From: Rikenellaceae bacterium
GTDB taxonomy: Bacteria > Bacteroidota > Bacteroidia > Bacteroidales > Rikenellaceae
Length of the DNA stretch: 64,000 nt
Direction of reading: 5' to 3'
NCBI GenBank assembly: GCA_015060045.1
Contig: SUZH01000008.1
Location: 1-64,000, forward strand
The position numbers were made by a program, and so were the translations under genes. This document shows, one piece after another, positions 1-64,000 of this stretch. Below the pieces are notes generated by a model, which was not told the origin of the DNA, ran no database searches, and was given only the letters and a program-made list of their open reading frames with translations. The first letter of the stretch is position 1, and each line of letters opens with the position of its first letter.

Positions 1-641
1 TTCATTACCTTTCATTTCCTTGCACTTTTACATTGGCGAGGCTTTCATTAAAAGTCCTCATAAGTCATTGAACACCAGTGCTGCCATCATTATTTTCCCT
101 CATTCGTTAGATTTTTCCAGAGATATTCTTTTTATCGTATATCTGCGAAAAATATCAATGGTAAAATGTTTTGGATAATAGATGACCATTTTGCTATGGT
201 CAAATCACCGCATTTCAAGACACGTTATAAAATAAATAAGGGACGCCCTTATTAGGACTATCCTCTTTGAGAAGTGCACAGCAAAAACTCTCGTAATGCT
301 CTATATATCAACACGAAACACAAACAAGAGTGAAACGATTTTGCACACAAAACCGTTTATAGTTTTTCTGAATGGAAGTTCAGGTATAAAAAGAGGACAA
401 CCACACAATGCCTATAATATCATCATAACCGATACCAAGCAGAGGCAACCCCTCTGCTTTTTTTGTGTCGTTGTCCAAGCTTTCGGGCAGATATTCCTAT
501 GCTTGTAGTGGGCAACAGTAAAAAATGAAAAATTTTTGCCCTTATTCCAAACCTTCCCGGACAAAGGCTCCCTATACTTACAATGAAGCGACCTCAATTG
601 CACAAATATACATTTATGTTTAACAAATAAATTCAAGAACT
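1..641. other. AT-rich stretch without a convincing gene
   Basis: No open reading frame here looks like a real protein. The only one of any length (296-508) has no recognisable domain and ends in unrelated sequence. The stretch is visibly richer in A and T than the GC-rich genes to the right, which fits a mobile-element end. It holds an intrinsic terminator at 437-465 and a weaker hairpin around 332-355, and then the leader of the HTH gene. Confidence 0.6.
437..465 (+). terminator. Intrinsic terminator
   Basis: A perfect 9-bp stem (AAGCAGAGG paired with CCTCTGCTT) with a 5-nt loop is followed directly by a T run. It would end a transcript entering from the left or attenuate one before the HTH gene. 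Confidence 0.65.
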
Positions 642-995
642 ATGGAAGTATTAACAATCGAACACAGCGCTTTTCAGCAACTGATTAGCAAAATTGATGC
701 TATGGACGAGTTCATCCGCAAAGCCAAGTTAGAGCAGCAAAGTTCCCTCGACGACGATTGGGTTGATGGGCAAGCCGTCTGCGAGTATCTCTGCATCTGC
801 GACAAAACTCTGCAACGCCTACGCAGTGCCGGTAAAATCACTTACAGCACTATCGGTAATAAGTATTACTATCAGATTGCGGAGATTAAGCGATGCCTGC
901 GTGCTCACACAATCAAGAGTAGTGAGGAGATGCTGCAAAACCTAATCGCCCACAAGCGAAATAGCAAAGCGAAGGCGAGTGCTAATGTTCAGTAA
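642..995 (+). CDS. Helix-turn-helix protein, excisionase-like (mobile element)
   Basis: This 117-aa protein has a central winged-helix/MerR-like HTH (about residues 40-95) of the kind that reads 'VCEYLCICDKTLQRLRSAG' and ends near 'KYYYQIAEIKRCL'. The layout of a charged N-terminal helix, an HTH and a basic tail matches small DNA-binding proteins of Bacteroidales conjugative and mobilizable elements, where they act in excision or its control. The ATG at 642 is preceded by an AT-rich leader, and a hairpin terminator follows directly. No integrase or mobilization gene is visible, so the rest of the element would lie to the left or be lost. Codon and base composition differ from the GC-rich genes downstream. 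The excisionase role is inferred from family resemblance and from the nearby tRNA-derived repeats. Confidence 0.8.
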   Translation: MEVLTIEHSAFQQLISKIDAMDEFIRKAKLEQQSSLDDDWVDGQAVCEYLCICDKTLQRLRSAGKITYSTIGNKYYYQIAEIKRCLRAHTIKSSEEMLQNLIAHKRNSKAKASANVQ

Positions 996-1000
996 ACCGT

Positions 1001-1033
1001 AGAGAGATGGCTACAAATAGAGGCCATCTCTCT
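1001..1033 (+). terminator. Terminator of the HTH gene
   Basis: A perfect 11-bp stem (AGAGAGATGGC with GCCATCTCTCT) lies six bases past the stop codon of the HTH gene. The T content after it is modest (TCGATTTT). Confidence 0.6.
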
Positions 1034-1216
1034 TCGATTTTGTCAATTCAAAAATTATTCGTAAATTTGTCGTAAGCAACTGTAGTTCTGAAGTTTGTAT
1101 GGCAAAAGTCGGACTCGAAAACGACACCTTGAAACAACCCAAGTGTCCCTCGAATTGGGAGTATAGTACTGGGCAAAGGCAATTGCTTGATATACAGAGT
1201 GGGGAGCAGATGGACA

Positions 1217-1234
1217 GAGTCTCGTTTTCCGCTC
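1217..1234 (+). repeat. tRNA-Gly 3'-end fragment, probable attachment site copy 1
   Basis: GAGTCTCGTTTTCCGCTC equals, from memory of Bacteroidales tRNA-Gly genes that begin GCGGAAA, the 3' part of the T-arm plus acceptor strand. Only the 3' end is present and no tRNA body precedes it. That is the usual product of integration by a tyrosine recombinase into a tRNA gene. A second copy lies 140 bp downstream. Confidence 0.65.
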
Positions 1235-1235
1235 G

Positions 1236-1274
1236 AACGAAGAAAAGCAGTCCAAGAGGGCTGCTTTTTTCGTT
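1236..1274 (+). terminator. Terminator following tRNA fragment 1
   Basis: AAGCAGTCC and GGGCTGCTT form a stem with one G-T pair and a four-base loop, extended by flanking AACGAA/TTCGTT and followed by a T run. It sits immediately after the tRNA-derived repeat, as a native tRNA terminator would. Confidence 0.65.
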
Positions 1275-1277
1275 TGA

Positions 1278-1323
1278 CACGATGACTCGCCCGAAGCGCC
1301 CCCACGCACCCCTTCCAGGGGTT
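1278..1323 (+). repeat. Short intergenic repeat, partner at 1517-1560
   Basis: The block shares 'CGATGACTCG' and 'CACCCCTTCCAGGGG' with 1517-1560 at a similar spacing, while the bases between differ. The 'CCCCTTCCAGGGG' part is itself palindromic. The second copy is preceded by CGGAAAACG, which in reverse complement resembles a degenerate tRNA-Gly end. The function is unknown. Confidence 0.45.
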
Positions 1324-1373
1324 GGGGGTGTAAATATAGATCGCGAGAAAACGGCCCACGCTTGCGTGGGCTC

Positions 1374-1391
1374 GAGTCTCGTTTTCCGCTC
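1374..1391 (+). repeat. tRNA-Gly 3'-end fragment, probable attachment site copy 2
   Basis: This is identical to 1217-1234 over 18 nt. The match to tRNA-Gly extends two bases further to the left here (TCGAGTCTCG...). It is again followed at once by a hairpin. Two tandem copies suggest two integration events, or a small relic of about 140 bp between two att sites. Confidence 0.65.
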
Positions 1392-1445
1392 AAGAAACGA
1401 CAGACAGCCTTTTGGGGCTGTCTTTTTTTGTCGTTTCTTGAGCGG
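1386..1445 (+). terminator. Long terminator hairpin after tRNA fragment 2
   Basis: An outer perfect 17-bp stem (CCGCTCAAGAAACGACA with its complement) encloses an inner 8-bp stem (AGACAGCC/GGCTGTCT) and a T run in the right arm. The outer stem reuses the last bases of the tRNA fragment. Confidence 0.65.
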
Positions 1446-1582
1446 ATTATCCGCATTGATATAGACAATCCACCCAAACCCTCCTTTGAAAAGGAGGGCT
1501 TCGCTTGAAACGGAAAACGATGACTCGTCCGACGCGACCTCAAGTCACCCCTTCCAGGGGCGAGGTCTGTTGCTTTGCAACA

Positions 1583-1648
1583 AAAACCATCGGGCAGTAA
1601 TTACAGAAACCTATGGCATAGTCCCCGTAATTACTGCCCGATGGTTTT
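1583..1648. terminator. Perfect 22-bp inverted repeat, possible terminator of the GH28 operon
   Basis: AAAACCATCGGGCAGTAATTAC is repeated in exact reverse complement after a 22-nt loop, and the loop contains the small palindrome CTATGGCATAG. On the minus strand the hairpin ends in five T residues and lies 88 bp beyond the GH28 stop, so it can serve as terminator of the leftward operon. The perfect stem is longer than a terminator needs. A relic of a small mobile element is an alternative. Confidence 0.6.
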
Positions 1649-1735
1649 ACATCCATGTTTCTCGCCCGCCGTGCATCGCGCTTACCTGCGGACGAAGTCC
1701 GAGTCTCAATTCGTCAGAAATTTCCTTGGTATTCG

Positions 1736-3160
1736 CTATTTCCCGACCTCGACCTCTTTGCCATCGACCGTGATACGGTGGTAGTACACTTCGCCGGCAT
1801 CGTCCGTGACGAAGAGCGGGCGGCCGTCGGGTTTGGCGTAGTGGAAGTGGATATCGCTGAGCGATACGCCGCGTGCGTGGCGGATAAACATGCCCTTGGC
1901 CGGAATCGTGCCGAACATCCACGGCTCGGGGTAGGTCTTCTCCTGTTCGGGCGGCATTCTCAGACCATCCTCCTCGCTATAACCGCCCTGGTAGTAGATG
2001 TGGATGTTATCCAGTGCCACATCCTCGATCAGCGCGCCCGGAATACCGCTGATGATCGACGAGTAGCGCGAATCGGCATTGAAGACATTGACATGGCTGA
2101 TGCGCACGCGCTTCATTACACCCACGGGCGTACCCTCGGGGCTACGCAGACGCGCACCCAGGCGCAGGAAGATCGGGGCATTGACAATATCGCGCATCGT
2201 GATATTGCTGATCACGATATCCTCCAGGTGACCGCCATCGACCGTTTCGAGGGCCAAACCACGGCAACGCTCGAAGATGCAGTTCGTGATGGCGATGTTC
2301 TTGAATCCGCCACTCGACTCCGTGCCGAGCTTGATGCGACCCGTCACGAAGCCATGGTCGGGAGCTTGCGGCTCGTCGCGTTGCCAGGTGCAATCCAAGA
2401 CGCTGCCACGGTCGTAACCGCTCACCAGGCAATCCGAGATGGTCACATTCTCCGTATCCTTGAAGTAGCCCAAGCCATACGACGCCTTCAGCACAATGGC
2501 ATCGTCCCACGGCGAATTGACCGTGCAGTTGCTGATGCGGACATTCTTGCAGCAATCGATATCGAAGCCGTCGCGGTTCGTATCGACCTTCACGTTGAGG
2601 ATGCTCAGGTTATCGACACCCGTGGCCAGCAGGGCGAAGTGGCCGCACTGCAACATCGAGATATCCTTCAGCGTTACGTTCTTGCAGAGCTTGAGGCTGA
2701 TCGCCTTGTTGCCCACGCCTGCCAGGCGGCTCTCCTCGCGCGTGAGTCCCTTGCCGTAAATCAGACCCGGGCCCGTGATTGAGATATCCTCCAGCCCGAT
2801 ACCCCAGATGAGCGAATTTTTCCAGTGGCTGTGGCCGAAATCCTGAAATTTGTTGTGCTCGTTCGGCTCAGCTGCGTCGTACCCCTCGCTTTCGGTGGGG
2901 AAGGCGGCTACGATCTGTGCCCCCTGCTCGAGGTAGAGGTGGATGTGGCTCTTGAGGCGAATCGAGTAGCAGGCATACTCGCCGGCCGGGAAGTAGATCG
3001 TGCCACCGCCTGCTGTGGCGGCCTCCTCGATGGCGCGGTTAATGGCGGGCGTGTCGATGGTCTTGCCATCGGCCTTGGCACCGTAGTCCTGCACATTGTA
3101 CACCTTGGCCTCGGCAATCGCTGCCGAGAGACAGAAAATCAGCAATAAAAGGCGTTTCAT
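1736..3160 (-). CDS. GH28 polygalacturonase-family glycoside hydrolase (pectin PUL)
   Basis: This 474-aa protein has a signal peptide (cleavage near 'AIAEA') and a right-handed beta-helix typical of GH28, opening with 'VYNVQDYGAKADGKTIDTPA'. The GH28 acidic triad region is visible as 'NRDGFDID' and 'SPWDDAIVLK', and an 'RIKLGTESSGG' segment follows. The family hydrolyses alpha-1,4-galacturonosyl or rhamnogalacturonan linkages; which one applies here cannot be read from sequence. It is the last gene of a four-gene leftward operon (CE12, unknown, CBM9-like, GH28), starting 6 bp after the CBM9-like stop. It probably acts in the periplasm. Confidence 0.9.
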   Translation of the reverse strand: MKRLLLLIFCLSAAIAEAKVYNVQDYGAKADGKTIDTPAINRAIEEAATAGGGTIYFPAGEYACYSIRLKSHIHLYLEQGAQIVAAFPTESEGYDAAEPNEHNKFQDFGHSHWKNSLIWGIGLEDISITGPGLIYGKGLTREESRLAGVGNKAISLKLCKNVTLKDISMLQCGHFALLATGVDNLSILNVKVDTNRDGFDIDCCKNVRISNCTVNSPWDDAIVLKASYGLGYFKDTENVTISDCLVSGYDRGSVLDCTWQRDEPQAPDHGFVTGRIKLGTESSGGFKNIAITNCIFERCRGLALETVDGGHLEDIVISNITMRDIVNAPIFLRLGARLRSPEGTPVGVMKRVRISHVNVFNADSRYSSIISGIPGALIEDVALDNIHIYYQGGYSEEDGLRMPPEQEKTYPEPWMFGTIPAKGMFIRHARGVSLSDIHFHYAKPDGRPLFVTDDAGEVYYHRITVDGKEVEVGK

Positions 3161-3166
3161 GGTTGC

Positions 3167-3973
3167 TTATTTTTGAAGGTCCATAAGTTTGAATTTGCGT
3201 AAGTAGTCGGCGTTACCGTACATGTGGTGGTTCTCCGAGAGGTTCCAGAAGCCGCCCTTCGAGGTGGGGTGTGCATCCCAATCGATGATGGCCCACGCAA
3301 GGCCGATCTCGTTGCCCGCCTTGAGCTGTGTGGGGCGCGAATAGGCGGCTCCCCGCTCGTCGGCATGGTCGAAGGGGGTGATGTAGAACTCCAACGTCAG
3401 CTTGCCCCGTTCGCCCTCCTCGAAGGAGTAGTGGTAGGCGTAATCGGCGTAGGGAGGCTCTTTGAGCCACACCTGCGGACCCCAATACATGCACCAATCC
3501 TCGCCGTGGGGCGGGGTGAAGATGTGGTAGTTCTGGGCATGGCAGCCGTGGAATTTGAACCACGCCTGCCACACATCTTTCGGAGCGGTGGGGTGGAAAC
3601 GGTCGATGAAGGGCCCTCCCGAGCAGTCGCCATCGACTACCACCTCGAAGATGTCGGTCTGGAGCGAATTTTCGCTGAAGCGCCAATAGTCGTCGTAGGC
3701 CTCGTAGAGGAAATAGAGGCGTTGCGTCTCGGCACACCAACCCACCTTCACGCTCACGCGGAGTGTCTCGGGGTTGGGCGCGGGATGCTTCCCCTCGTCC
3801 TCCTTGAGGGCCTGCTCCGTGATGCGATAGGAGTCAGGCACTTTGCGCCAATCACGCCCCTTGCCGTCGATCGTGGGGAGTTCGTCAGGGGCGAATTGGT
3901 ACACTTTGAAATCCTGCGCCGAAGCCGTCAAGCCGCTCAGGCAGAGGAGCAGCGTTAGATAGAATCGTTTCAT
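3167..3973 (-). CDS. CBM9-like carbohydrate-binding protein
   Basis: This 268-aa protein has a signal peptide (cleavage after 'ASAQ'). The body resembles the CBM9-like/DOMON sandwich: 'PTIDGKGRDWRKVP' near the start, 'VSVKVGWCAETQRLYFLYEAYDD' in the core and 'GNEIGLAWAIIDWD' late. Such domains bind sugars or reducing ends and here occur without a catalytic module, so it may be a pectin-fragment binding protein. Its ATG shares one base with the TAA of the upstream gene (TAATG), which implies translational coupling with the 227-aa neighbour. No lipobox is seen. The binding role is inferred from the fold and the operon. Confidence 0.7.
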   Translation of the reverse strand: MKRFYLTLLLCLSGLTASAQDFKVYQFAPDELPTIDGKGRDWRKVPDSYRITEQALKEDEGKHPAPNPETLRVSVKVGWCAETQRLYFLYEAYDDYWRFSENSLQTDIFEVVVDGDCSGGPFIDRFHPTAPKDVWQAWFKFHGCHAQNYHIFTPPHGEDWCMYWGPQVWLKEPPYADYAYHYSFEEGERGKLTLEFYITPFDHADERGAAYSRPTQLKAGNEIGLAWAIIDWDAHPTSKGGFWNLSENHHMYGNADYLRKFKLMDLQK

Positions 3974-4656
3974 TAGCGGGCGTTTTTATAGGCCTCCTCA
4001 AAGACCTTGGGGAGCAGGTAGTAGTTGAAGTCGGCGCGCTGGTAGATGCTGAAGTAGCACTTCTCACCTGCTCGCCACGGCGTGAGGGCGGCAATGACGG
4101 GTGCGTCGGTCTTCTTGCCCGAATGATAGAGCTTCAGGGGCGAGGATTGCTGATGACCATCCGCCAGGCGCAGCTCGCTTTTGAGCGGTGCCACGCCCTG
4201 CGTCACGCGCAGGCGCATGCTCGCACCGTAGTAGGTCGTAAAGGCATTGCCCTCGATGCTATGGACATTGTGGAAGCAGCTCGCGGTTGGGATGAGGTTG
4301 TCCGCAGGCGTTCTCTCTACGCCGTCGCAAGCGCCAAAAGCCCAGCAAAGTTGTGCCCCTTCGGGCATTCGCTCGCCCGTGACCTCCATCACGAAGCCCT
4401 GGCCCTGCATCAAGGGGCAGATCGTGAGCTTCACCACGCCCCCTTCCCAAAGCTTGTCTTTGATGCGGTAGGTCAGTCCATCCTGCTTGACCGTGCACTC
4501 ATCGAGCCAACGGCTCTCCTCGCCACACACTACGCCCAGGCGGAACGAACCGGCCCCCTTGGCCAGGTGGAACGGAAAGGTTTGTGCCTCGGCATCAAGC
4601 GTCAGGAGGCAAAGGCAACACGCCAAGATAAGTGTTGAAAACCAGCTGTTTTTCAT
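3973..4656 (-). CDS. Secreted protein of unknown function in pectin operon
   Basis: This 227-aa protein has a clear signal peptide ('LDAEAQ') and no catalytic motif that I recognise. The sequence looks like beta-sandwich material ('FHLAKGAGSFRLGVVCGEESRW', 'GFVMEVTGERMPEGAQLCWAFGA') and recalls the DUF4450 type found as part of larger PUL proteins, but I hold that only weakly. It lies 21 bp after the CE12 gene and its stop overlaps the start of the CBM9-like gene, so the two are probably made together. A role in binding or processing acetylated rhamnogalacturonan is inference from context. Confidence 0.75.
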   Translation of the reverse strand: MKNSWFSTLILACCLCLLTLDAEAQTFPFHLAKGAGSFRLGVVCGEESRWLDECTVKQDGLTYRIKDKLWEGGVVKLTICPLMQGQGFVMEVTGERMPEGAQLCWAFGACDGVERTPADNLIPTASCFHNVHSIEGNAFTTYYGASMRLRVTQGVAPLKSELRLADGHQQSSPLKLYHSGKKTDAPVIAALTPWRAGEKCYFSIYQRADFNYYLLPKVFEEAYKNAR

Positions 4657-4677
4657 GGTAGGAAGGTGTTAGTCGGG

Positions 4678-5952
4678 TTAGTTGCCGTCGGGTTTCTCTA
4701 TTTCGGTAAAGGGGCTGTCGTTCCACTTGAAATCCTCCACCTTGTCGGGATGTGCCGGATCGTAGGCCGTGTAGCCCTCGCGCAGATGCTCCAGGATCGG
4801 TAGGTCGATCTTCTTCATTCCCTCGATGATGCACTTGGCAATCTGGTAAGCACCGTAGGGGTTGAAGTGCGTGTTGTCGGCCATCGGGCGATTTTGTCCC
4901 GGATAAGAACCGGCGGGGTAGTGTACGAAGGCCTTTTTCGAAGGCTCGACACCCATTGCCTCGTAGAGCGTACGGGTCATCTGGTGCAGGTCGATGAGTG
5001 GAATGTTCTCCTTGGCGGCCAGCCAGCGAATCGCATCGGGGAAGTCGGCGTGCGTATCGCGGATCTTGCCCTTTTCGTCAAAGCTGCGACGCTGGGTCGG
5101 GGTAACGAGTACGGGGTGAGCACCACGGGCATGCGCCTCGTCGATGAAGGTCTTCAGGCTGGTCATGAAGGAGTAGAAAGCGCCCTTGCCCGGCCCTCGC
5201 TGTTTCTGGTCGTTGTGGCTGAACTCCATGAAGATGTAGTCGCCCGCCTTCATCTGCGAGAGAGCCTTCTTCAGGCGGCCTGCGGCGATAAAGGTGTTGG
5301 CGCACTCGCCCGACTCGGCGTAGTTGGCAAACGAGACGCCCGCATCAAAGAAGCGGGTAATCATCTGTCCCCAGCTGGCCCACGGCTCGTTGTCTTGATC
5401 CACGACCGTCGAGTCGCCACAGAGGAAGATCGTGGGGATGTTCTCCACGCGCTCGATGACGAGCTCGGAGAGTTGCGGAGCGTCGCCATTGAACTCCAGG
5501 GTCAGTTTGTCGTCCCAGTTGAGTTTGTGACGCTCACGCGGCTTGATGCGGACATCCTCCTTGTCCGAAATATGGGTATTACGCTTGTTGATAACAAACG
5601 TGCAGGGCTTCAGTTCGCCCTTTTTCGTCTCGATGTTCTCGAAGAAGAGGCGGCGCGACTCGCCACGTACGGTCGTGATGCCGGCCACGCGTTTGTTGCC
5701 CACAACAGCCGTCACGAGGTAGTTGCCATCGGGCACCGAGACCGAGAAGAAGAAGGGTGCGGTCGATTGCTCCTCGGGTGAGGCTATTAGGTCATAGCCG
5801 TATCCCTTCTCGTCGGAATAGCGGTCTGCGGGGGTGATTTTCGTGTAACCCTCTTTGACCTTTTTGCCGGTGGTGAAATCGAATTTGAAGCTTTGCGCTT
5901 CGGCTCCCAGGGCGACCAAAAGACCCAGAGCCAACAGGGCGAGTCGTTTCAT
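4678..5952 (-). CDS. CE12 rhamnogalacturonan acetylesterase with N-terminal beta domain
   Basis: This 424-aa protein has a signal peptide ('LGAEAQ'), then a beta-rich galactose-binding-like domain (about 22-165), then an SGNH esterase domain. Block I 'CGDSTV' gives the nucleophilic Ser, 'SHNDQKQRGPG' the block III Asn, and 'ADNTHFN' the Asp-His pair, the arrangement of CE12 rhamnogalacturonan acetylesterases. It would remove acetyl groups from galacturonate in the RG-I backbone so that lyases and hydrolases can act. It is the first gene of the leftward operon. Two copies of a candidate regulator motif lie upstream on its strand. Confidence 0.9.
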   Translation of the reverse strand: MKRLALLALGLLVALGAEAQSFKFDFTTGKKVKEGYTKITPADRYSDEKGYGYDLIASPEEQSTAPFFFSVSVPDGNYLVTAVVGNKRVAGITTVRGESRRLFFENIETKKGELKPCTFVINKRNTHISDKEDVRIKPRERHKLNWDDKLTLEFNGDAPQLSELVIERVENIPTIFLCGDSTVVDQDNEPWASWGQMITRFFDAGVSFANYAESGECANTFIAAGRLKKALSQMKAGDYIFMEFSHNDQKQRGPGKGAFYSFMTSLKTFIDEAHARGAHPVLVTPTQRRSFDEKGKIRDTHADFPDAIRWLAAKENIPLIDLHQMTRTLYEAMGVEPSKKAFVHYPAGSYPGQNRPMADNTHFNPYGAYQIAKCIIEGMKKIDLPILEHLREGYTAYDPAHPDKVEDFKWNDSPFTEIEKPDGN

Positions 5953-6059
5953 AATTGTACGGTTTATTTTCGGTTTTTGCTTGTTCTTCGGATGTGTCGT
6001 TTTTGATTATGCTAAATTAATCAGTTTTTTGATCAATCTCAATAGATACCTATTCATAT

Positions 6060-6077
6060 AAATGGAAATTCGTACAA
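6060..6077 (-). promoter_or_regulatory. Candidate PUL regulator site, CE12 operon
   Basis: TTGTACGAATTTCCATTT reads toward the CE12 operon and ends about 107 bp before its ATG. A partial second copy on the same strand (TTGTACGAATT) lies at 6121-6138. The site matches the one upstream of GH105 at 22282-22299 in 16 of 18 positions. Confidence 0.55.
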
Positions 6078-6101
6078 GAAAAGCGGTCATGGAGTCCTAT
6101 T

Positions 6102-6119
6102 TTGTACGATTTTGCATCC
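6102..6119 (+). promoter_or_regulatory. Candidate PUL regulator site, GH43 operon
   Basis: TTGTACGATTTTGCATCC has the same core in the plus orientation, toward GH43, and lies about 40 bp before a -7 box. It shares TTGTACG and TTT-CAT with the minus-strand site beside it. Confidence 0.5.
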
Positions 6120-6159
6120 AACTGCCCAATTCGTACAAAAAAAATGTGTAACTTAGGTC

Positions 6160-6167
6160 TACTTTTG
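6160..6167 (+). promoter_or_regulatory. -7 promoter box for the GH43 operon
   Basis: TACTTTTG fits the Bacteroidetes TAnnTTTG consensus and lies 19 bp before the GH43 start codon. No TTTG -33 element is found at normal spacing, which suits an activator-dependent promoter. Confidence 0.55.
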
Positions 6168-6186
6168 TATTGTAAAAAAGTGCACT

Positions 6187-7155
6187 ATGCGATTTTTGAA
6201 GCAAATAATGCTCTTCTTGGGCTGTATGTTGTCGGTTGTTCCGATGGCTTGCAGTACGGATGAACCTGCCTATCTGTTCTCCTATTTCACGGGGGACAGC
6301 CGGGATGGTTTGCACTTGGCCTATAGCCTGGATGGTGAAAGCTGGATTGCGCTCAACAACGGGCAATCTTTCTTGAAACCCATCGTCGGTAAGGATTGCC
6401 TGATGCGCGATCCCAGCATCTGCCAGGGACCCGATGGCGTGTTCCACCTGGTGTGGACCTCGAGTTGGACCGACCGCATTATCGGCTATGCCTCCTCGCG
6501 GGATTTGATCCATTGGAGCGAGCAACGTGCCATCCCCGTGATGATGCACGAAGAGACGGCGCACAACTGCTGGGCTCCCGAGCTCTTCTATGACGAGCCT
6601 TCGGGGTTGTTCTATATCATCTGGGCCACGACGATCCCCGGTCGCCACAAGGAGGTGCCTGTGATCGAGAGCGAGAAGGGATTGAATCACCGCATCTACT
6701 ACGTGACGACGCGCGATTTCGAGACCTTCTCCGAAACGAAACTCTTCTTCAATCCCGATTTTAGCGTCATCGATGCAGCCATCGTGCGCGATGAAACGAA
6801 GGGTGATCTGGTGATGGTCGTGAAGAACGAAAATTCGCTGCCCGCGGAGAAGAACCTGCGTGTGACCCGTACCCGAAACCTCGAGGATGGTTTCCCGACG
6901 GAGGTGTCACCCGCCATTACGGGGGATTATTGGTGCGAGGGACCCGCTCCGCTCTTCGTGGGGGATGCCCTCTATGTCTATTTTGACAAATACCGCAACC
7001 ACCGTTATGGTGCTGTCGTAAGCCGCGACCACGGCCAGACGTGGGAGGATATCTCCGACCGTGTGTCGTTCCCCGAGGGAATCCGCCACGGTACGGCTTT
7101 CAAAGTATCGAAAGAGGTGTTGGAGCAATTACTTCGATTACAAGAACAAGAATAA
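6187..7155 (+). CDS. GH43-family glycoside hydrolase, lipoprotein
   Basis: This 322-aa protein starts with a lipoprotein signal ending in 'VVPMAC' and contains a five-bladed beta-propeller pattern. 'MRDPSICQGPDGVFHLVWTS' carries an early Asp, 'DAAIVRDE' a middle acidic site and 'WCEGPAPLF' the likely catalytic Glu, which follows the GH43/GH-F layout. Family members release arabinose, galactose or xylose residues; in an RG-I locus with GH42 and GH2 an action on arabinan or galactan side chains is likely but unproven. It is the first gene of the rightward PUL arm, 13 bp before GH42. Confidence 0.8.
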   Translation: MRFLKQIMLFLGCMLSVVPMACSTDEPAYLFSYFTGDSRDGLHLAYSLDGESWIALNNGQSFLKPIVGKDCLMRDPSICQGPDGVFHLVWTSSWTDRIIGYASSRDLIHWSEQRAIPVMMHEETAHNCWAPELFYDEPSGLFYIIWATTIPGRHKEVPVIESEKGLNHRIYYVTTRDFETFSETKLFFNPDFSVIDAAIVRDETKGDLVMVVKNENSLPAEKNLRVTRTRNLEDGFPTEVSPAITGDYWCEGPAPLFVGDALYVYFDKYRNHRYGAVVSRDHGQTWEDISDRVSFPEGIRHGTAFKVSKEVLEQLLRLQEQE

Positions 7156-7168
7156 AACGTGCACACTA

Positions 7169-9250
7169 ATGATAAAGAGACAACTACTGACGCTGCTTTT
7201 TGCCTGCACTTTCGCGGGTGGCCTTTTCGCGCAACAGCCTTGGTTTAAGGATCGCGATCTGACCCTGACGGGTGTCTACTACTACCCCGAGCATTGGGAG
7301 GATAGCCAGTGGGAGCGTGATCTGAAGCAGATCCGCGACCTGGGTTTCGAGTTTGTGCACTTTGCCGAGTTCGCCTGGGCGCAGTTGGAGCCTGAAGAGG
7401 GTAAGTATGACTTCGCCTGGCTGGATCGTGCCGTGGCGCTGGCTGCCAAGTATGATCTGAAGGTGATCATGTGTACCTCGACCGCAACGCCGCCCGTTTG
7501 GCTCAGCCGTAAATACCCCGAAATCCTGGTGCGTAATGAGCAGGGTATTGCGCTGGATCACGGTGCGCGTCAGCACGCTTCGTTCGCTTCGCCCCTCTAC
7601 CGCGAGTTGGCCTACAAGATGATCGAGAAGCTGGCCGAGCACTACGGTTCGGATCCGCGCATCATCGGCTGGCAGCTCGATAACGAGCCGGCCGTGCAGT
7701 TTGACTACAACCCGAAGGCCGAGTTGGGCTATCGCGATTTTCTGCGTAAGAAGTACAACAACGATATCCAGGCGCTGAATGCTGCCTGGGGCACCTCGTT
7801 CTGGAGTGAGGTCTACTCCTCATTCGATGAGATTACCCTTCCCAAACCTGCCCAGATGTTCATGAATCACCACCAGATTCTGGACTATCGCCGTTTTGCA
7901 GCAGCCCAGACCAACGAGTTCTTGGATGCACAGTGCTTATTAATAAAGAAGTATGCCAAGAATCAGTGGGTGACGACGAACTACATCCCCAACTACGAGG
8001 AGGGCCATATCGGTGGCAGCCCTACGTTTGATTTTCAGTGCTACACGCGTTATATGGTATATGGTGATAACGAGGGTATCGGTCGTCGCGGTTATCGCGT
8101 CGGTAATCCGCTGCGTATCGCCCTGGCCAACGACTTCTTCCGCCCGATTCAGGGAACCTATGGCGTGATGGAGTTGCAGCCCGGTCAGGTAAATTGGGGC
8201 ACGATCAACCCGCAGCCGCTGCCGGGTGCTGTGCGCCTCTGGCTGTGGAGCGTCTTTGCCGGTGGCAGCGACTTTATCTGCACCTACCGCTATCGTCAGC
8301 CCCTCTTTGGCACGGAGCAGTACCACTACGGTATTGTCGGTACGGATGGCGTGACGGTGACGCCGGGTGGTCATGAGTACGCGCAATTTATGCGCGAGAT
8401 CAAGTCGCTGCGCGGGCAGGTAGGTGAGCGTGAGGCGAAGCCCGCCGACTATACGGCTCGTCGCACGGCGATTCTCTTCAACCACGAAAATTCGTGGAGC
8501 ATCGAGCGCCAAAAGCAGAATGCGACGTGGAACACGATGGGCCATATCGAGAAGTACTACCGCACGCTGAAGTCGTTTGGTGCGCCTGTCGATTTTATCA
8601 CCGAGGCAAAAGATTTTACGGATTATCGCGTCATGATCGTGCCGGCGTATCAGCTGGCAGATAAGGCGCTGGTGGATCGTTGGATCGCCTACGTGAAGCA
8701 GGGCGGAAATCTGGTTGTCACCTGCCGTACGGCGCAGAAGGATCGCTATGGTCGTCTGCCCGAAGCTCCGTTTGGTTCGATGATCGATCCTCTGACGGGC
8801 AACGAGATGGAGTTCTACGACCTGCTGCTTCCCGAGGATAAGGGCGTGGTCGAGATGGATGGCAAGCGCTATGCCTGGAATACCTGGGGTGAGATTCTGA
8901 AGCCCGGTAAGGGCGTTCAGGTGTGGGCTACCTACGACGAGGAGTTCTATGCCGGTAAGCCCGCCATCACGAGTCGTCGCCTGGGACGCGGTACGGTGAC
9001 CTATGTGGGCGTCGATAGCGCCGACGGCTCGCTCGAAAGAGAGGTGCTGAAGAAGCTCTATGCCGAGCTGGAGATTCCGGTGATGGATCTTCCCTATGGC
9101 GTGACGATGGAGTATCGCAACGGTATGGGTATTGTGCTTAATTACAGCGATAGACCCTATCGTTTCGAGCTTCCGAAGGGGGCTAAGAAGTTGATCGGCG
9201 AAGAGGCGATTCCCACGGCAGGCGTCCTGGTTTTCTCGATTGCCGAATAA
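7169..9250 (+). CDS. GH42 beta-galactosidase
   Basis: I place the start at ATG 7169 rather than the 7061 of the ORF track, because the signal peptide 'MIKRQLLTLLFACTFAGGLFAQ' begins there and the longer version runs into GH43. The 693-aa product is a GH42 (beta/alpha)8 enzyme: 'LTGVYYYPEHW' opens the barrel, Glu173 in 'QLDNEPAV' is the probable acid/base and Glu335 in 'MELQPGQ' the nucleophile. A trimerisation-like domain and a beta domain follow. It would remove terminal beta-galactose from galactan side chains of RG-I. The signal peptide indicates action in the periplasm, unlike many cytoplasmic GH42 enzymes. Confidence 0.92.
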   Translation: MIKRQLLTLLFACTFAGGLFAQQPWFKDRDLTLTGVYYYPEHWEDSQWERDLKQIRDLGFEFVHFAEFAWAQLEPEEGKYDFAWLDRAVALAAKYDLKVIMCTSTATPPVWLSRKYPEILVRNEQGIALDHGARQHASFASPLYRELAYKMIEKLAEHYGSDPRIIGWQLDNEPAVQFDYNPKAELGYRDFLRKKYNNDIQALNAAWGTSFWSEVYSSFDEITLPKPAQMFMNHHQILDYRRFAAAQTNEFLDAQCLLIKKYAKNQWVTTNYIPNYEEGHIGGSPTFDFQCYTRYMVYGDNEGIGRRGYRVGNPLRIALANDFFRPIQGTYGVMELQPGQVNWGTINPQPLPGAVRLWLWSVFAGGSDFICTYRYRQPLFGTEQYHYGIVGTDGVTVTPGGHEYAQFMREIKSLRGQVGEREAKPADYTARRTAILFNHENSWSIERQKQNATWNTMGHIEKYYRTLKSFGAPVDFITEAKDFTDYRVMIVPAYQLADKALVDRWIAYVKQGGNLVVTCRTAQKDRYGRLPEAPFGSMIDPLTGNEMEFYDLLLPEDKGVVEMDGKRYAWNTWGEILKPGKGVQVWATYDEEFYAGKPAITSRRLGRGTVTYVGVDSADGSLEREVLKKLYAELEIPVMDLPYGVTMEYRNGMGIVLNYSDRPYRFELPKGAKKLIGEEAIPTAGVLVFSIAE

Positions 9251-9287
9251 ATACAGATAACCAACCTTGAAACAACCCAACAGAACG

Positions 9288-12056
9288 ATGAAGAAGCTGT
9301 TACTTTTGATCCTTGCGATGATCGGCGTGTGGAGCGTGGAGGCTCAACCGACCGAACGCATCTATCTGAGTGGTACCGATGTCGAGCATCCTCGTACCTG
9401 GGACTTCTATTGTTCGGCCGGACAGAATAGCGGCGCATGGCGCACGATCCAGGTGCCGAGCTGCTGGGAGCAGCAGGGCTATGGTGCCTATACCTATGGC
9501 CGCTTTTACCGTACTAAGGGGTTGAAGCCGAGCACCGAGACGGGTCGTTACCGCACGACCTTCAAGGTGCCCAAGGGCGGCCATTACCGCCTCGTCTTCG
9601 AGGGCTCGATGACCGACACCCAGGTGTGGATCGACGGCAAGCAGGTTGGCCCTGTGCATCAGGGTGGCTTTACCGAATTTTCCTACGATGTGACCCCCTT
9701 CATTCGCCCCAACAAGGTGCAGATGCTGGAGGTGCTGGTCAGCAAGGAGTCGGCCAACGCGAGTGTGAATGAGGCGGAGCGCCGAGCCGATTGGTGGCTC
9801 TTTGGCGGTATCTATCGCCCCGTATATATCGAGGTGATGCCCAAGGCGCACATTAGCCATGTGGCGATCGATGCCCGTGCTACGGGTGAGATTTATGCCG
9901 AGGTGAAGGCTACGACGGATAGCCCCGTGTCGCTTTCGATCGATGGCGAAAAGGTGGCCTACAACGTCGAGAAGGGTTGCTGGATCTATCCCAACCCCAA
10001 GTTGTGGACCCCCGAAACACCGCACCTCTACAAGGCGACCTTTACGTTGGGCGAGGAGGGACATAGCGTGTCGTATAAGATTGGTTTCCGCACGATAGAA
10101 TTCCGCGCCAACGACGGTATTTATCTGAATGGTACGCGCCTGGTCGTGAAGGGTACGAATCGCCACTGCTTCCATCCCGAGACGGCTCGCGCCTTGAGCC
10201 CGGCCATGAGCCTGAAGGATGCGCAGCTCATCAAGGCGATGAATATGAACGCCGTGCGTAGTCACTACCCCTCGGATCGTCACTTCCTCGAGGTGTGCGA
10301 CTCGATCGGTCTGTTGTATTTCGACGAGCTGCCTGGCTGGCAGACCCGCTACGATAACGAGACGGCTGCCCGTATCGTGGAGGAGTTTATCGCCCGCGAT
10401 GTGAATTATCCCTCGATCTATATTTGGAGCAACGGTAACGAGGGCGGTTGGAATCGCTCGATCGACCACCGCTTTGCCGAACTCGATATCCAAAAACGCA
10501 AGGTGGTACACCCCTGGAGCGACTTCCAGGGCATTGATACCCACCACTATCCCGCCTATCAGACGGGCATCTACCGCCTGCAAAACGGTCAGCATGTCTT
10601 TATGCCTACGGAGTTCCTGCATGGGCGTTACGACCGTGGCCAGGGTGCCGCTTTGGAGGATATGTGGTCGCATTGGACGCGTTCGCCCCTCTTTGCGGGT
10701 GGCTACATTTGGGCCTACGTCGATGAGGCGATTCGTCGCACCGACCTGCCTACGGGTAACTCCGCAGGGAAGCACTTCGGCGAGCCGGGCTTCGATATCA
10801 AAGATTGCCTGCTCGACAGCGATGGCGCACATGGCCCTGACGGCTGTATGGATCCCTACCGCCAGAAGGAGGCGAGCTTCTATACGATCCGCGAGGTGTG
10901 GAGCCCGATCTACATCGACCGCCTCCATGTGAACCCCTCGTTCGATGGTCGCGTGCTGGTGTCGAACCGCTACCTCTTTACCAACCTGGCCGATTGCAGC
11001 ATGGCTTACCGTGTGAAGAGCTTTGCAGGTAAGGTGCTCGACGAAGGCAAGGTAGCGCTGCCGGCGATTGCCCCGGGCGAGAGTGCCTATGCGCGCTTCG
11101 AACTGCCCGCGCGTTTTGGCGAGGGTGATGTGCTGGAGCTTGTGGCGTATGATCACCACGGCATGGAGGTCTGCAACTGGACAGCTCCGATTCAGCGTGC
11201 CGATGCGCAGCAGATTGTCGGCAAGAGGGATCGCAACGCGAAGAAGATCACCTTCAACGAGCAGGGTATCTTCTCGGTGGATGGCCTCGTAGGCCCCTTC
11301 CCCGTGGGTATTGAGGTCGAGGTGCGCAACCACGCGGAGCGCACCGAGGCCGATGGTACGGTCGTGAATACCTTCTGGTACAAGGGCGGTATCGACAGCA
11401 TCGAGTGGCGACAAACGCCCGATGGCCTGTTGCACATGGATGCCGTGGTGCTCAACGATGAGCGCGGACACGGCATGCATCCCTTCCTCACGGCCGAGAG
11501 CCAGTGGGTGCTGGGTCTTACGTTTGAGTATCCCGAGGCGGTGGTGGATAGCGTGCGCTGGGTTGGTCGCGGTCCTTATCGCGTCTGGAAAAACCGCCTC
11601 AAGGGGCAGCATTTCGGCGCTTGGTCATTGGCCTATAACAATACGATTACGGGTAGTTACAACACCCCGAATCCGCCGCTCTATCCCGAGTTTAAGGGCT
11701 ATCGCAGCGATCTGCGCTGGATGGAGATGGTACCGAAAAAGGGTTGCCCGTGGCGTGTTTATACGCTCAACGAGGGGATGTATCTGCGCCTCTTCACGCC
11801 CGAAGAACCGGTAGATCAGACGGCCGGCGAGATGGGTGGTCTGCAGGAACTGCAGCCGCGTAAGCAGGAGAAGAGCATGGTCCCCTTCCCGGCAGGAGAT
11901 ATTTCGTTCCTGCTCTCGATTCCGCCGATCCAGAGCTACAAACCGCTCGAACAGCTGGGCCCCGAAAGCCAACCCTACAACATCCGCATTAAGCCCGGTG
12001 ATGATGGCTTCCGCATCCGCCTGGTGTTTGATTTTGATTCGGAGGAACGCATCTAA
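9288..12056 (+). CDS. GH2 beta-galactosidase
   Basis: The start is set at ATG 9288 (signal peptide 'MKKLLLLILAMIGVWSVEAQ'); the track's TTG at 9267 adds seven residues that do not fit. The 922-aa protein has the GH2 order of sugar-binding domain, immunoglobulin-like domain, TIM barrel and C-terminal beta domains. Glu385 in 'WSNGNEGGW' is the expected acid/base and Glu442 in 'PTEFLHG' the nucleophile. GH2 covers beta-galactosidase, beta-glucuronidase and beta-mannosidase. The LacZ-like build and the neighbouring GH42 favour galactose. It lies 37 bp after GH42. Confidence 0.85.
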   Translation: MKKLLLLILAMIGVWSVEAQPTERIYLSGTDVEHPRTWDFYCSAGQNSGAWRTIQVPSCWEQQGYGAYTYGRFYRTKGLKPSTETGRYRTTFKVPKGGHYRLVFEGSMTDTQVWIDGKQVGPVHQGGFTEFSYDVTPFIRPNKVQMLEVLVSKESANASVNEAERRADWWLFGGIYRPVYIEVMPKAHISHVAIDARATGEIYAEVKATTDSPVSLSIDGEKVAYNVEKGCWIYPNPKLWTPETPHLYKATFTLGEEGHSVSYKIGFRTIEFRANDGIYLNGTRLVVKGTNRHCFHPETARALSPAMSLKDAQLIKAMNMNAVRSHYPSDRHFLEVCDSIGLLYFDELPGWQTRYDNETAARIVEEFIARDVNYPSIYIWSNGNEGGWNRSIDHRFAELDIQKRKVVHPWSDFQGIDTHHYPAYQTGIYRLQNGQHVFMPTEFLHGRYDRGQGAALEDMWSHWTRSPLFAGGYIWAYVDEAIRRTDLPTGNSAGKHFGEPGFDIKDCLLDSDGAHGPDGCMDPYRQKEASFYTIREVWSPIYIDRLHVNPSFDGRVLVSNRYLFTNLADCSMAYRVKSFAGKVLDEGKVALPAIAPGESAYARFELPARFGEGDVLELVAYDHHGMEVCNWTAPIQRADAQQIVGKRDRNAKKITFNEQGIFSVDGLVGPFPVGIEVEVRNHAERTEADGTVVNTFWYKGGIDSIEWRQTPDGLLHMDAVVLNDERGHGMHPFLTAESQWVLGLTFEYPEAVVDSVRWVGRGPYRVWKNRLKGQHFGAWSLAYNNTITGSYNTPNPPLYPEFKGYRSDLRWMEMVPKKGCPWRVYTLNEGMYLRLFTPEEPVDQTAGEMGGLQELQPRKQEKSMVPFPAGDISFLLSIPPIQSYKPLEQLGPESQPYNIRIKPGDDGFRIRLVFDFDSEERI

Positions 12057-12071
12057 ACGATTGGATTGATT

Positions 12072-13694
12072 ATGAAGCAATTGTTGATGATATTGTTGGC
12101 CGTGTGCTCGGCGCTGACCCTCTCGGCGCAGGAGTCGCTGATCCTGCACTACGATTTCCGCGATGTGCAGGGCCATACGGTCGTGGATCAGAGTGCTTCG
12201 CACTTCGACGGCAAGCTGTGCGGCTCGGCCGTGGTGGATGCCGAGGGTATCTATCTTGGCAACGAGAACGGTTACCTTGATCTCGGCGAGGAGATTGGTA
12301 AGCGCCTGCAGCAGTCGCGCCAATTTACGGTGGCCGTGCGCTACAAGGTGGACAGTGAGGCTTCGCTCAAGGGGCAGGGCTACTTCCTGTGGGCCTTCTC
12401 GACCCTGGAGCTGAACACCTTCACCGAGGGTCGCTACCATGCCTACAAGCTCAACATCCAGCGAGCCGAGAACTCGGTGGGTGGCTGGAAGAACGAGACC
12501 TTGATGGATCTGGGTAAGGCCTCAGCGAAGGGCGAGTGGCAGTATGTGGTCTATACGCAGAACGATGACGAGGGCCGCTTGTTCCTCAATGGTCGCCTCG
12601 TAGCCTTCAACAACGCCATGTTCACGATGAGCGAGACCTTTCCCACGGAGGCTCCCCGCTATAATTGGATGGGGCGTGCTCCGTTTAAGGGCGACTCCTA
12701 TTTGAAGGGTGCGCACCTCGCGGATGTACGCATCTACACGACGGCGCTGACCGAAAAGGAGATTCGCATGCTCTACAACGAGGTGCAGCAGAGCGATTTG
12801 AGCCGTCACAACTTTATGTACACGGGGCAATCGAAGAACCGCCGTATCTTCAAGGTCGAGGGCGGCGAGATCGTGTGGCGCTACGACAACGTCGCAGGCC
12901 GTGGCGAGATCAGCGATGCCGTGCTGATGGATGACGGCCATATCCTGATCGCCGACCAATACGGCATTGCTGAGCTGGACGAGGCGGGTACCGAGCTTTG
13001 GCGCATGGAGGTTCCCAAGGGTACGGAGGTGCACACCGTGCAGCCCATCGGTACGGAGCATGTGGTTTATGTGCTGAATGCCAAGCCGGCCAAGGCGGTC
13101 GTGATGAACATCAAGAAGCAGAAGACCGTGCAGGAGTTTGAACTGCCCTACGAGGAGAAGGGTAGCGTGCATGGGCAATTCCGCAACGCCCGCCTCACGC
13201 GCCGGGGTACGCTCCTCGTATCGAATATGGCGATGGGCTTCGTGGCCGAATATACGGCTAAAGGCAAGGAGCTCAATCGCTGGGAGCTCTTCGGCCCCTG
13301 GTCGGCTACGGAGCTCGAGAACGGTAATATCCTCATGGTGGGTCGCAAGGGTCCCGTGAAGGAGATTACGCGCGAGGGCGAGGTGGTTTGGGAGACCGAT
13401 GCCGTGAAGTTCGGGCTGAAGAATCCGCAGAAGGCCTATCGTCTGAAGAATGGAAATATGGTGATTACCAATTGGTTCAATGAGTGGAACAAGCAGGATG
13501 TGGCGACCTTTAACCCACGTCGTGCTCCGCTTCAGATGATCGAGCTCACGCCCGATGAAAAGGTCGTGTGGGAGGTCTCCTCGTGGTCGGAGGATAAGAA
13601 CTTAGGCCCTGCAACCACCTTCCAACTGCTGGATGAGCCGGTGGTGCGCAGTGCGTGTCGATTTGGAAAATTTGGAGATAAAACGAAAAAATAG
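12072..13694 (+). CDS. Secreted LamG-domain plus beta-propeller protein
   Basis: This 540-aa protein (ATG 12072) has a signal peptide ending 'TLSAQ', then a concanavalin/LamG-like domain (about 20-240: 'LHYDFRDVQGHTVVDQSA', 'ADVRIYTTALTEKEIRMLYN'). A PQQ/arylsulfotransferase-like propeller (about 265-535) follows, with repeats such as 'GGEIVWRYDN', 'GTELWRMEVP' and 'GEVVWETDAVKFG'. I see no catalytic motif for either half. It could bind pectin through LamG while the propeller binds or modifies a ligand. It sits 15 bp after GH2 and 6 bp before the DUF362 gene, inside the PUL operon, so a role in RG-I use is likely but unspecified. Confidence 0.75.
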   Translation: MKQLLMILLAVCSALTLSAQESLILHYDFRDVQGHTVVDQSASHFDGKLCGSAVVDAEGIYLGNENGYLDLGEEIGKRLQQSRQFTVAVRYKVDSEASLKGQGYFLWAFSTLELNTFTEGRYHAYKLNIQRAENSVGGWKNETLMDLGKASAKGEWQYVVYTQNDDEGRLFLNGRLVAFNNAMFTMSETFPTEAPRYNWMGRAPFKGDSYLKGAHLADVRIYTTALTEKEIRMLYNEVQQSDLSRHNFMYTGQSKNRRIFKVEGGEIVWRYDNVAGRGEISDAVLMDDGHILIADQYGIAELDEAGTELWRMEVPKGTEVHTVQPIGTEHVVYVLNAKPAKAVVMNIKKQKTVQEFELPYEEKGSVHGQFRNARLTRRGTLLVSNMAMGFVAEYTAKGKELNRWELFGPWSATELENGNILMVGRKGPVKEITREGEVVWETDAVKFGLKNPQKAYRLKNGNMVITNWFNEWNKQDVATFNPRRAPLQMIELTPDEKVVWEVSSWSEDKNLGPATTFQLLDEPVVRSACRFGKFGDKTKK

Positions 13695-13700
13695 TCAGCT

Positions 13701-14939
13701 ATGAAACGAATGTTATTGCTCGCGGTTGCGCTATGCACCGCATGGGGCGTGACGGCACAACCCCGTCTGCATGTCGGCCCGAATGAGCCGATTGGCGAGC
13801 CCGTAGGTATCAACAAGGGGCGTGTGGCTTGGATTCATAACCCGGGTGTTGCGACCTGGGACGGCGAGACGGGCTTCTGGGTTGAGGAGCGTTGGAACGA
13901 CCAGCAGAAGGCGGACGCGATGGTGCGCCAGGCGGTGATGACCCTGGCCGGCAAAAAGTCGCCGAAGGCTGCCTGGAAGGCACTCTTCAAGAACTTCAAC
14001 CAGCGCCACGGCAAGGGCAATGTGGGCTATAAGGAGGGTGAGAAGATCGCTATCAAGCTCAACATGAACAACGCCATTACCCACCGCGAGACGATCGAGC
14101 TGAACTCGTCGCCCTATGTGACGCTGGCGCTGCTGCGCTCGCTCATTGGCGATGGCGGCGTGCGTGAGGAGGATGTGATCGTCTGCGAGCCGAGCCGTGC
14201 CATTACGGATAGTATCTACAACCGTTGCCACCGCGAGTTCCCCGAGGTGGTCTTCATCGACAACCTCGGTGGCGAGGGTCGTCTCAAGTGCGAGTACTAC
14301 CCCGAGCAGCTGAAATATTCGGTCGATAACGGTAAGATGGCGCGCGGCCTGGCCAAGTGCATCGTCGATTCGGAGTACCTGATTAACTCGGCCCTCTTGA
14401 AGACCCACAAGGGTCCGGGCGTGACGCTCACGGCCAAAAATTGGTACGGTGCAACCGATATCAACCTCATGTGGCGCATGAATGCCCACAACGGCATCAG
14501 CCCCGATAAGCGCCACGGCAAGCCGAGCTACAAGACGATGGTCGATTGGATCGGCCACAAGGACCTCGGTCAGAAGTGCCTCTTGTTCCTCATCGACGGC
14601 ACCTATGGCAGCCGCGATGTGAACGGTGCTCCCGCGCCGAAGTGGCAGAAGGCCCCCTTCAACGGCGAGTGGTGCTGCTCGATCATCGTTTCGCAGGACC
14701 CCTTGGCGTGCGATGTGGTGGGTATGGATCTCTTGATTCACGAGTGGCCCGAGTTCGGTAGTTTCAACTACTGCGACGAGTACCTGCGCGAGGCAGCGAT
14801 GATCCCCCATCCGGTGACTGGCGTAACCTACGATCCGGAGCGCGACGGCGAGCCTTTGACTGCCCCGCTCGGTTTGATGGAGCACGCCGACAAAAATCGA
14901 AACTACACGAAGCTGGATGTAGTTTATGTGAAGCAGTAA
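13701..14939 (+). CDS. Secreted DUF362 protein
   Basis: This 412-aa protein has a signal peptide ('AWGVTAQ'). The body matches the DUF362 pattern, with 'GEKIAIKLNMNN' early, 'DVIVCEPSRAITDSIY', a central 'INSALLKTHKGPGVTLTAKNWYG' and 'SQDPLACDVVGMDLL' late. DUF362 proteins elsewhere are often ferredoxin-linked, but I see no 4Fe-4S cysteine cluster here, and the signal peptide argues against a cytoplasmic redox role. The biochemical function is unknown. It is the last gene before the 204-bp gap that precedes susC and has the same orientation. Confidence 0.75.
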   Translation: MKRMLLLAVALCTAWGVTAQPRLHVGPNEPIGEPVGINKGRVAWIHNPGVATWDGETGFWVEERWNDQQKADAMVRQAVMTLAGKKSPKAAWKALFKNFNQRHGKGNVGYKEGEKIAIKLNMNNAITHRETIELNSSPYVTLALLRSLIGDGGVREEDVIVCEPSRAITDSIYNRCHREFPEVVFIDNLGGEGRLKCEYYPEQLKYSVDNGKMARGLAKCIVDSEYLINSALLKTHKGPGVTLTAKNWYGATDINLMWRMNAHNGISPDKRHGKPSYKTMVDWIGHKDLGQKCLLFLIDGTYGSRDVNGAPAPKWQKAPFNGEWCCSIIVSQDPLACDVVGMDLLIHEWPEFGSFNYCDEYLREAAMIPHPVTGVTYDPERDGEPLTAPLGLMEHADKNRNYTKLDVVYVKQ

Positions 14940-15034
14940 ATGTGCGCGAAATAGGCTAAAAAACGGATGGGTAAAATCAGAATAACAAAAAAAATAGCAG
15001 AAACACAAAAATAATTATCAAAACATGCGAAAAA

Positions 15035-15052
15035 TTGTACTTTTTTGCTTAA
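15035..15052 (+). promoter_or_regulatory. Weak candidate regulator site before susC
   Basis: TTGTACTTTTTTGCTTAA matches the GH43 site in 13 of 18 positions and reads toward susC, ending about 90 bp before its ATG. The T run makes chance resemblance more likely than at the other sites. Confidence 0.35.
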
Positions 15053-15143
15053 TTTTACTTTAGTAAATCACGCTAAGGGAGCATTAGGCAGAGGCGTGCA
15101 AAATTCGATAACTAACCTATTTACTAACTTAATAACTTTACGT

Positions 15144-18100
15144 ATGAAAGACAGAATTACAAGTCTGTTAGTCCGTTTCTCAAAACGGGCGTTCTTCGTC
15201 GCTTTGTTCTCAGTCTTGGCTATTGGTGCCATGGCGCAAAGCAAGTCCGTCTCGGGTACCGTGCTTGATAAGGCAGGGGAGTCCGTTATTGGCGCAAGTG
15301 TGGTAGTTAAGGGTACTACGATCGGTACTACCACCGGCGTTGACGGTAAGTTTACGCTTCAGAGCGTGCCCAACAACGGTACGCTGGAGGTGAGCTTCCT
15401 CGGTTACAAGACCGTGGAGGTTGCAGTTAACGGCCGCACGGCTTTTGAGGTTGTCCTCGAGGAGGATGCCGCTCAGCTCGATGAGGTTGTGGTTGTTGGT
15501 TACGGCGTGATGAAGAAGAGCGACGTGACGGGTGCTGTGGCACGTGTTACGTCGGAGGAGCTTACGAAGCGCCCCGTGAACAACGCATTCGAGGCTATGC
15601 AGGGTAAGATCGCCGGTGTGGATATCACCTCGAGCGAGCGCCCCGGTACGCTGGGTTCGGTTCGCATCCGTGGTGAGCGTTCGATCACGGCTTCGTCGTC
15701 GCCCCTCTACGTAGTAGACGGTGTGCCCCTGTCGGCCGGTGGTATCGAGACGATCAACCCGCGCGACATCGAGTCGATCGACGTACTGAAGGATGCTTCG
15801 TCGACCGCTATCTACGGTTCGCGTGGTGCCAACGGTGTTATCCTCGTGACGACGAAGCGCGGTAAGGCCGGTCAGCTCTCGCTGAACTACTCGGGTACGG
15901 TAACCCTGGAGAAGCTGATTGACAAGTCGCCTTCGATGTCGGCAAGCGACTACATCACGTGGCGTCGTTGGGCTTACCACAACAGCAACGAGGAGCTTTA
16001 TCCGCGTGGTGACGAGCCGAACTATGCAAAGGACCAGGATTACTTCTCGGGTGATGACTGGGCTTTGGCTAACATCAACAAGGGCTGGGAAGGTGGCAGC
16101 TGGGATGGTTCGAAGGTTTCGAACACCGATTGGGCTGACATGGTAACCCAGACCGGTGTGACGCACGAGCACACGATCAGCGGTAGCGCCGGTAATGAGA
16201 CCGCTCAGGCCTTCTTCTCGGTTGGTTACCTGAACAATCAGGGTACGCAGAAGGGTCAGGAGTACGAGCGTTACAACTTCGCTATGTCGGTTGACCTGCA
16301 GGTGAAGCCTTGGTTCAAGTTAGGTGGTTCGATCAACGGTTCGTGGTCGGTTCAGGACTACGGTTACTCGCGTACCGGTCAGTCGTCGAGCTCGGGCCCC
16401 GTCGATGTCTACAACGCATCGAAGGCTCTGCCGCGCTACACGGTTCCCTATGATGCTCAGGGTGATATCATAACGAACCCCGGTGGTTCTACGACGAATG
16501 CTTACACGGTGATCGACGAGTGGAAGAAGTCGAAGGATAACCGCCAGACCTTCCGCGCACTGGGTAGCTTCTACGGTTTGTTCGATTTCGGTAAGATGTG
16601 GCAGCCGCTGGAGGGCCTGACCTACAAGATTTCGTTCGGTCCCGACTTCCGTCACTATCGTCAGGGTATCTTCATCAGCAAGGATTCGGCTGTGAAGATG
16701 GGTTCGAAGAACTACGCTAAGCAGGGTACGAACCGCTACCTGGCTTGGACGCTGGACAACCAGATCAACTACAACCGTACGTTCAACAAGCATACGGTAG
16801 GTGTAACGTTGCTGCAGACCGCTTCGAAGTTCAGCAACGAGAGCAACTCGCAGAGCGCTAACGCTATCCCGAACGAGCAGTTCGAGTGGTACAACATGGG
16901 TAGCGTGGATATTACCGATGCTGCAACCTATGGCGCAGGTATGGGTACGGGTCTCTCGGAGAACCAGCTGACCTCGTACATGGCTCGTGTAAACTACTCG
17001 TTCGACAACCGCTACCTCTTGACCGTATCGGGTCGTTATGATGGTGCTTCGGTGCTGGCAAAGGGTAACAAGTGGTCGTTCTTCCCCTCGGCTGCCCTCG
17101 GTTGGCGTATCGACCAGGAGCAGTTCATGCAGGATGCTTCGTGGATCAACCAGTTGAAGCTTCGCGTTGGTTTCGGTGCAACGGGTAATGCCGCTGTAGG
17201 TGCCTATAAGACTCTGGGTCTGATTCAGGACTTCTTCGTACCGTTCGGTGCAACGGCCGTTCCGGGTTACGCCACCAACGAGCCCTACTACACGTCGGGT
17301 AGCGTTCAGATGGCCAACAAGGAGCTGGGCTGGGAGAAGACCACGCAGTATAACTATGGTGTTGACTTCGACTTCTTCGACGGTCGCATCGGTGGTACGT
17401 TGGATGTTTACCACTCGAAGACGACGGATCTGTTGCTCAACATGACGATCCCGACCCTGACCGGTTTCTCGTCGACGCTGGCTAACATCGGTGCTACGAA
17501 GAACTTTGGTGTTGACCTGTCGCTGAACCTCGTTCCCGTTCGCACGAAGAACTTCGAGTGGATTTCGACCATCAACGCTGCTTACCAGAAGGACGAGATC
17601 GTTGAGTTGGCTAACGGCAAGCAGGACGATATCGGTAACAAGTGGTTCATCGGTGAGTCGATCAACGTACACTTCGGTATCGAGAATGACGGTCTGTGGC
17701 AGTACGGTGACGAGGAGGAGATGGCCAAGTTCAACGCTAACGGTGAGGACTTCGAGCCCGGTAAGGTTAAGCCGGTTGACCAGAATGGTGACTACAAGAT
17801 CGACGACTCGGACCGTAAGATCCTTGGTAACAAGAACCCGAAGTTCGTATTGGGTTGGTCGAATACCTTCGCTTGGAAGGGTCTTGAGCTGGGTATCGAG
17901 ATGTATGGTCGCTTCGGCTACATGGTAAGCGCCGGTGCTGAGGGTCAGCTCGGTATGTACAACCAGCGTGAGATCGACTACTGGACGCCCGATAACCCGA
18001 ATGCCGATTATCAGAAGCCTATCTACAGCCAGTCGGGTGGTGATGCTTACTCAAGCCTGCTCGGTCTGAAGAAGGCATCGTTCCTTAAGCTGCGCAACAT

Positions 18101-18281
18101 CTCGATCGGTTACAACTTCAACCAGAAGACGCTGAAGAAGATCGGTATTGCTTCGCTGAAGGTTTACGCACAGGCACGTAACCTGGGTAACGTTTACTCG
18201 TCGGTTGACTTCATGGATCTGGATACGGGTACGACCTTCTACAACCGCGGTTATACGTTCGGTGTACAGATCGGTTTCTAA
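15144..18281 (+). CDS. SusC-family TonB-dependent outer-membrane transporter
   Basis: The ATG at 15144 gives the signal peptide 'MKDRITSLLVRF...GAMAQ'; the ORF track start at 15045 lies in the leader. The 1045-aa protein begins with a carboxypeptidase-regulatory-like domain ('VSGTVLDKAGESVIGASVVV'), then a TonB-box-like 'LDEVVVVGYGVMKKSD'. A plug with 'IRGERSITASSSPLYVVDGVP' and a 22-strand barrel ending 'YTFGVQIGF' follow. It imports oligosaccharides cut at the surface, working with the SusD partner encoded 49 bp downstream. The pectin-active enzymes around it suggest RG-I oligosaccharides as cargo. It is the only SusC in the locus. Confidence 0.95.
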   Translation: MKDRITSLLVRFSKRAFFVALFSVLAIGAMAQSKSVSGTVLDKAGESVIGASVVVKGTTIGTTTGVDGKFTLQSVPNNGTLEVSFLGYKTVEVAVNGRTAFEVVLEEDAAQLDEVVVVGYGVMKKSDVTGAVARVTSEELTKRPVNNAFEAMQGKIAGVDITSSERPGTLGSVRIRGERSITASSSPLYVVDGVPLSAGGIETINPRDIESIDVLKDASSTAIYGSRGANGVILVTTKRGKAGQLSLNYSGTVTLEKLIDKSPSMSASDYITWRRWAYHNSNEELYPRGDEPNYAKDQDYFSGDDWALANINKGWEGGSWDGSKVSNTDWADMVTQTGVTHEHTISGSAGNETAQAFFSVGYLNNQGTQKGQEYERYNFAMSVDLQVKPWFKLGGSINGSWSVQDYGYSRTGQSSSSGPVDVYNASKALPRYTVPYDAQGDIITNPGGSTTNAYTVIDEWKKSKDNRQTFRALGSFYGLFDFGKMWQPLEGLTYKISFGPDFRHYRQGIFISKDSAVKMGSKNYAKQGTNRYLAWTLDNQINYNRTFNKHTVGVTLLQTASKFSNESNSQSANAIPNEQFEWYNMGSVDITDAATYGAGMGTGLSENQLTSYMARVNYSFDNRYLLTVSGRYDGASVLAKGNKWSFFPSAALGWRIDQEQFMQDASWINQLKLRVGFGATGNAAVGAYKTLGLIQDFFVPFGATAVPGYATNEPYYTSGSVQMANKELGWEKTTQYNYGVDFDFFDGRIGGTLDVYHSKTTDLLLNMTIPTLTGFSSTLANIGATKNFGVDLSLNLVPVRTKNFEWISTINAAYQKDEIVELANGKQDDIGNKWFIGESINVHFGIENDGLWQYGDEEEMAKFNANGEDFEPGKVKPVDQNGDYKIDDSDRKILGNKNPKFVLGWSNTFAWKGLELGIEMYGRFGYMVSAGAEGQLGMYNQREIDYWTPDNPNADYQKPIYSQSGGDAYSSLLGLKKASFLKLRNISIGYNFNQKTLKKIGIASLKVYAQARNLGNVYSSVDFMDLDTGTTFYNRGYTFGVQIGF

Positions 18282-18330
18282 TGGAGCGAACAGATTGGTT
18301 TCCTAATAACGACTTAAAACTGCATAGAAT

Positions 18331-20484
18331 ATGAAAAATTTCAGAAATACGTTCATTGCTGCTCTGCTGGCCGTTGCTATGACTACCGGTTTCAGTTCGT
18401 GTAGCGAGAGCTTCCTTGATGAGCACAACAAGGGGTCTTATACCACCGACTATTTCGAGACGGCACAGGGTATTCAGGACCTGGCTACGGCCCTCTATGC
18501 CAATATTCGTTGGCACTTCGGTTACGAGTGGGCCTATGGTATCACCCTTTATGGTACCGATGAGTTTACGAACGGTGCCGACCTGACGGCCGAGCCGTGG
18601 AACACCTACGACAACCGTATCAACCCGCTGGATTGTACCCCCGCAAATGGTGCAGCCAACAAGAACTGTCCTCCCGTATCGGGTCTTTGGGATCAGATGT
18701 ATTACGGTATTTCGTCGGCTAACCTTGTAATCGCTTCGGCTGACAAGGTAACGGACGAGAAGATTCGCAACTACTGCGCCGGTGAGGCTCACTTCCTGCG
18801 TGGTTACAACTACTACCGCTTGTTCGCTCAGTATGGTGGCGTAGTGCTCCAGCTTGAGCCGGTTCAGGGCGTAGTGAAGACCTTCGAGCGTGCTTCGGCT
18901 GAGGAGACGCTGAATCAGGTAATCGCCGACTTCGAGAAGGCTTACGAGCTGCTGCCGACCGATCGTTGGCGTGGTACGGGTTCGTGGACGAAGTACACGG
19001 CTGCCCACTTCCTGGCTAAGGCCCTGTTGTATCGTCAGTCGGAGCGTTGCGCCGATTGGAACTCGGCTTACCCCGCTGATGCTGACTTGACGAAGGCCAT
19101 CTCGCTCTGCTCGGAGGTAATCGCTGCTTGCCCGCTGGAGGCTGATTACAATAGCCTCTACTCGAGATGGACGGGTATCGACTGCAAGGCTGAGGAGTCG
19201 AAGGAGATCCTGATGTCGGCACAGCACACCGCATCGTACACCGGTCGTTTCGGTAACCGTACCTACAACTACTTCAACCCGCAGTTCTCGAACTTCTCGG
19301 GTGGTTGGGTACAGCGTGGCCAGTACATCGGTGGTATGGACTTCCAGCGCTGCCGCCCCACGGAGTATTCGTATGCTATCTTCGATAACGTGAAAGATGC
19401 TCGTATGTGGAAGACGTTCAAGACTATTTACGGTCTGAACCACCAGAACAAGAAGGATGCTGACGTGATCAAGGAGAATGGTATCACTGCCGAGCAGGTT
19501 CCGACCTTCGGTGACTATGGTATCATCTTCATCCTGAACAAGAAGGATGACGCTCGCTTCCGCGCAGGCAACGAGTCGGACTTCGGTACGGTAGGTCGTG
19601 GTGCTGTTGCTCACAACTTCGTACACCCCGAGACCGGCAAGTGGGTTCCTAACGTATTCCCCGTATATGCAGGTGGTAAGTATGTGCTGAATACCTTTGG
19701 TGTAAACGGTAACCCCGCACAGTCGAATGTATTCTGCGGTATCAACAAGACCGACGATGGTTCGCGTACGGCTGAGAAGGGTGATGCACACCGCGACGTT
19801 ACGATGGCTCGTACGGGTGAGACCTACCTGATCAAGGCTGAGGCTGAGGTACGTGCCGGTAAGGATGCCGATGCACTTGCTACGATCAACGCACTCCGCG
19901 CCCGTGGTCAGTGGAAGGATGGTGAGGATCGTGAGTACTACACCGACGGTTCGATGGCATTTGCTAAGTCGGCAGGTGGTGACGAGGACAACTCGACGCT
20001 GAATGCAACGCTGGGTAAGTGTAAGTATTTCGACGAGCAGGGTAAGCAGCAGAAGATTACCAACGCTAAGGCTTTCGAGTACTCGTTCATCCAGAAGAAC
20101 ACCTACTATCTCTCGACCGGTATCGAGCGCACGACGGCCGCTTCGGATCTGCAGATCAAGAGCTGGGCGCAGATTCCCGCAGAGGACCAGGCTGTCCTGA
20201 ACAACCTGGGCGTAAACATCGGCACGAAGGAGGGTAAGATTCACTTCATCCTCAACGAGCGCACCCGCGAGCTGCTGGGTGAGTGGAACCGTTGGGAAGA
20301 GCTGAGCCGCACGAAGACCCTCGTACAGCGCGCTAAGGCTTACAACCCCGAGGCTGCTCCTAACGTAGCTGACAAGCACCTGCTTCGTCCTATCCCGCAG
20401 ACCTTCCTCGATCAGCTGCAGAACGCTGATGGTACGAACCTGTCGGATGCCGATAAGGCTGCTATGCAGAACCCGGGCTATTAG
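18331..20484 (+). CDS. SusD/RagB-family surface glycan-binding lipoprotein
   Basis: This 717-aa protein has a lipoprotein signal ending 'TGFSSC' (Cys24) and then the SusD pattern 'SESFLDEHNKGSYTTDYF'. Helical TPR-like regions include 'RNYCAGEAHFLRGYNYYRLFAQYGGVVL', and the late motif is 'RTGETYLIKAEAEVRAGKDADALATINALRARG'. It covers the SusC barrel as a lid and binds the glycan. At 717 aa it is longer than the usual 500-650, with insertions in the middle. The gene follows susC directly and is closed by a strong terminator. Confidence 0.95.
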   Translation: MKNFRNTFIAALLAVAMTTGFSSCSESFLDEHNKGSYTTDYFETAQGIQDLATALYANIRWHFGYEWAYGITLYGTDEFTNGADLTAEPWNTYDNRINPLDCTPANGAANKNCPPVSGLWDQMYYGISSANLVIASADKVTDEKIRNYCAGEAHFLRGYNYYRLFAQYGGVVLQLEPVQGVVKTFERASAEETLNQVIADFEKAYELLPTDRWRGTGSWTKYTAAHFLAKALLYRQSERCADWNSAYPADADLTKAISLCSEVIAACPLEADYNSLYSRWTGIDCKAEESKEILMSAQHTASYTGRFGNRTYNYFNPQFSNFSGGWVQRGQYIGGMDFQRCRPTEYSYAIFDNVKDARMWKTFKTIYGLNHQNKKDADVIKENGITAEQVPTFGDYGIIFILNKKDDARFRAGNESDFGTVGRGAVAHNFVHPETGKWVPNVFPVYAGGKYVLNTFGVNGNPAQSNVFCGINKTDDGSRTAEKGDAHRDVTMARTGETYLIKAEAEVRAGKDADALATINALRARGQWKDGEDREYYTDGSMAFAKSAGGDEDNSTLNATLGKCKYFDEQGKQQKITNAKAFEYSFIQKNTYYLSTGIERTTAASDLQIKSWAQIPAEDQAVLNNLGVNIGTKEGKIHFILNERTRELLGEWNRWEELSRTKTLVQRAKAYNPEAAPNVADKHLLRPIPQTFLDQLQNADGTNLSDADKAAMQNPGY

Positions 20485-20523
20485 TAGTCTGTTCGACTAT
20501 CCGAAAAGATAGATAACTAATTC

Positions 20524-20560
20524 AGAGCCTGCCTAACAAGGTGTTAGGCAGGCTCTTTTG
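20524..20560 (+). terminator. Terminator after susD
   Basis: A perfect 15-bp stem (AGAGCCTGCCTAACA with TGTTAGGCAGGCTCT), a 3-nt loop and TTTT. It lies 39 bp after the susD stop and 20 bp before the next gene. Confidence 0.9.
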
Positions 20561-20580
20561 GAATCAAACCTTTGTGTAAG

Positions 20581-20889
20581 ATGAAAAAGTTTGGTCTGAT
20601 GCTTGTGGCGGCCGTGGTGCTGTTGCTCACGGGATGTAATCGAGACGGGGTAGTGCGCTACGAACTCGTCGATGGCGACCCTGAGGTCGATTTTCTGGAG
20701 ATTCTCAACGACTCACTCTGCCGCTATACTGTCCCCGGACCGCTGACGGTCGTGGGCCCCTACACCAAGCAGGGAGATACCTATACGCTCATCATCAATG
20801 GCGTGGTGGAGGCACGACTCCATAAATTCGAGCGCGGTAAGCTGATCGGCGAACCGCCCTTCTTCGATGGTGTCTGGGAGAAGAAATAA
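20581..20889 (+). CDS. Small lipoprotein of unknown function
   Basis: This 102-aa protein (ATG 20581) has a lipoprotein signal 'LLLTGC' and a short domain rich in beta strands ('VRYELVDGDPEVDF', 'GDTYTLIINGVVEARL'). I do not recognise a family. It begins 20 bp after the susD terminator hairpin, so it either depends on read-through or has its own weak promoter; no clear TAnnTTTG box is visible. A perfect hairpin terminator follows. A link to the SusCD pair is suggested only by position. Confidence 0.7.
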   Translation: MKKFGLMLVAAVVLLLTGCNRDGVVRYELVDGDPEVDFLEILNDSLCRYTVPGPLTVVGPYTKQGDTYTLIINGVVEARLHKFERGKLIGEPPFFDGVWEKK

Positions 20890-20892
20890 TGG

Positions 20893-20924
20893 AAAAGAGG
20901 ACTTGTTAAGTCCTCTTTTTTTTG
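20893..20924 (+). terminator. Terminator after small lipoprotein gene
   Basis: A perfect 12-bp stem (AAAAGAGGACTT/AAGTCCTCTTTT) with a 3-nt loop runs into a T run. Confidence 0.9.
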
Positions 20925-20997
20925 TTGCTTGATGGCAGCTAATTCCCTGGATAGGATGCTGTCCGGGAGGTCGCCTGATTGCCTCTAAACGCATAAA

Positions 20998-21034
20998 CAA
21001 AAAACAGAGAAGGCACCCTTTCGGATGCCCTCTC
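20998..21034 (-). terminator. Terminator of the GH105 gene
   Basis: Read on the minus strand, GAGAGGGCATCC pairs with GGTGCCTTCTC, with minor mismatches around a short AAAG loop, and then comes TGTTTTTTG. It lies about 60 bp beyond the GH105 stop. Confidence 0.7.
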
Positions 21035-21096
21035 CCAATGAACCAAACCACTTTTAACTAACGGCCTTTGAGAGGCCTCACCAACATAAACCCACT

Positions 21097-22230
21097 CTAT
21101 TCTAATTTATACACTTCGGTTCCTGCCAATAAGAAACAACCTGCGCCGAAATCCTCGAAGTCGATCACCTTGTCATAGGTTACCGGCTGGCTATCCTTCG
21201 GCTCCTTGCCCGTGCCCTGCACCCAGCCCAGGAATCCGTTGGGATGTACCGCCTCCTTTACCATGGCGTTCCACGCCTTCAGCAGCACAGGCAGGTACTC
21301 CTTGCGATCCAGCAGACCGTTTCTTACGCCCCAGGCCATGCCATAGACGAAGAGCGATGTGCCGCTGGTCTCCTTACCGCCGTAGTTCGACTCGTCGTGC
21401 ATGCTCACGTTCCAGAAACCATCCTTGCGCTGGCAATCCTTGATCGCCTTGCTCATGGCTACGAAGTCGGCCACATAGTCGGCGCGGTGCTTCTCGTCCG
21501 AAGGAATCTCCTCCAATACGCGCACCAGGGCGGCATATACCCAGCCGTTGCCACGGCTCCAGTAGCAATTCTTGCCGTTGGGCTCCTTGTAGGGGGGATC
21601 GAAGTCGTGATCGCGCCACCAAAGCCCCTCCTTCGGGTTGTACATGCCCTTTTCGCCGTGCGTATTGCGCGTGTAGGCGTACATATCCCACATCTTATCA
21701 AAGTACTTCTCGTCGCCCGTGAGCTTGCCCATCTTGGCAAATACGGGCATACCCATCTGGATCGCATCGATCCACCACCAGTCGTTCACCTGCGGCGTAT
21801 TGACCAGCATGTCGAGGTTGGCCTTCACCTTGCGGATGCGCTCCGGGTCGGGGCAGATGTTGTAGAGGTCGATATAGGTCTGACCTGCGCAGTAGTCGTC
21901 GGCATTGCGCGTGGTCGTGCCGTTGCGGTAACCCCACTCGTGGTAGTTGGCCCAATCCACGGCATACTTATAATACTCGTCACGCGGAGAGATCGAGTAG
22001 AGTGCCATCAATCCTTCGTAGTAGACGCCACGCGTCCAGATGTTGCTGGGGCGGGTTACATTCTTCACGAACGACGGGGTACGGTAGTCGGCATACTTCT
22101 TCATGAAATAACCATTGACCTTGACCATGTTCTGCAAAGTCTCTTTACGGTCGGGCAACTCTTGTGCCTTTACGACTCCGAAACCCAAGGCCAAAAAAAC
22201 AAGCGATAGGATTACCTTTTTCGTCATCAT
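21097..22230 (-). CDS. GH105 unsaturated rhamnogalacturonyl hydrolase
   Basis: I start at the first of two adjacent ATG codons (22230), which opens the signal peptide 'MMTKKVILSLVFLALGFGVVKAQ'. The 377-aa product is a GH105 (alpha/alpha)6 barrel: 'WWWIDAIQMGMP' carries the catalytic Asp, and 'CYWSRGNGWVYAALVRVLEEIP' is the family signature. It cleaves the unsaturated galacturonate left at the non-reducing end after rhamnogalacturonan lyase action, so it works downstream of PL11. It has its own promoter with a regulator motif and -7 box, and its own terminator, and stands apart from both operons. Confidence 0.92.
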   Translation of the reverse strand: MMTKKVILSLVFLALGFGVVKAQELPDRKETLQNMVKVNGYFMKKYADYRTPSFVKNVTRPSNIWTRGVYYEGLMALYSISPRDEYYKYAVDWANYHEWGYRNGTTTRNADDYCAGQTYIDLYNICPDPERIRKVKANLDMLVNTPQVNDWWWIDAIQMGMPVFAKMGKLTGDEKYFDKMWDMYAYTRNTHGEKGMYNPKEGLWWRDHDFDPPYKEPNGKNCYWSRGNGWVYAALVRVLEEIPSDEKHRADYVADFVAMSKAIKDCQRKDGFWNVSMHDESNYGGKETSGTSLFVYGMAWGVRNGLLDRKEYLPVLLKAWNAMVKEAVHPNGFLGWVQGTGKEPKDSQPVTYDKVIDFEDFGAGCFLLAGTEVYKLE

Positions 22231-22253
22231 GTTGTTTGCTTTTAAGGTTGTTA

Positions 22254-22261
22254 CAAAATTA
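22254..22261 (-). promoter_or_regulatory. -7 promoter box for GH105
   Basis: TAATTTTG on the minus strand matches TAnnTTTG and is 23 bp before the GH105 start codon. The candidate regulator site lies about 20 bp further upstream, as expected for an activator. Confidence 0.5.
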
Positions 22262-22281
22262 AGTTCAATATGTTCATTATA

Positions 22282-22299
22282 CAATGGAAATACGTACAA
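22282..22299 (-). promoter_or_regulatory. Candidate PUL regulator site, GH105 gene
   Basis: TTGTACGTATTTCCATTG reads toward GH105 and differs from the CE12-operon site in only two of 18 bases. Both are also followed by similar AT-rich sequence containing ATGAA. Confidence 0.55.
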
Positions 22300-22342
22300 C
22301 TTCCTTGATTATCATGCAAATGAGCGTCAATGCCCATGTTTT

Positions 22343-25300
22343 TTACTCCTCCGTCGCCTCATTGGCTGTTTCTTCTGTCTCCTCCGTACCACGGACGTAA
22401 GCCGAGGGCGAAACTCCGAATTGGCGCTTGAAGCACTTGCTGAAGTAGAACGGATCGTTGATGCCGACCTGGTACGACACTTCGGCCACCTTAAAGCGAT
22501 TCTCGCGGAGCAGCTCGGCCGCCTTCTTCATGCGTACGATGCGGATATATTCGTTGGGGGCGTAGCCCGTCACACCGCGTGTCTTGCGGTAGAAGACCGT
22601 GCGGCCCAATCCCATCATCGAGGCGAACTCGTCGATCGTGAACTCGGCATTGCCGATCTGCTGCTCCATGATGCGTTGCAGCTTGTCGGCAAACTCCTTA
22701 TCCTTGTCCGAGGTGCAGATCGCAGGGCGAATCATGTTGGGGTCGTGCGAGAACTTCTCGCGCAACTTCTCGCGTTGCTCGATGAGCTTGAAGATGCGCG
22801 TGAGGAGCAGCTTCAGACTGAAGGGCTTGGTAATAAAGGCATCGGCTCCGTTCTCCACACCCTCCAGGTGGCTCTCTGTCGTGCTGAGGGCTGTGAGCAG
22901 GATGATCGGAATGTGGCTTGTGTCGAAATCGTTCTTCAGGCGGTGCGTTACCTCAAATCCGGTCATACCCGGCATCAGTACATCGCAGATGACGAGGTCG
23001 GCATCGTAGGTGCGGGCACGCTCCAACCCCGACTCACCATCGGCCTCGGCCACCACTTCGAAGTATCGCCCGATCTCCTCCTGGAGGAAGGCTCGTACAT
23101 CGTTGTCGTCCTCGATGATGAGCACCTTGTGCTTGTTGAGCGGAACTGCGGGCATCGGCTCCCCCTCGAGTACCTCCTCCTCGTCATGCGCCGCTTGGAT
23201 TGCGGGTTCCTCCAGCAGGGCGTTGTGGGCGATGAGAAAGTCTTTCTCTTCATAGACCGAACGATCGGTCGGGAGCGTTACCGTGAAGATCGAACCGCCA
23301 CCTTCGTTCTCGCGGAAGGTGATCGTGCCGTGGTGTACATGCACCAGCTCGTGCGTCAGGTGGAGCCCCACGCCCACGCTGTTACCCGAGAAACTACTCT
23401 GCATGAAGCGCTTGAAGAGCTCCTGCTGCTTCTCCTTCGGAATACCAACGCCTGTATCGGTTACGGTGATGACAAGTTTGCGATTCGCTTCGTCCACCTG
23501 CACCGTGAAGCACACCTTACCGCCACTCGGCGTATATTTGAAGGCGTTCGAGAGGAGGTTGTAGGTGATCTTGTCCAGGTAGCCCTTGTCGATAAACATC
23601 TTGTAGGAGGGCACCGAAGGGAAGAATCCGAAATCCATCTTTTGCGACTCGGCAGCATCGTGGAAGCTGAGGAAAATCTCGTAAAGGAAGGCCATGACGT
23701 CGGTCTCCTCGAGCGACAGGGCCAGCTTGTCATTCTGCATCTTGCGGAACTCCAAGAGCTGGTTGATCAGGCGCAGCATGCGGTGCGTACTCTTCTCCAT
23801 CACCTTCATCGAATCGTTGATCTCCTTGGGCGTTTTGCCCATGCGCTGAATCTTCTCCAGTGCACCCTGGATGAGGGTCAGCGGCGTACGGAACTCATGC
23901 GAAATGTTGGTGAAGAAGACCAGCTTATACTCCGTGAGCTGCTTCTCGATCTCGATGCGGTTTCTCAGTGTGCTGAATTTGCGGATGAGGCGGAAGGCAA
24001 TGTAGAGTGCCGCGCAGATCAAGAGCGCATAGAGCAGGAATGCCCACGTCGTCTTCCAGAAGGGTGGACGGATGACGATCTTCAGGGTTGCCTCCTCATC
24101 GTTCCAGACGCCCAAGCGGTTGCAGGCCTTGACGCGTAGCAGATAGCTGCCCGGCGGCAAGTTTTTGTAGGCGGCAAAATTCAGCGACGAGGGAATGCTC
24201 CACGCCTTGTCGTAGTTATCCAAACGGTAGGAGTATTTCGTGCTGCTTGCCTCCGAGTAGTCGAAGATGGAGAAGTCGATCACAAACGAATTTTGGAAAT
24301 GCTTCAGCGTTAGCTCGTTGGTGTAGATTAGCGAACGATCCAGCGGCGAATCCACATCGTCGGGACGCATCGAAATACCGTTAATCTTCAGGCCTGTAAA
24401 CGATATTTCGGGAGTTTCGGTGACGTTGTTTACGATCTTGTCGGGCGAGATGACCACCAAACCGTGGTTCGTGCCAAAGAGCAGCTTGCCCTCCTCGCTC
24501 ATGCAGTGGCTGTTCTCACTATAGACGTTGCCCAGCGTGGAGGAGGAGAAGAAGAAGTTCTCGAAGGTACACTTCTCGGGATCGAAGCGGGAGATACCGT
24601 ACTCGGTAGCAATCCACAGCTTACCCTCATCGTCCTCGACGATCGATTGCACCATGTCGTTTACCAAACCGTCGCTGCTGTCGAAGTGTGCGAAACTCAG
24701 CTCGTCGTAATTGCCGTTGGGAGTGCACATGCTGAAACCCTTACCCGATGCGCCTACCCAAATGCGGCCTTTGCTATCGGGAAGGATACATTTGATTTCA
24801 TTGCTGCGTAACTTGCCGTTCGAGGTATTGAATACGCTGTAAGCGGTCGGGTTCGCTATCAGTGAATCAGGTTGGAAAAGGTAGACGCCCGCGCTTGTAC
24901 CAACCCACATGCGACCGTGTTTGTCCTCCTCGATGACACGAATTTGGCGTTCGCTGTTCGAACCATTGAGAAAATGGCTGAAGGTATAATTTGCCCCCTC
25001 TTTTGTGGCCAGATCCAGACCGCCGCCAAATGTGCCGACCCACATGCGGCCTTTGTGGTCGCGGTGGAGTACAAAGATGCTGTTATGGTTAATCGATGCG
25101 GGATCTTTTGAGGTATGGGTGTAGCGTTGGCTGTCGATGTAGAGGCCATTGTTGCGGCTACCGAGCCAGATGCTGCCATCCGGGCCCTCCTCGACGGCGT
25201 AGATGTTGGCATCGAAGTAGCGGCGGCTCTTAAGCGTGGAGAGTTGCGCGTCGTAGGTGTAGAGACCGCCACGACGTGTGCCCAGCCAGATCGTGCCGTC

Positions 25301-26629
25301 GCTCATGCGCTTGATCATGCGCACGGTGTTCGAACGATCGGTCAGCGTCTGATCTTCGGGGAAGATGCGGTCGGCGCCCTCATTGAGTACCGAGAGTCGC
25401 GAAATACCCGTGTACTCTGAGCTGACCCAGATGCCGCCAGCGCTATCCTCCATGATGTATTGCAGGAAGTTGTCGGCGATGAGGTGGAAGCGGTCGATGT
25501 CGGAGGTGAAATGTTGCAACTCGTCGCTCTTCAGATCGTAGGCAAACAGGCCGTTGCCGTAGGTGGAGATCCAGATAATGTCGCGCGAGTCGTGCACGAT
25601 GTGGTAGCGCTCCTCGTCGATGTAGTTCACCTTCTCGGCAGGCATCAGGCGAAAGCTCTTGACGCGCCCCGTCTCGGCATTGATATACCACACCACACCC
25701 GTGCGGTTGTGCACCCAGTAGTTGCCGCGGTTATCGGTCTGAACCTGTCCCTGGGCGATCGGTAGGTCGTTGTAACGACTCAACTGATGTGAGTCGAGGT
25801 TGAATTGATAGCTGCCCGTGCCCGTGAAAATGATCCAATTACTCTTCAGGTGCATGGCGCCGTAGAGATTGACGCTCGTGCGCCCATCACCCAGCGAGCA
25901 GATCGTATGCACCGCTTCACCATCGCGTTTGAGGGCAATTTTGCCATCCCAAGAGAGGAAATAGAGTTCGTCGCCGTGCGCAAGAATGCGGGCGGCGTTG
26001 TGGTTGTCGATTACGGTCTCCGACTTGTCGCCTTCAACACATACAACTCCCTGGTCGGTGCCAATCCAAATCCGATGCTGTTTGTCTTCAAAAACATAAG
26101 CCACGCGGTCCGAGGGAAGTTTTCCAAGTCGCTTTTTGTAGATGACGGAGCTGAATGCTCCCTCCTTATAGGTCACCTTTCGACAACCATTGCCTTTGTT
26201 GTAGAGCCACATGTTCCCCGCGTGGTCGGTAATGCGGTGACTATAATGCTGCTTGTGTTCGCCGCAGCCTGTGAAATCGACAAAGCGCTCCTGTTTTAGG
26301 TCGTAGCAACTGACCAGATCGGCCGAGGTGAAGATCCACAAAAAGCCGTTCTGATCCTCCTCCAACCCCCAAATGCGGTGGTCGGAGAGAGAGATTTTGT
26401 CACCACCCTCGGGTCGGTAAGTCACGAACGTATTGCCATCGTAACGGCTCAGTCCGCTCATCGTGCCCATCCAGATAAATCCTTTGCTGTCTTGATAGAC
26501 GTAACGGATCGAGTTGTTGGCGATGCCGTCGTCGGTGGTCATATGCGTAGCCTGCACCTCGACCGCGGCGAAGGCGTGTAGGCTGAACAGTAAAAAGAAC
26601 ACCCCCAATATACAGATGCGTTTCTTCAT
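22343..26629 (-). CDS. Hybrid two-component system sensor/regulator (HTCS)
   Basis: This 1428-aa one-protein signalling system has a signal peptide (1-21), then a long periplasmic sensor of two-propeller type with many Reg_prop repeats ('DSKGFIWMGTMSGLSRYDG', 'DDEGKLWIATEYGISRFD'). A Y_Y_Y domain (about 735-830) and a membrane helix ('AFLLYALLICAALYIAF', about 855-872) come next. The histidine kinase follows, with His911 in 'NISHEFRTPLT' and ATP-site motifs 'NLLSNAFKYTP' and 'DTGVGIP'. The receiver has Asp1216 in 'VICDVLMPGMTGFE', and an AraC-type HTH ends the protein. It would sense a pectin oligosaccharide in the periplasm and activate this locus. It is transcribed on its own between a terminator upstream and GH105 downstream. 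Confidence 0.97.
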   Translation of the reverse strand: MKKRICILGVFFLLFSLHAFAAVEVQATHMTTDDGIANNSIRYVYQDSKGFIWMGTMSGLSRYDGNTFVTYRPEGGDKISLSDHRIWGLEEDQNGFLWIFTSADLVSCYDLKQERFVDFTGCGEHKQHYSHRITDHAGNMWLYNKGNGCRKVTYKEGAFSSVIYKKRLGKLPSDRVAYVFEDKQHRIWIGTDQGVVCVEGDKSETVIDNHNAARILAHGDELYFLSWDGKIALKRDGEAVHTICSLGDGRTSVNLYGAMHLKSNWIIFTGTGSYQFNLDSHQLSRYNDLPIAQGQVQTDNRGNYWVHNRTGVVWYINAETGRVKSFRLMPAEKVNYIDEERYHIVHDSRDIIWISTYGNGLFAYDLKSDELQHFTSDIDRFHLIADNFLQYIMEDSAGGIWVSSEYTGISRLSVLNEGADRIFPEDQTLTDRSNTVRMIKRMSDGTIWLGTRRGGLYTYDAQLSTLKSRRYFDANIYAVEEGPDGSIWLGSRNNGLYIDSQRYTHTSKDPASINHNSIFVLHRDHKGRMWVGTFGGGLDLATKEGANYTFSHFLNGSNSERQIRVIEEDKHGRMWVGTSAGVYLFQPDSLIANPTAYSVFNTSNGKLRSNEIKCILPDSKGRIWVGASGKGFSMCTPNGNYDELSFAHFDSSDGLVNDMVQSIVEDDEGKLWIATEYGISRFDPEKCTFENFFFSSSTLGNVYSENSHCMSEEGKLLFGTNHGLVVISPDKIVNNVTETPEISFTGLKINGISMRPDDVDSPLDRSLIYTNELTLKHFQNSFVIDFSIFDYSEASSTKYSYRLDNYDKAWSIPSSLNFAAYKNLPPGSYLLRVKACNRLGVWNDEEATLKIVIRPPFWKTTWAFLLYALLICAALYIAFRLIRKFSTLRNRIEIEKQLTEYKLVFFTNISHEFRTPLTLIQGALEKIQRMGKTPKEINDSMKVMEKSTHRMLRLINQLLEFRKMQNDKLALSLEETDVMAFLYEIFLSFHDAAESQKMDFGFFPSVPSYKMFIDKGYLDKITYNLLSNAFKYTPSGGKVCFTVQVDEANRKLVITVTDTGVGIPKEKQQELFKRFMQSSFSGNSVGVGLHLTHELVHVHHGTITFRENEGGGSIFTVTLPTDRSVYEEKDFLIAHNALLEEPAIQAAHDEEEVLEGEPMPAVPLNKHKVLIIEDDNDVRAFLQEEIGRYFEVVAEADGESGLERARTYDADLVICDVLMPGMTGFEVTHRLKNDFDTSHIPIILLTALSTTESHLEGVENGADAFITKPFSLKLLLTRIFKLIEQREKLREKFSHDPNMIRPAICTSDKDKEFADKLQRIMEQQIGNAEFTIDEFASMMGLGRTVFYRKTRGVTGYAPNEYIRIVRMKKAAELLRENRFKVAEVSYQVGINDPFYFSKCFKRQFGVSPSAYVRGTEETEETANEATEE

Positions 26630-26660
26630 GTCGAAATGATGCTTGTTTTATCCGTAAAGA

Positions 26661-26702
26661 TACAAAAAAAAGTCTATCGGAACTATGTTCCGGTAGACTT
26701 TT
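26661..26702 (-). terminator. Terminator of the eight-gene pectin operon
   Basis: On the minus strand AAAAGTCTACCGGAAC and GTTCCGATAGACTTTT form a 16-bp stem with one G-T pair and a 3-nt loop, followed by a T run. It separates rhaM from the regulator gene. Confidence 0.9.
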
Positions 26703-26739
26703 CGCTTAGAAAACGGTCCAAACGGTCCGATTCTGTTAC

Positions 26740-27054
26740 CTAATCCATGTGGAAAACTTCGGGCAGGGGAATCGACACGGGCGAATTGTCGGCATTGACC
26801 TCCATGATGTCGGCCATGTAGTCCCACCACTTCTGCACGATGGGGTTCGTGCCCATATCCTGCGACGAGGCCTCGCCCTTCGTCTTTTGGCAGGCGAAGA
26901 GGATGTTGGTATCCTTGTCCCAATAGATAGAATAGTCATACACACCGTTGTCCGAAAGCATCTGCTTCAGCTCCGGCCAAATCTCGGCATGGCGTTTCTC
27001 GTACTCCTTCTCGAAGCCCGGCTTCAAGAACATCTTAAAAGCTTCACGTTTCAT
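26740..27054 (-). CDS. rhaM: L-rhamnose mutarotase
   Basis: The start at 27054 gives 104 aa, the usual family length; the track's 27075 start adds seven residues. Family features are 'MKREAFKMFLKPGFEKEYEKRHAEIWPEL', 'DYSIYWDKDTNILFACQK' and 'NPIVQKWWDYMADIM', with the His and Tyr expected at the active site. It interconverts alpha and beta L-rhamnose, which speeds entry into rhamnose catabolism. There is no signal peptide, so it acts in the cytoplasm. It is the last gene of the leftward operon and directly supports rhamnose as a product of the locus. Confidence 0.95.
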   Translation of the reverse strand: MKREAFKMFLKPGFEKEYEKRHAEIWPELKQMLSDNGVYDYSIYWDKDTNILFACQKTKGEASSQDMGTNPIVQKWWDYMADIMEVNADNSPVSIPLPEVFHMD

Positions 27055-27087
27055 GGTATAAGTTTTTAGGTTCAACGTTGTTTCAGG

Positions 27088-28500
27088 TTAGTTGCCGCCA
27101 TTCTCCACGTGGAAGATGGGCGAAGTGGTCTTCTGCTCCGAGCGGTAGAACTGAATGGCGCTGTCGTTCATTTTCGGATATTGGCTGTTCAGCATCTTGA
27201 TCATCTCGGCACCTGCCCAAACGACGGGGCCATAGCCGTGAGCCGCATAGACATTCACGGGGCGGTAGTAGTAGAAGGCGGGGTCGAAGGCCATACCCGT
27301 ACCTACGCAGGTGTTCTCAACCTGACCCAGGTCATTGATCTGCGTCGTCACACCGTGCCAGCCGAGCTGTGCCACAGGGCCGTAGGCCATCGGGTCGATC
27401 CAACCCTTGTTGATGGCGTGGGCGATGCAGTAGACGTAGATGGCCGTAGCCGAAGTCTCGAGGTACGAATCGTTGCGATCCAAGAGTTGGTGCCACAGAC
27501 CCTCACCGCTCTGGCAGGCGGCTAAGCCGCGTACATGCTCGCGGAAGAGCTCCAGGATCTGATCGCGACCCGGGTAGTTCTCGGGCAGCACGTCCAGCAC
27601 CTCGCTCATGGTCAGCAGTGCCCAACCGTTGGCGCGACCCCAGTGGAAGGCGGGGTGATCCTGCATTCCCTCTACCCAGCCGTGGCGGAAGAGCTTCTTC
27701 TCGGGAACCCACATGCGCTCGGCAAACTGCAGCACCTGGCGCACCGCCTCGCTCATGCAGGCCTGCTGCTTCTCCTCGTTGAGGAGCGAGTACCAAGCGA
27801 TGGGCGGGATACCCATGAACATATCGTCGAGCCAAAGGGTGTTGTGCTGCGGACGCGTACGGGCAAAGGTGCCGTCAGCGAGGCGGTACTCCTTGTTGAG
27901 GATGAAATCCATGTAGTTATCAATCAGTGCATTGAGTTCCAACGAAGGCTCGGCCAATTGTGCCTTTACCATCGCGGCACACACGGCACCGGCATCATCC
28001 AGCGCGTGGGGCGTGAGGATCTGGCGCATCTGCGGATCGATCTTCTCACCCTTGTCGAGTAGGGCACGGAAATGGGGTGCAACGGCTGCGAGGAACTTGA
28101 AGCGGTCGGCCACATAGTTGTAGTAGGCCTCGTCGCCCGTAGCCTCGGCGGCGGTCAGCATGGCCGAGTAGGTGACACCCCACTCGTAGCTGGCCAGGCG
28201 ATAGGCGCCACGCTCGAGCTGGGCATCGGTCGTGATCTGTGCATAATCGGTAATCTCCTCGCCCGTCGTCTTGCTTACCACGCGCGTCGGGGTGCTCTTC
28301 TCGAGGTAGTGCAGGACGCGATCCAGGTCCTCCTTGATCTCCTCGGTCGTGAGCGGACCGTAGGGGGTGTTGTAGGCGGGTTGTAGCAGGTGCAACGGTG
28401 TGTTCGAGTCGTTCTGCACCTCTTTCGTCTGCTCTACGCAGGCCCCCATGCCGATGAGTGACGCGAGGGCGGTCATTAAGCTGATTTTCTTCAGATTCAT
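27088..28500 (-). CDS. GH105/GH88-like unsaturated glycuronyl hydrolase, lipoprotein
   Basis: This 470-aa protein has a lipoprotein signal ('LIGMGAC') and a GH105-type alpha-barrel: 'HNTLWLDDMFMGIPPIAWY' has the catalytic Asp and 'FHWGRANGWALLTMSEVLDVLP' is the signature. Its length and N-terminal extension set it apart from the 377-aa GH105 at 21097, so the two may differ in substrate (for example backbone end versus oligogalacturonide). It lies 21 bp after PL11 and 33 bp before rhaM. The fold is certain, the exact substrate is not. Confidence 0.88.
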   Translation of the reverse strand: MNLKKISLMTALASLIGMGACVEQTKEVQNDSNTPLHLLQPAYNTPYGPLTTEEIKEDLDRVLHYLEKSTPTRVVSKTTGEEITDYAQITTDAQLERGAYRLASYEWGVTYSAMLTAAEATGDEAYYNYVADRFKFLAAVAPHFRALLDKGEKIDPQMRQILTPHALDDAGAVCAAMVKAQLAEPSLELNALIDNYMDFILNKEYRLADGTFARTRPQHNTLWLDDMFMGIPPIAWYSLLNEEKQQACMSEAVRQVLQFAERMWVPEKKLFRHGWVEGMQDHPAFHWGRANGWALLTMSEVLDVLPENYPGRDQILELFREHVRGLAACQSGEGLWHQLLDRNDSYLETSATAIYVYCIAHAINKGWIDPMAYGPVAQLGWHGVTTQINDLGQVENTCVGTGMAFDPAFYYYRPVNVYAAHGYGPVVWAGAEMIKMLNSQYPKMNDSAIQFYRSEQKTTSPIFHVENGGN

Positions 28501-28521
28501 AGCGTTTGTATTAGATGGTTT

Positions 28522-30420
28522 TTAGAATTTATAGCCTCGGAAAACGCCCTCCTTCAGGTCGGCTCCGAAGTAGAAACCGGGCTGGGTGGGCTGGTTGTAG
28601 GCCACGTTCTGCGTGGCAATGCTGATGCGGTAGACGGGATCCTCTAAGAAGGTGTGGAAGCGGTACACGGTCGGGATGCGCGTCACATAAAGGCGCAGCG
28701 ACGAATCATCCTCCGCGCGCAACAGCACCTCCTCGCGCCAGTCGCCCACCAGGTCGCCCTGCAGGCAGGGGTTGGCCTTCGTGCCGTTGATCGACGTGGC
28801 ACCGTTGAAGATCATGATCGGACGGCAGACATCCTCCTCCCAATCGTACTTCGTGACACGGTTCTTATCCAGCAGCTCACGCAGCAGATCGCCATCCCAC
28901 CAAAGGCCCATATTGACCGAGAAGGAGTCGATCGAGGGACGAATCACCTTTCCTTGGATATCGCGGATGCCGCCCGAATCGAGCGACCACATCTCAACAC
29001 CTTTGTGGCGCGGATCGACGTCGGCCGCCATGCAGCGACCTACATCCATCTTGCTCTTGACCTGGAACAGTACCTCGCCCGTGGCGGCATCGCGGAACGA
29101 AGAGCCGTCACGATGATTCTCGTGGCAATCCCACACCTGCAGCCCCTGCATGTCGGGGGCGAACTGCATCAGGTGCATCGCATCGCCGTGGCCCATGCGG
29201 GTCGAGTAGAGCCCCTCGCCGTTGTGATCGATGGCGCACGAGCCGTAGATAATCTCGTCGCAGCCGTCACCATCCACGTCTCCTACGCGCAGGTTGTGGT
29301 TGCCCTGTCCGGCATAGGCCTCGTTCCCGGCCGTGTTGCTGTCGAAGATCCAGCGCTCCTTGAGCTCCTTGCCATCCCAATCGAAGGCGGCCAGGACGGT
29401 ACGCGTATAGTAGCCGCGGCACATCACCACGCTCGGGTGCACGCCATCGAGGTAGGCCACGCAGGCCAGGAAACGGTCGCTGCGGTTGGCGCGCGTATCT
29501 CCCCAATCGGCCAGGTTGCCACGTGCGGGGGCATAGTCGATCGTCTGCATCGCCTCACCCGTACGGCCGTTAAAGACCGTGAGATACTCGTTGCCGGTCA
29601 GGATGCGACCCTGGTTGCGGGGCGTATGACCGGGGAACTCATCACTCGTAAAGCCCTTTTCGCGGTAGTCGGCCGAGGCATCGCCAATGACCTTGCCCGT
29701 GCCATCCACCGTGCCGTCCGAGGTCTTCATTACCACCTCGGCGCAGTTGTCGCCATCGAGGTCGAAGACCATGAACTGCGTGTAATGTGCGCCGGCACGG
29801 ACGTTGTGGCCTAAGTCGATGCGCCAAAGGTGCTCGCCCGTAAGACGGTAGCAGTCGAAAATGACGTTGCCCGTATAGCCGTCGTGGGCATTGTCGTGGG
29901 CATTCGAGGGATTCCATTTGAGGATGATCTCAAACTCCCCATCGCCATCCACGTCACCCATCGAGGCATCGTTGGCGCTGTAGGTGTAGCTATCGCCGGC
30001 CGGAGTTACGCCGTCGGCGGGTTTATTCAGCGGGATGTCGATATAGCCAATCGGGGCGTTGGCCGGCAGCGAGTAGTGGCCGCTGAGCTGATCGCTCTCT
30101 ACGCCATCCACGACCGCCTTTACGGTGTAGCGCGCAGCATCCGTTCCGCTATAGGTATCGCGGTAGAAGGTACCCGTCGAGGCGGGAACTTCGGCGATCT
30201 TCTGGCCGTTGCGGTAGATGTTGAACGAGGTCGAGATCGGATCCGCCGAGAGGTAACGCCACGAAAGTGCCACCTCGGAGGGATTCTCGCGGACGGCAAC
30301 CACGCCACGTCCCAATTTTTCACGTTTCAGTTCGGAATAGTTGTAGTTGGGCTGTGCTACAGCTACAGTGGCTACAAAAAGGGCAATCGCTACGCCCAAG
30401 AAGTGCTTCATCGTGCTCAT
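28522..30420 (-). CDS. PL11 rhamnogalacturonan lyase
   Basis: This 632-aa protein has a signal peptide ('TVAVAQ'), an N-terminal fibronectin-like domain and the eight-bladed propeller of PL11. Repeated calcium-binding loops are visible ('GDVDGDGEFEIILKWNP', 'FDLDGDNCAEVVMKT', 'GDVDGDGCDEIIYG'), as is the end 'QPTQPGFYFG'. It cuts the RG-I backbone at rhamnose-galacturonate bonds by beta-elimination, leaving unsaturated ends for GH105. The ATG at 30420 overlaps the stop of GH28 in ATGA, implying coupled translation; the internal ATG at 30411 would give an equally good signal peptide. Confidence 0.95.
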   Translation of the reverse strand: MSTMKHFLGVAIALFVATVAVAQPNYNYSELKREKLGRGVVAVRENPSEVALSWRYLSADPISTSFNIYRNGQKIAEVPASTGTFYRDTYSGTDAARYTVKAVVDGVESDQLSGHYSLPANAPIGYIDIPLNKPADGVTPAGDSYTYSANDASMGDVDGDGEFEIILKWNPSNAHDNAHDGYTGNVIFDCYRLTGEHLWRIDLGHNVRAGAHYTQFMVFDLDGDNCAEVVMKTSDGTVDGTGKVIGDASADYREKGFTSDEFPGHTPRNQGRILTGNEYLTVFNGRTGEAMQTIDYAPARGNLADWGDTRANRSDRFLACVAYLDGVHPSVVMCRGYYTRTVLAAFDWDGKELKERWIFDSNTAGNEAYAGQGNHNLRVGDVDGDGCDEIIYGSCAIDHNGEGLYSTRMGHGDAMHLMQFAPDMQGLQVWDCHENHRDGSSFRDAATGEVLFQVKSKMDVGRCMAADVDPRHKGVEMWSLDSGGIRDIQGKVIRPSIDSFSVNMGLWWDGDLLRELLDKNRVTKYDWEEDVCRPIMIFNGATSINGTKANPCLQGDLVGDWREEVLLRAEDDSSLRLYVTRIPTVYRFHTFLEDPVYRISIATQNVAYNQPTQPGFYFGADLKEGVFRGYKF

Positions 30421-31799
30421 GATTCGGTTATTTTAGTGTAATTGACATTTGTTTCGGTTACCTGCTCGGCGTTTACGACACGCTTCACGAATTCGGTGAC
30501 TTCGCCGACGGTTACGTTCTTCAGCTCGACCTCTTGGATCGGACGGCGGGCATCGCCCTTCAGGTCGTAGATGGCCTGGGTGCGCTCACACGTTACGTCC
30601 TCCATGTAGAGGCCGCGGATGCGTGTGATGCTGTCTTGGTAGGTGGGGACCAAGTGTCGCCATTGGTATAAGACATCCATATCGACCTCCATCACGCGCT
30701 GCATCGCTTTGGCCTTGACGCGCTTCATCCAGATGTTCTCGACAAAACCGCCACGACGGTGGTTCGTCTTGACGAAGAAGAGGCGGAAGACCGAGTCGCG
30801 CACCTCGCAATCGTGCATGTAGACATTGCGTACACCCCCCGACATCTCGCTGCCGATGCCCAGCAGGACGTGGCCTTGCAGTACGGTGCAGTTGCGGATA
30901 ACGATGTTCTCCGAGGGGGTGTTGAGTCGCCAAGCATCCTGGTTGCGACCCGCCTTGATCACCACGGCATCGTCGCCTTGGTCAAATTGGCAATCCTCGA
31001 TGAGGAAGTTGCGGCTCATCTCAATATCTACGCCGTCGTTGTTGTGGCCGTGGGCGTAGACATCGAGGTTGCGGACAATACCGCCATCACACAGATAGAG
31101 GTGGATGGTCCAGAAGGGGCTTTCGCGGATCTTGAAGCTGTCGAGCAGGACATTTTTGCAACGGTTGAAGTGAATCAGGTGGGGGCGCATGTTGTTCTCG
31201 CCCACAGCCATCTGGCGCTCCTCGACGGGCACATCGGTCGAAGCCATCGTGTAGAGCTGCTTGAGTGCCTCCATGTGCGGCTCGGGGCGCTTGAACCAGG
31301 TGCGCCAGTTATCCATGATGGGGGCGAGCGTACCCGTACCCGTGATGGCTACATTTTCGCACTCAAAGGCGTAGAGCAGGGGCGAGTAGTTGTAGCACTC
31401 CAATCCCTCCCACGAGGTCATCACGGCCGGCAGATAGTCTGCCGGATTATCCGTAAAGCGGAGCGTAGCACCCTCGGCCAGGTGCAGGTTTACGTTGCTC
31501 TTGAAATGGATCGGGCCGGTGAGCCACTCGCCTGCGGGTACGATCACACGCCCGCCTCCCGCCTTGTTGCAGGCTTCGATTGCGCGGGCGATCGCCTTCG
31601 TGTTGATCACTTCACCACCGGCAACGGCTCCGTAATCGGCGATCGAGAAATCTTGTGCCGGGAAGATGCACTCCCGAATCCCCTCCATCGCAAAGGGGGC
31701 ATCGACTTCGATCGTTTTGTAGCTTACCACCGGGTGCGAACATCCTCCCGACATGAGGACGGCCAGCAGAGCCGCTACATGCAATAAGTATCTTCTCAT
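30417..31799 (-). CDS. GH28-family glycoside hydrolase, lipoprotein
   Basis: This 460-aa protein has a lipoprotein signal ('LMSGGC') and the GH28 beta-helix: 'FSIADYGAVAGGEVINTKA' at the start, then 'HNNDGVDIE' and 'QGDDAVVIKAG' with the catalytic aspartates, and 'GIGSEMSGGV'. The last motif is common in exo-acting GH28 enzymes, so removal of terminal galacturonate is plausible. It differs clearly from the GH28 at 1736, which reads 'NRDGFDID'. It lies 11 bp after GH115 and overlaps PL11 by 4 bp. Confidence 0.92.
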   Translation of the reverse strand: MRRYLLHVAALLAVLMSGGCSHPVVSYKTIEVDAPFAMEGIRECIFPAQDFSIADYGAVAGGEVINTKAIARAIEACNKAGGGRVIVPAGEWLTGPIHFKSNVNLHLAEGATLRFTDNPADYLPAVMTSWEGLECYNYSPLLYAFECENVAITGTGTLAPIMDNWRTWFKRPEPHMEALKQLYTMASTDVPVEERQMAVGENNMRPHLIHFNRCKNVLLDSFKIRESPFWTIHLYLCDGGIVRNLDVYAHGHNNDGVDIEMSRNFLIEDCQFDQGDDAVVIKAGRNQDAWRLNTPSENIVIRNCTVLQGHVLLGIGSEMSGGVRNVYMHDCEVRDSVFRLFFVKTNHRRGGFVENIWMKRVKAKAMQRVMEVDMDVLYQWRHLVPTYQDSITRIRGLYMEDVTCERTQAIYDLKGDARRPIQEVELKNVTVGEVTEFVKRVVNAEQVTETNVNYTKITES

Positions 31800-31810
31800 G
31801 GTGTTTTAGG

Positions 31811-34159
31811 TTATTCGGTTTTTGGGTCGTAGAGGTAAATCTGATCCAGCACAACCCCTTCGTCCAAGGCCGTAAAGGTCAGGCGGTGTCGCTTTTGCGG
31901 TGTGACGGGAAGTGTTACGCGGCGCACGGCCTGGTTGGTCAGTACATTGACCTTCCACTCCTCGCTTCGGCCGCGCGTTTCGTAGGCAATCGGGTCGGTC
32001 GAGTGACCGTCGAGCGCGAGGGTAAAGCGTAGCTGCTCCTCGATCGGGTGGTTGGGCAGAAGGCGTACTTCGATCTCCACCGAGTCGGCCTTCAGGCCTG
32101 CACACTCGAACTCGATCGTTTGCCCTTTCGCCACGGCTACGGCCTTCTCCTCATAGCCCAATCCTTCGCACCGCGTGGGCGAACCCGATGTGCAATCCGC
32201 ACCATTCCATTTGGCTAACGGTGTCCGAGGTTGAGGCAACTCACGCTCGGCCGTGTCGCGCTTGACGCGATCGAAAACGGGCAGACGGCGCGGGCGGAAA
32301 TCCATGATGTGATTCCACTTGGGCGTGTTGTAAAGTCGGGTCAGCGAGTCGATACGGTCGTAGGCACGGTCGCTCTCCGCCCAATCGGCTTTGCCGTGGC
32401 GGGCCAGCTGTGCCTTGAGCAACTTCTCGTTCATCAGCGAAGCCGCCTCGACGGGGTATTTGACGAGTTGGAAGTAGCTCGCCTGCTTCTCCTCGGGAAT
32501 CGAGCGCTCGGCTCGATTGACCGCCTCGGTCAGTTGTTCGTAGGCCGCAAGGCGTGTACGGATCTCCTCCTCACTCCAGGGTAGGTCGCACACGATTTTG
32601 TATTTCGGGTCACGCTCCTCGGTACGCGTATTACCCATAAATTCGGGTTTGCGGATGTAGGCCAGGCGGTAGTGCTCCTGCATGACGGGCGCGAGGCGCG
32701 AGGCGATTTTTGCGCCAAACTCACGTTCGAGGAAGGCGCATTGATGAGCCTTCACGCCCAGCTTCTGGACTGCCTCGGGATTCCAGGCCAGGTCGAGGAA
32801 CAGCTCGATTTGGTACTCCAACGGTTTGATATCGCCCACATTGAGCACCCACATCTTTTGGATGCCCCGCTCGTAGGCCTTCGTCATCTCGTGGTAGATG
32901 AGCGAGGGGTGTGCCGTGCCGAGCCAAAGGTAGTCGTGCGGACGCCCCCAATAGGAGGCGTGGTAATAGACGCCGTTGCCACCCTTGCGGGTACGCTCCT
33001 CGGGGGTGGGGAAGTGACGGATATAGCCGTAGTTGTCGTCGCACCACATGAGCGTTACCTCGTCGGGCACCTCCAACCCTGCATGGTAGATATCCAGGAC
33101 CTCCTTGTAGGGGATGAAGACCTGCGGAACTTGCGTAACATCCTCATTAACATAGCGCGCAAGCAGTTCGCGTTGATCCTTCAGCACGCGTGTAAGAACA
33201 GCCTTCTGCTCCTCGATGGTTTTTGCGCCATTCATCGCGCCATCGTGCACGCCACGCATGCCGAGCGTATAGAGGTTGTCCGATCCGGCCACCTGCTGCG
33301 TGCGCTCCTCCCAGAAAGCGAGGACGTTACGGCTGTTGTGGACATAATCGTAATCGCCCACGCCATCGCGTCGCCACTCGCCATTCGTGTTGCGCATCAT
33401 CGGCTCGCAGTGCGAGGTGCCGATGTAGATGCCGAAACGGTCGGCCACCTCCTGGTTGCCGGGCGTGAAGTAGAACGGAACGGTGCATTCGTGCATCGCC
33501 GGCCAGAAGGTGTTGGCACGCAGGCGCAGCAGCAGCTCGAAGATGCGCTCGTGGCTCTTCGGACCGATCTGTCCCTCCACCTCGCTTGGTTCGTAATTCT
33601 TCCAACTCCAGGGAGTTAAGCCCCAATCCTCGTCGTTGAGGAAGATACCGCGATAGGCCACCGCAGGGGCTTGTGTGTTGCGGTAATCGAGCGGCAACTG
33701 AAAGCGCAATCGCTTCCGTGGCGTCGCATCGGCCCACCACTCCCAGGGCGATACACCGATCAGGCGCGAAAGCTCCATGACGCCGTAGGCCGTGCCGCGC
33801 TTGTCGCTACCGGCAATGACCAAACGTCCGTCAGGCGCAACCGCCAGCAGGAAGGCCTCGTGCTGTCCCTCCAGCGGGGAGAGATCGAGTCCTGCTTGGT
33901 TGAGCAGCGTACTTTGGCCGAGTGTGCCGACGAGGATCATCGCCTCGTTGTGCGTGGCGGTGAGGCGGATGTCGGATGACAAGACTGCCTCCACGTCGCG
34001 CTCCAGGAGCCCGAGTGCTGTGTGTACCACCTGCTCCTCCGAGTCGCTGCAGGCGATCGTAATCTCTTCGCCCGCTTGAAGGACAAAGTCAGGGCGGGTG
34101 CAAGCTGCGAGGGCCAATACGATCAGCATCAAAAGCGGGAAGCGATGTTTGCGGTGCAT
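31811..34159 (-). CDS. GH115 alpha-glucuronidase-family protein, lipoprotein
   Basis: This 782-aa protein has a lipoprotein signal ('ALAAC'). Family features are 'GTAYGVMELSRLIGVSPWEWWAD', 'YRGIFLNDEDWGLTPW', 'LRLRANTFWPAMHE', 'LMWCDDNYGYIRHFP' and 'VLNVGDIKPLEYQIELFLDLAW', in that order, and then the beta-rich C-terminal domain. GH115 removes alpha-1,2-linked glucuronate or its 4-O-methyl form, best known from xylan. In this locus the substrate may be glucuronate on RG-I or on arabinogalactan side chains. It sits 13 bp after the tandem CE12 gene. Confidence 0.92.
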   Translation of the reverse strand: MHRKHRFPLLMLIVLALAACTRPDFVLQAGEEITIACSDSEEQVVHTALGLLERDVEAVLSSDIRLTATHNEAMILVGTLGQSTLLNQAGLDLSPLEGQHEAFLLAVAPDGRLVIAGSDKRGTAYGVMELSRLIGVSPWEWWADATPRKRLRFQLPLDYRNTQAPAVAYRGIFLNDEDWGLTPWSWKNYEPSEVEGQIGPKSHERIFELLLRLRANTFWPAMHECTVPFYFTPGNQEVADRFGIYIGTSHCEPMMRNTNGEWRRDGVGDYDYVHNSRNVLAFWEERTQQVAGSDNLYTLGMRGVHDGAMNGAKTIEEQKAVLTRVLKDQRELLARYVNEDVTQVPQVFIPYKEVLDIYHAGLEVPDEVTLMWCDDNYGYIRHFPTPEERTRKGGNGVYYHASYWGRPHDYLWLGTAHPSLIYHEMTKAYERGIQKMWVLNVGDIKPLEYQIELFLDLAWNPEAVQKLGVKAHQCAFLEREFGAKIASRLAPVMQEHYRLAYIRKPEFMGNTRTEERDPKYKIVCDLPWSEEEIRTRLAAYEQLTEAVNRAERSIPEEKQASYFQLVKYPVEAASLMNEKLLKAQLARHGKADWAESDRAYDRIDSLTRLYNTPKWNHIMDFRPRRLPVFDRVKRDTAERELPQPRTPLAKWNGADCTSGSPTRCEGLGYEEKAVAVAKGQTIEFECAGLKADSVEIEVRLLPNHPIEEQLRFTLALDGHSTDPIAYETRGRSEEWKVNVLTNQAVRRVTLPVTPQKRHRLTFTALDEGVVLDQIYLYDPKTE

Positions 34160-34172
34160 CGTGGTGCGATAT

Positions 34173-35816
34173 TTATTTTAGGTATTCCTTCAGCGGGCAA
34201 TCGGTCGCCTGCAGCCCCTCGGCAATACTTTGGGCGTTGAGTCGTGCACCCTTGAGCGAGGAGTGGGTATGGTCGCGGTTGAAGTACTCGCCCACGACAC
34301 GCAGCCCCTCTTCGTAGCCCATCTTCTCGAGCTTGTCGCCCGTGATTTTGTTCAGGTCGATGAAGTAGGCCCCGGCCTGCTCGGCCGCCTCGCGCGTCCA
34401 CTTGCCGAACGAATTGGTGTTGCGCTGAATCTTGCCGTTGTCGAACATGTTGCGCGGCGTGTGGCTCAGGACGATCGGAATAGCCCCCTTCTCTTTGGCA
34501 TCCATGATGAACTTGCGCAGGTACCAGCCGAAGGTGTAGATCACCTGGTACATGCCCGTCTTCTCCATCTTGAAGACCTTGCTTTCGTAACCCGCGCCCG
34601 GAAGCTCGGCACGTGCCTTGCCCGTGTTGATGGCGCCGGCATCGTTGTGACCAAACTGAATCAGTACGAAGTCGCCCGGTTGCAGGGCGTTATAGACCTT
34701 GTCCCAACGACCCTCGTCGAGGAATGTGCGGGCACTGCGACCCGCCATGGCGTGGTTCTCGACCGTGATTCGCTCCTCGTCGAAGAGTTCGTGAATCACG
34801 CTGCCCCAGCCCCACATGCCATCTTCCTCCGTATCGCGGTTCTTGACCGTGCTGTCGCCAATCGTGAAGAGCATCGGGATTCCCTCGCGGCGGGTAGCCC
34901 CCGTCAGCGTATCCTTTTCGATCGGCTTGAGGTAGCGGGCCAGCTCCAACTCCTTGCAGGCACGGATACCCTCGGCGGCCGACTCGGCATTGACGCGGGC
35001 ACCAAAGGCGCTCGTGTGGATGCGGTCGAGGTAGAACATGTACTTCACCTTCTCCTTGCCGAACTTCTCGAACTTTTGGGCCGTGATCTCGTTCAGGTCG
35101 ATGAAGGGGATGCGCTCCTTCTTGGCTACCTGCTTGGCCCAAAGACCGAAAGTCTCGTTCACGCGCGTAATAATGGTGCTGTCGGCATCCTCCCAGGCGT
35201 TGCGCGGGGTGAGCGACATGAGGATCGGATGCGCTCCCTTTGCCTTCACGTCGGCAATGTAGCGACGCATATACTCGCCAAAAGTGTAGACCGTCTCCTT
35301 GACGCCCGTCTCTTGAATCGTCACGTCGAGCGTCTCTTTGCCGATACCGGGGATCGAGGCGCGGGCACGACCGTGGTCATAGGGCCCGTTGTCGTTGTGT
35401 CCCAGCTCGATGATTACCCAGTCGCCCTTGCGGATGCCCTTCAGGACATCGGGCCACAGACGGTTGTAGAAGGTGCGGCTGCTCGTGCCACCCAGGGCGT
35501 GGTTCTCGACCGTGATTTGCTCTTCGTCGAAATACTCATGTGCAAAGTATCCCCAGCCCCATTGGCCGTTGTTGCCGTTGCCGAGCGTACCGGTGCGCAT
35601 CGTCGAGTTGCCGACAAGGAACAGCACGGGGTTCTCCCCCTTGCGGCTTGAGCCCGAAACGGGGCGTGCCGTGCGGGCAATGTTGAGGCTGTCGAGCGTG
35701 TTGTCGACCACTTGATTGACATCCTTCATCGGGGCGCTGACCTTGTTTTGCGCCTGAGAGCCAAAACCTACGCCGAGGGCGCACAACAGGCCAAGGCAAA
35801 GTTTGAAACATTTCAT
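34173..35816 (-). CDS. Tandem CE12-type SGNH esterase, two catalytic domains
   Basis: This 547-aa protein has a signal peptide ('GFGSQAQ') and two homologous SGNH domains (about 60-300 and 310-547). Domain 1 has 'VGNSTMR', 'ELGHNDNGPYDHG' and 'LDRIHTSAFGA'. Domain 2 has 'IGDSTVKN', 'QFGHNDAGAINTG' and 'RDHTHSSLKGA'. Both keep Ser, Asn and the Asp-x-x-His end, while domain 1 has Asn in place of the usual Asp of GDS. The likely role is removal of acetyl groups from RG-I. It lies between GH2 and GH115 with gaps of 16 and 13 bp. The duplication may give two specificities. Confidence 0.92.
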   Translation of the reverse strand: MKCFKLCLGLLCALGVGFGSQAQNKVSAPMKDVNQVVDNTLDSLNIARTARPVSGSSRKGENPVLFLVGNSTMRTGTLGNGNNGQWGWGYFAHEYFDEEQITVENHALGGTSSRTFYNRLWPDVLKGIRKGDWVIIELGHNDNGPYDHGRARASIPGIGKETLDVTIQETGVKETVYTFGEYMRRYIADVKAKGAHPILMSLTPRNAWEDADSTIITRVNETFGLWAKQVAKKERIPFIDLNEITAQKFEKFGKEKVKYMFYLDRIHTSAFGARVNAESAAEGIRACKELELARYLKPIEKDTLTGATRREGIPMLFTIGDSTVKNRDTEEDGMWGWGSVIHELFDEERITVENHAMAGRSARTFLDEGRWDKVYNALQPGDFVLIQFGHNDAGAINTGKARAELPGAGYESKVFKMEKTGMYQVIYTFGWYLRKFIMDAKEKGAIPIVLSHTPRNMFDNGKIQRNTNSFGKWTREAAEQAGAYFIDLNKITGDKLEKMGYEEGLRVVGEYFNRDHTHSSLKGARLNAQSIAEGLQATDCPLKEYLK

Positions 35817-35832
35817 GGTATAGTGTTTTTGT

Positions 35833-38800
35833 TTATTGCAATAAATTCTCCTTAAATTCTACCTCCACGATGCGCAGTTCGTGGTTGGTCTTATCGCCAT
35901 TCTTGGCCTTGAAGAGGTCCAGCTCCCCGGCCGCGGGGGCAGCTACCTCGACAATCTGGCCGAATTGGTCGCTCTCCTCGCTCGCCCCTTTGAGGCGGAT
36001 GGTGATCTGATCCGTGAGTACCGGTTTGACGTTGAGGTGGATGTAGCCTAAGCTCTTCGGCGTGTTGCCACTCCAAATCAGCTCCTCGTCGGCGTAAATC
36101 TCGATCGGGTAGCTACGCATGCGCCAACCCGTGAGCTTCATGCACACCTCATCCACGCGGGCCCGACGATCCAGCTGGTAGGTGATCCAGGCGGTGCTCG
36201 GTCGGCCGTCGTTCTTCCACTCGCTCAACTCGTTGTCGTCGAAACTCTTCGTTGCCTCCTCCTGATGAACACCTGCCGTAGCCGAGACGATGTTGACATC
36301 GACCTTCGTCGTCGTAAAGGAGGGGGTGAGCGGTGTCTCGCCACGGGTTAAGCGCCCCTCCAACTCATCGCCTGCGATGTAGTCGCTCAGGCCATCTTTG
36401 ACCTCAATCGGCAGGGTCGAAAGCTCAATCTCTGCCCCCTGCAGCCCCTCGGCACTTGCCGTGATGCGCACCTTGCCCGCCTCGGTGAGCGAACGCACCA
36501 GGGCGCGGTTGATACCACACTCGACGGGAAGATCGTGCTTGAGGATGTAGTTATCCTCGCCCTGCGCAATTCCGCCACGCCACTCGGCAGGACCCTCCAC
36601 CTCGAAGTGAATCAGGTGGTTGGCGAGCGGACAGCGGCGACCGACTTGATCCACCACCTCAAACTCCAGAAGCACCATATCGGCGCCGTCAGCCTTCCAA
36701 CCCTTCGGGCTTTGAATCGCTTTCAGGGTGATACGTTGCGGTTTATCAGCTGTTTGCAATGTGGTGCGGCAACACTCCTGGCCGTTTGTGTCATAACCTA
36801 CGGCCACCAACTCGCCCTTCTCGAAGCGCACATCGGGGAAGGTGAAGAGGAAGCGGTAGCTCTGCTCGCCGCGCCCGAGCGACTTGCCGTTGAGCCACAG
36901 CTCGACCTCCTCGGCCGAGGAGACGACATAAATCGGTTTCACGACATCCGCCTTGTAGTTCCAGTGGCCGACGATGTGGATGCGCGGCTGCTCGATATCG
37001 ACCCAACCGTCCCACATCACCTGATGGGCAAAGAAGGGGTCCTTCGGGATGCGCATCGGGTCGGTGACACCACTGCGGCGGTAGTTTTCGTCGCCGCGGA
37101 AGTGGGTGTTTGTGTCCGAGAAAATGATCTTCACACCACCCGAGCTGACGCGGTCGCCCGTGCCGGGGCGCTCGAGCCAATAGTCGTACCAACGGATGAC
37201 ATTCTCGATCGTGAATGCATCCTGGTTGTGGTTGTAGGCGCTCATGTCGTTGCGCTGCTGACCGCGGTAGAGCATGCCCTGGTGGGATACCTTGTTGGCC
37301 TCGTTGCCAACGTGGTAAGGGTAGGAATATTCGTCCCAATATTTACGCAGACCCTCGTCGCGGCAATACTCCATGGCCCACATCGGGTGGTGCTTACTCT
37401 TGTTGATGTAGAGCATCTCGCCGCCATACTCCGCCTCGCGGATGTCGAGCATCTCGCGCGAACCGATGGCACGACCACCGTGCGGATCGAACGCGTCGCG
37501 GATTGCCTTCATTTCGACCATGTGTTCGCGCGAAATCGACTCGTTGCCACACTCATAGAAGATGATGCTCGGGTTGTTGCGGTTGTAGATGATGGCATCG
37601 CGCATCAGCTCCTTGCGCTGTTCCCATTGGCGCCCCTCGCGATCCTTTTCGGCATCTCCTGCGGGCATCGCCTGCATCAGACCCACGCGGTCACACGACT
37701 CGATATCCTGCTTCCAGGGGGTGATGTGCATCCAACGCACCAGATTGGCATTGCCCTCCACCATGAGGCCGTTGCTGTAGTCGCTCAACCAAGCCGGGAT
37801 GCTCATGCCCACGGCCGGCCACTCGTTGCTCGTGCGTTGAGCGAAGCCCTTGATCTGGATCACGCGGTCGTTAAGCCAAATCATGCCGCGGCCGAAGCGG
37901 GTTTTGCGGAATCCGGTGCGGGTTGCGACCTCATCCACCTTGCGACCATCGACCAGGAGGGCGGTCTTGACCGTATACAAATAGCCATAACCCCAGCTCC
38001 AGAAGTGCAGCCCCTCGACCTCGGCGGAGGCCTTCAACGTGGTTGTTTCGCCCGCTTGAATCAGCGTGGGTTCACCCTCGAATTGGCGCACGATCGCTCC
38101 GTCGGGATCGACGACCTGCACCCTGTAAGTGACCTCCTGGGTACGTTTCGTCTCGTTTCTGATCTCCGACTCGGCATGGATCACAGCCGTACGCGACTGG
38201 ATGCGCATCTCGTCGGCGTAGATGTAGACACCCGTCGTCTTGAGGTTGCTATAGAGCGGCAGGGTTTGGTAGAGTTTGTCGGTGACATGCAGCCAGACAT
38301 TTTTGGGAATACCGCCATAGTTGGCGTTGAAGTTGCGATCGCTCCACTGGTATTTCGTTTGGGTGGCTCGCTCCTGGTAAGCCCAGTTGTTGTCGATACG
38401 CAGGGCGATGACATTCTCCCCACCGTAGTTGATGTGCGGCGTGAGATCGAAACCGACGGCCATCGCGCCGTTCTCGTGTAGTCCGATGTGGTGGCCATTG
38501 ATATAAAAATCGGCACCTTGACGAACGCCCTCAAACTCCACGAAGATCTTCTTGTTTTTGTGCTCCTTCTTCAGGCGGAAATGTTTGCGATACCAAACGA
38601 TCGTATCCGTCAGGTCGTGAATATTGAGGCGGAAGGCCTCATCCTCGTTGAAGGGGCGGGGTAGGGTCACCTCTTTCCAATCCCCATCCTCGAAACGCAC
38701 CTCCTTGGCCGCCGGATCATCCCCGACACGGAGCAACCATTCGGCATTGAAATTATATTTCTTGCGACCATCCGAGGCGGTTGCTACTTGGCCAATGCCG

Positions 38801-38838
38801 AGCAAGGCCACGACAAGCAGGAAAATACGCGCTTTCAT
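35833..38838 (-). CDS. GH2-family glycoside hydrolase with C-terminal accessory domains
   Basis: This 1001-aa protein has a signal peptide ('QVATAS'). The GH2 sugar-binding domain ('FVEFEGVRQGADFYINGHHIG'), immunoglobulin-like domain and barrel come first, with 'NPSIIFYECGNESIS' carrying the acid/base Glu and 'HPMWAMEYC' a probable nucleophile. DUF4982-like and Big-like domains follow ('VELWLNGKSLGRGEQ'), and a discoidin-like end ('AWITYQLDRRARVDEVCMKL'). The missing LacZ-type motif around the nucleophile leaves galactosidase, glucuronidase and another exo-activity all possible. It is second in the operon, 50 bp after PL22. Confidence 0.88.
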   Translation of the reverse strand: MKARIFLLVVALLGIGQVATASDGRKKYNFNAEWLLRVGDDPAAKEVRFEDGDWKEVTLPRPFNEDEAFRLNIHDLTDTIVWYRKHFRLKKEHKNKKIFVEFEGVRQGADFYINGHHIGLHENGAMAVGFDLTPHINYGGENVIALRIDNNWAYQERATQTKYQWSDRNFNANYGGIPKNVWLHVTDKLYQTLPLYSNLKTTGVYIYADEMRIQSRTAVIHAESEIRNETKRTQEVTYRVQVVDPDGAIVRQFEGEPTLIQAGETTTLKASAEVEGLHFWSWGYGYLYTVKTALLVDGRKVDEVATRTGFRKTRFGRGMIWLNDRVIQIKGFAQRTSNEWPAVGMSIPAWLSDYSNGLMVEGNANLVRWMHITPWKQDIESCDRVGLMQAMPAGDAEKDREGRQWEQRKELMRDAIIYNRNNPSIIFYECGNESISREHMVEMKAIRDAFDPHGGRAIGSREMLDIREAEYGGEMLYINKSKHHPMWAMEYCRDEGLRKYWDEYSYPYHVGNEANKVSHQGMLYRGQQRNDMSAYNHNQDAFTIENVIRWYDYWLERPGTGDRVSSGGVKIIFSDTNTHFRGDENYRRSGVTDPMRIPKDPFFAHQVMWDGWVDIEQPRIHIVGHWNYKADVVKPIYVVSSAEEVELWLNGKSLGRGEQSYRFLFTFPDVRFEKGELVAVGYDTNGQECCRTTLQTADKPQRITLKAIQSPKGWKADGADMVLLEFEVVDQVGRRCPLANHLIHFEVEGPAEWRGGIAQGEDNYILKHDLPVECGINRALVRSLTEAGKVRITASAEGLQGAEIELSTLPIEVKDGLSDYIAGDELEGRLTRGETPLTPSFTTTKVDVNIVSATAGVHQEEATKSFDDNELSEWKNDGRPSTAWITYQLDRRARVDEVCMKLTGWRMRSYPIEIYADEELIWSGNTPKSLGYIHLNVKPVLTDQITIRLKGASEESDQFGQIVEVAAPAAGELDLFKAKNGDKTNHELRIVEVEFKENLLQ

Positions 38839-38888
38839 AACGGGCAGTTGGGTTCGTAGTGGTTAGGTGTAAAGGAGCAAAAACGGTT

Positions 38889-40214
38889 TTATTCGAGGTC
38901 CGAAATATCGACCATCATCAGCGTCAGGCGCTTGCCGTCGGTGAAGTGACCCGATTGGAAGAGCACCTTCGTGCCGTCGGGGCTGAAGCTCGGGTGGGCA
39001 TGGTCGGGGCGCATCTTGGTATCCGAAACGAGCCAATGACGCTCGCCCGTAGCTACATTGATCACCCATACGTTGCCGCCAAAGGTGTCGCCGGCAGCCC
39101 ATTTGTTGTCGCGCGAGGCGTTGCAGTGCCAGAAGCCGCGACCACGCAGCTGACCCTCCATACCTTGGAGATCATCCTGAAGCTCGACCTGTCCGATGCA
39201 CTCCACATCGTCGTTGCGGAGGTTGATGCGGATGATACCGCTCACCTGCTTGCGCAGACGAGGCTGGAAGCCTAAGATGTTGAAGTAGACATAATCCTTC
39301 GTGGCAAAGGTCTCGTGCGTTACCCAGTCGAGCGGCGTCTCCTTGTAGAGGGGCTTGAAGACCGAACCATCGGCCGTGCAGAACCACATGCGCTGGTGAG
39401 CATCGCCACCCGTCTCGTTGCAGAAGACGATCTCGCCCGGCGTGAAGCGGCTGGCCTGGATGTGTCCCACCTTGAACTCCGTATCGATTACTTTGGTTAC
39501 TTCGCCCGTCGTGAGGTTCATCTTGCGAATGCCGCACAAGGTCGGCTTGATCTTAATCGGCTGGTTCGTCAAGGGAAGGAAGGCGGCCTTCTCCATGCGC
39601 TCACGCTCCTCGGCTGTACCCTCACGCTCGACGGTGATGTAGGCGTAGTCGTCGTTGCAATCTACGGCGTAACCTCCCGGACGACCCATCTCGGTCGGGA
39701 AGGTGGCGATGAACTTCTCGTAGGCGGCCGATTTCTTCACCTTGCCGCGCTTGACGTCAGCAAAGAATTTGTCCAGATCCATGACATACATGTTCCATGC
39801 ACCCTCCTCGCGGCGGCTGATGAACATGCGGTTCGACTTGTTGGCCAGGTAGGCGTTGCCCAGGTTCGGACCCTCGGTGGCCTGGATGATCTTGCCGGTG
39901 GCCATTTCGATGAAGTAGATCTGCGTGGGTCGCCACTTGCGCGTCTGACCGTTGGGCATGGTGCTCTCGATCTCCTCATCGTTGCCGCGGCTCGAGGAGC
40001 GGAACAACAGATACTTGCCGTCGGCTGTCCACATCGGGTCAGTCTGATAGAGGAAACGGTCGTGTTTGAGCGTGTCGGTCAGCATCGTAATCGTGTGGCC
40101 GGTTGCCTCGTCTACGTAGGTCTGCATCTCCGAAGGGGTGCAGTTGCCAAACTGTGCCAAAGCGGTCGAATAAGCCACCGTGGCGAGTACCAGAGTCAGG
40201 AAAAGTTTTTTCAT
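38889..40214 (-). CDS. PL22 oligogalacturonate lyase
   Basis: This 441-aa protein has a signal peptide ('STALAQ'). It forms a seven-bladed propeller with the family's 'MLTDTLKHDRFLYQTDPMWTADGKYLLFRS', 'VGHIQASRF' and 'RPDHAHPSFSPDGTKVLFQS'; the His residues in these segments bind the catalytic metal in known members. It splits short oligogalacturonides to unsaturated monomers. The signal peptide puts this copy in the periplasm. It is the first gene of the eight-gene leftward operon, showing that homogalacturonan fragments are also handled here. Confidence 0.92.
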   Translation of the reverse strand: MKKLFLTLVLATVAYSTALAQFGNCTPSEMQTYVDEATGHTITMLTDTLKHDRFLYQTDPMWTADGKYLLFRSSSRGNDEEIESTMPNGQTRKWRPTQIYFIEMATGKIIQATEGPNLGNAYLANKSNRMFISRREEGAWNMYVMDLDKFFADVKRGKVKKSAAYEKFIATFPTEMGRPGGYAVDCNDDYAYITVEREGTAEERERMEKAAFLPLTNQPIKIKPTLCGIRKMNLTTGEVTKVIDTEFKVGHIQASRFTPGEIVFCNETGGDAHQRMWFCTADGSVFKPLYKETPLDWVTHETFATKDYVYFNILGFQPRLRKQVSGIIRINLRNDDVECIGQVELQDDLQGMEGQLRGRGFWHCNASRDNKWAAGDTFGGNVWVINVATGERHWLVSDTKMRPDHAHPSFSPDGTKVLFQSGHFTDGKRLTLMMVDISDLE

Positions 40215-40240
40215 GGTCGGAGAATTAATACATTATGTTA

Positions 40241-40248
40241 CAAATTTA
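40241..40248 (-). promoter_or_regulatory. -7 promoter box for the eight-gene operon
   Basis: TAAATTTG on the minus strand matches TAnnTTTG and lies 26 bp before the PL22 start codon. The nearest TTTG is only 14 bp further upstream, shorter than the usual spacing. I see no clear TTGTACG site here. Confidence 0.45.
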
Positions 40249-40395
40249 CACACGAAATGGATCAAATAAAATAGAATATTATCCATTTCAATGTCAATTT
40301 GTCCATGTTATCCCCATTTTTTAGTCAACTTTTTGCTGATTGGAGCGATCTGATGGGTGAAATGTGGATTTTTTTTGATGAGGAGCGGTAGGAAG

Positions 40396-40442
40396 TAAAA
40401 AAAGGTGTTTGATCGGCGCATGGGCTTACGATCAAACACCTT
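40396..40442 (-). terminator. Terminator of the DUF3127 gene
   Basis: On the minus strand a perfect 14-bp stem (AAGGTGTTTGATCG with its complement) has a 13-nt loop and is followed by TTTTT. It lies about 50 bp beyond the DUF3127 stop. Confidence 0.9.
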
Positions 40443-40490
40443 GTGTGATGGGAGAGGTAATTGAGTGTACCCCCTCCCTTGTGTGTCGGA

Positions 40491-40871
40491 TTAGAACGGC
40501 AGGTCGTCCACCTCCTGTGTAGGAGCGGTGGCGTAGGTCGGCTCGGCCGTCAAGGGCGGCAGGTCGGGCATCGCGGGAGCGGCTGCCGGAGCAACAGCCT
40601 CCTCAACGGGCTGCAGGCGCCATGCGCGGATGTCGGTAAACCAACGGCCGTTGTACTCGCGAGCGTCGATATTCACCGACACCTGGTAGCGGCTGCCCTC
40701 GCGGAGCTTGGCGACATCGTCGGGACGGTTGAAGAACGTAACGCACATTTTGCGCGTGAAGTTGCCACCATCCGAGTAGTCGAAGATTACATCCTGACGC
40801 TGCCAATCACCACGCGCCGAGGTACCCTTCGTGACGGGCATGATTCTGTATACGGTTCCTTCGAATTCCAT
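40491..40871 (-). CDS. DUF3127 protein, OB-fold-like with SSB-type tail
   Basis: This 126-aa cytoplasmic protein opens with 'MEFEGTVYRIMPVTKGTSARGDWQRQDVIFDY', the DUF3127 pattern, which reads like an OB-fold single-strand binding domain ('CVTFFNRPDDVAKLREGSRYQVSVNIDAREYNGRWFTDIRAW'). An Ala/Pro-rich linker follows, and then an acidic end 'EVDDLPF' much like the C-terminal peptide by which SSB recruits repair proteins. A nucleic-acid role is inferred, not known. It is a single gene with its own terminator. Confidence 0.85.
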   Translation of the reverse strand: MEFEGTVYRIMPVTKGTSARGDWQRQDVIFDYSDGGNFTRKMCVTFFNRPDDVAKLREGSRYQVSVNIDAREYNGRWFTDIRAWRLQPVEEAVAPAAAPAMPDLPPLTAEPTYATAPTQEVDDLPF

Positions 40872-40925
40872 AGTGTTGTAAATGCTTTTTATTGGTATGA
40901 ATGATTTGCTACAAAGATAACGCTT

Positions 40926-41750
40926 TTATTCGGTTTGTTCAACTTTTTGTGGTGCGATTCCCATAAAATCGAGCAACGCCTCGGCCGTGCGTTCGGGCTC
41001 CTCGATAAAGCCCATGTGGCCCGAATTTTCGAGGCGAACGACAGCGGCCTGCGGGTGATTTTGGATCATCGCATCGGCCACCTCGGGGGTGATGTACTCA
41101 TCCTGGCAGCCCAGAATAAAGAGCTGACGGACACTGCTTTGGCGCAACATCTCGTTTTGATCCTTACGCTCGATCATGCCGTTGAGAAGTGCCACGATGC
41201 CTTCGTCCTCGGTGACATGTACCTGCTCGGTGAGGTCCTCGATGTAATCCTTCAGGCGCGTGCGGTTCGTGGCCGCAAAGCCGGCTGCGGGGGCCACGCG
41301 GGCCAACAACTCCTTCTTGCCGCTCTTGACGAGCGCAATTTCGCGGCGACGATTCTCCTTTTTAAGCTCCGTATCGGGGTTGGGGGTCGAGCTGAGCAGC
41401 ACCAGCCCCTCCAACCGCTCGGGATGGCGCTCGGCCAGCGCCAAGGCGACGTAACCGCCCATCGAGTGACCCACCACCGTGAAACGCGCAACGCCGAGCG
41501 AGGTCAGTGTCTCGGCCACCGTGTCGGCCAGGAAATCCATCGAGTGGCACTCTCCTTGCACGACCGAGATGCCATGGCCCGGCAGGTCGAGCGTCACTAC
41601 ACGCGCGCGTTTATAAAGCAGAGGTATGAAATCCTCCCAAACGAGCATCGACTCCAGGTAGCCGTGCAGCAAAACGACACATTTTTCACCCTGCTCCGAG
41701 TCGCAGAGATGAAGGGGTGTTGCCCCCGCCATGATGAATTTTTCGGTCAT
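40926..41750 (-). CDS. Alpha/beta hydrolase
   Basis: This 274-aa protein has the alpha/beta-hydrolase fold: '[10 protein letters not shown]' (oxyanion loop), 'VTLDLPGHG', nucleophile elbow '[18 protein letters not shown]', '[11 protein letters not shown]' with the acidic residue, and '[12 protein letters not shown]' with the catalytic His. It has no signal peptide and its substrate cannot be told. It is divergent from dapF, with a 119-bp shared upstream region, and 54 bp separate it from the DUF3127 gene. Confidence 0.9.
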
Positions 41751-41820
41751 AAAAGGGATCTATTTTCTGCAATTTTACGCAAATTTTCCCGAAAATAGTC
41801 GATTTTTGTGGAGTTTTTCG

Positions 41821-41828
41821 TAATTTTG
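41821..41828 (+). promoter_or_regulatory. -7 promoter box for dapF
   Basis: TAATTTTG matches TAnnTTTG, about 40 bp before the ATG. No TTTG lies at ideal spacing upstream. Confidence 0.5.
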
Positions 41829-41869
41829 AAACTTAAAGCACCCTTCGTGGAGGGGATGATGCGAGAAAA

Positions 41870-42835
41870 ATGTTGACAACGAACTATATACTTTGTCATG
41901 GATCGGGCAACCGATTTCTGATGCTCGATGCTGTCCGTGAGCCGCAGTTGGAGCGGTTGGCCGACCATCCTGCGCTGGTGGCACGGCTATGCCGCGAAGT
42001 GGGAAAGACCGACGGCCTGCTGCTGACCGTGCGGGTGGAGGATACCTTTGGTATGCGCATGCTGAATACCGACGGTTCGGAGGCCGAGATGTGTGGTAAC
42101 GGCATTCGTTGCGTGGCTCGCCAGGCGCAAGCCTACGTGGGCGAAAAGGATACGTTTGACCTCTTTTCGGGTGGTAAACGCCATGCAATCCGCCGTGAGG
42201 AGCCGATCTTCGGGGCGATTCCGACCTACTGTGTGGCGATCGGGATTCGTCGCTCGACGCCCGATTTCGTGCCGTCAATGGGACGTGCGAAGGGTTTCGT
42301 GGGGGAGGTGATCGAGCAGCTCGATCCGACGCTGAAGTTTACCTACCTCAATCTGGGCAATCCTCATCTGGTGGCCGCTGTGGAGCAGATCGACCTCGAT
42401 CGACTCTCGATGTTGGGCGAAAAGGTAAAGTCTTTGCAGGAGATGCTGCCGCATGGGACAAATGTCAGCCTCTATCGTCCGCTGGGCGATCAGACGATCT
42501 ACACGGCCACCTTTGAGCGTGGGGTAGGGCTCACGGCCTCGTGCGGAACGGCCATGACTGCCTGCTCGACGGCCGCTTGCCTGTTGGGCTATTGCCGTCA
42601 CGGCGAACCGATTACGGTCCGCAACAGCGGCGGCATGGTGCGTTGCTGTTCGATGCTCTCTGACGAGGGGCTGGTAACCACTTTGTCGGGCAATGCCACC
42701 TACGAGGGTGAGGGGGAGATGACGCTCGACCTGGAGAAAGAGACCTTTGCTCTGCAGGGGGCTTTCCGTCCGAGCGAGGAGGAGCGCGCAGCCTATGACC
42801 AATTTTTGAAAACTATTCAAGCAGAAAAACTATGA
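41870..42835 (+). CDS. dapF: Diaminopimelate epimerase-like protein
   Basis: This 321-aa protein has both halves of the DapF fold: 'HGSGNRFLMLDAV', first Cys in 'EAEMCGNGIRCVARQAQAY', 'NLGNPHLVAAVE', and second Cys in 'FERGVGLTASCGTAMTACS'. The enzyme converts LL- to meso-diaminopimelate for lysine and peptidoglycan. Departures from the usual motifs are Arg for Asp in GNDF and Leu for Glu in GET, and the protein is about 45 residues longer than most. DapF remains the best reading, another amino-acid epimerase a minor alternative. Its last codons overlap the next start in ATGA. Confidence 0.82.
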   Translation: MLTTNYILCHGSGNRFLMLDAVREPQLERLADHPALVARLCREVGKTDGLLLTVRVEDTFGMRMLNTDGSEAEMCGNGIRCVARQAQAYVGEKDTFDLFSGGKRHAIRREEPIFGAIPTYCVAIGIRRSTPDFVPSMGRAKGFVGEVIEQLDPTLKFTYLNLGNPHLVAAVEQIDLDRLSMLGEKVKSLQEMLPHGTNVSLYRPLGDQTIYTATFERGVGLTASCGTAMTACSTAACLLGYCRHGEPITVRNSGGMVRCCSMLSDEGLVTTLSGNATYEGEGEMTLDLEKETFALQGAFRPSEEERAAYDQFLKTIQAEKL

Positions 42836-43578
42836 TCAATACGTTACTCAAACATCGTTCGATTCGTAAGTTTAAGTCCACGCCGATTCCCGAGGAGGAG
42901 CTGCGCGAGATGCTGGAGGCGGCTTCGCGTGCCTCGACGTGTGGCAATATGCAGCTCTATTCGCTCATCGTGACCCGTGATAAGGCGATGCGCGAAAAGT
43001 TGCTGCCTTGCCACTTCGGTCAGCAGATGGTTGTGGAGGCTCCTTGTGTGGTGACGGTGTGTGCCGATGTGCATCGCTTCTCGATGTGGTGTGAACAGCG
43101 CGATGCCGAACCGGCTTATGATAACTTCGCCTGGTTCCTGACAGCCACGATCGATGCCCTCTTGGCGGCTCAAAACCTGGTGGTGGCTGCCGAGGCACGC
43201 GGGCTGGGTATCTGCTACCTCGGTACGACGATCTATACGGCCGGTGAAATTGTCAAGACGCTCAACCTCCCGAAGGGTGTGCTGCCCGTGACGACCATCG
43301 TGTTGGGTTATCCCGACGAGAAACCGGAACTGACGGATCGCCTGCCGCAGGATGCCGTAGTCCACTTTGAGCAGTATAACGACTACACGGCGGCCGAGAT
43401 CGATGAGCTGTGGGCCGAACGAGAGGAGTCGGAGCTGACCAAGCAGCTCTTGGCCGAGAACGGACTGCCGAATTTGGCGCGCATCTTTACCGAGCGTCGC
43501 TACGTGAAGGAGGATAATGTGGCTATTTCGCGCAGTTATTTGGAGCTGCTGAAAGAGCGCGGATTTATGAATCAATAA
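42832..43578 (+). CDS. Nitroreductase-family NAD(P)H oxidoreductase (NfsA-like)
   Basis: This 248-aa protein has the nitroreductase opening 'LLKHRSIRKFKSTPIPEEEL', FMN-contact 'ASRASTCGNMQLYSLIV', 'AAEARGLGICYLGT' and 'VLGYPDEKPEL'. It would reduce nitro compounds, quinones or flavin with NAD(P)H in the cytoplasm. It overlaps dapF by 4 bp and precedes the tamL gene by 17 bp. The physiological substrate is unknown. Confidence 0.9.
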   Translation: MINTLLKHRSIRKFKSTPIPEEELREMLEAASRASTCGNMQLYSLIVTRDKAMREKLLPCHFGQQMVVEAPCVVTVCADVHRFSMWCEQRDAEPAYDNFAWFLTATIDALLAAQNLVVAAEARGLGICYLGTTIYTAGEIVKTLNLPKGVLPVTTIVLGYPDEKPELTDRLPQDAVVHFEQYNDYTAAEIDELWAEREESELTKQLLAENGLPNLARIFTERRYVKEDNVAISRSYLELLKERGFMNQ

Positions 43579-43595
43579 CCTTCGTTGGTTGCAGG

Positions 43596-45980
43596 ATGAA
43601 TCGTTGGGTTAGAAACAGCGTTGCGTTGGTCGTGTTGCTCTTGCTGGGCACGGCCTGCTCGGTGACGCGTTATATTCCCGAGGGTGAATACCTGCTGGAT
43701 AAGGTGCGTATCGAGACCGACCGAGAGGTGCCGCGTCGTGAGCGCATCCCGAAAGAGGAGTTTTCGAAGTTTATTCGTCAGACGCCCAATCGCCGCATCT
43801 TGGGAGTGAATGCCTATGTCTGGCTCTACGAACAGGCCGACTCGGCCAAGCACAACGGGTGGAACAACTGGAAGCGCCGCATGGGCGAGGAGCCGGTATT
43901 GCTCGACGCCAATTACACCCGTCGCAGCGCACAAAATCTGAAGGTCTACATGGACTCGAAGGGTTTCTTCCGCTCCGAGTCTGCGTTTGAGGTGGATACC
44001 GTATCGAAGCCCAAACGGGCTACGGTGACCTACCGGGTGCGTCAATACGAACCCTATCGCATCCGCACGATCGACTACGAATTCCGCGATCGCCAGCTCG
44101 AGCCGATCATCCTGGCTGATACGATTCATACGTTGCTCAAATCGGGCGATCGATTCGATATTACGGTGTTGGATGCCGAGCGTGAGCGTTTGGCGATCTA
44201 TCTCAAAGAACTTGGTTATTATAACTTTACGGTAGGTAACGTAGAGTATGTGGCCGATACGTTGCGCTCGGATCGTACGGTCGATTTGAAGATTGTAATC
44301 AAGCAGCATCTGGTCGGCTACAATGAGCGTGGTGAGGCGCTTCGGGAGGATAATTTGGCCTATCAGTTGGGTCAGATCCACCTCTTACCTGACTACGATC
44401 CCGCCACGATGGCCAATACAGAGGCTGATCCGACAGCACCCAATACGCTCGACACGGCCTCCTACCGAGGACTGAAAATTGTCTATGATAAGCGGTCGCC
44501 GTTGCGCCGTTCTGTATTGCGTCAGGCCGTTTCGCTCAACGAGGGGGCACGTTATGCCACCTCCGAGGTGGAGCGAACCTATTCGGACCTGATGGCGTTG
44601 GGCTACTTCCGTAGTGCGAAGATCTCGTTCCGCGAGCTGCCTGAACGTGTGGAGCGGGTCGATACGATTCGTGTCTATGACTTCGAGGGAGAGCAAACCA
44701 CCCTGCATCGTACGCAGGAGGGTGTGTTGGCCTGCGATATTTTGTGTTCGCCCACGCTGAGGCAGAGTGCTACCGTGGAGGTGGAGGGCTCTACGACCTC
44801 GAGCTTCTACGGACTGAAGGCCACGGTCGGTTATCAGAACCGCAATATCTTCCGAGGTGCGGAGGCGCTCGATATCTCCTTTACGGGTGGTTATGAGTTT
44901 ATGAAGGCAAAAGATGCTGCGATGCGTCGTGCTACCGAGGTGGGTGTGACGGCCGGCCTCACCTTCCCTCGCTTCCTCCTCCCCGGCGATGGCTACTATC
45001 GTTCGATCGTACAGCCCAAAACCAAGCTCGAAGCCTCGATCAATTTTCAGGATCGACCCTATTATCGCCGTACCCTCTCCTCGATCGGATTGGGCTACCA
45101 GTGGAGTAATCGTCATTACTCGAATTTTACGTTGCGCCCGATTGATATCAATGTGGTCGATGTGGCACGTCTGGATTCGACCTTCTTGGCATCGACGCAG
45201 AATAAGTATCTGATTAATAGTTATAAAACGCAACTTATTGCAGGCCTTTCGTTCAGCTACGCCTACAACAACCAGCGTAAGAATCTGGGCGGTAATGCAA
45301 CGGTTTTGCGCTTTAATTTCGAGAGCTCGGGCAACCTGATCGACCTCATGGAGCACGCCTTTGCCAAACGCCCTAAAGCACGTGATTACTACACCCTCTT
45401 CGGTATCCGTTATTCGCAGTACGTGCGTGCCGATTTGAGTGTAAGTCGCAAGATTATGCTGGGCGAAAAGACCGCGCTGGCGGGACGTCTGTATGGCGGC
45501 TTTGCCAAGGCTTACGGAAACTCCGATGCCGTGCCGTTTGATCGCCTCTTCTATGCCGGTGGCTCGAACAGCATGCGCGGCTGGGCGGCTCGTACACTCG
45601 GTCCGGGTTCGGTGCCCGACCCCGATTCGGCCTATCCGACCCAGCTCGGTGACATGAAACTCGAGGCCAACCTGGAGTTCCGCTTCCCGATTTGGGGTAT
45701 TGTGCACGGTGCCACCTTCTTTGACCTGGGAAATATCTGGTATATGAAGTCCAATCCGGCCGAGTATGCCGAGGAGGCGGTCTTCCACTTCGATGATTTC
45801 TACAAGCAGCTCGGTTTTAATACCGGTTTGGGTATCCGTCTCGATATCAAATTTGCCGTGCTACGTCTCGACTGGGGTATTCAGCTCCATAACCCCAACC
45901 GTCCTGCCGGTGAGCGATGGATTCACAACCTGCGATGGGCCAATACGGCGCTTAATTTTGGCGTGGGTTACCCCTTCTAA
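43596..45980 (+). CDS. TamL-like BamA/TamA-superfamily outer-membrane lipoprotein
   Basis: This 794-aa protein has a lipoprotein signal ('LLLGTAC') followed by 'SVTRYIPEGEYLLDKVRI', the opening typical of Bacteroidetes TamL. POTRA-like repeats (about 30-390) come next, then a 16-strand surface-antigen barrel with 'FYAGGSNSMRGW' (the conserved RGW of the family) and a terminal 'ALNFGVGYPF'. It acts in outer-membrane assembly or lipid transport with a TamB-like partner, which is not in this window. It is convergent with lptD across a hairpin. Confidence 0.92.
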   Translation: MNRWVRNSVALVVLLLLGTACSVTRYIPEGEYLLDKVRIETDREVPRRERIPKEEFSKFIRQTPNRRILGVNAYVWLYEQADSAKHNGWNNWKRRMGEEPVLLDANYTRRSAQNLKVYMDSKGFFRSESAFEVDTVSKPKRATVTYRVRQYEPYRIRTIDYEFRDRQLEPIILADTIHTLLKSGDRFDITVLDAERERLAIYLKELGYYNFTVGNVEYVADTLRSDRTVDLKIVIKQHLVGYNERGEALREDNLAYQLGQIHLLPDYDPATMANTEADPTAPNTLDTASYRGLKIVYDKRSPLRRSVLRQAVSLNEGARYATSEVERTYSDLMALGYFRSAKISFRELPERVERVDTIRVYDFEGEQTTLHRTQEGVLACDILCSPTLRQSATVEVEGSTTSSFYGLKATVGYQNRNIFRGAEALDISFTGGYEFMKAKDAAMRRATEVGVTAGLTFPRFLLPGDGYYRSIVQPKTKLEASINFQDRPYYRRTLSSIGLGYQWSNRHYSNFTLRPIDINVVDVARLDSTFLASTQNKYLINSYKTQLIAGLSFSYAYNNQRKNLGGNATVLRFNFESSGNLIDLMEHAFAKRPKARDYYTLFGIRYSQYVRADLSVSRKIMLGEKTALAGRLYGGFAKAYGNSDAVPFDRLFYAGGSNSMRGWAARTLGPGSVPDPDSAYPTQLGDMKLEANLEFRFPIWGIVHGATFFDLGNIWYMKSNPAEYAEEAVFHFDDFYKQLGFNTGLGIRLDIKFAVLRLDWGIQLHNPNRPAGERWIHNLRWANTALNFGVGYPF

Positions 45981-46018
45981 CATCACAAAAACGGTTGTGG
46001 AGCTTTTGATAAATGATA

Positions 46019-46052
46019 GAGGGAGATTAAAGAACATGCTTTAATCTCCCTC
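46019..46052. terminator. Hairpin between convergent tamL and lptD
   Basis: A perfect 14-bp stem (GAGGGAGATTAAAG with its complement) has a 6-nt loop. T runs are weak on both sides, but the position between converging genes suits a bidirectional terminator. Confidence 0.65.
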
Positions 46053-46075
46053 ATATTATTTCCGCCTCCCCCCCC

Positions 46076-48877
46076 TTAATACAGGTTGTCGTACATCGAC
46101 TGCGACTTGTCGTACTTCAGGTCCTGCAACGAGGAGGCCTTTACACCGATATTAAAACTCCAACTGCGGTGGAAGCCAAACGGAATCCATGAGAAGGACA
46201 TCTGCCAACAGTGCAGGTCGCGCGTGATGGAGATCGACGATGTGGTCAGTTTGTTGGCCTTGATATCGTAACCTCCCTGGAACGTGAGACCCATCTTGGG
46301 GGTAATGTTGACCGAACCATTGAATCCAATGGTCTGCGTGATGTTCTTGCGGTAGCCCGTTGTGCCGTTATTGACGTACGAAATCGAGTAGTTGACTGCG
46401 TAGTTGAAACCAAAATTCCACGGCAACGAGAAGTCGTAATAACTCTGCGCCATGTATTGACGGCGTAGTACGGGGTCCATGTGGCCATAGGGGTCGTGGA
46501 AGGGATTCTGGTACTCGGGCGGCAGGGTCGTGATGTCGTTCATACTTTGCTGCGTGCGATCCTGGCTCGACTTAAAGGTATAACCGAACGACCAGCCGAG
46601 CGACGTAAGACGTCCCGGGAAGAAGAGTTTGTCGATTCGACGACCCTCGGGCGTGACGCGATAGGGGTCGAGCGTGGTCGAGAAGTTGATACCGAAGTTC
46701 TTGAAGATCGTCGTACGGAACGAAACAGGGATGGTCGACAGACGCATCGAGTCGGCGAGGAAGTTGTACGACGCGCTGAGGCGGAATTCGTCGATGAGCT
46801 TGATCTTCTTCACACCCGACGTGTCACGCTTCGAAAGAACCTTCATCTCCAGGTTCTGCGACAACGAGGCGTTCATCGACATCGAGCGACCCGACGAGGG
46901 TACACCGTAGGCGTTGATCGCGTAGGGCGAATAGGTGGTAAAGCGACCCGTTGAGTCGGTCTGACGTACGCGGTAGTAGCCGTACTTCGGATCCGAGAAG
47001 TCGGGGGCATACGAGAAGCCGATCGAGGGCGAGATGGTGTGACGAATCGCCTGAATCTTGCGGTCGCGCTTCTTCTTCGTGAAGTCGAACATACCGTAGA
47101 TGGTCGTCGAGGCCGAAGCCGAGAGCGAGTAGTTGTAGAGACGATAGAAGCCATACTCGGGCGGCAGCGTGTCGGTCTGATTCGTGATGGGGTTCCACTC
47201 GTACTCCTGGCGCTTGAAATACCACTTCTCGTTGTAGTTGAACGAAGGCGAGAAGTTGATGTAATTCAGGATGTTGAATGATGCCGATACGGGGATCGAG
47301 TGCTCCACGCCGTTTTTCATGTTGTCGAACGTCTCGCGCGAGAGAATCTTGTCCTCGGTCGTCGTGACGGAGTTGGTCAACTTACCCGTATACTGCATCG
47401 AGATCTTCTCATACCAACGATCCTTGCCCACCTTCTCCTTGCGCTTGAAGGGGTAGATGCGCGACATGTTGAATACGACGGTCGGCAGCGTTACCGAGAT
47501 GGTCTGGTTCTGCGAGTTCTGCGAGATAGCCATGTTGGCCGAGAGCGAGAAGGGCGTTCCGGCCCAATTCTTCGAGTAGGAGATCGACGAGTTGGTCTGC
47601 GTGGCCAAAATGTCGTTCAGATTCGTAGCCGAGTATTTGTTGTAACCGCTCGTGGCAAAGTTTACCGAGGCCGAGAAGGTCGATCCCGGATTGGCCTTGG
47701 GATCCTGTTGGTGTGACCACTGGATGCGGAAGTTCTTCTGCTTGATGTAGTCGGGCTCACCCTTCTCACCGGTCTTGATACTCGAATACTGCATGTTGAA
47801 ACTACCGCTGTACTTATAGCGCTTGATGTAGCGCGAAGCGGCCGAGGCCTCCCACGATCCGAGCGTGTAGAAACCACCGCGAATGGCTAAATCGGCGTGC
47901 TCGCCGAGGGTGAAATAGTAACCCAGGTCGCGCAGGAAGAAACCTTTCGAGTACTCCTCACCAAAGGTAGGCATCAGAAGGCCCGATTTCGGGCCCGAAC
48001 TGATCGGGAAGAAGCCCTCGGGGATACCGAGGAAGTAGATCGGCACATCCTCCATCACCAGGTAGGCCGGGCCGGTGATTACCTTCTTGCCCGGCAACAC
48101 CTTCGCCTTGGTCATCGCCAAGTAGAAGTGGGGATGATCCGTATGGTCGCAGGTGGTGTATTTACCGTTCTCGATGTTGATCGTGTTGTCGGCCATCTTC
48201 TTCACCGAACCGCCGACCAGCCAGCCGTCGCCCTGCTGCGTCGCTACACCCTTAATCTTCGCCTTGCCCGAGTCGAGGTGGTAGGTGATCGTATCCATCG
48301 AGTAGCTGGTGCCGCCCTCGCTGTATTCAGGCTTTGTCGAGGTCCACTTGCCATCCACCGAGTCGGGCTTTCCGTAGGCATAGACGAGCTTCGACTGCAG
48401 GTTGATCTCCATGTAGTCGGCCTTTAGGTTGCTCTCCTGGTAGGTGACATCACCCTGGTTGTAGATGTAAACCAACTTGTTGCGGACGTCATAAACCAGC
48501 GAGTCAGTGTTCTGACCCGTGATCATGTCGTCGATGAATTTACCGGCAGGGCGGTACTTCGTGGCGGTGTCGGGGGCGATGGAATCCACGGCGAGGGTAT
48601 CCACCGCAGTGGAATCGGCGGGCGTCTGCTGTGTGGCAGAATCGGCCAACGCACGGGCAGCCGCACGCTGACGACGCGCCTCACGGCGGTTGATGCGTCG
48701 TGTAGTCTCGTCGGGCTCCTCTTCGTTTTGGTCGGCCGCTGCAGCAAGGGCCATGCGTACACTATCCTCGGCGCGCACCTCCTCCAACAAGCGGGGCGTA
48801 CTGAATCCGAAGACGAGTTGCGCGGCTACGAGCAACGAGACCAACGAAAAGAGATATTTTGTGGTTCTTTTCTCCAA
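46076..48877 (-). CDS. lptD: LptD-family outer-membrane LPS assembly protein
   Basis: This 933-aa protein has an N-terminal signal-like segment and a Thr/Ala/Asp-rich linker (about 50-110). A beta-taco OstA domain follows ('VYDVRNKLVYIYNQGDVTYQESNLKADYMEINL', 'IENGKYTTCDH'). A large barrel begins after 'VPIYFLGIPEGFFPISSGPKSGLLMPTFGEEY', the conserved lptD stretch. It inserts lipopolysaccharide in the outer leaflet with LptE. A start a few codons downstream is possible; 48877 keeps the whole hydrophobic segment. It is divergent from the amidase gene. Confidence 0.92.
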   Translation of the reverse strand: MEKRTTKYLFSLVSLLVAAQLVFGFSTPRLLEEVRAEDSVRMALAAAADQNEEEPDETTRRINRREARRQRAAARALADSATQQTPADSTAVDTLAVDSIAPDTATKYRPAGKFIDDMITGQNTDSLVYDVRNKLVYIYNQGDVTYQESNLKADYMEINLQSKLVYAYGKPDSVDGKWTSTKPEYSEGGTSYSMDTITYHLDSGKAKIKGVATQQGDGWLVGGSVKKMADNTINIENGKYTTCDHTDHPHFYLAMTKAKVLPGKKVITGPAYLVMEDVPIYFLGIPEGFFPISSGPKSGLLMPTFGEEYSKGFFLRDLGYYFTLGEHADLAIRGGFYTLGSWEASAASRYIKRYKYSGSFNMQYSSIKTGEKGEPDYIKQKNFRIQWSHQQDPKANPGSTFSASVNFATSGYNKYSATNLNDILATQTNSSISYSKNWAGTPFSLSANMAISQNSQNQTISVTLPTVVFNMSRIYPFKRKEKVGKDRWYEKISMQYTGKLTNSVTTTEDKILSRETFDNMKNGVEHSIPVSASFNILNYINFSPSFNYNEKWYFKRQEYEWNPITNQTDTLPPEYGFYRLYNYSLSASASTTIYGMFDFTKKKRDRKIQAIRHTISPSIGFSYAPDFSDPKYGYYRVRQTDSTGRFTTYSPYAINAYGVPSSGRSMSMNASLSQNLEMKVLSKRDTSGVKKIKLIDEFRLSASYNFLADSMRLSTIPVSFRTTIFKNFGINFSTTLDPYRVTPEGRRIDKLFFPGRLTSLGWSFGYTFKSSQDRTQQSMNDITTLPPEYQNPFHDPYGHMDPVLRRQYMAQSYYDFSLPWNFGFNYAVNYSISYVNNGTTGYRKNITQTIGFNGSVNITPKMGLTFQGGYDIKANKLTTSSISITRDLHCWQMSFSWIPFGFHRSWSFNIGVKASSLQDLKYDKSQSMYDNLY

Positions 48878-48905
48878 AATCTTCTGTAATGTCCGAAATT
48901 TTCGT

Positions 48906-48913
48906 TACTTTTG
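48906..48913 (+). promoter_or_regulatory. -7 promoter box for the amidase operon
   Basis: TACTTTTG matches TAnnTTTG. The leader to the amidase ATG would be about 110 nt and includes a perfect hairpin TTGCCGAC-AAA-GTCGGCAA and a longer imperfect one. Confidence 0.5.
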
Positions 48914-48980
48914 CCGACAAAGTCGGCAAACCGATCCGAAAGGGCCTTCCGGAGGCTTTTCGGCACGGTGATTCAACCGA

Positions 48981-48988
48981 CAAAGATA
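48981..48988 (-). promoter_or_regulatory. -7 promoter box for lptD
   Basis: TATCTTTG on the minus strand matches TAnnTTTG. It lies to the right of the plus-strand box, so the two transcripts would overlap in their leaders. Confidence 0.5.
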
Positions 48989-49029
48989 GAAAAAAAATAC
49001 GAGATAGCCATATAAACTACCCCTTAAAA

Positions 49030-50382
49030 ATGCGCGCGCGAAACATTCTGACTTTTTTTGTGCTCTTCCTGACGCTCTGCTATAGTGCCCATGCCGAACA
49101 GCAGAACCGCCACGGCGTTCGTGTGGTGGTGCTCGATGCCGGCCATGGCGGCAATGATCCGGGAGCGGTCTACGGCGGCGTAAAGGAGAAGGATCTGACA
49201 CTCAAAGTGGTACTTCGCTTGGGTAAAAAGATCGAGGAGGGAATGCCGGGTGTGAAGGTGGTCTATACGCGCAAGACGGACAAAGCGTTGGCACCGACCA
49301 AGATCGAAGATCTGCAGAAACGAGCCGACATTGCTAACCAGGCGGAGGGTGATCTCTTTATCTCGGTGCATGTCAATGCGGCCAAATCGACCTCGGCCAA
49401 AGGTGTCGAGACCCTCATTATGGGTGAAACGCCCAAGGAGCAGCGCTACAATACCAATGCCCTCTTCGAGTCGAACCGCGACGACCTGCTCGATATGTCG
49501 AACGAACGTGAGGCAGCAATCATTCGTGCTTATATCCAGAATCTGCAATTCACCTATGGCGAGTTTAGCCAGACCATGGCGCGTTGTATTCAGCAGAATT
49601 ACATGAAGGCGGGTCGCCATTCGCGTGGCGTGAAGCCGCAACCGTTGCGCGTGCTCTATTCGACCAACATGCCGGGCGTACTGACCGAGATTGGTTTCTT
49701 GTCGAACAAGGAGGAGGCCGCCTTTTTGAAGTCGGATAAGGGTATTTCGACGATCGTCAACGCCCTCTATCAGGCCCTGCAGGAGTACTCGAACTATTTG
49801 TTGCGTACCCGTGGCGCGGAAGAGCCGATGCTGAAGGAGCAGCCTGCGGTCAAGGAGGAGCCGAAACCTGCTCCCCAGCCAAAGCCCGAGACGCCGAAGG
49901 CGACGACTCCTACGCCGAAACCGACGGCGGATAAGAAATTATACGATGCTCGCCTGTATGAGGATAGCACCGCTACCAAGCCCTCAAAGCCGATCGCTGA
50001 GCAGCCGAAGAGCGAGCAGCCCAAGCCGAAAGCAGAGTCCTCGAGGCCCGTTGCAGATACGGCCAAGAAACAGGTTGCCAAGCCGACGAGCAAACCGAAG
50101 GAGTCGGTAGCGCAACAGCCTGCGGCAAAGCCCAAGCGCTACTATACGGTGCAGGTGCTCGCCTCGAAACGGTCGCTCCCCCTCTCCTCGCAGGAGTTTA
50201 AGAGCTACCGTAATCGCGTGCATCAATACCAGAGTGAGGGAACCTATCGTTATAAGTACGGCGTAGGTGAGTATGCATCGCGTACCGAAGCCTTGAAGGC
50301 GGCCGAAGCGGTCCGCAGAACCTTCCCGCAGGCCTTTGTGGTGGCTGTTGAGGCGGGGCATGCTGTCGTTCCCAAGCAGTAA
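49030..50382 (+). CDS. N-acetylmuramoyl-L-alanine amidase with SPOR-like end
   Basis: The ATG at 49030 opens the signal peptide 'MRARNILTFFVLFLTLCYSAHA'; the track start at 48859 lies in the leader and promoter. The 450-aa protein has an Amidase_3 domain with zinc ligands in 'LDAGHGGNDPGA' and 'SVHVNA' and the catalytic Glu in 'VLTEIGFLSN'. A Pro/Lys-rich linker (about 260-375) and a C-terminal SPOR-like domain ('YYTVQVLASKRSLPL') follow. It splits peptidoglycan stems during cell division. It is followed 27 bp later by the MCE gene. Confidence 0.93.
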   Translation: MRARNILTFFVLFLTLCYSAHAEQQNRHGVRVVVLDAGHGGNDPGAVYGGVKEKDLTLKVVLRLGKKIEEGMPGVKVVYTRKTDKALAPTKIEDLQKRADIANQAEGDLFISVHVNAAKSTSAKGVETLIMGETPKEQRYNTNALFESNRDDLLDMSNEREAAIIRAYIQNLQFTYGEFSQTMARCIQQNYMKAGRHSRGVKPQPLRVLYSTNMPGVLTEIGFLSNKEEAAFLKSDKGISTIVNALYQALQEYSNYLLRTRGAEEPMLKEQPAVKEEPKPAPQPKPETPKATTPTPKPTADKKLYDARLYEDSTATKPSKPIAEQPKSEQPKPKAESSRPVADTAKKQVAKPTSKPKESVAQQPAAKPKRYYTVQVLASKRSLPLSSQEFKSYRNRVHQYQSEGTYRYKYGVGEYASRTEALKAAEAVRRTFPQAFVVAVEAGHAVVPKQ

Positions 50383-50409
50383 AATGAAAAGTAAACAAGC
50401 GATAAAAGG

Positions 50410-51420
50410 ATGAAAAGAGAAGTTAAAATCGGAATTTTTGGTGTAGCCATGATCTTATTGGCCTGGGGTGGTATCCGCTTTTTGAGCGGCCTTGATCTCT
50501 TGGCGCGCAATATCGAATATGTAGCCGTTTACGATCAGGTGAGCGGTGTGCAGGAGGCCTCGGCCGTGATGATCAAGGGCGTGAAGGTCGGTACGGTATC
50601 GGCCATTGAGTTGAATCCTGCGCAGACGAATCAGGTAAAACTGCACCTCTTGATCAAACGCGCCTATCAAATTCCGACCGATTCGGAGGCTCGCCTCTTC
50701 AGTGACGGATTGATGGGTGGCAAGGCGGTCGAGATTATCATGGGCCAGGCTACCACCTACCTTGAGGCGGGTGATACAATCCCTTCGAGCCAGGGGCAGG
50801 ATCTGATGGCCATGGCCGGCTCGGAGTTGGAGTTTTTTAAACAGAAATTCACGGTGATTGCCGATGAGTTGACCCGCACGCTGACCAACCTGAATGGCAT
50901 TCTGGAGGCCAACGCCTCGCACATGAACCATACGATGGCCCACCTGGATCAGCTTTCGGGTGATGTGGCCGATCTGCTGGGCGATGAAAAGGCACAGCTG
51001 GCCGAGGCCCTGGAGGGTATTGCCGCCTTCTCGACCATGCTGGGTAACAGCGCCCCGAAGGTAGATAGCCTGCTGGGCGGTGTGAATAACCTGATCACGA
51101 CGCTCGACGAAGAGCAGTTTGCTGCGAAGGTGAGTGAGACGGTGGAGCATCTTTCGACCGTGTTGGCTCACCTGGAGCAGGGTGAGGGTACGCTGGGGCA
51201 GCTCTTGAACGACAAGCAGATGTACGCCAACCTGACGGCGGCAAGTGCCAATCTCTCCGCGCTGTTGGAGGATTTGAAGGCCAATCCGGCTCGTTATGTG
51301 CACCTTTCGGTCTTTGGTAAGGATGTCGAGAAGGCGAAGGAGAAGGCCGAGAAGCGTGCCGAGAAACGTGTTAAAAAGGAGGCCAAGAAGGCCGCCAAAG
51401 CAGCTAAAAAAGCGGAGTAA
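50410..51420 (+). CDS. MCE/MlaD-family lipid transport protein
   Basis: This 336-aa protein has an N-terminal membrane anchor ('IGIFGVAMILLAWGGIRFL') and an MCE domain (about 35-115: 'EYVAVYDQVSGVQEASAVMIKGVKVGTV', 'SDGLMGGKAVEIIMG'). A long helical region follows, and a Lys/Ala/Glu-rich tail. It would form part of a periplasmic phospholipid transport system; the permease and ATPase are not in this window. It lies 2 bp before mutS2. Confidence 0.9.
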   Translation: MKREVKIGIFGVAMILLAWGGIRFLSGLDLLARNIEYVAVYDQVSGVQEASAVMIKGVKVGTVSAIELNPAQTNQVKLHLLIKRAYQIPTDSEARLFSDGLMGGKAVEIIMGQATTYLEAGDTIPSSQGQDLMAMAGSELEFFKQKFTVIADELTRTLTNLNGILEANASHMNHTMAHLDQLSGDVADLLGDEKAQLAEALEGIAAFSTMLGNSAPKVDSLLGGVNNLITTLDEEQFAAKVSETVEHLSTVLAHLEQGEGTLGQLLNDKQMYANLTAASANLSALLEDLKANPARYVHLSVFGKDVEKAKEKAEKRAEKRVKKEAKKAAKAAKKAE

Positions 51421-51422
51421 CG

Positions 51423-53912
51423 ATGATCTATCCCTCGTCCTTCGAACAGAAGATCGGTTTCGACCGTCTGCGTGAGCAGGTGGCCGCTCTCACCACGATG
51501 CCCTCGGCGCGCCGACGCATCGAGGAGGAGGCCTTTTCGACCGTGGCGAAGGAGATTGAGCGCCGGTTGACGCTGGCCGACGAGATGCGCCAACTCCTGA
51601 TGATGGAGTACGACTTCCCGGGTGGGGAGTATCCCGATCTGATGGAGGTGGTCGGCAAATTGAAGGTGGAGGGTACGTTCCTCGATGTGGAGGAGGTGGT
51701 GATGCTCGGTGCGGCCCTGCGTACGGTGGGTGAGGTAGTACGTTTTATCCGCAACCGCGAGACCCAATACAAGGCGCTGTTCGCCCTGACGCGGGGTGTG
51801 GAGTGCTTCCCGCATCTGTTGGCACAGATCGACCGCGTGGTCGATACCGATGCCACGGTGCGTGATACGGCCTCCGAGGAGTTGTATGCGATTCGTCGCT
51901 CGATCCGTGAACGTGAAGGACAGGCGGCCAAACGGCTGCAACAGGTGCTGCAAGCCGCCAAGCGGGCCGGTATCGTAGAGGCAGACGCGCAACTTTCGGT
52001 GCGTGACGGTAAGAGTGTGATCCCCGTCTCGGCGGCCAATAAACGCAAGCTGGCAGGCTTTATCCATGATGAGTCGGCTACGGGTAGAACCTTCTACGTC
52101 GAGCCGGTGGAGGTGGTGGAGCTGAACAACGAGCTGCGCGAATTGGAGTATGCCGAACGCCGTGAGATTGTGCGTATTTTGACGGAATTGACCGATGCGT
52201 TGCGTCCCGAGGCGGCCTTGATCGAAGATTCGGGTCGCTACCTGACCGAGATCGATGTGCTGCGAGCCAAGGCGCGCTGGGCCATCGAAAACCGCTGTAC
52301 GCGTCCAATCTTGTCGCTCGACGACCGCTTGGTGTTGCGCGAGGCGCGCCACCCGATTTTGGAGCAGAGTTTACGATCACAGGGACGTGAAATTGTCCCT
52401 TTGTCGTTGGAGTTGGATCGTACGAAGCACCTGCTGGTGATCTCGGGACCCAATGCAGGCGGTAAGTCGGTCTGCCTGAAGACGACCGGCATCGTGCAAT
52501 ATATGTGTCAGTGCGGTTTTCTGGTCCCCGTGGCCGAGAACTCGGAGCTGCCCGTTTTTCGCTCGCTGATGATCGACATCGGCGATGAACAGTCGATGGA
52601 TAACGACCTGTCGACCTACTCGTCCCACCTGCACAACATGAAACAGATGGTGGCTGCCGCTTCGCCCGAGACGCTGGTGTTGATCGACGAGTTCGGTTCG
52701 GGTACCGAGCCGGTGATCGGCGGCGCAATTGCAGAGGCAATTCTGGAGCGTCTGCTTGAGAAGGGTTGCTACGGCGTGATCACGACCCACTACGCCAATA
52801 TTAAATATTACGCCTCGCAGAGCGAGGGCATCTCGAATGGCGCCATGGCCTTCGATGTACAGCATATTCGTCCCTTGTTCCGGCTCGAGCAGGGCAAGCC
52901 GGGCAGCTCGTTTGCCGTGGAGATCGCCCGCAAGATCGGCCTCCCCGAGGAGTTGATTCGTCGCGCCAGCGAGAAGGCCGGCTCGGACCATATCAACCTC
53001 GAAAAACAGCTGCGCGAAATTGCCCGCGATAAGCACTATTGGTCGCAGAAGCGTGACCGCATCCGCCAGACCGACCGCAAGGTGGAGGAGTTGGAGCAGA
53101 ACTACTCGGAGCAGTTGCAGAAGATTCGCCAGGAGCGTCAGGAGATCCTACGCCAGGCGAAAGAGGAGGCGCGTGAGCTGATTGCCGGTGCCAATCGCCA
53201 GATTGAGAATACGATCCGCACGATCCGCGAGGCACAGGCCGAGAAGGAACTGACACGCCTGGCCCGTAAGGAACTGGACGACTATCGTGCCGAGGTCGAG
53301 AAGGCTGAAAAAGCGGCCCGCGAGGAGGAGGTGCAGCGCGAAATCGAGCGCATCGAGCATCGCCGTCAGCGTCGCGAGGAGCGTAAATCGAAAGCGGGTA
53401 AGACGCCTGCAACGGAGGCTGCACAACCTGCAGCGAAGCCCCGCGAGGTGGAGGTCGGCTCGAAGGTGAAGATGGTCGGCCAGGCCGTGGTGGGTGTCGT
53501 GCAGGCCGTGCAGGGCAAACGTGCCCAGGTGGCCTTCGGGCAGATGCTGACGACGGTCAATAAGTCGCTGCTGACCGTCGTATCGAACAACGAATATCGT
53601 GAAGCAACGCGCCCCGTAACGGCTCGTACGGTCTATTCGTCCGAGATTTCGGAGCGCAAACTCAATTTCCGCGACCATATCGACGTGCGCGGCATGCGTG
53701 CCGCCGAGGCGTTGGATGAGGTGCGCGACTTTATCGACGATGCCGTGATGGTCGGCATCGGCTCGGTGACGATTCTCCACGGCAAGGGTACGGGTGCCCT
53801 CAAGGAGGAGATTCGTCGCTACCTGCGATCGGTTCGAGAGGTGGCCTCGGCTACCGATGAACACGCCGATCGCGGAGGTGCAGGTATTACCATCGTAACA
53901 TTCCACCCCTAA
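51423..53912 (+). CDS. mutS2: MutS2-family ATPase/endonuclease
   Basis: This 829-aa protein has the MutS core without the mismatch-recognition domain: 'VISGPNAGGKSVCLKTTG' (Walker A, near residue 342), 'SLMIDIGDEQSMDNDLSTYSSHL', 'TLVLIDEFGSGTEP' (Walker B) and 'YGVITTHYANIKYYA'. A coiled-coil region and a C-terminal Smr nuclease domain ('HIDVRGMRAAEALDEV', 'TILHGKGTGALKEEIRRYLR') follow. MutS2 acts on recombination intermediates and on collided ribosomes. It starts 3 bp after the MCE stop. Confidence 0.96.
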   Translation: MIYPSSFEQKIGFDRLREQVAALTTMPSARRRIEEEAFSTVAKEIERRLTLADEMRQLLMMEYDFPGGEYPDLMEVVGKLKVEGTFLDVEEVVMLGAALRTVGEVVRFIRNRETQYKALFALTRGVECFPHLLAQIDRVVDTDATVRDTASEELYAIRRSIREREGQAAKRLQQVLQAAKRAGIVEADAQLSVRDGKSVIPVSAANKRKLAGFIHDESATGRTFYVEPVEVVELNNELRELEYAERREIVRILTELTDALRPEAALIEDSGRYLTEIDVLRAKARWAIENRCTRPILSLDDRLVLREARHPILEQSLRSQGREIVPLSLELDRTKHLLVISGPNAGGKSVCLKTTGIVQYMCQCGFLVPVAENSELPVFRSLMIDIGDEQSMDNDLSTYSSHLHNMKQMVAAASPETLVLIDEFGSGTEPVIGGAIAEAILERLLEKGCYGVITTHYANIKYYASQSEGISNGAMAFDVQHIRPLFRLEQGKPGSSFAVEIARKIGLPEELIRRASEKAGSDHINLEKQLREIARDKHYWSQKRDRIRQTDRKVEELEQNYSEQLQKIRQERQEILRQAKEEARELIAGANRQIENTIRTIREAQAEKELTRLARKELDDYRAEVEKAEKAAREEEVQREIERIEHRRQRREERKSKAGKTPATEAAQPAAKPREVEVGSKVKMVGQAVVGVVQAVQGKRAQVAFGQMLTTVNKSLLTVVSNNEYREATRPVTARTVYSSEISERKLNFRDHIDVRGMRAAEALDEVRDFIDDAVMVGIGSVTILHGKGTGALKEEIRRYLRSVREVASATDEHADRGGAGITIVTFHP

Positions 53913-53924
53913 AAGGCAGAGAAG

Positions 53925-56294
53925 ATGAAATATCGTTTGTCACAGATTGCCGCCATCACGGGCGGGCGCCTGCTGGGCGAAGACCTGGAGTGCCGATCCA
54001 TTGCCACCGATAGCCGTTCGCTCGGTTGCGAGTTGGGTACGGCGCCCCTATTTGTGGCGATGCATGGCCAGCACCACGATTCGCACGACTATGTGGCCGA
54101 TGTGGCGCAGCGTGGTGTGAAGGCCTTTATGGTCGAGCGCGAAGTGGCGCTTGCGGAGGGGCAGGGTGCCGTGGTGGTACGCAGTGCGATTGAGGCGCTG
54201 CAACAGCTGGCTGCCTATCACCGTGCACTGTTTCATGGTACGGTGGTCGGTATTACCGGTTCGAACGGCAAGACCGTGATCAAGGAGTGGATTGCCGAGG
54301 AGTTACCCTCGGAGGTGAAGTTTTACCGTTCGCCTAAGAGCTATAACTCGCAGCTCGGTGTGCCCCTGTCGGTCTTGATGCTCGAGGGGAATGAGGAGTT
54401 GGCGATCTTCGAGGCCGGTATTTCGGAGATGGGCGAAATGGAGCGTTTGGAGCGCATTATTCGTCCCGACGTGGTGGTCTTCACCTCGCTGGGCGACGCG
54501 CATCAGGAGCATTTCGCCGATCTGGAGCAGAAGGCTCGCGAAAAGTTGATCTTGGCTCGTTCGGCCCGTCAAATCATCTATCACGGCTATTATGCTCCGT
54601 TGGCCGAGTTGATCAAGAGTCGTTATCGGGATCGTACGTTGGTCGATGCTGCGACGTTTGAGGCACCGGCCTTGTCGTTGGTGGGTGGTGAGGCAGCTCA
54701 GCGTAATGCTCAGATCGTGGAGGCCTTTTTGGGCACGATGGGGTATCCCCACTCCTCCTTCTCGACCACGCCCGCCGTGGCGATGCGCCTCGAGGTGAAG
54801 GAGGGCATCCATCGCTCGATTTTGGTCAACGATGCCTACAACCTGGACCTGAACTCACTGACACTGGCGCTGGACTACCTGCATACGATGGCGGGTGAGC
54901 GTCGACGCGTGTTGATTCTTTCCGATATACAGCAGAGTAATTTGAGCGATGAGGTGCTCTATAAGCGGGTGGCTACGATGATTCAGCGTGCCGGTGTCGA
55001 TCGTCTGATCGGTATCGGTAGCCGTATCTCCTCGGCGGCCGATTGCTTTAGCTGCGAAAAGGAGTTTTACCCCACGACCGATGCCTGCTTGGCGGGCTTG
55101 AGCCGTCTGTCGCTGGCCGATTCGGTTGTCTTGCTGAAGGGTGGCCGCGCCTTTCGTTTCGAAAAGTTGGCGCACGGGCTCTCGGAGAAGAGCCATACGA
55201 CCGTGCTGGAGGTCAATCTCGATGCCATGATGCGCAACCTGAACCGCTTCCGTAGTCAGATCGGCGAGGGGGTACGCATGATCGCCATGGTCAAGGCGTC
55301 GAGCTACGGCGCTGGCGATTTTGAGGTGGCACAGCTGCTTCAACACCAGGGCGTGGCGATGTTGGCCGTGGCCTTTACCGATGAGGGTGTGTTGCTGCGC
55401 GAACGTGGCATTCGCATGCCGATCGTGGTGCTCAATGCCGATTCGGACAGCTTTGAGCAGATGATTGCCTATCGTCTCGAGCCGGAGATCTACAGCCTGC
55501 ACTCGTTGGAGAGTTTTGCTGCCGCGGTCAGCCATGCAGGCGAGGAGCACTATCCGATTCACCTGAAGTTGGATACGGGCATGCACCGCTTAGGTTTTGA
55601 GGAGCAGGATTTGGAGCGTTTGATCGAACGCCTGCCTGCTATGCAGGAGGTGGCCGTTGCATCCCTCTTTACCCACCTCTGTTGTGCCGATGAGCCGGCG
55701 GAGGATCGTTTTACGGAGGAGCAACTTGCCCGCTTCGGGCAGCTCTCCGATCAGATTCAGAATGCGCTGGAGTACCCCGTCATGCGTCACGCGGCTGCTT
55801 CGGCGGCGATGATCCGCTTCCCCGAGGCACGTTTTGATGCCTGCCGTCTGGGAATTGGCCTGTATGGCTTTGGCGAGTCGGGAAAAGAGCAACTGGAGCC
55901 CGTTTCGACCCTTAAGACGCGCATCGTGCAGTTGAAATCGCATCGCGCCGGTACGACGATCGGCTATGGTCGTCAGGGAGTTTTGACGCGCGATTCGGTG
56001 GTGGCCACCGTGCCGATCGGCTATGCCGACGGATTGGATCGCAAACTCGGTTGCGGCAATTGGTCGATGCTGGTCGGGGGTGTGCCTTGCCCGATTGTGG
56101 GACGCGTCTGCATGGACAGCTGCATGATCGACGTTACGGACGTGGCAGGCGTGAAGGAGGGCGACGAGGCCGTTGTCTTCTCGCCCGTGAAGGGAAACGA
56201 TGCTGCCGCGATGGCCGCCAAGCTGGGGACGATCCCCTATGAGGTATTAACGAGCGTCTCGGCGCGCGTAAAACGTGTTTACATTCGTGAATAA
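53925..56294 (+). CDS. murF-alr: Bifunctional MurF ligase and alanine racemase
   Basis: This 789-aa fusion is typical of Bacteroidetes. The N-terminal part (about 1-425) is MurF, UDP-MurNAc-tripeptide:D-Ala-D-Ala ligase, with 'GITGSNGKTVIKEW' (P-loop) and 'LVNDAYNLDLNSLTLALDYL'. The C-terminal part (about 430-789) is a PLP-dependent alanine racemase: 'MIAMVKASSYGAGDFEVAQ' has the PLP Lys and 'TIGYGRQGVLTRDSVVATVPIGYADG' the second half of the active site. One protein thus makes D-Ala and adds D-Ala-D-Ala to the wall precursor. The first residues of the next gene overlap its stop. Confidence 0.95.
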   Translation: MKYRLSQIAAITGGRLLGEDLECRSIATDSRSLGCELGTAPLFVAMHGQHHDSHDYVADVAQRGVKAFMVEREVALAEGQGAVVVRSAIEALQQLAAYHRALFHGTVVGITGSNGKTVIKEWIAEELPSEVKFYRSPKSYNSQLGVPLSVLMLEGNEELAIFEAGISEMGEMERLERIIRPDVVVFTSLGDAHQEHFADLEQKAREKLILARSARQIIYHGYYAPLAELIKSRYRDRTLVDAATFEAPALSLVGGEAAQRNAQIVEAFLGTMGYPHSSFSTTPAVAMRLEVKEGIHRSILVNDAYNLDLNSLTLALDYLHTMAGERRRVLILSDIQQSNLSDEVLYKRVATMIQRAGVDRLIGIGSRISSAADCFSCEKEFYPTTDACLAGLSRLSLADSVVLLKGGRAFRFEKLAHGLSEKSHTTVLEVNLDAMMRNLNRFRSQIGEGVRMIAMVKASSYGAGDFEVAQLLQHQGVAMLAVAFTDEGVLLRERGIRMPIVVLNADSDSFEQMIAYRLEPEIYSLHSLESFAAAVSHAGEEHYPIHLKLDTGMHRLGFEEQDLERLIERLPAMQEVAVASLFTHLCCADEPAEDRFTEEQLARFGQLSDQIQNALEYPVMRHAAASAAMIRFPEARFDACRLGIGLYGFGESGKEQLEPVSTLKTRIVQLKSHRAGTTIGYGRQGVLTRDSVVATVPIGYADGLDRKLGCGNWSMLVGGVPCPIVGRVCMDSCMIDVTDVAGVKEGDEAVVFSPVKGNDAAAMAAKLGTIPYEVLTSVSARVKRVYIRE

Positions 56295-57000
56295 AGGTAC
56301 ATTATATATGATCCCTTGTCCGATCTCGGACGAGACAACCCCGTGGGAGGTGCTTCCCGAAGGAAATCGACGCATCATGCAGTCGCTCGACTACTTCATC
56401 GTCGAGCAGGTGCGTACGGCGCGCCGCTTTCTCTCGAAGGCTGCCTTGGGTTTGAAGATCGACGAGCTGGAGTTTGTCGAGCTGAACGAGCATACCGTAG
56501 CGGGCGAGGCCGTTGAGCGGATGATTGCTCCGCTCTTGGAGGGGCGTTCGGCAGGTGTGATCTCCGAGGCGGGCGTGCCGGGTGTTGCCGATCCCGGGGC
56601 GTTGGTCGTGGAGGCGGCCCATCGCAAGGGTATCCGCGTAGTGCCACTCGTGGGTCCTTCATCGATTATCCTGGCGGTGATGGCCTCGGGGCTGAATGGG
56701 CAATCCTTCGCCTTCAACGGCTACCTGCCCGTCAAGGGGCCTGAGCGCCAGAAGGCGATCCGCTTCTATGAGCGACGTGCCCTGCAGGAGCATCAGTCGC
56801 AACTCTTTATCGAGGCGCCTTACCGCAACCAGAAGCTTGTGGAGGAGTTACTGCAGACCCTGCAGGCCGAGACACGCCTGACGATTGCGATGGATTTGAC
56901 GGCCCCCACGGAGTGGATTGTGACGAAACGCGTCAAGGAGTGGCGTGCAACGCGACTCCCCGAATTGAATAAACGACCGGCCATCCTGATTATCGGGTAG
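56287..57000 (+). CDS. RsmI-like SAM-dependent methyltransferase
   Basis: I use GTG 56287 as start ('KGTLYMIPCPIS' follows at once, the usual family opening); it overlaps the murF-alr stop by 8 bp. The other in-frame choices are 56275, or ATG 56308, which would cut the first strand. The 237-aa protein has the tetrapyrrole-methylase fold: 'GVISEAGVPGVADPGALVVEAA', 'VVPLVGPSSIILAVMASGLNGQSFAFNGYLP' and 'LFIEAPYRNQKLVEELL'. Relatives methylate 16S rRNA C1402. Being shorter than E. coli RsmI, it fits the compact Bacteroidetes type. Confidence 0.88.
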   Translation: MNKGTLYMIPCPISDETTPWEVLPEGNRRIMQSLDYFIVEQVRTARRFLSKAALGLKIDELEFVELNEHTVAGEAVERMIAPLLEGRSAGVISEAGVPGVADPGALVVEAAHRKGIRVVPLVGPSSIILAVMASGLNGQSFAFNGYLPVKGPERQKAIRFYERRALQEHQSQLFIEAPYRNQKLVEELLQTLQAETRLTIAMDLTAPTEWIVTKRVKEWRATRLPELNKRPAILIIG

Positions 57001-57053
57001 TTGGTATATAATTTGCGCGTACTATGTTGTGGAAACGAAGAAAAAATAAAGAT

Positions 57054-57656
57054 ATGAAGAAAGAAAAGGTTTATAATGAGGAGGTTGCGGAGGAGACCGC
57101 AGCTGCCGAGGGCGAAGGTTGCCCTGCAGGTGAGGCTGAACCCTGTGCCAATGTGGCAGATGAGGAGCAGCCCCAGACTGACACAATGGCAGACGCTCCG
57201 GCTGCCGAGGATGAGTTGACGAAGCTCGCTGAGGAGGTAGCCGAGTGGAAAGATAAATATGTACGTCTGCAGGCCGAGTTTGATAACTACCGCAAGCGTA
57301 CGCTGCGCGAGAAGATGGAGCTTGTGGAGACGGGCGGAAAGGATGTCCTGCTCGCCATGCTGCCCGTCAAGGATGACGTGGAACGTGCTGTAGCGGCGAT
57401 GATGAAGACCGAGGATGTGGAGTCGGTGCGCCAGGGAGTGCAGCTCATCGCGCAGAAGTTTACCGAGGCCCTCAAGCAGCGCGGTGTGACCCAGATCGAG
57501 GTCGTAGGCCAACCCTTCGATGAGGAGGTGGCTGAGGCTGTGGCTCGTTTTGCGGCCGGTGAGGAGCAGAAGGGGCTGGTCATTGATTGCGTGCAGACGG
57601 GTTATCGCCTGGGTGAGCGCGTGTTGCGCTTTGCAAAAGTGGTTGTAGGAGAGTAA
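57054..57656 (+). CDS. grpE: GrpE nucleotide exchange factor
   Basis: I prefer ATG 57054 ('[14 protein letters not shown]'); the ATG at 57024 adds ten basic residues ('MLWKRRKNKD') and remains possible. The 200-aa protein has an acidic disordered N-terminus and a long helix ('[26 protein letters not shown]', the GrpE signature). The beta domain '[15 protein letters not shown]' and '[23 protein letters not shown]' follow. It releases ADP from DnaK. It pairs with dnaJ 4 bp downstream; dnaK is elsewhere. Confidence 0.93.
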
Positions 57657-57660
57657 GACG

Positions 57661-58818
57661 ATGGCAGACAAGAGAGACTACTACGAGGTGTTGGGCGTCG
57701 AGAAGAACGCCAATGCCGACGAAATAAAGAAGGCCTACCGCAAGGCGGCTATCAAGTATCACCCCGATAAGAATCCGGGTGATAAGGAGGCCGAGGAGAA
57801 GTTTAAGGAGGCTGCCGAGGCCTACGACGTGCTGTCGAACCCCGATAAGCGTGCCCGCTACGACCAGTTCGGCCATGCCGGCATGAGCGGTGCGGCCGGT
57901 GGTGCAGGTGGCTTCGGTGGTGGTTTCGGTGGCTTCTCGATGGAGGATATCTTCTCGCAGTTTGGCGATATCTTCGGGGGCCACTTCGGTGGCGGCTTCC
58001 GCTCGTCGGGTGGTGGCCGTACGGTTAACCGCGGATCGGACCTGCGCATCAAGGTGCGCCTGACGCTGCAGGAGATTGCCGAAGGCGTGACCAAGAAACT
58101 CAAGATCAACAAGACCCTCGCCTGCGAGCAGTGCGGGGGTACGGGTGCCAAGGATAGCTCCTCGTACTCGACCTGCTCGACCTGTAACGGTTCGGGCTAC
58201 GTGGTGACGATGCAGAACTCCTTCTTCGGTCGCATGCAGATGCAGTCGGTCTGCCCCACCTGCGGTGGTGAGGGTAAGGTGATCACCGCCAAGTGCGATA
58301 AGTGCGGTGGCGAAGGTACGACGCGTGGTCAGGAGGTGGTCGAGATTAAGATTCCCGCCGGTGTGGGCGAGGGTATGGTGCTCACCGTCTCGGGCAAGGG
58401 TAATGCAGCCCGCCACGGTGGTGTGAACGGCGACCTGCAGGTCCTCATCGAGGAGGAGCCGCATCCCGAGCTGCTGCGCGACGGCAATGACCTGATCCAC
58501 AACCTCAATATCACCGTAACGACTGCCCTCTTGGGTGGTACGGTGGAGGTGCCGACCGTCGATGGCCGTGCCAAGATCAAGATCGCTCCGGGTACGCATG
58601 CCGGTAAGGTGCTTCGCCTCGGCGGTAAGGGTCTGCCCGATGTGAACGGCTATGGCCGTGGCGATGAGCTGGTGGTGGTCGATATCACCATCCCCGATCG
58701 CCTGACCAAGGAGGAGCGCAAACTCGTCGAGCAACTCGCCGAGCAACCCTCTTTCCAGAAGGCAGAGTCGGTGAAGAACCAGAATATATTTGAGCGCATG
58801 AAGAACTTCTTCCGTTGA
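57661..58818 (+). CDS. dnaJ: DnaJ chaperone
   Basis: This 385-aa protein has a complete class A layout: J domain (1-70) with the HPD motif in '[10 protein letters not shown]', a Gly/Phe-rich region, and four zinc-binding repeats ('CEQCGGTGA', 'CSTCNGSGY', 'CPTCGGEGK', 'CDKCGGEGT'). Two beta-sandwich substrate domains and a dimerisation end follow. It delivers substrates to DnaK and stimulates its ATPase. It is the second gene of the grpE-dnaJ pair. Confidence 0.97.
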
Positions 58819-58944
58819 TTTCGATTTTATGCGGCACCTTTTGCACTTTCTTGCCGTGCGAAGTTGGTCACATACCTTTGAGTATGCTCCCAATTCGCCC
58901 GACCTCGAAAGCCCAAAATCTGCTCGCCTAAAATCAAAATCGGA
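58816..58944. repeat. Structured intergenic element after dnaJ
   Basis: Imperfect inverted repeats (TTGATTTCGATTTTA at the left, TAAAATCAAAATCGG at the right) bracket about 100 bp. Inside is a two-part hairpin at 58858-58898: GCGAAGTTGG with CCAATTCGC, and CATAC with GTATG. It looks like a small REP or MITE-like element, possibly also acting as terminator of grpE-dnaJ. Confidence 0.5.
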
Positions 58945-59002
58945 GGAGGGGCTGGTGAATAGGGGTGCTCACTGAGTCCACTGAGCCTGGAACGCTCCAC
59001 TT

Positions 59003-59010
59003 TAATTTTG
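59003..59010 (+). promoter_or_regulatory. -7 promoter box for the mutL operon
   Basis: TAATTTTG fits TAnnTTTG, 30 bp before the next ATG, in an AT-rich stretch with repeated AATTCTAAA units. Confidence 0.4.
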
Positions 59011-59040
59011 AATTCTAAATTCTAAATTTTGAATTAGACG

Positions 59041-59481
59041 ATGGGTCTTTTTTCGCCTTATAAGCGGCACGCGAACCGCTTCAACTACATCCCGCGCTAC
59101 TTCGACCCCGCGAAGGAGCAGCGCGAGCAGCGTCGTGCCGAGTTGCGCGGTGAGCGTTCGGACGACCAGAGTGAGTACACGCCGGGTAAGTATATCCGCA
59201 CCCAGCGTGAGGCACGTGCCGCCAAACGGGAGGGCGATAGCAGTCGTCAGGGAGGCTCGATTTGGAAGCCGATCCTGGGTGCGGCACTCATCCTGTTGTT
59301 TGTCGGAATGCTCTATCCGCGTCTGGTGGCAGCTTTCCAGAAGGCAAAAGAGTCGCACGCGACCGAGCAATTGGAGTACAAGCCCCGCGAGGCGACCTCT
59401 GCGCTCGATCAGTCGGGCATCAGCGATGTCGAGTGGCAGGCGCAACCCATTACGGTCGTACCGAACGATTATACCGAATAA
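59041..59481 (+). CDS. Single-pass membrane protein of unknown function upstream of mutL
   Basis: This 146-aa protein starts with an Arg- and Tyr-rich cytoplasmic part ('MGLFSPYKRHANRFNYIPRYFD'). A strongly charged helical stretch, one membrane helix ('ILGAALILLFVGMLYPRLV', about 78-98) and a short tail follow. I do not recognise a family. The opening motif is distinctive and may be conserved next to mutL in relatives, which I cannot check. It lies 13 bp before mutL and appears to be in its operon. Confidence 0.75.
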   Translation: MGLFSPYKRHANRFNYIPRYFDPAKEQREQRRAELRGERSDDQSEYTPGKYIRTQREARAAKREGDSSRQGGSIWKPILGAALILLFVGMLYPRLVAAFQKAKESHATEQLEYKPREATSALDQSGISDVEWQAQPITVVPNDYTE

Positions 59482-59494
59482 CCGATAAAAAACA

Positions 59495-61471
59495 ATGGCC
59501 GATAGAATCCAACTACTACCCGAGGTTGTGGCCAACCAGATCGCCGCCGGTGAGGTGGTGAATCGCCCTGCATCGGTCGTCAAGGAGATGATGGAGAACG
59601 CGATCGATGCGGGTGCATCGTGCGTGAAGGTCAATTTCCGTGACGGCGGCAAGGAGCTCATCCAGATTGTGGATGACGGGTGCGGTATGTCGGCCCTCGA
59701 TGCCCGCATGGCCTTCGATCGGCATGCCACCTCGAAGATCCGCTCCGTGGAGGATATCTATCGCCTCCATACGTTTGGTTTCCGCGGTGAGGCTTTGGCC
59801 TCGATTGCGGCCGTCTCGCAGGTGGAGTTGCGTACGCGCCAGGCGGAGGATGAGTTGGGTACGGTGACCGAGATTCACGGCGGAGCCTTCCTTTCGCAGC
59901 AGCCTGTGGTTTGCCCCGTGGGTTCGCAATTCTTTGTGCGTAACCTCTTTTATAACGTGCCGGCGCGTCGTCGTTTCCTGGAGAAGAGTACCACGTCGGC
60001 CAAGCAGATTCGCTGTGAATTTCAGCGTGTGGCGATGTGCCATCCCGACGTAAGTTTTGAACTCTACGCCAACGATGCACCGCTCTACCAACTTCCTGTC
60101 GGTTCGCTCGCTACACGCATTGTCGATCTGATGGGACGTTCGCTCAAGCAGAATCTGTTGGAGGTGGATGCCTCGACTTCGATTGCCTCGGTGAAGGGCT
60201 ACGTCGGACGTCCCGCAGCCGCCAAGCAACGCAACCAGGAGCAGTTCCTCTTCGTCAACGGCCGCTACTTCAAGTCCCCCTACCTGGTGAGTGCCTTGAT
60301 GCGTGCCTATGAAAAGCTGATTCCACAGACGGCGCAACCCTCCTATTTCTTGTTCCTCGAGATTGATCCCTCGCGCATCGATGTCAATATTCATCCCCAG
60401 AAGACGGAGGTGAAGTTTGCTGACGAGGAGGCTGTTTGGCAGATTGTCCACGCAGCTGTACGCGAGACGCTGGCCAAATCGGGCTCGGTGCCGATGATGG
60501 ATTTCGACGCGGAACAGAATGTAGAGATTCCCGTGATGGGTCGCGGTGTGATTTACAACGAGCCCAGCGCGGTGCAAAACAACGAGTACAACCCCTTTAG
60601 CGATAGTTATATCGACCCTTCGGCACCCGATCCGAATAAGAATTATCGCGGGTTCGATGTTCCCTACGAAGGAACGACACCGACACTGTCGGATCACGCC
60701 TTTACACCCTCCACGCCGCGTAGTAGCTACGGGCGGTCGCCCCTGCCCTTTGCCGGTGGCGAGGAGGAGTTTGACGACTTCAGTTCGGGCGGTCTCGCGG
60801 GTGGCTTTACGCTGCCGACCGAACCGCAGGATGAGGAGGAGTTCGTGGAGTTTGCCTCTGGTGGTGCGCAGGAGGAGGTGCAGTTGGCCATGCCGCTGGC
60901 CAAGCCGCAATTCCATCACCCGATAGCGATCGGGAGTGCGCTGGCGCTTGCCCAACTGGAGGGGCAGACGGTGGTCGTGGATCTGCGTCGTGCCGAGGAA
61001 CGAGTCCTTTTTGAGGATTATCTGAAGCTCAGCCGCACGTCGCATGGTGTGAGTCAGCAACTGCTCTTCCCCGAGGAGGTAATCCTCGCGCGCGAGGAGT
61101 ATGAACACCTACAGGAGCACGAAGTGGAGTTGGCAGCGCTGGGTTTTGACCTGGAGTTTGGCTCCGAGGAGCGGGTCGGTGTACGCGGATTGCCCGCCGA
61201 TATGGCGACCGAAGAACTGGAGACAGTCCTCTATGAATTGATCGGACTCTTTGCGGAGCCTTGCCTGACGGCCGAGCGGTGTCGGGAGCGTACGGCGGCT
61301 GTTCTGGCTGCCAGCGGCGCCCGTCGTCTGCCGAAGGTGTTGGGTGAGGAGCAACTCGTAGCCCTCCTGGAGCGATTGGCCGAGGCGGAGAACTTCAGCT
61401 TCTCGCCCTCCGGCAAGCCGATCTTCTCGATCCTTTCGATCGAGGAGTTGCGCGCCAAGTTGGAGGCTTAA
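59495..61471 (+). CDS. mutL: DNA mismatch repair protein MutL
   Basis: This 658-aa protein has the GHKL ATPase motifs 'NQIAAGEVVNRPASVVKEMMENAIDAG', 'IVDDGCGMSALDARMAF', 'ATSKI' and 'TFGFRGEALASIAAVS'. A transducer domain ('NIHPQKTEVKF'), a long acidic linker and a C-terminal dimerisation domain follow. The endonuclease motif DQHA(x)2E is altered here to 'VVDLRRAEERVLFE', keeping the two Glu but losing Gln-His-Ala. MutL links MutS mismatch recognition to strand removal. Gene order is small membrane protein, mutL, rhomboid. Confidence 0.96.
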   Translation: MADRIQLLPEVVANQIAAGEVVNRPASVVKEMMENAIDAGASCVKVNFRDGGKELIQIVDDGCGMSALDARMAFDRHATSKIRSVEDIYRLHTFGFRGEALASIAAVSQVELRTRQAEDELGTVTEIHGGAFLSQQPVVCPVGSQFFVRNLFYNVPARRRFLEKSTTSAKQIRCEFQRVAMCHPDVSFELYANDAPLYQLPVGSLATRIVDLMGRSLKQNLLEVDASTSIASVKGYVGRPAAAKQRNQEQFLFVNGRYFKSPYLVSALMRAYEKLIPQTAQPSYFLFLEIDPSRIDVNIHPQKTEVKFADEEAVWQIVHAAVRETLAKSGSVPMMDFDAEQNVEIPVMGRGVIYNEPSAVQNNEYNPFSDSYIDPSAPDPNKNYRGFDVPYEGTTPTLSDHAFTPSTPRSSYGRSPLPFAGGEEEFDDFSSGGLAGGFTLPTEPQDEEEFVEFASGGAQEEVQLAMPLAKPQFHHPIAIGSALALAQLEGQTVVVDLRRAEERVLFEDYLKLSRTSHGVSQQLLFPEEVILAREEYEHLQEHEVELAALGFDLEFGSEERVGVRGLPADMATEELETVLYELIGLFAEPCLTAERCRERTAAVLAASGARRLPKVLGEEQLVALLERLAEAENFSFSPSGKPIFSILSIEELRAKLEA

Positions 61472-61507
61472 CCTTGAACAAAGTTTGAAAACAGAAAATA
61501 TAGAACG

Positions 61508-62110
61508 ATGAATCCCTATTCGAAGATGCCGCCGGTGGTGAAAAACCTGCTCATTATCAATGTGCTGGTCTTTATGGCTATGAAGATGTTGCCCGTTGGA
61601 GACCAGATTACCCAGTGGGCAGCCCTTTCACTCGGTACACCGTGGTTCCATACCTATCAGTATATTACCTACATGTTCCTGCATGCCAATCTGGAGCACC
61701 TGTTTTTTAATATGTTTGCCCTTTGGATGTTCGGCCGTACGCTTGAATATGAGTTGGGCTCGCAACGCTTCTTGATCTATTACCTCGCTTGCGGTATCGG
61801 AGCCGCATTGGTACAGTATGGCGTGGCATGGCTGATGGGTGAGTTGCCGCTCTTCCTGGTCGGTGCGTCGGGTGCTGTGATGGGCCTCTTGCTGGCCTTC
61901 GGTGTGATGCATCCCAATGCGACGATCATGCTCCTGATCCCCCCGATTCCGATGAAGGCCAAGTGGTTTGTGATCATCTATGCCGTTATCGAGCTCTTCC
62001 TCGGTTGGCGTGGCGTCGGACAGGTGGCGCACTTTGCCCACGTGGGCGGTATGTTGTGGGGTTGGGCGCTGCTCTACTACTGGAAAAAACGCGGTGAAAT
62101 CTACTATTAA
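61508..62110 (+). CDS. Rhomboid-family intramembrane serine protease
   Basis: This 200-aa protein has six predicted membrane helices. The catalytic pair is visible: Ser in 'LVGASGAVMGLLLAFG' and His in 'VAHFAHVGGMLWGW'. The conserved 'MFLHANLEHLFFNMFALWMFG' has the His-x-x-x-Asn that forms the oxyanion site. It cleaves membrane proteins within the bilayer. It is 36 bp after mutL and 19 bp before the EEP gene. Confidence 0.93.
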   Translation: MNPYSKMPPVVKNLLIINVLVFMAMKMLPVGDQITQWAALSLGTPWFHTYQYITYMFLHANLEHLFFNMFALWMFGRTLEYELGSQRFLIYYLACGIGAALVQYGVAWLMGELPLFLVGASGAVMGLLLAFGVMHPNATIMLLIPPIPMKAKWFVIIYAVIELFLGWRGVGQVAHFAHVGGMLWGWALLYYWKKRGEIYY

Positions 62111-62129
62111 TCCCCTTTGACGTTGCATC

Positions 62130-63284
62130 ATGGCCAAGCACGAAACCTACTATACCGATTACGGCGGACGGAAGGTCGGCAAGCGACCGAGCCTCTTGAT
62201 GCTCTTGGTGGATCTGATCCTAACGCTGCTCTCCGGAGCGGTGTTTGTGATGCTCCTCACGGCACTTGTCGTCTCGCGCATCGATCCGCTCTATACGTGG
62301 GCCCTCCCGATGCTGGGGTTGGTGGCACCGTGGCTCTACCTGCTGACGATGATCTTGGCCCTGTATTGGATCGTTCGTTGGCGCCTGAAACGAGCCGCAG
62401 TGATGAGTTTGGCGCTTGTGATCGGCTTCTTTTCCGTATCGCTCTATTGGCGCCCCGAGGCACATCGTACCGAGCTCCAACGCAAGTACGACAAGAACTT
62501 CTCCTACGATCGCTCGGCCCTCAAGGTGCTCTCCTACAACGTGCGCTTTTTGTACAACGATGCGGGTGAATCTTCGGCCGATAGCGTGGCTGCCTTTATC
62601 GAGCGTGTCAATCCCGATATCGTCTGCCTGCAGGAGTATTACCCCGGATTGGCCTCGCGCTCGGAGCGTCTGATGCGTCTGGTCAACGAGTATAACCTCG
62701 TGCAGTTCGATACCGATTCCGAAAGCTGGCATCGCCAGGCGATCCTTTCGCGTTACCGCGTGCTGAAGTCGGGCTATATCATGCGCCCCACGACCGCCAT
62801 TTGGGCCGATCTGCTGATCCGTGAGGATACGGTGCGTGTGGTCAATAACCACCTGCAATCGACCGGTATCACGGCTTTCGATAATCAGTACCTGACCGGC
62901 TATGAGTACCTGCTGGATACGGCTCGCGAGGAGAAATTCCGCAGCATCGTGAGCCGCTTCCACGACAATAGTGTGGTGCGTGCCGATCAGGCCGATACGA
63001 TTCGCGGCCACCTCGATTCGTTGGCTCCGCGGATGCAGATCCTGTGCGGTGATTTTAATGACACACCGCTCTCGTACACCTATCGTCGTTTGGCACGCGG
63101 TTTGAATGATGCTTTCTCCGAGGCGGGCGAGGGTTACTCGCACACCTTCCGAGGCTTTTTCGATGCCCTGCGTATCGATTACGTCTTCTCGTCCGATGCC
63201 TTTGAGACCCTCTCGTACGAAACGGTCGATGTACCCCACTCGGACCACCTGCCGGTGCTCGTGCGGCTGAAACGGATAGACTAA
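62130..63284 (+). CDS. Membrane-anchored endonuclease/exonuclease/phosphatase-family protein
   Basis: This 384-aa protein has two or three N-terminal membrane helices (about 22-110) and an EEP domain: 'LSYNVRFLYND', 'DIVCLQEYYPG' (metal Glu), 'VVNNHLQST', 'ILCGDFNDTPLS' and 'PHSDHLPVLVRL' (catalytic Asp-His). The domain would face the periplasm. Substrates in the family range from DNA to phospholipid and inositol phosphates, so the activity is open. Confidence 0.9.
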   Translation: MAKHETYYTDYGGRKVGKRPSLLMLLVDLILTLLSGAVFVMLLTALVVSRIDPLYTWALPMLGLVAPWLYLLTMILALYWIVRWRLKRAAVMSLALVIGFFSVSLYWRPEAHRTELQRKYDKNFSYDRSALKVLSYNVRFLYNDAGESSADSVAAFIERVNPDIVCLQEYYPGLASRSERLMRLVNEYNLVQFDTDSESWHRQAILSRYRVLKSGYIMRPTTAIWADLLIREDTVRVVNNHLQSTGITAFDNQYLTGYEYLLDTAREEKFRSIVSRFHDNSVVRADQADTIRGHLDSLAPRMQILCGDFNDTPLSYTYRRLARGLNDAFSEAGEGYSHTFRGFFDALRIDYVFSSDAFETLSYETVDVPHSDHLPVLVRLKRID

Positions 63285-63311
63285 ACTTACTAACCTAAAC
63301 AATAAAAAGTT

Positions 63312-63761
63312 ATGATTTTAGATTCGATGAAAAATTGCGCGGCTTACTATGCACTCTCGCCGCGTATCGAGAAGGCGTTTAAGCTCTTCGCAGAGGTAGA
63401 TTGGACGAAGGCCGAGGCCGGCAAGATGGAGCTCGACGGCAAGGAGATCTTTGCCAACGTGCAGGAGCGTGGTCTGAAGACCAAGGAGGAGGCTAAGCTG
63501 GAGGTACACGACAAGTATATCGACATCCAGATCCTTATCTCGGGTTCGGAGGAGGCATTCGGCTGGGCCGATCGCTCGACCTTGACGCAGCCCAAGGAGG
63601 CCTTCAATGCCGAGAAGGATATCCAGTTCTTCGAGGATGAGCCGCAGACCTACTACACGATGCGTCCGGGTCAGTTTACGATTCTTCTGCCCGAGGATGC
63701 ACACGCACCGCTGGTGGGCGAAGGAACGATTCGTAAGGTGATCCTCAAGGTGCTCAAATAG
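63312..63761 (+). CDS. YhcH/YjgK/YiaL (DUF386) family protein
   Basis: This 149-aa protein has the cupin-like family pattern 'DGKEIFANVQERGLKTKEEAKLEVHDKYIDIQILISGSE' and 'MRPGQFTILLPEDAHAPLVGEG', with the His and Glu residues expected to hold a metal. Relatives are linked to sugar acid, sialate or galactoside metabolism (for example EbgC), but the reaction is not settled. It is 27 bp after the EEP gene and just ahead of the GAPDH promoter. Confidence 0.9.
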   Translation: MILDSMKNCAAYYALSPRIEKAFKLFAEVDWTKAEAGKMELDGKEIFANVQERGLKTKEEAKLEVHDKYIDIQILISGSEEAFGWADRSTLTQPKEAFNAEKDIQFFEDEPQTYYTMRPGQFTILLPEDAHAPLVGEGTIRKVILKVLK

Positions 63762-63818
63762 TGTCGAAACGGATTGAACAGCAAACGGTAAGATTTTCCT
63801 AAAAAAATTTAATTTTTA

Positions 63819-63850
63819 TTTGCGTATCCCGCGGAAAGTCTCTATTTTTG
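63819..63850 (+). promoter_or_regulatory. Full Bacteroidetes promoter for GAPDH
   Basis: TTTG at 63819-63822 and TATTTTTG at 63843-63850 are separated by 20 bp, a close match to the -33 TTTG and -7 TAnnTTTG consensus of the primary sigma factor. It is the clearest promoter in the window. Confidence 0.8.
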
Positions 63851-63909
63851 CGCTGTGAAAAAAATAACATTGGTTATTTAGGTTTAACTTTATAATTCAA
63901 AACAAGATT

Positions 63910-64000
63910 ATGGCAATCAAAATTGGTATCAATGGCTTCGGTCGTATCGGCCGTATGGTCTTCCGCGCTGCCCAGACGCAGACGGACAAGTATGAGATCG
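63910..64000 (+). CDS. gap: Glyceraldehyde-3-phosphate dehydrogenase, 5' part only
   Basis: The first 30 codons read 'MAIKIGINGFGRIGRMVFRA', the NAD-binding glycine motif that opens type I GAPDH. The gene runs off the right edge, so catalytic residues are not seen. The enzyme oxidises glyceraldehyde 3-phosphate in glycolysis. A strong promoter lies 60 bp upstream. Confidence 0.93.
   Translation, partial: MAIKIGINGFGRIGRMVFRAAQTQTDKYEI

Follow-up and report, generated by a model that had tools for sequence, protein, structure and literature searches.

A tandem direct repeat at a fixed promoter distance as the probable operator of the hybrid two-component regulator in a rhamnogalacturonan-I locus of a Rikenellaceae bacterium

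The window, i.e. the whole 64,000-nucleotide stretch of Rikenellaceae DNA analysed here, contains a rhamnogalacturonan-I (RG-I) PUL. Its two GH28 proteins score above the cut-offs of NCBIfam models, one (1736-3160) reaching 764 vs 500 bits with the rhamnogalacturonidase BT4146 model and the other (30417-31799) 882 vs 800 with the BT4155 model; the locus also encodes PL11, two proteins of the GH105/GH88 family, GH2, GH42, GH43, GH115, GDSL esterases, susC and susD. Four units are considered as targets of regulation: (i) a GH105/GH88-family hydrolase recognised by domain hits (21097..22230, minus strand); (ii) a CE12-like GDSL esterase, a DUF4450 protein, an unknown protein and the BT4146-type GH28 (1736..5952, minus strand); (iii) eight genes for a PL22-like protein, GH2, a double GDSL/CE12 protein, GH115, the BT4155-type GH28, PL11, GH105 and rhaM (26740..40214, minus strand); and (iv) GH43, GH42, GH2, LamG, DUF362, susC and susD (6187..20484, plus strand). 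The inclusion of susCD in the last unit is conditional: as these genes lie downstream of the GH43 unit, they may, in two Alistipes, be driven from the GH43 promoter by read-through.

Between the upstream GH105 gene and the regulatory gene of the locus, a gap of 458 bp is occupied by rhaM, coding for L-rhamnose mutarotase, after which a by-eye reading of the sequence finds a terminator-like hairpin with a T-run; the eight-gene operon therefore appears to end with rhaM, and the regulator is probably transcribed separately. No RNA families were found between 1 and 45 kb.

The regulator, which is the proposed binder of the sites described below, is a hybrid two-component regulator (HTCS; 22343..26629, minus strand) with the Pfam domains Reg_prop, Y_Y_Y, HisKA, HATPase_c, Response_reg and HTH_18. 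A periplasmic propeller sensor, Y_Y_Y, HisKA, HATPase, a receiver and an AraC-type HTH are thus held by a single protein, the combination by which the HTCS family is recognised. Members of this family are fused sensor-kinase regulators with AraC-type domains, whose targets of activation lie close to where they bind (PMC3404733), and their inactive state has been described as a contact between receiver and HTH involving an S/CHIP motif (PMC11253607). A SHIP motif of this type is present in the window HTCS and in nearly all of its orthologues. Across 151 Alistipes genomes only one orthologue besides that of the source was found (86%), the remaining close ones belonging to Phocaeicola and Bacteroides (57-78%). 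In P. vulgatus ATCC 8482 almost the entire PUL is represented by orthologues spread over some 71 kb, and the HTH regions of its HTCS and of the window protein share 86% identity, with near-identical recognition regions. Among the PUL proteins included in the domain scan, the HTCS is the only one recognised as a regulator.

A first-pass annotation of this DNA had noticed an oriented motif shared by separate units of the PUL and had proposed its copies as candidate sites for the AraC-type domain of the regulator. Three of them, TTGTACGAATTTCCAT (minus strand, 6077-6062), TTGTACGATTTTGCAT (plus strand, 6102-6117) and TTGTACGTATTTCCAT (minus strand, 22299-22284), lie where they had been placed and point, as had been said, towards CE12, GH43 and GH105, respectively. 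With up to three mismatches allowed, TTGTACGWATTTCCAT has three matches in the window, namely these sites (shuffles: mean 0.43, maximum 2). The many equally good matches in unrelated genes that, according to the annotation, would speak against the motif are not seen in a whole-genome match search, since exact matches to TTGTACGWWTTTSCAT in the entire genome (1.96 Mb, 16 contigs) are confined to the same three sites, and the two-mismatch matches elsewhere that were inspected lie inside or adjoin unrelated genes.

The annotated motif, real and functional-looking as it is, represents half of the element; the other tandem arm had been missed. Relatives in Alistipes, Phocaeicola and Bacteroides show the 16-mer as one of the two arms that make up a tandem direct repeat of 36 bp (16 bp, N4, 16 bp; period 20), with a consensus of about WTGKACGNNTTTSCAT-N4-WTGTAYNNNWTTCYAT. 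A first scan of orthologous promoters, in which the 16-mer recurs before GH105, CE12, GH43, GH115, GH2, PL22, susC and DUF362, gave a distance of either 22 or 42 nt from the 16-mer to a TAnnTTTG-type box, the exceptions being the susC sites of the two Alistipes and one match in a further genome (G154) that does not precede a PUL gene. The difference of 20 nt is accounted for by another copy, weaker than the first and offset from it by 20 bp, which in GH105 promoters is the distal one of the two (P. vulgatus: ATGCATAATATTCAAG gaag ATGTACACATTTCCAT) and in CE12 promoters the proximal one (TTATACGAATTTCCAT ctat ATGTACTTCTTTCTAT).

Arm-to-arm identity across 18 independent transcription units peaks sharply at period 20, with 8.3/16 vs 3.3-5.4 at other periods. 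In all 18 of them a TAnnTTTG-type -7 box (at least 5/6 matches) stands exactly 22 nt after the end of the repeat; six units had been retrieved by matrix searches in which the -7 box was displayed as well, and the other 12, found independently of the box, all obey the gap of 22 as well, given a choice of two registers. At this gap 13 boxes are perfect and five have one mismatch (n=18), while 70 other gaps yield on average 0.11 units with a box and no perfect one. As the 3' end of the operator precedes the -7 box by 22 nt, the proximal half-site extends over the edge of the -33 position; the -33 slot overlapping it usually reads ATTG or ATTT, not TTTG.

Within the window, the GH105 operator (22284..22319, minus strand; conserved in six genomes) consists of a distal arm at 22319-22304, TTGCATGATAATCAAG, N4, and the already annotated TTGTACGTATTTCCAT as proximal arm, with its -7 box, TAATTTTG, at 22254..22261 (minus strand), 22 nt after the operator. 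The CE12 operator (6042..6077, minus strand; conserved in five genomes) has the annotated site as distal arm and ATGAATAGGTATCTAT (6057-6042) as proximal arm; its -7 box, TAATTTAG (6012..6019, minus strand; gap 22), is identical in 5/5 genomes compared. The promoter of the eight-gene operon had been said to lack a clear copy. This was wrong: an operator followed by a -7 box spans 40306-40241 (minus strand), with ATGGACAAATTGACAT tgaa ATGGATAATATTCTAT at 40271..40306 and, after N22, the box TAAATTTG at 40241..40248. This operator is kept in the second Alistipes (G151) and has a counterpart before PL22 in P. vulgatus. In these three promoters two similar sites of the same orientation lie about two helical turns apart; before GH43 the second arm is weak.

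The scores come from two models. A 36-column matrix, built from Bacteroidaceae operators only, leaving out Alistipes and the -7 box, gave 30.7 for GH105, 27.6 for CE12, 27.2 for the eight-gene operon and 14.1 for GH43 in this held-out scan of the window, the maximum in shuffles being 9.1 +/- 2.5 (largest 15.4). The matrix thereby finds four operators, GH43 weakly, each followed at gap 22 by its -7 box; the remaining intermediate scores, near 40.26-40.29 kb, are shifted or reverse registers overlapping the eight-gene site. In a genome-wide scan, a 66-column sequence profile (R1) ranks the three strong window operators first to third, with E-values, rough by the tool's own statement, of 4.3e-7 (GH105), 5.1e-7 (CE12) and 3.4e-4 (eight-gene operon), GH43 being fifth (E 0.74). 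Three weak distant matches in the source genome were judged to be due to chance, namely C14:84678, C8:1966 and C15:90576 (E 0.0023), the last one a half-site only, before an ispE-like gene.

The GH43 operator (6102..6137, plus strand) combines the strong annotated arm, here distal, with a poor proximal arm at 6122-6137, and its -7 box, TACTTTTG (6160..6167, plus strand), follows the 36 bp at gap 22. Its matrix score lies inside the shuffle range, and it is the conservation of the distal arm and of the 42-nt spacing in five genomes that weakly suggests an operator, with a degenerate second arm. An inverted-repeat reading, with TTGTACGAATTGGGCA at 6138-6123 inverted relative to the arm at 6102 and similar in the second Alistipes, was not adopted because P. 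vulgatus does not retain TTGTAC.

As to susC, the weak copy that had been annotated before it, TTGTACTTTTTTGCTT, is indeed present at 15035 (plus strand), yet it does not belong to the operator set: it has neither a second half-site nor a -7 box at gap 22 or 42, and it was found by neither the matrix, in the window, nor the profile model. It falls within a palindrome, GCGAAAAATTGTACTTTTTTGC (15027..15048, plus strand), that is unique in the genome, and the sequence at 15035 is kept in the second Alistipes within a block of about 50 bp; it is probably something else. The susC genes of P. vulgatus and of the Bacteroides MAG G157 are preceded by a proper operator; in the source, susC has none of its own. 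The weakness of this copy and of the GH43 arm pair, in intergenic DNA that is AT-rich, is what could be said for chance similarity as the origin of the motif as a whole, an explanation that is scarcely credible in view of the conservation across genomes, the held-out prediction and the 18/18 spacing. The held-out prediction refutes it for CE12, GH105 and the eight-gene operon; for the susC copy chance is possible.

The 16-mer is kept before orthologous genes in the two Alistipes, P. vulgatus, P. sartorii and IMSAGC_004, while in two Bacteroides MAGs it precedes other genes of PULs. Among the 151 Alistipes genomes, an R1 match at E<=1e-3 is present in both genomes with an orthologue of the HTCS (2/2) vs none of those without (0/149). 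With such a distribution, a general role of the 16-mer in the promoters or leaders of Bacteroidales, for instance as an upstream promoter element, is very unlikely; the fixed distance to the -7 box is what a promoter part would show, whereas the tandem structure of period 20 is unlike a sigma site and, within 1.96 Mb, exact matches are restricted to this PUL.

The same association is seen in Bacteroidaceae (301 genomes, 23 of them with an HTCS at >=50% identity), where an R1 match at E<=1e-4 occurs in 18/23 genomes with the orthologue vs 2/278 others (Fisher P=1.6e-22), some of the training operators coming from genomes later scored as positive (P. vulgatus). Five genomes thus have the orthologue and no match, and two have a match and no orthologue. 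Since operators and HTCS reside in the same PUL, the co-occurrence partly reflects co-inheritance. P. vulgatus also has matches at least 2 Mb away and outside the training set, before GH2, an aldehyde dehydrogenase and a GH105-type protein, and a weaker distant one before a GDSL acetylesterase; as putative targets, these genes suit an RG-I regulon. In P. vulgatus the predicted -7 boxes lie at 235.6, 245.6, 250.7, 256.5, 264.0, 279.6 and 285.4/285.5 kb, and the distant sites at 2270.4, 2303.2 and 2447.4 kb.

The aldehyde dehydrogenase, being far from the PUL, and the presence of HTCS paralogues in the same genome might instead suggest that the sites are operators of another regulator also serving the PUL, either an AraC-type protein or HTCS encoded elsewhere, or a rhamnose or galacturonate sensor. 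This is improbable, given that the operator is found in Alistipes only together with this HTCS orthologue and tracks it in Bacteroidaceae, that none of the scanned PUL proteins was recognisable as such a regulator, and that the period of the repeat equals that of a published RG-I HTCS motif, as far as its source is available.

I therefore consider it very probable that the motif forms one half of a tandem operator (period 20, gap 22) of the HTCS at 22343-26629, by which four units of the RG-I PUL would be co-activated. At the level of sequence, the proposal of the first-pass annotation that the sites are candidate operators of this regulator is strongly supported by their conservation, their fixed spacing, their near-confinement to genomes with the orthologue and a direct repeat of published type. 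Upon sensing of an RG-I fragment by the periplasmic propeller domain, the receiver domain would be phosphorylated and the AraC-type domain released; two HTCS monomers would then fill the half-sites as a dimer arranged in tandem across the -33 slot, taking the role of a good -33 element in the recruitment of RNA polymerase (class II activation). As the proximal half-site lies over a -33 slot that is usually ATTG or ATTT, the regulator may substitute for a weak -33 contact. With one type of operator at a fixed promoter distance before each gene group, CE12-GH28, GH43 to susD, GH105 and the eight-gene operon could all be switched on together.

A bolder view, towards which I lean somewhat less than to its contrary, is that of a rigid HTCS promoter code, in which a period-20 repeat ends at a fixed 22 nt before the -7 box, the proximal half-site replaces the -33 element, and the arrangement is shared across genera and with distant targets; the strong distal half-sites in the divergent CE12/GH43 promoter, back to back and 23-25 bp apart, could be bound jointly. 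If true, RG-I HTCS promoters and their transcription starts could be read directly from sequence.

To my knowledge, the operator has been defined for few HTCS regulators. One as precise as this, at a fixed spacing from the promoter, provides candidate binding sites, predicts transcription starts and members of the regulon, including P. vulgatus genes outside the PUL, and indicates that rare Alistipes carry the RG-I regulon as a whole, the regulator along with the operators. Control by HTCS through direct repeats was known; what is added here is the case of Alistipes and the 22-nt spacing rule, which was not found stated in the available parts of the literature.

HTCS sites have been described, in the accessible part of PMC3878776, as direct repeats of about 21 bp. 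The closest likeness is to HTCS_Rgu-2 (BT4178/BT4182), whose motif in the Bacteroides RG-I PUL BT4145-83 is 14+6+14 with a period of 20 bp (Ravcheev et al. 2013, PMC3878776, same part); disruption of BT4178 lowers growth on RG-I (PMC3243724). The period is the same, and it is by period, not by logo letters, that the two are likened, the 16+4+16 found here having wider arms. The PUL type is also the same, as indicated by the BT4146/BT4155 equivalogs, PL11, GH105, GH2, CE12-like genes and rhaM, and in both, so far as that source extends, the regulator is encoded in the PUL and a distant member exists, the beta-galactosidase BT2680 there and a distant GH2 gene in P. vulgatus here. HTCS_Rgu-2 belongs to Bacteroides, with two HTCS paralogues in B. 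thetaiotaomicron, whereas the operator set reported here is in Alistipes with one HTCS; the strict 22-nt spacing from operator to -7 box was not found stated for HTCS_Rgu-2 in the available part of PMC3878776. According to that part, HTCS_Rgu-1 (BT4111/BT4124) and HTCS_Man likewise have tandem direct repeats for the AraC-type domain, with a period of 21 (12+9+12 and 16+5+16, respectively) vs 20 here, and with other substrates. Finally, sigma-ABfr promoters of Bacteroidota carry TAnnTTTG at -7 and TTTG near -33 (PMC7366714); every operator here lies upstream of a TAnnTTTG-type box, whereas the slot for TTTG is overlapped by the proximal half-site.

The RG-I PUL together with its HTCS, the hybrid two-component regulator (window 1736-40306), is present in only two of the 151 Alistipes genomes, yet it is frequent in Phocaeicola and Bacteroides, a distribution which suggests that the PUL and regulator have moved between families. 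The G+C content of the PUL (0.566) is the same as that of the flanking DNA.

The last gene of the eight-gene long operon, rhaM (L-rhamnose mutarotase; 26740-27054, minus strand), is followed on its 3' side by a terminator-like hairpin, and the HTCS gene is therefore probably a transcription unit apart from this operon.

In the divergent CE12/GH43 promoter region, an additional TTGTACGAATTGGGCA (6123-6138, minus strand) lies 21 bp away from the strong distal arm of the GH43 operator at 6102, inverted relative to it, and occupies the position expected for the proximal arm; this element is similar in the second Alistipes carrying an HTCS orthologue and altered in P. vulgatus. Directly at the CE12 start region, TTGTACGGTTT (5955-5965) is oriented opposite to the gene. 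Upstream of susC, a block of about 50 bp (within 15000-15065) is kept in two Alistipes species; inside it, the palindrome GCGAAAAATTGTACTTTTTTGC occurs once in the genome.

Operators also occur far from the PUL: in P. vulgatus (G153:C1), those at 2270406, 2303185, 2447370 and 3010041 (L158-L161) precede GH2, aldehyde dehydrogenase, GH105-type and GDSL esterase genes. The operator code may extend past this HTCS orthologue group, since the operator, with its 22-nt spacing, also stands 5' of PL22 in one genome where no HTCS exceeds 36% identity (L058, 2356-2421).
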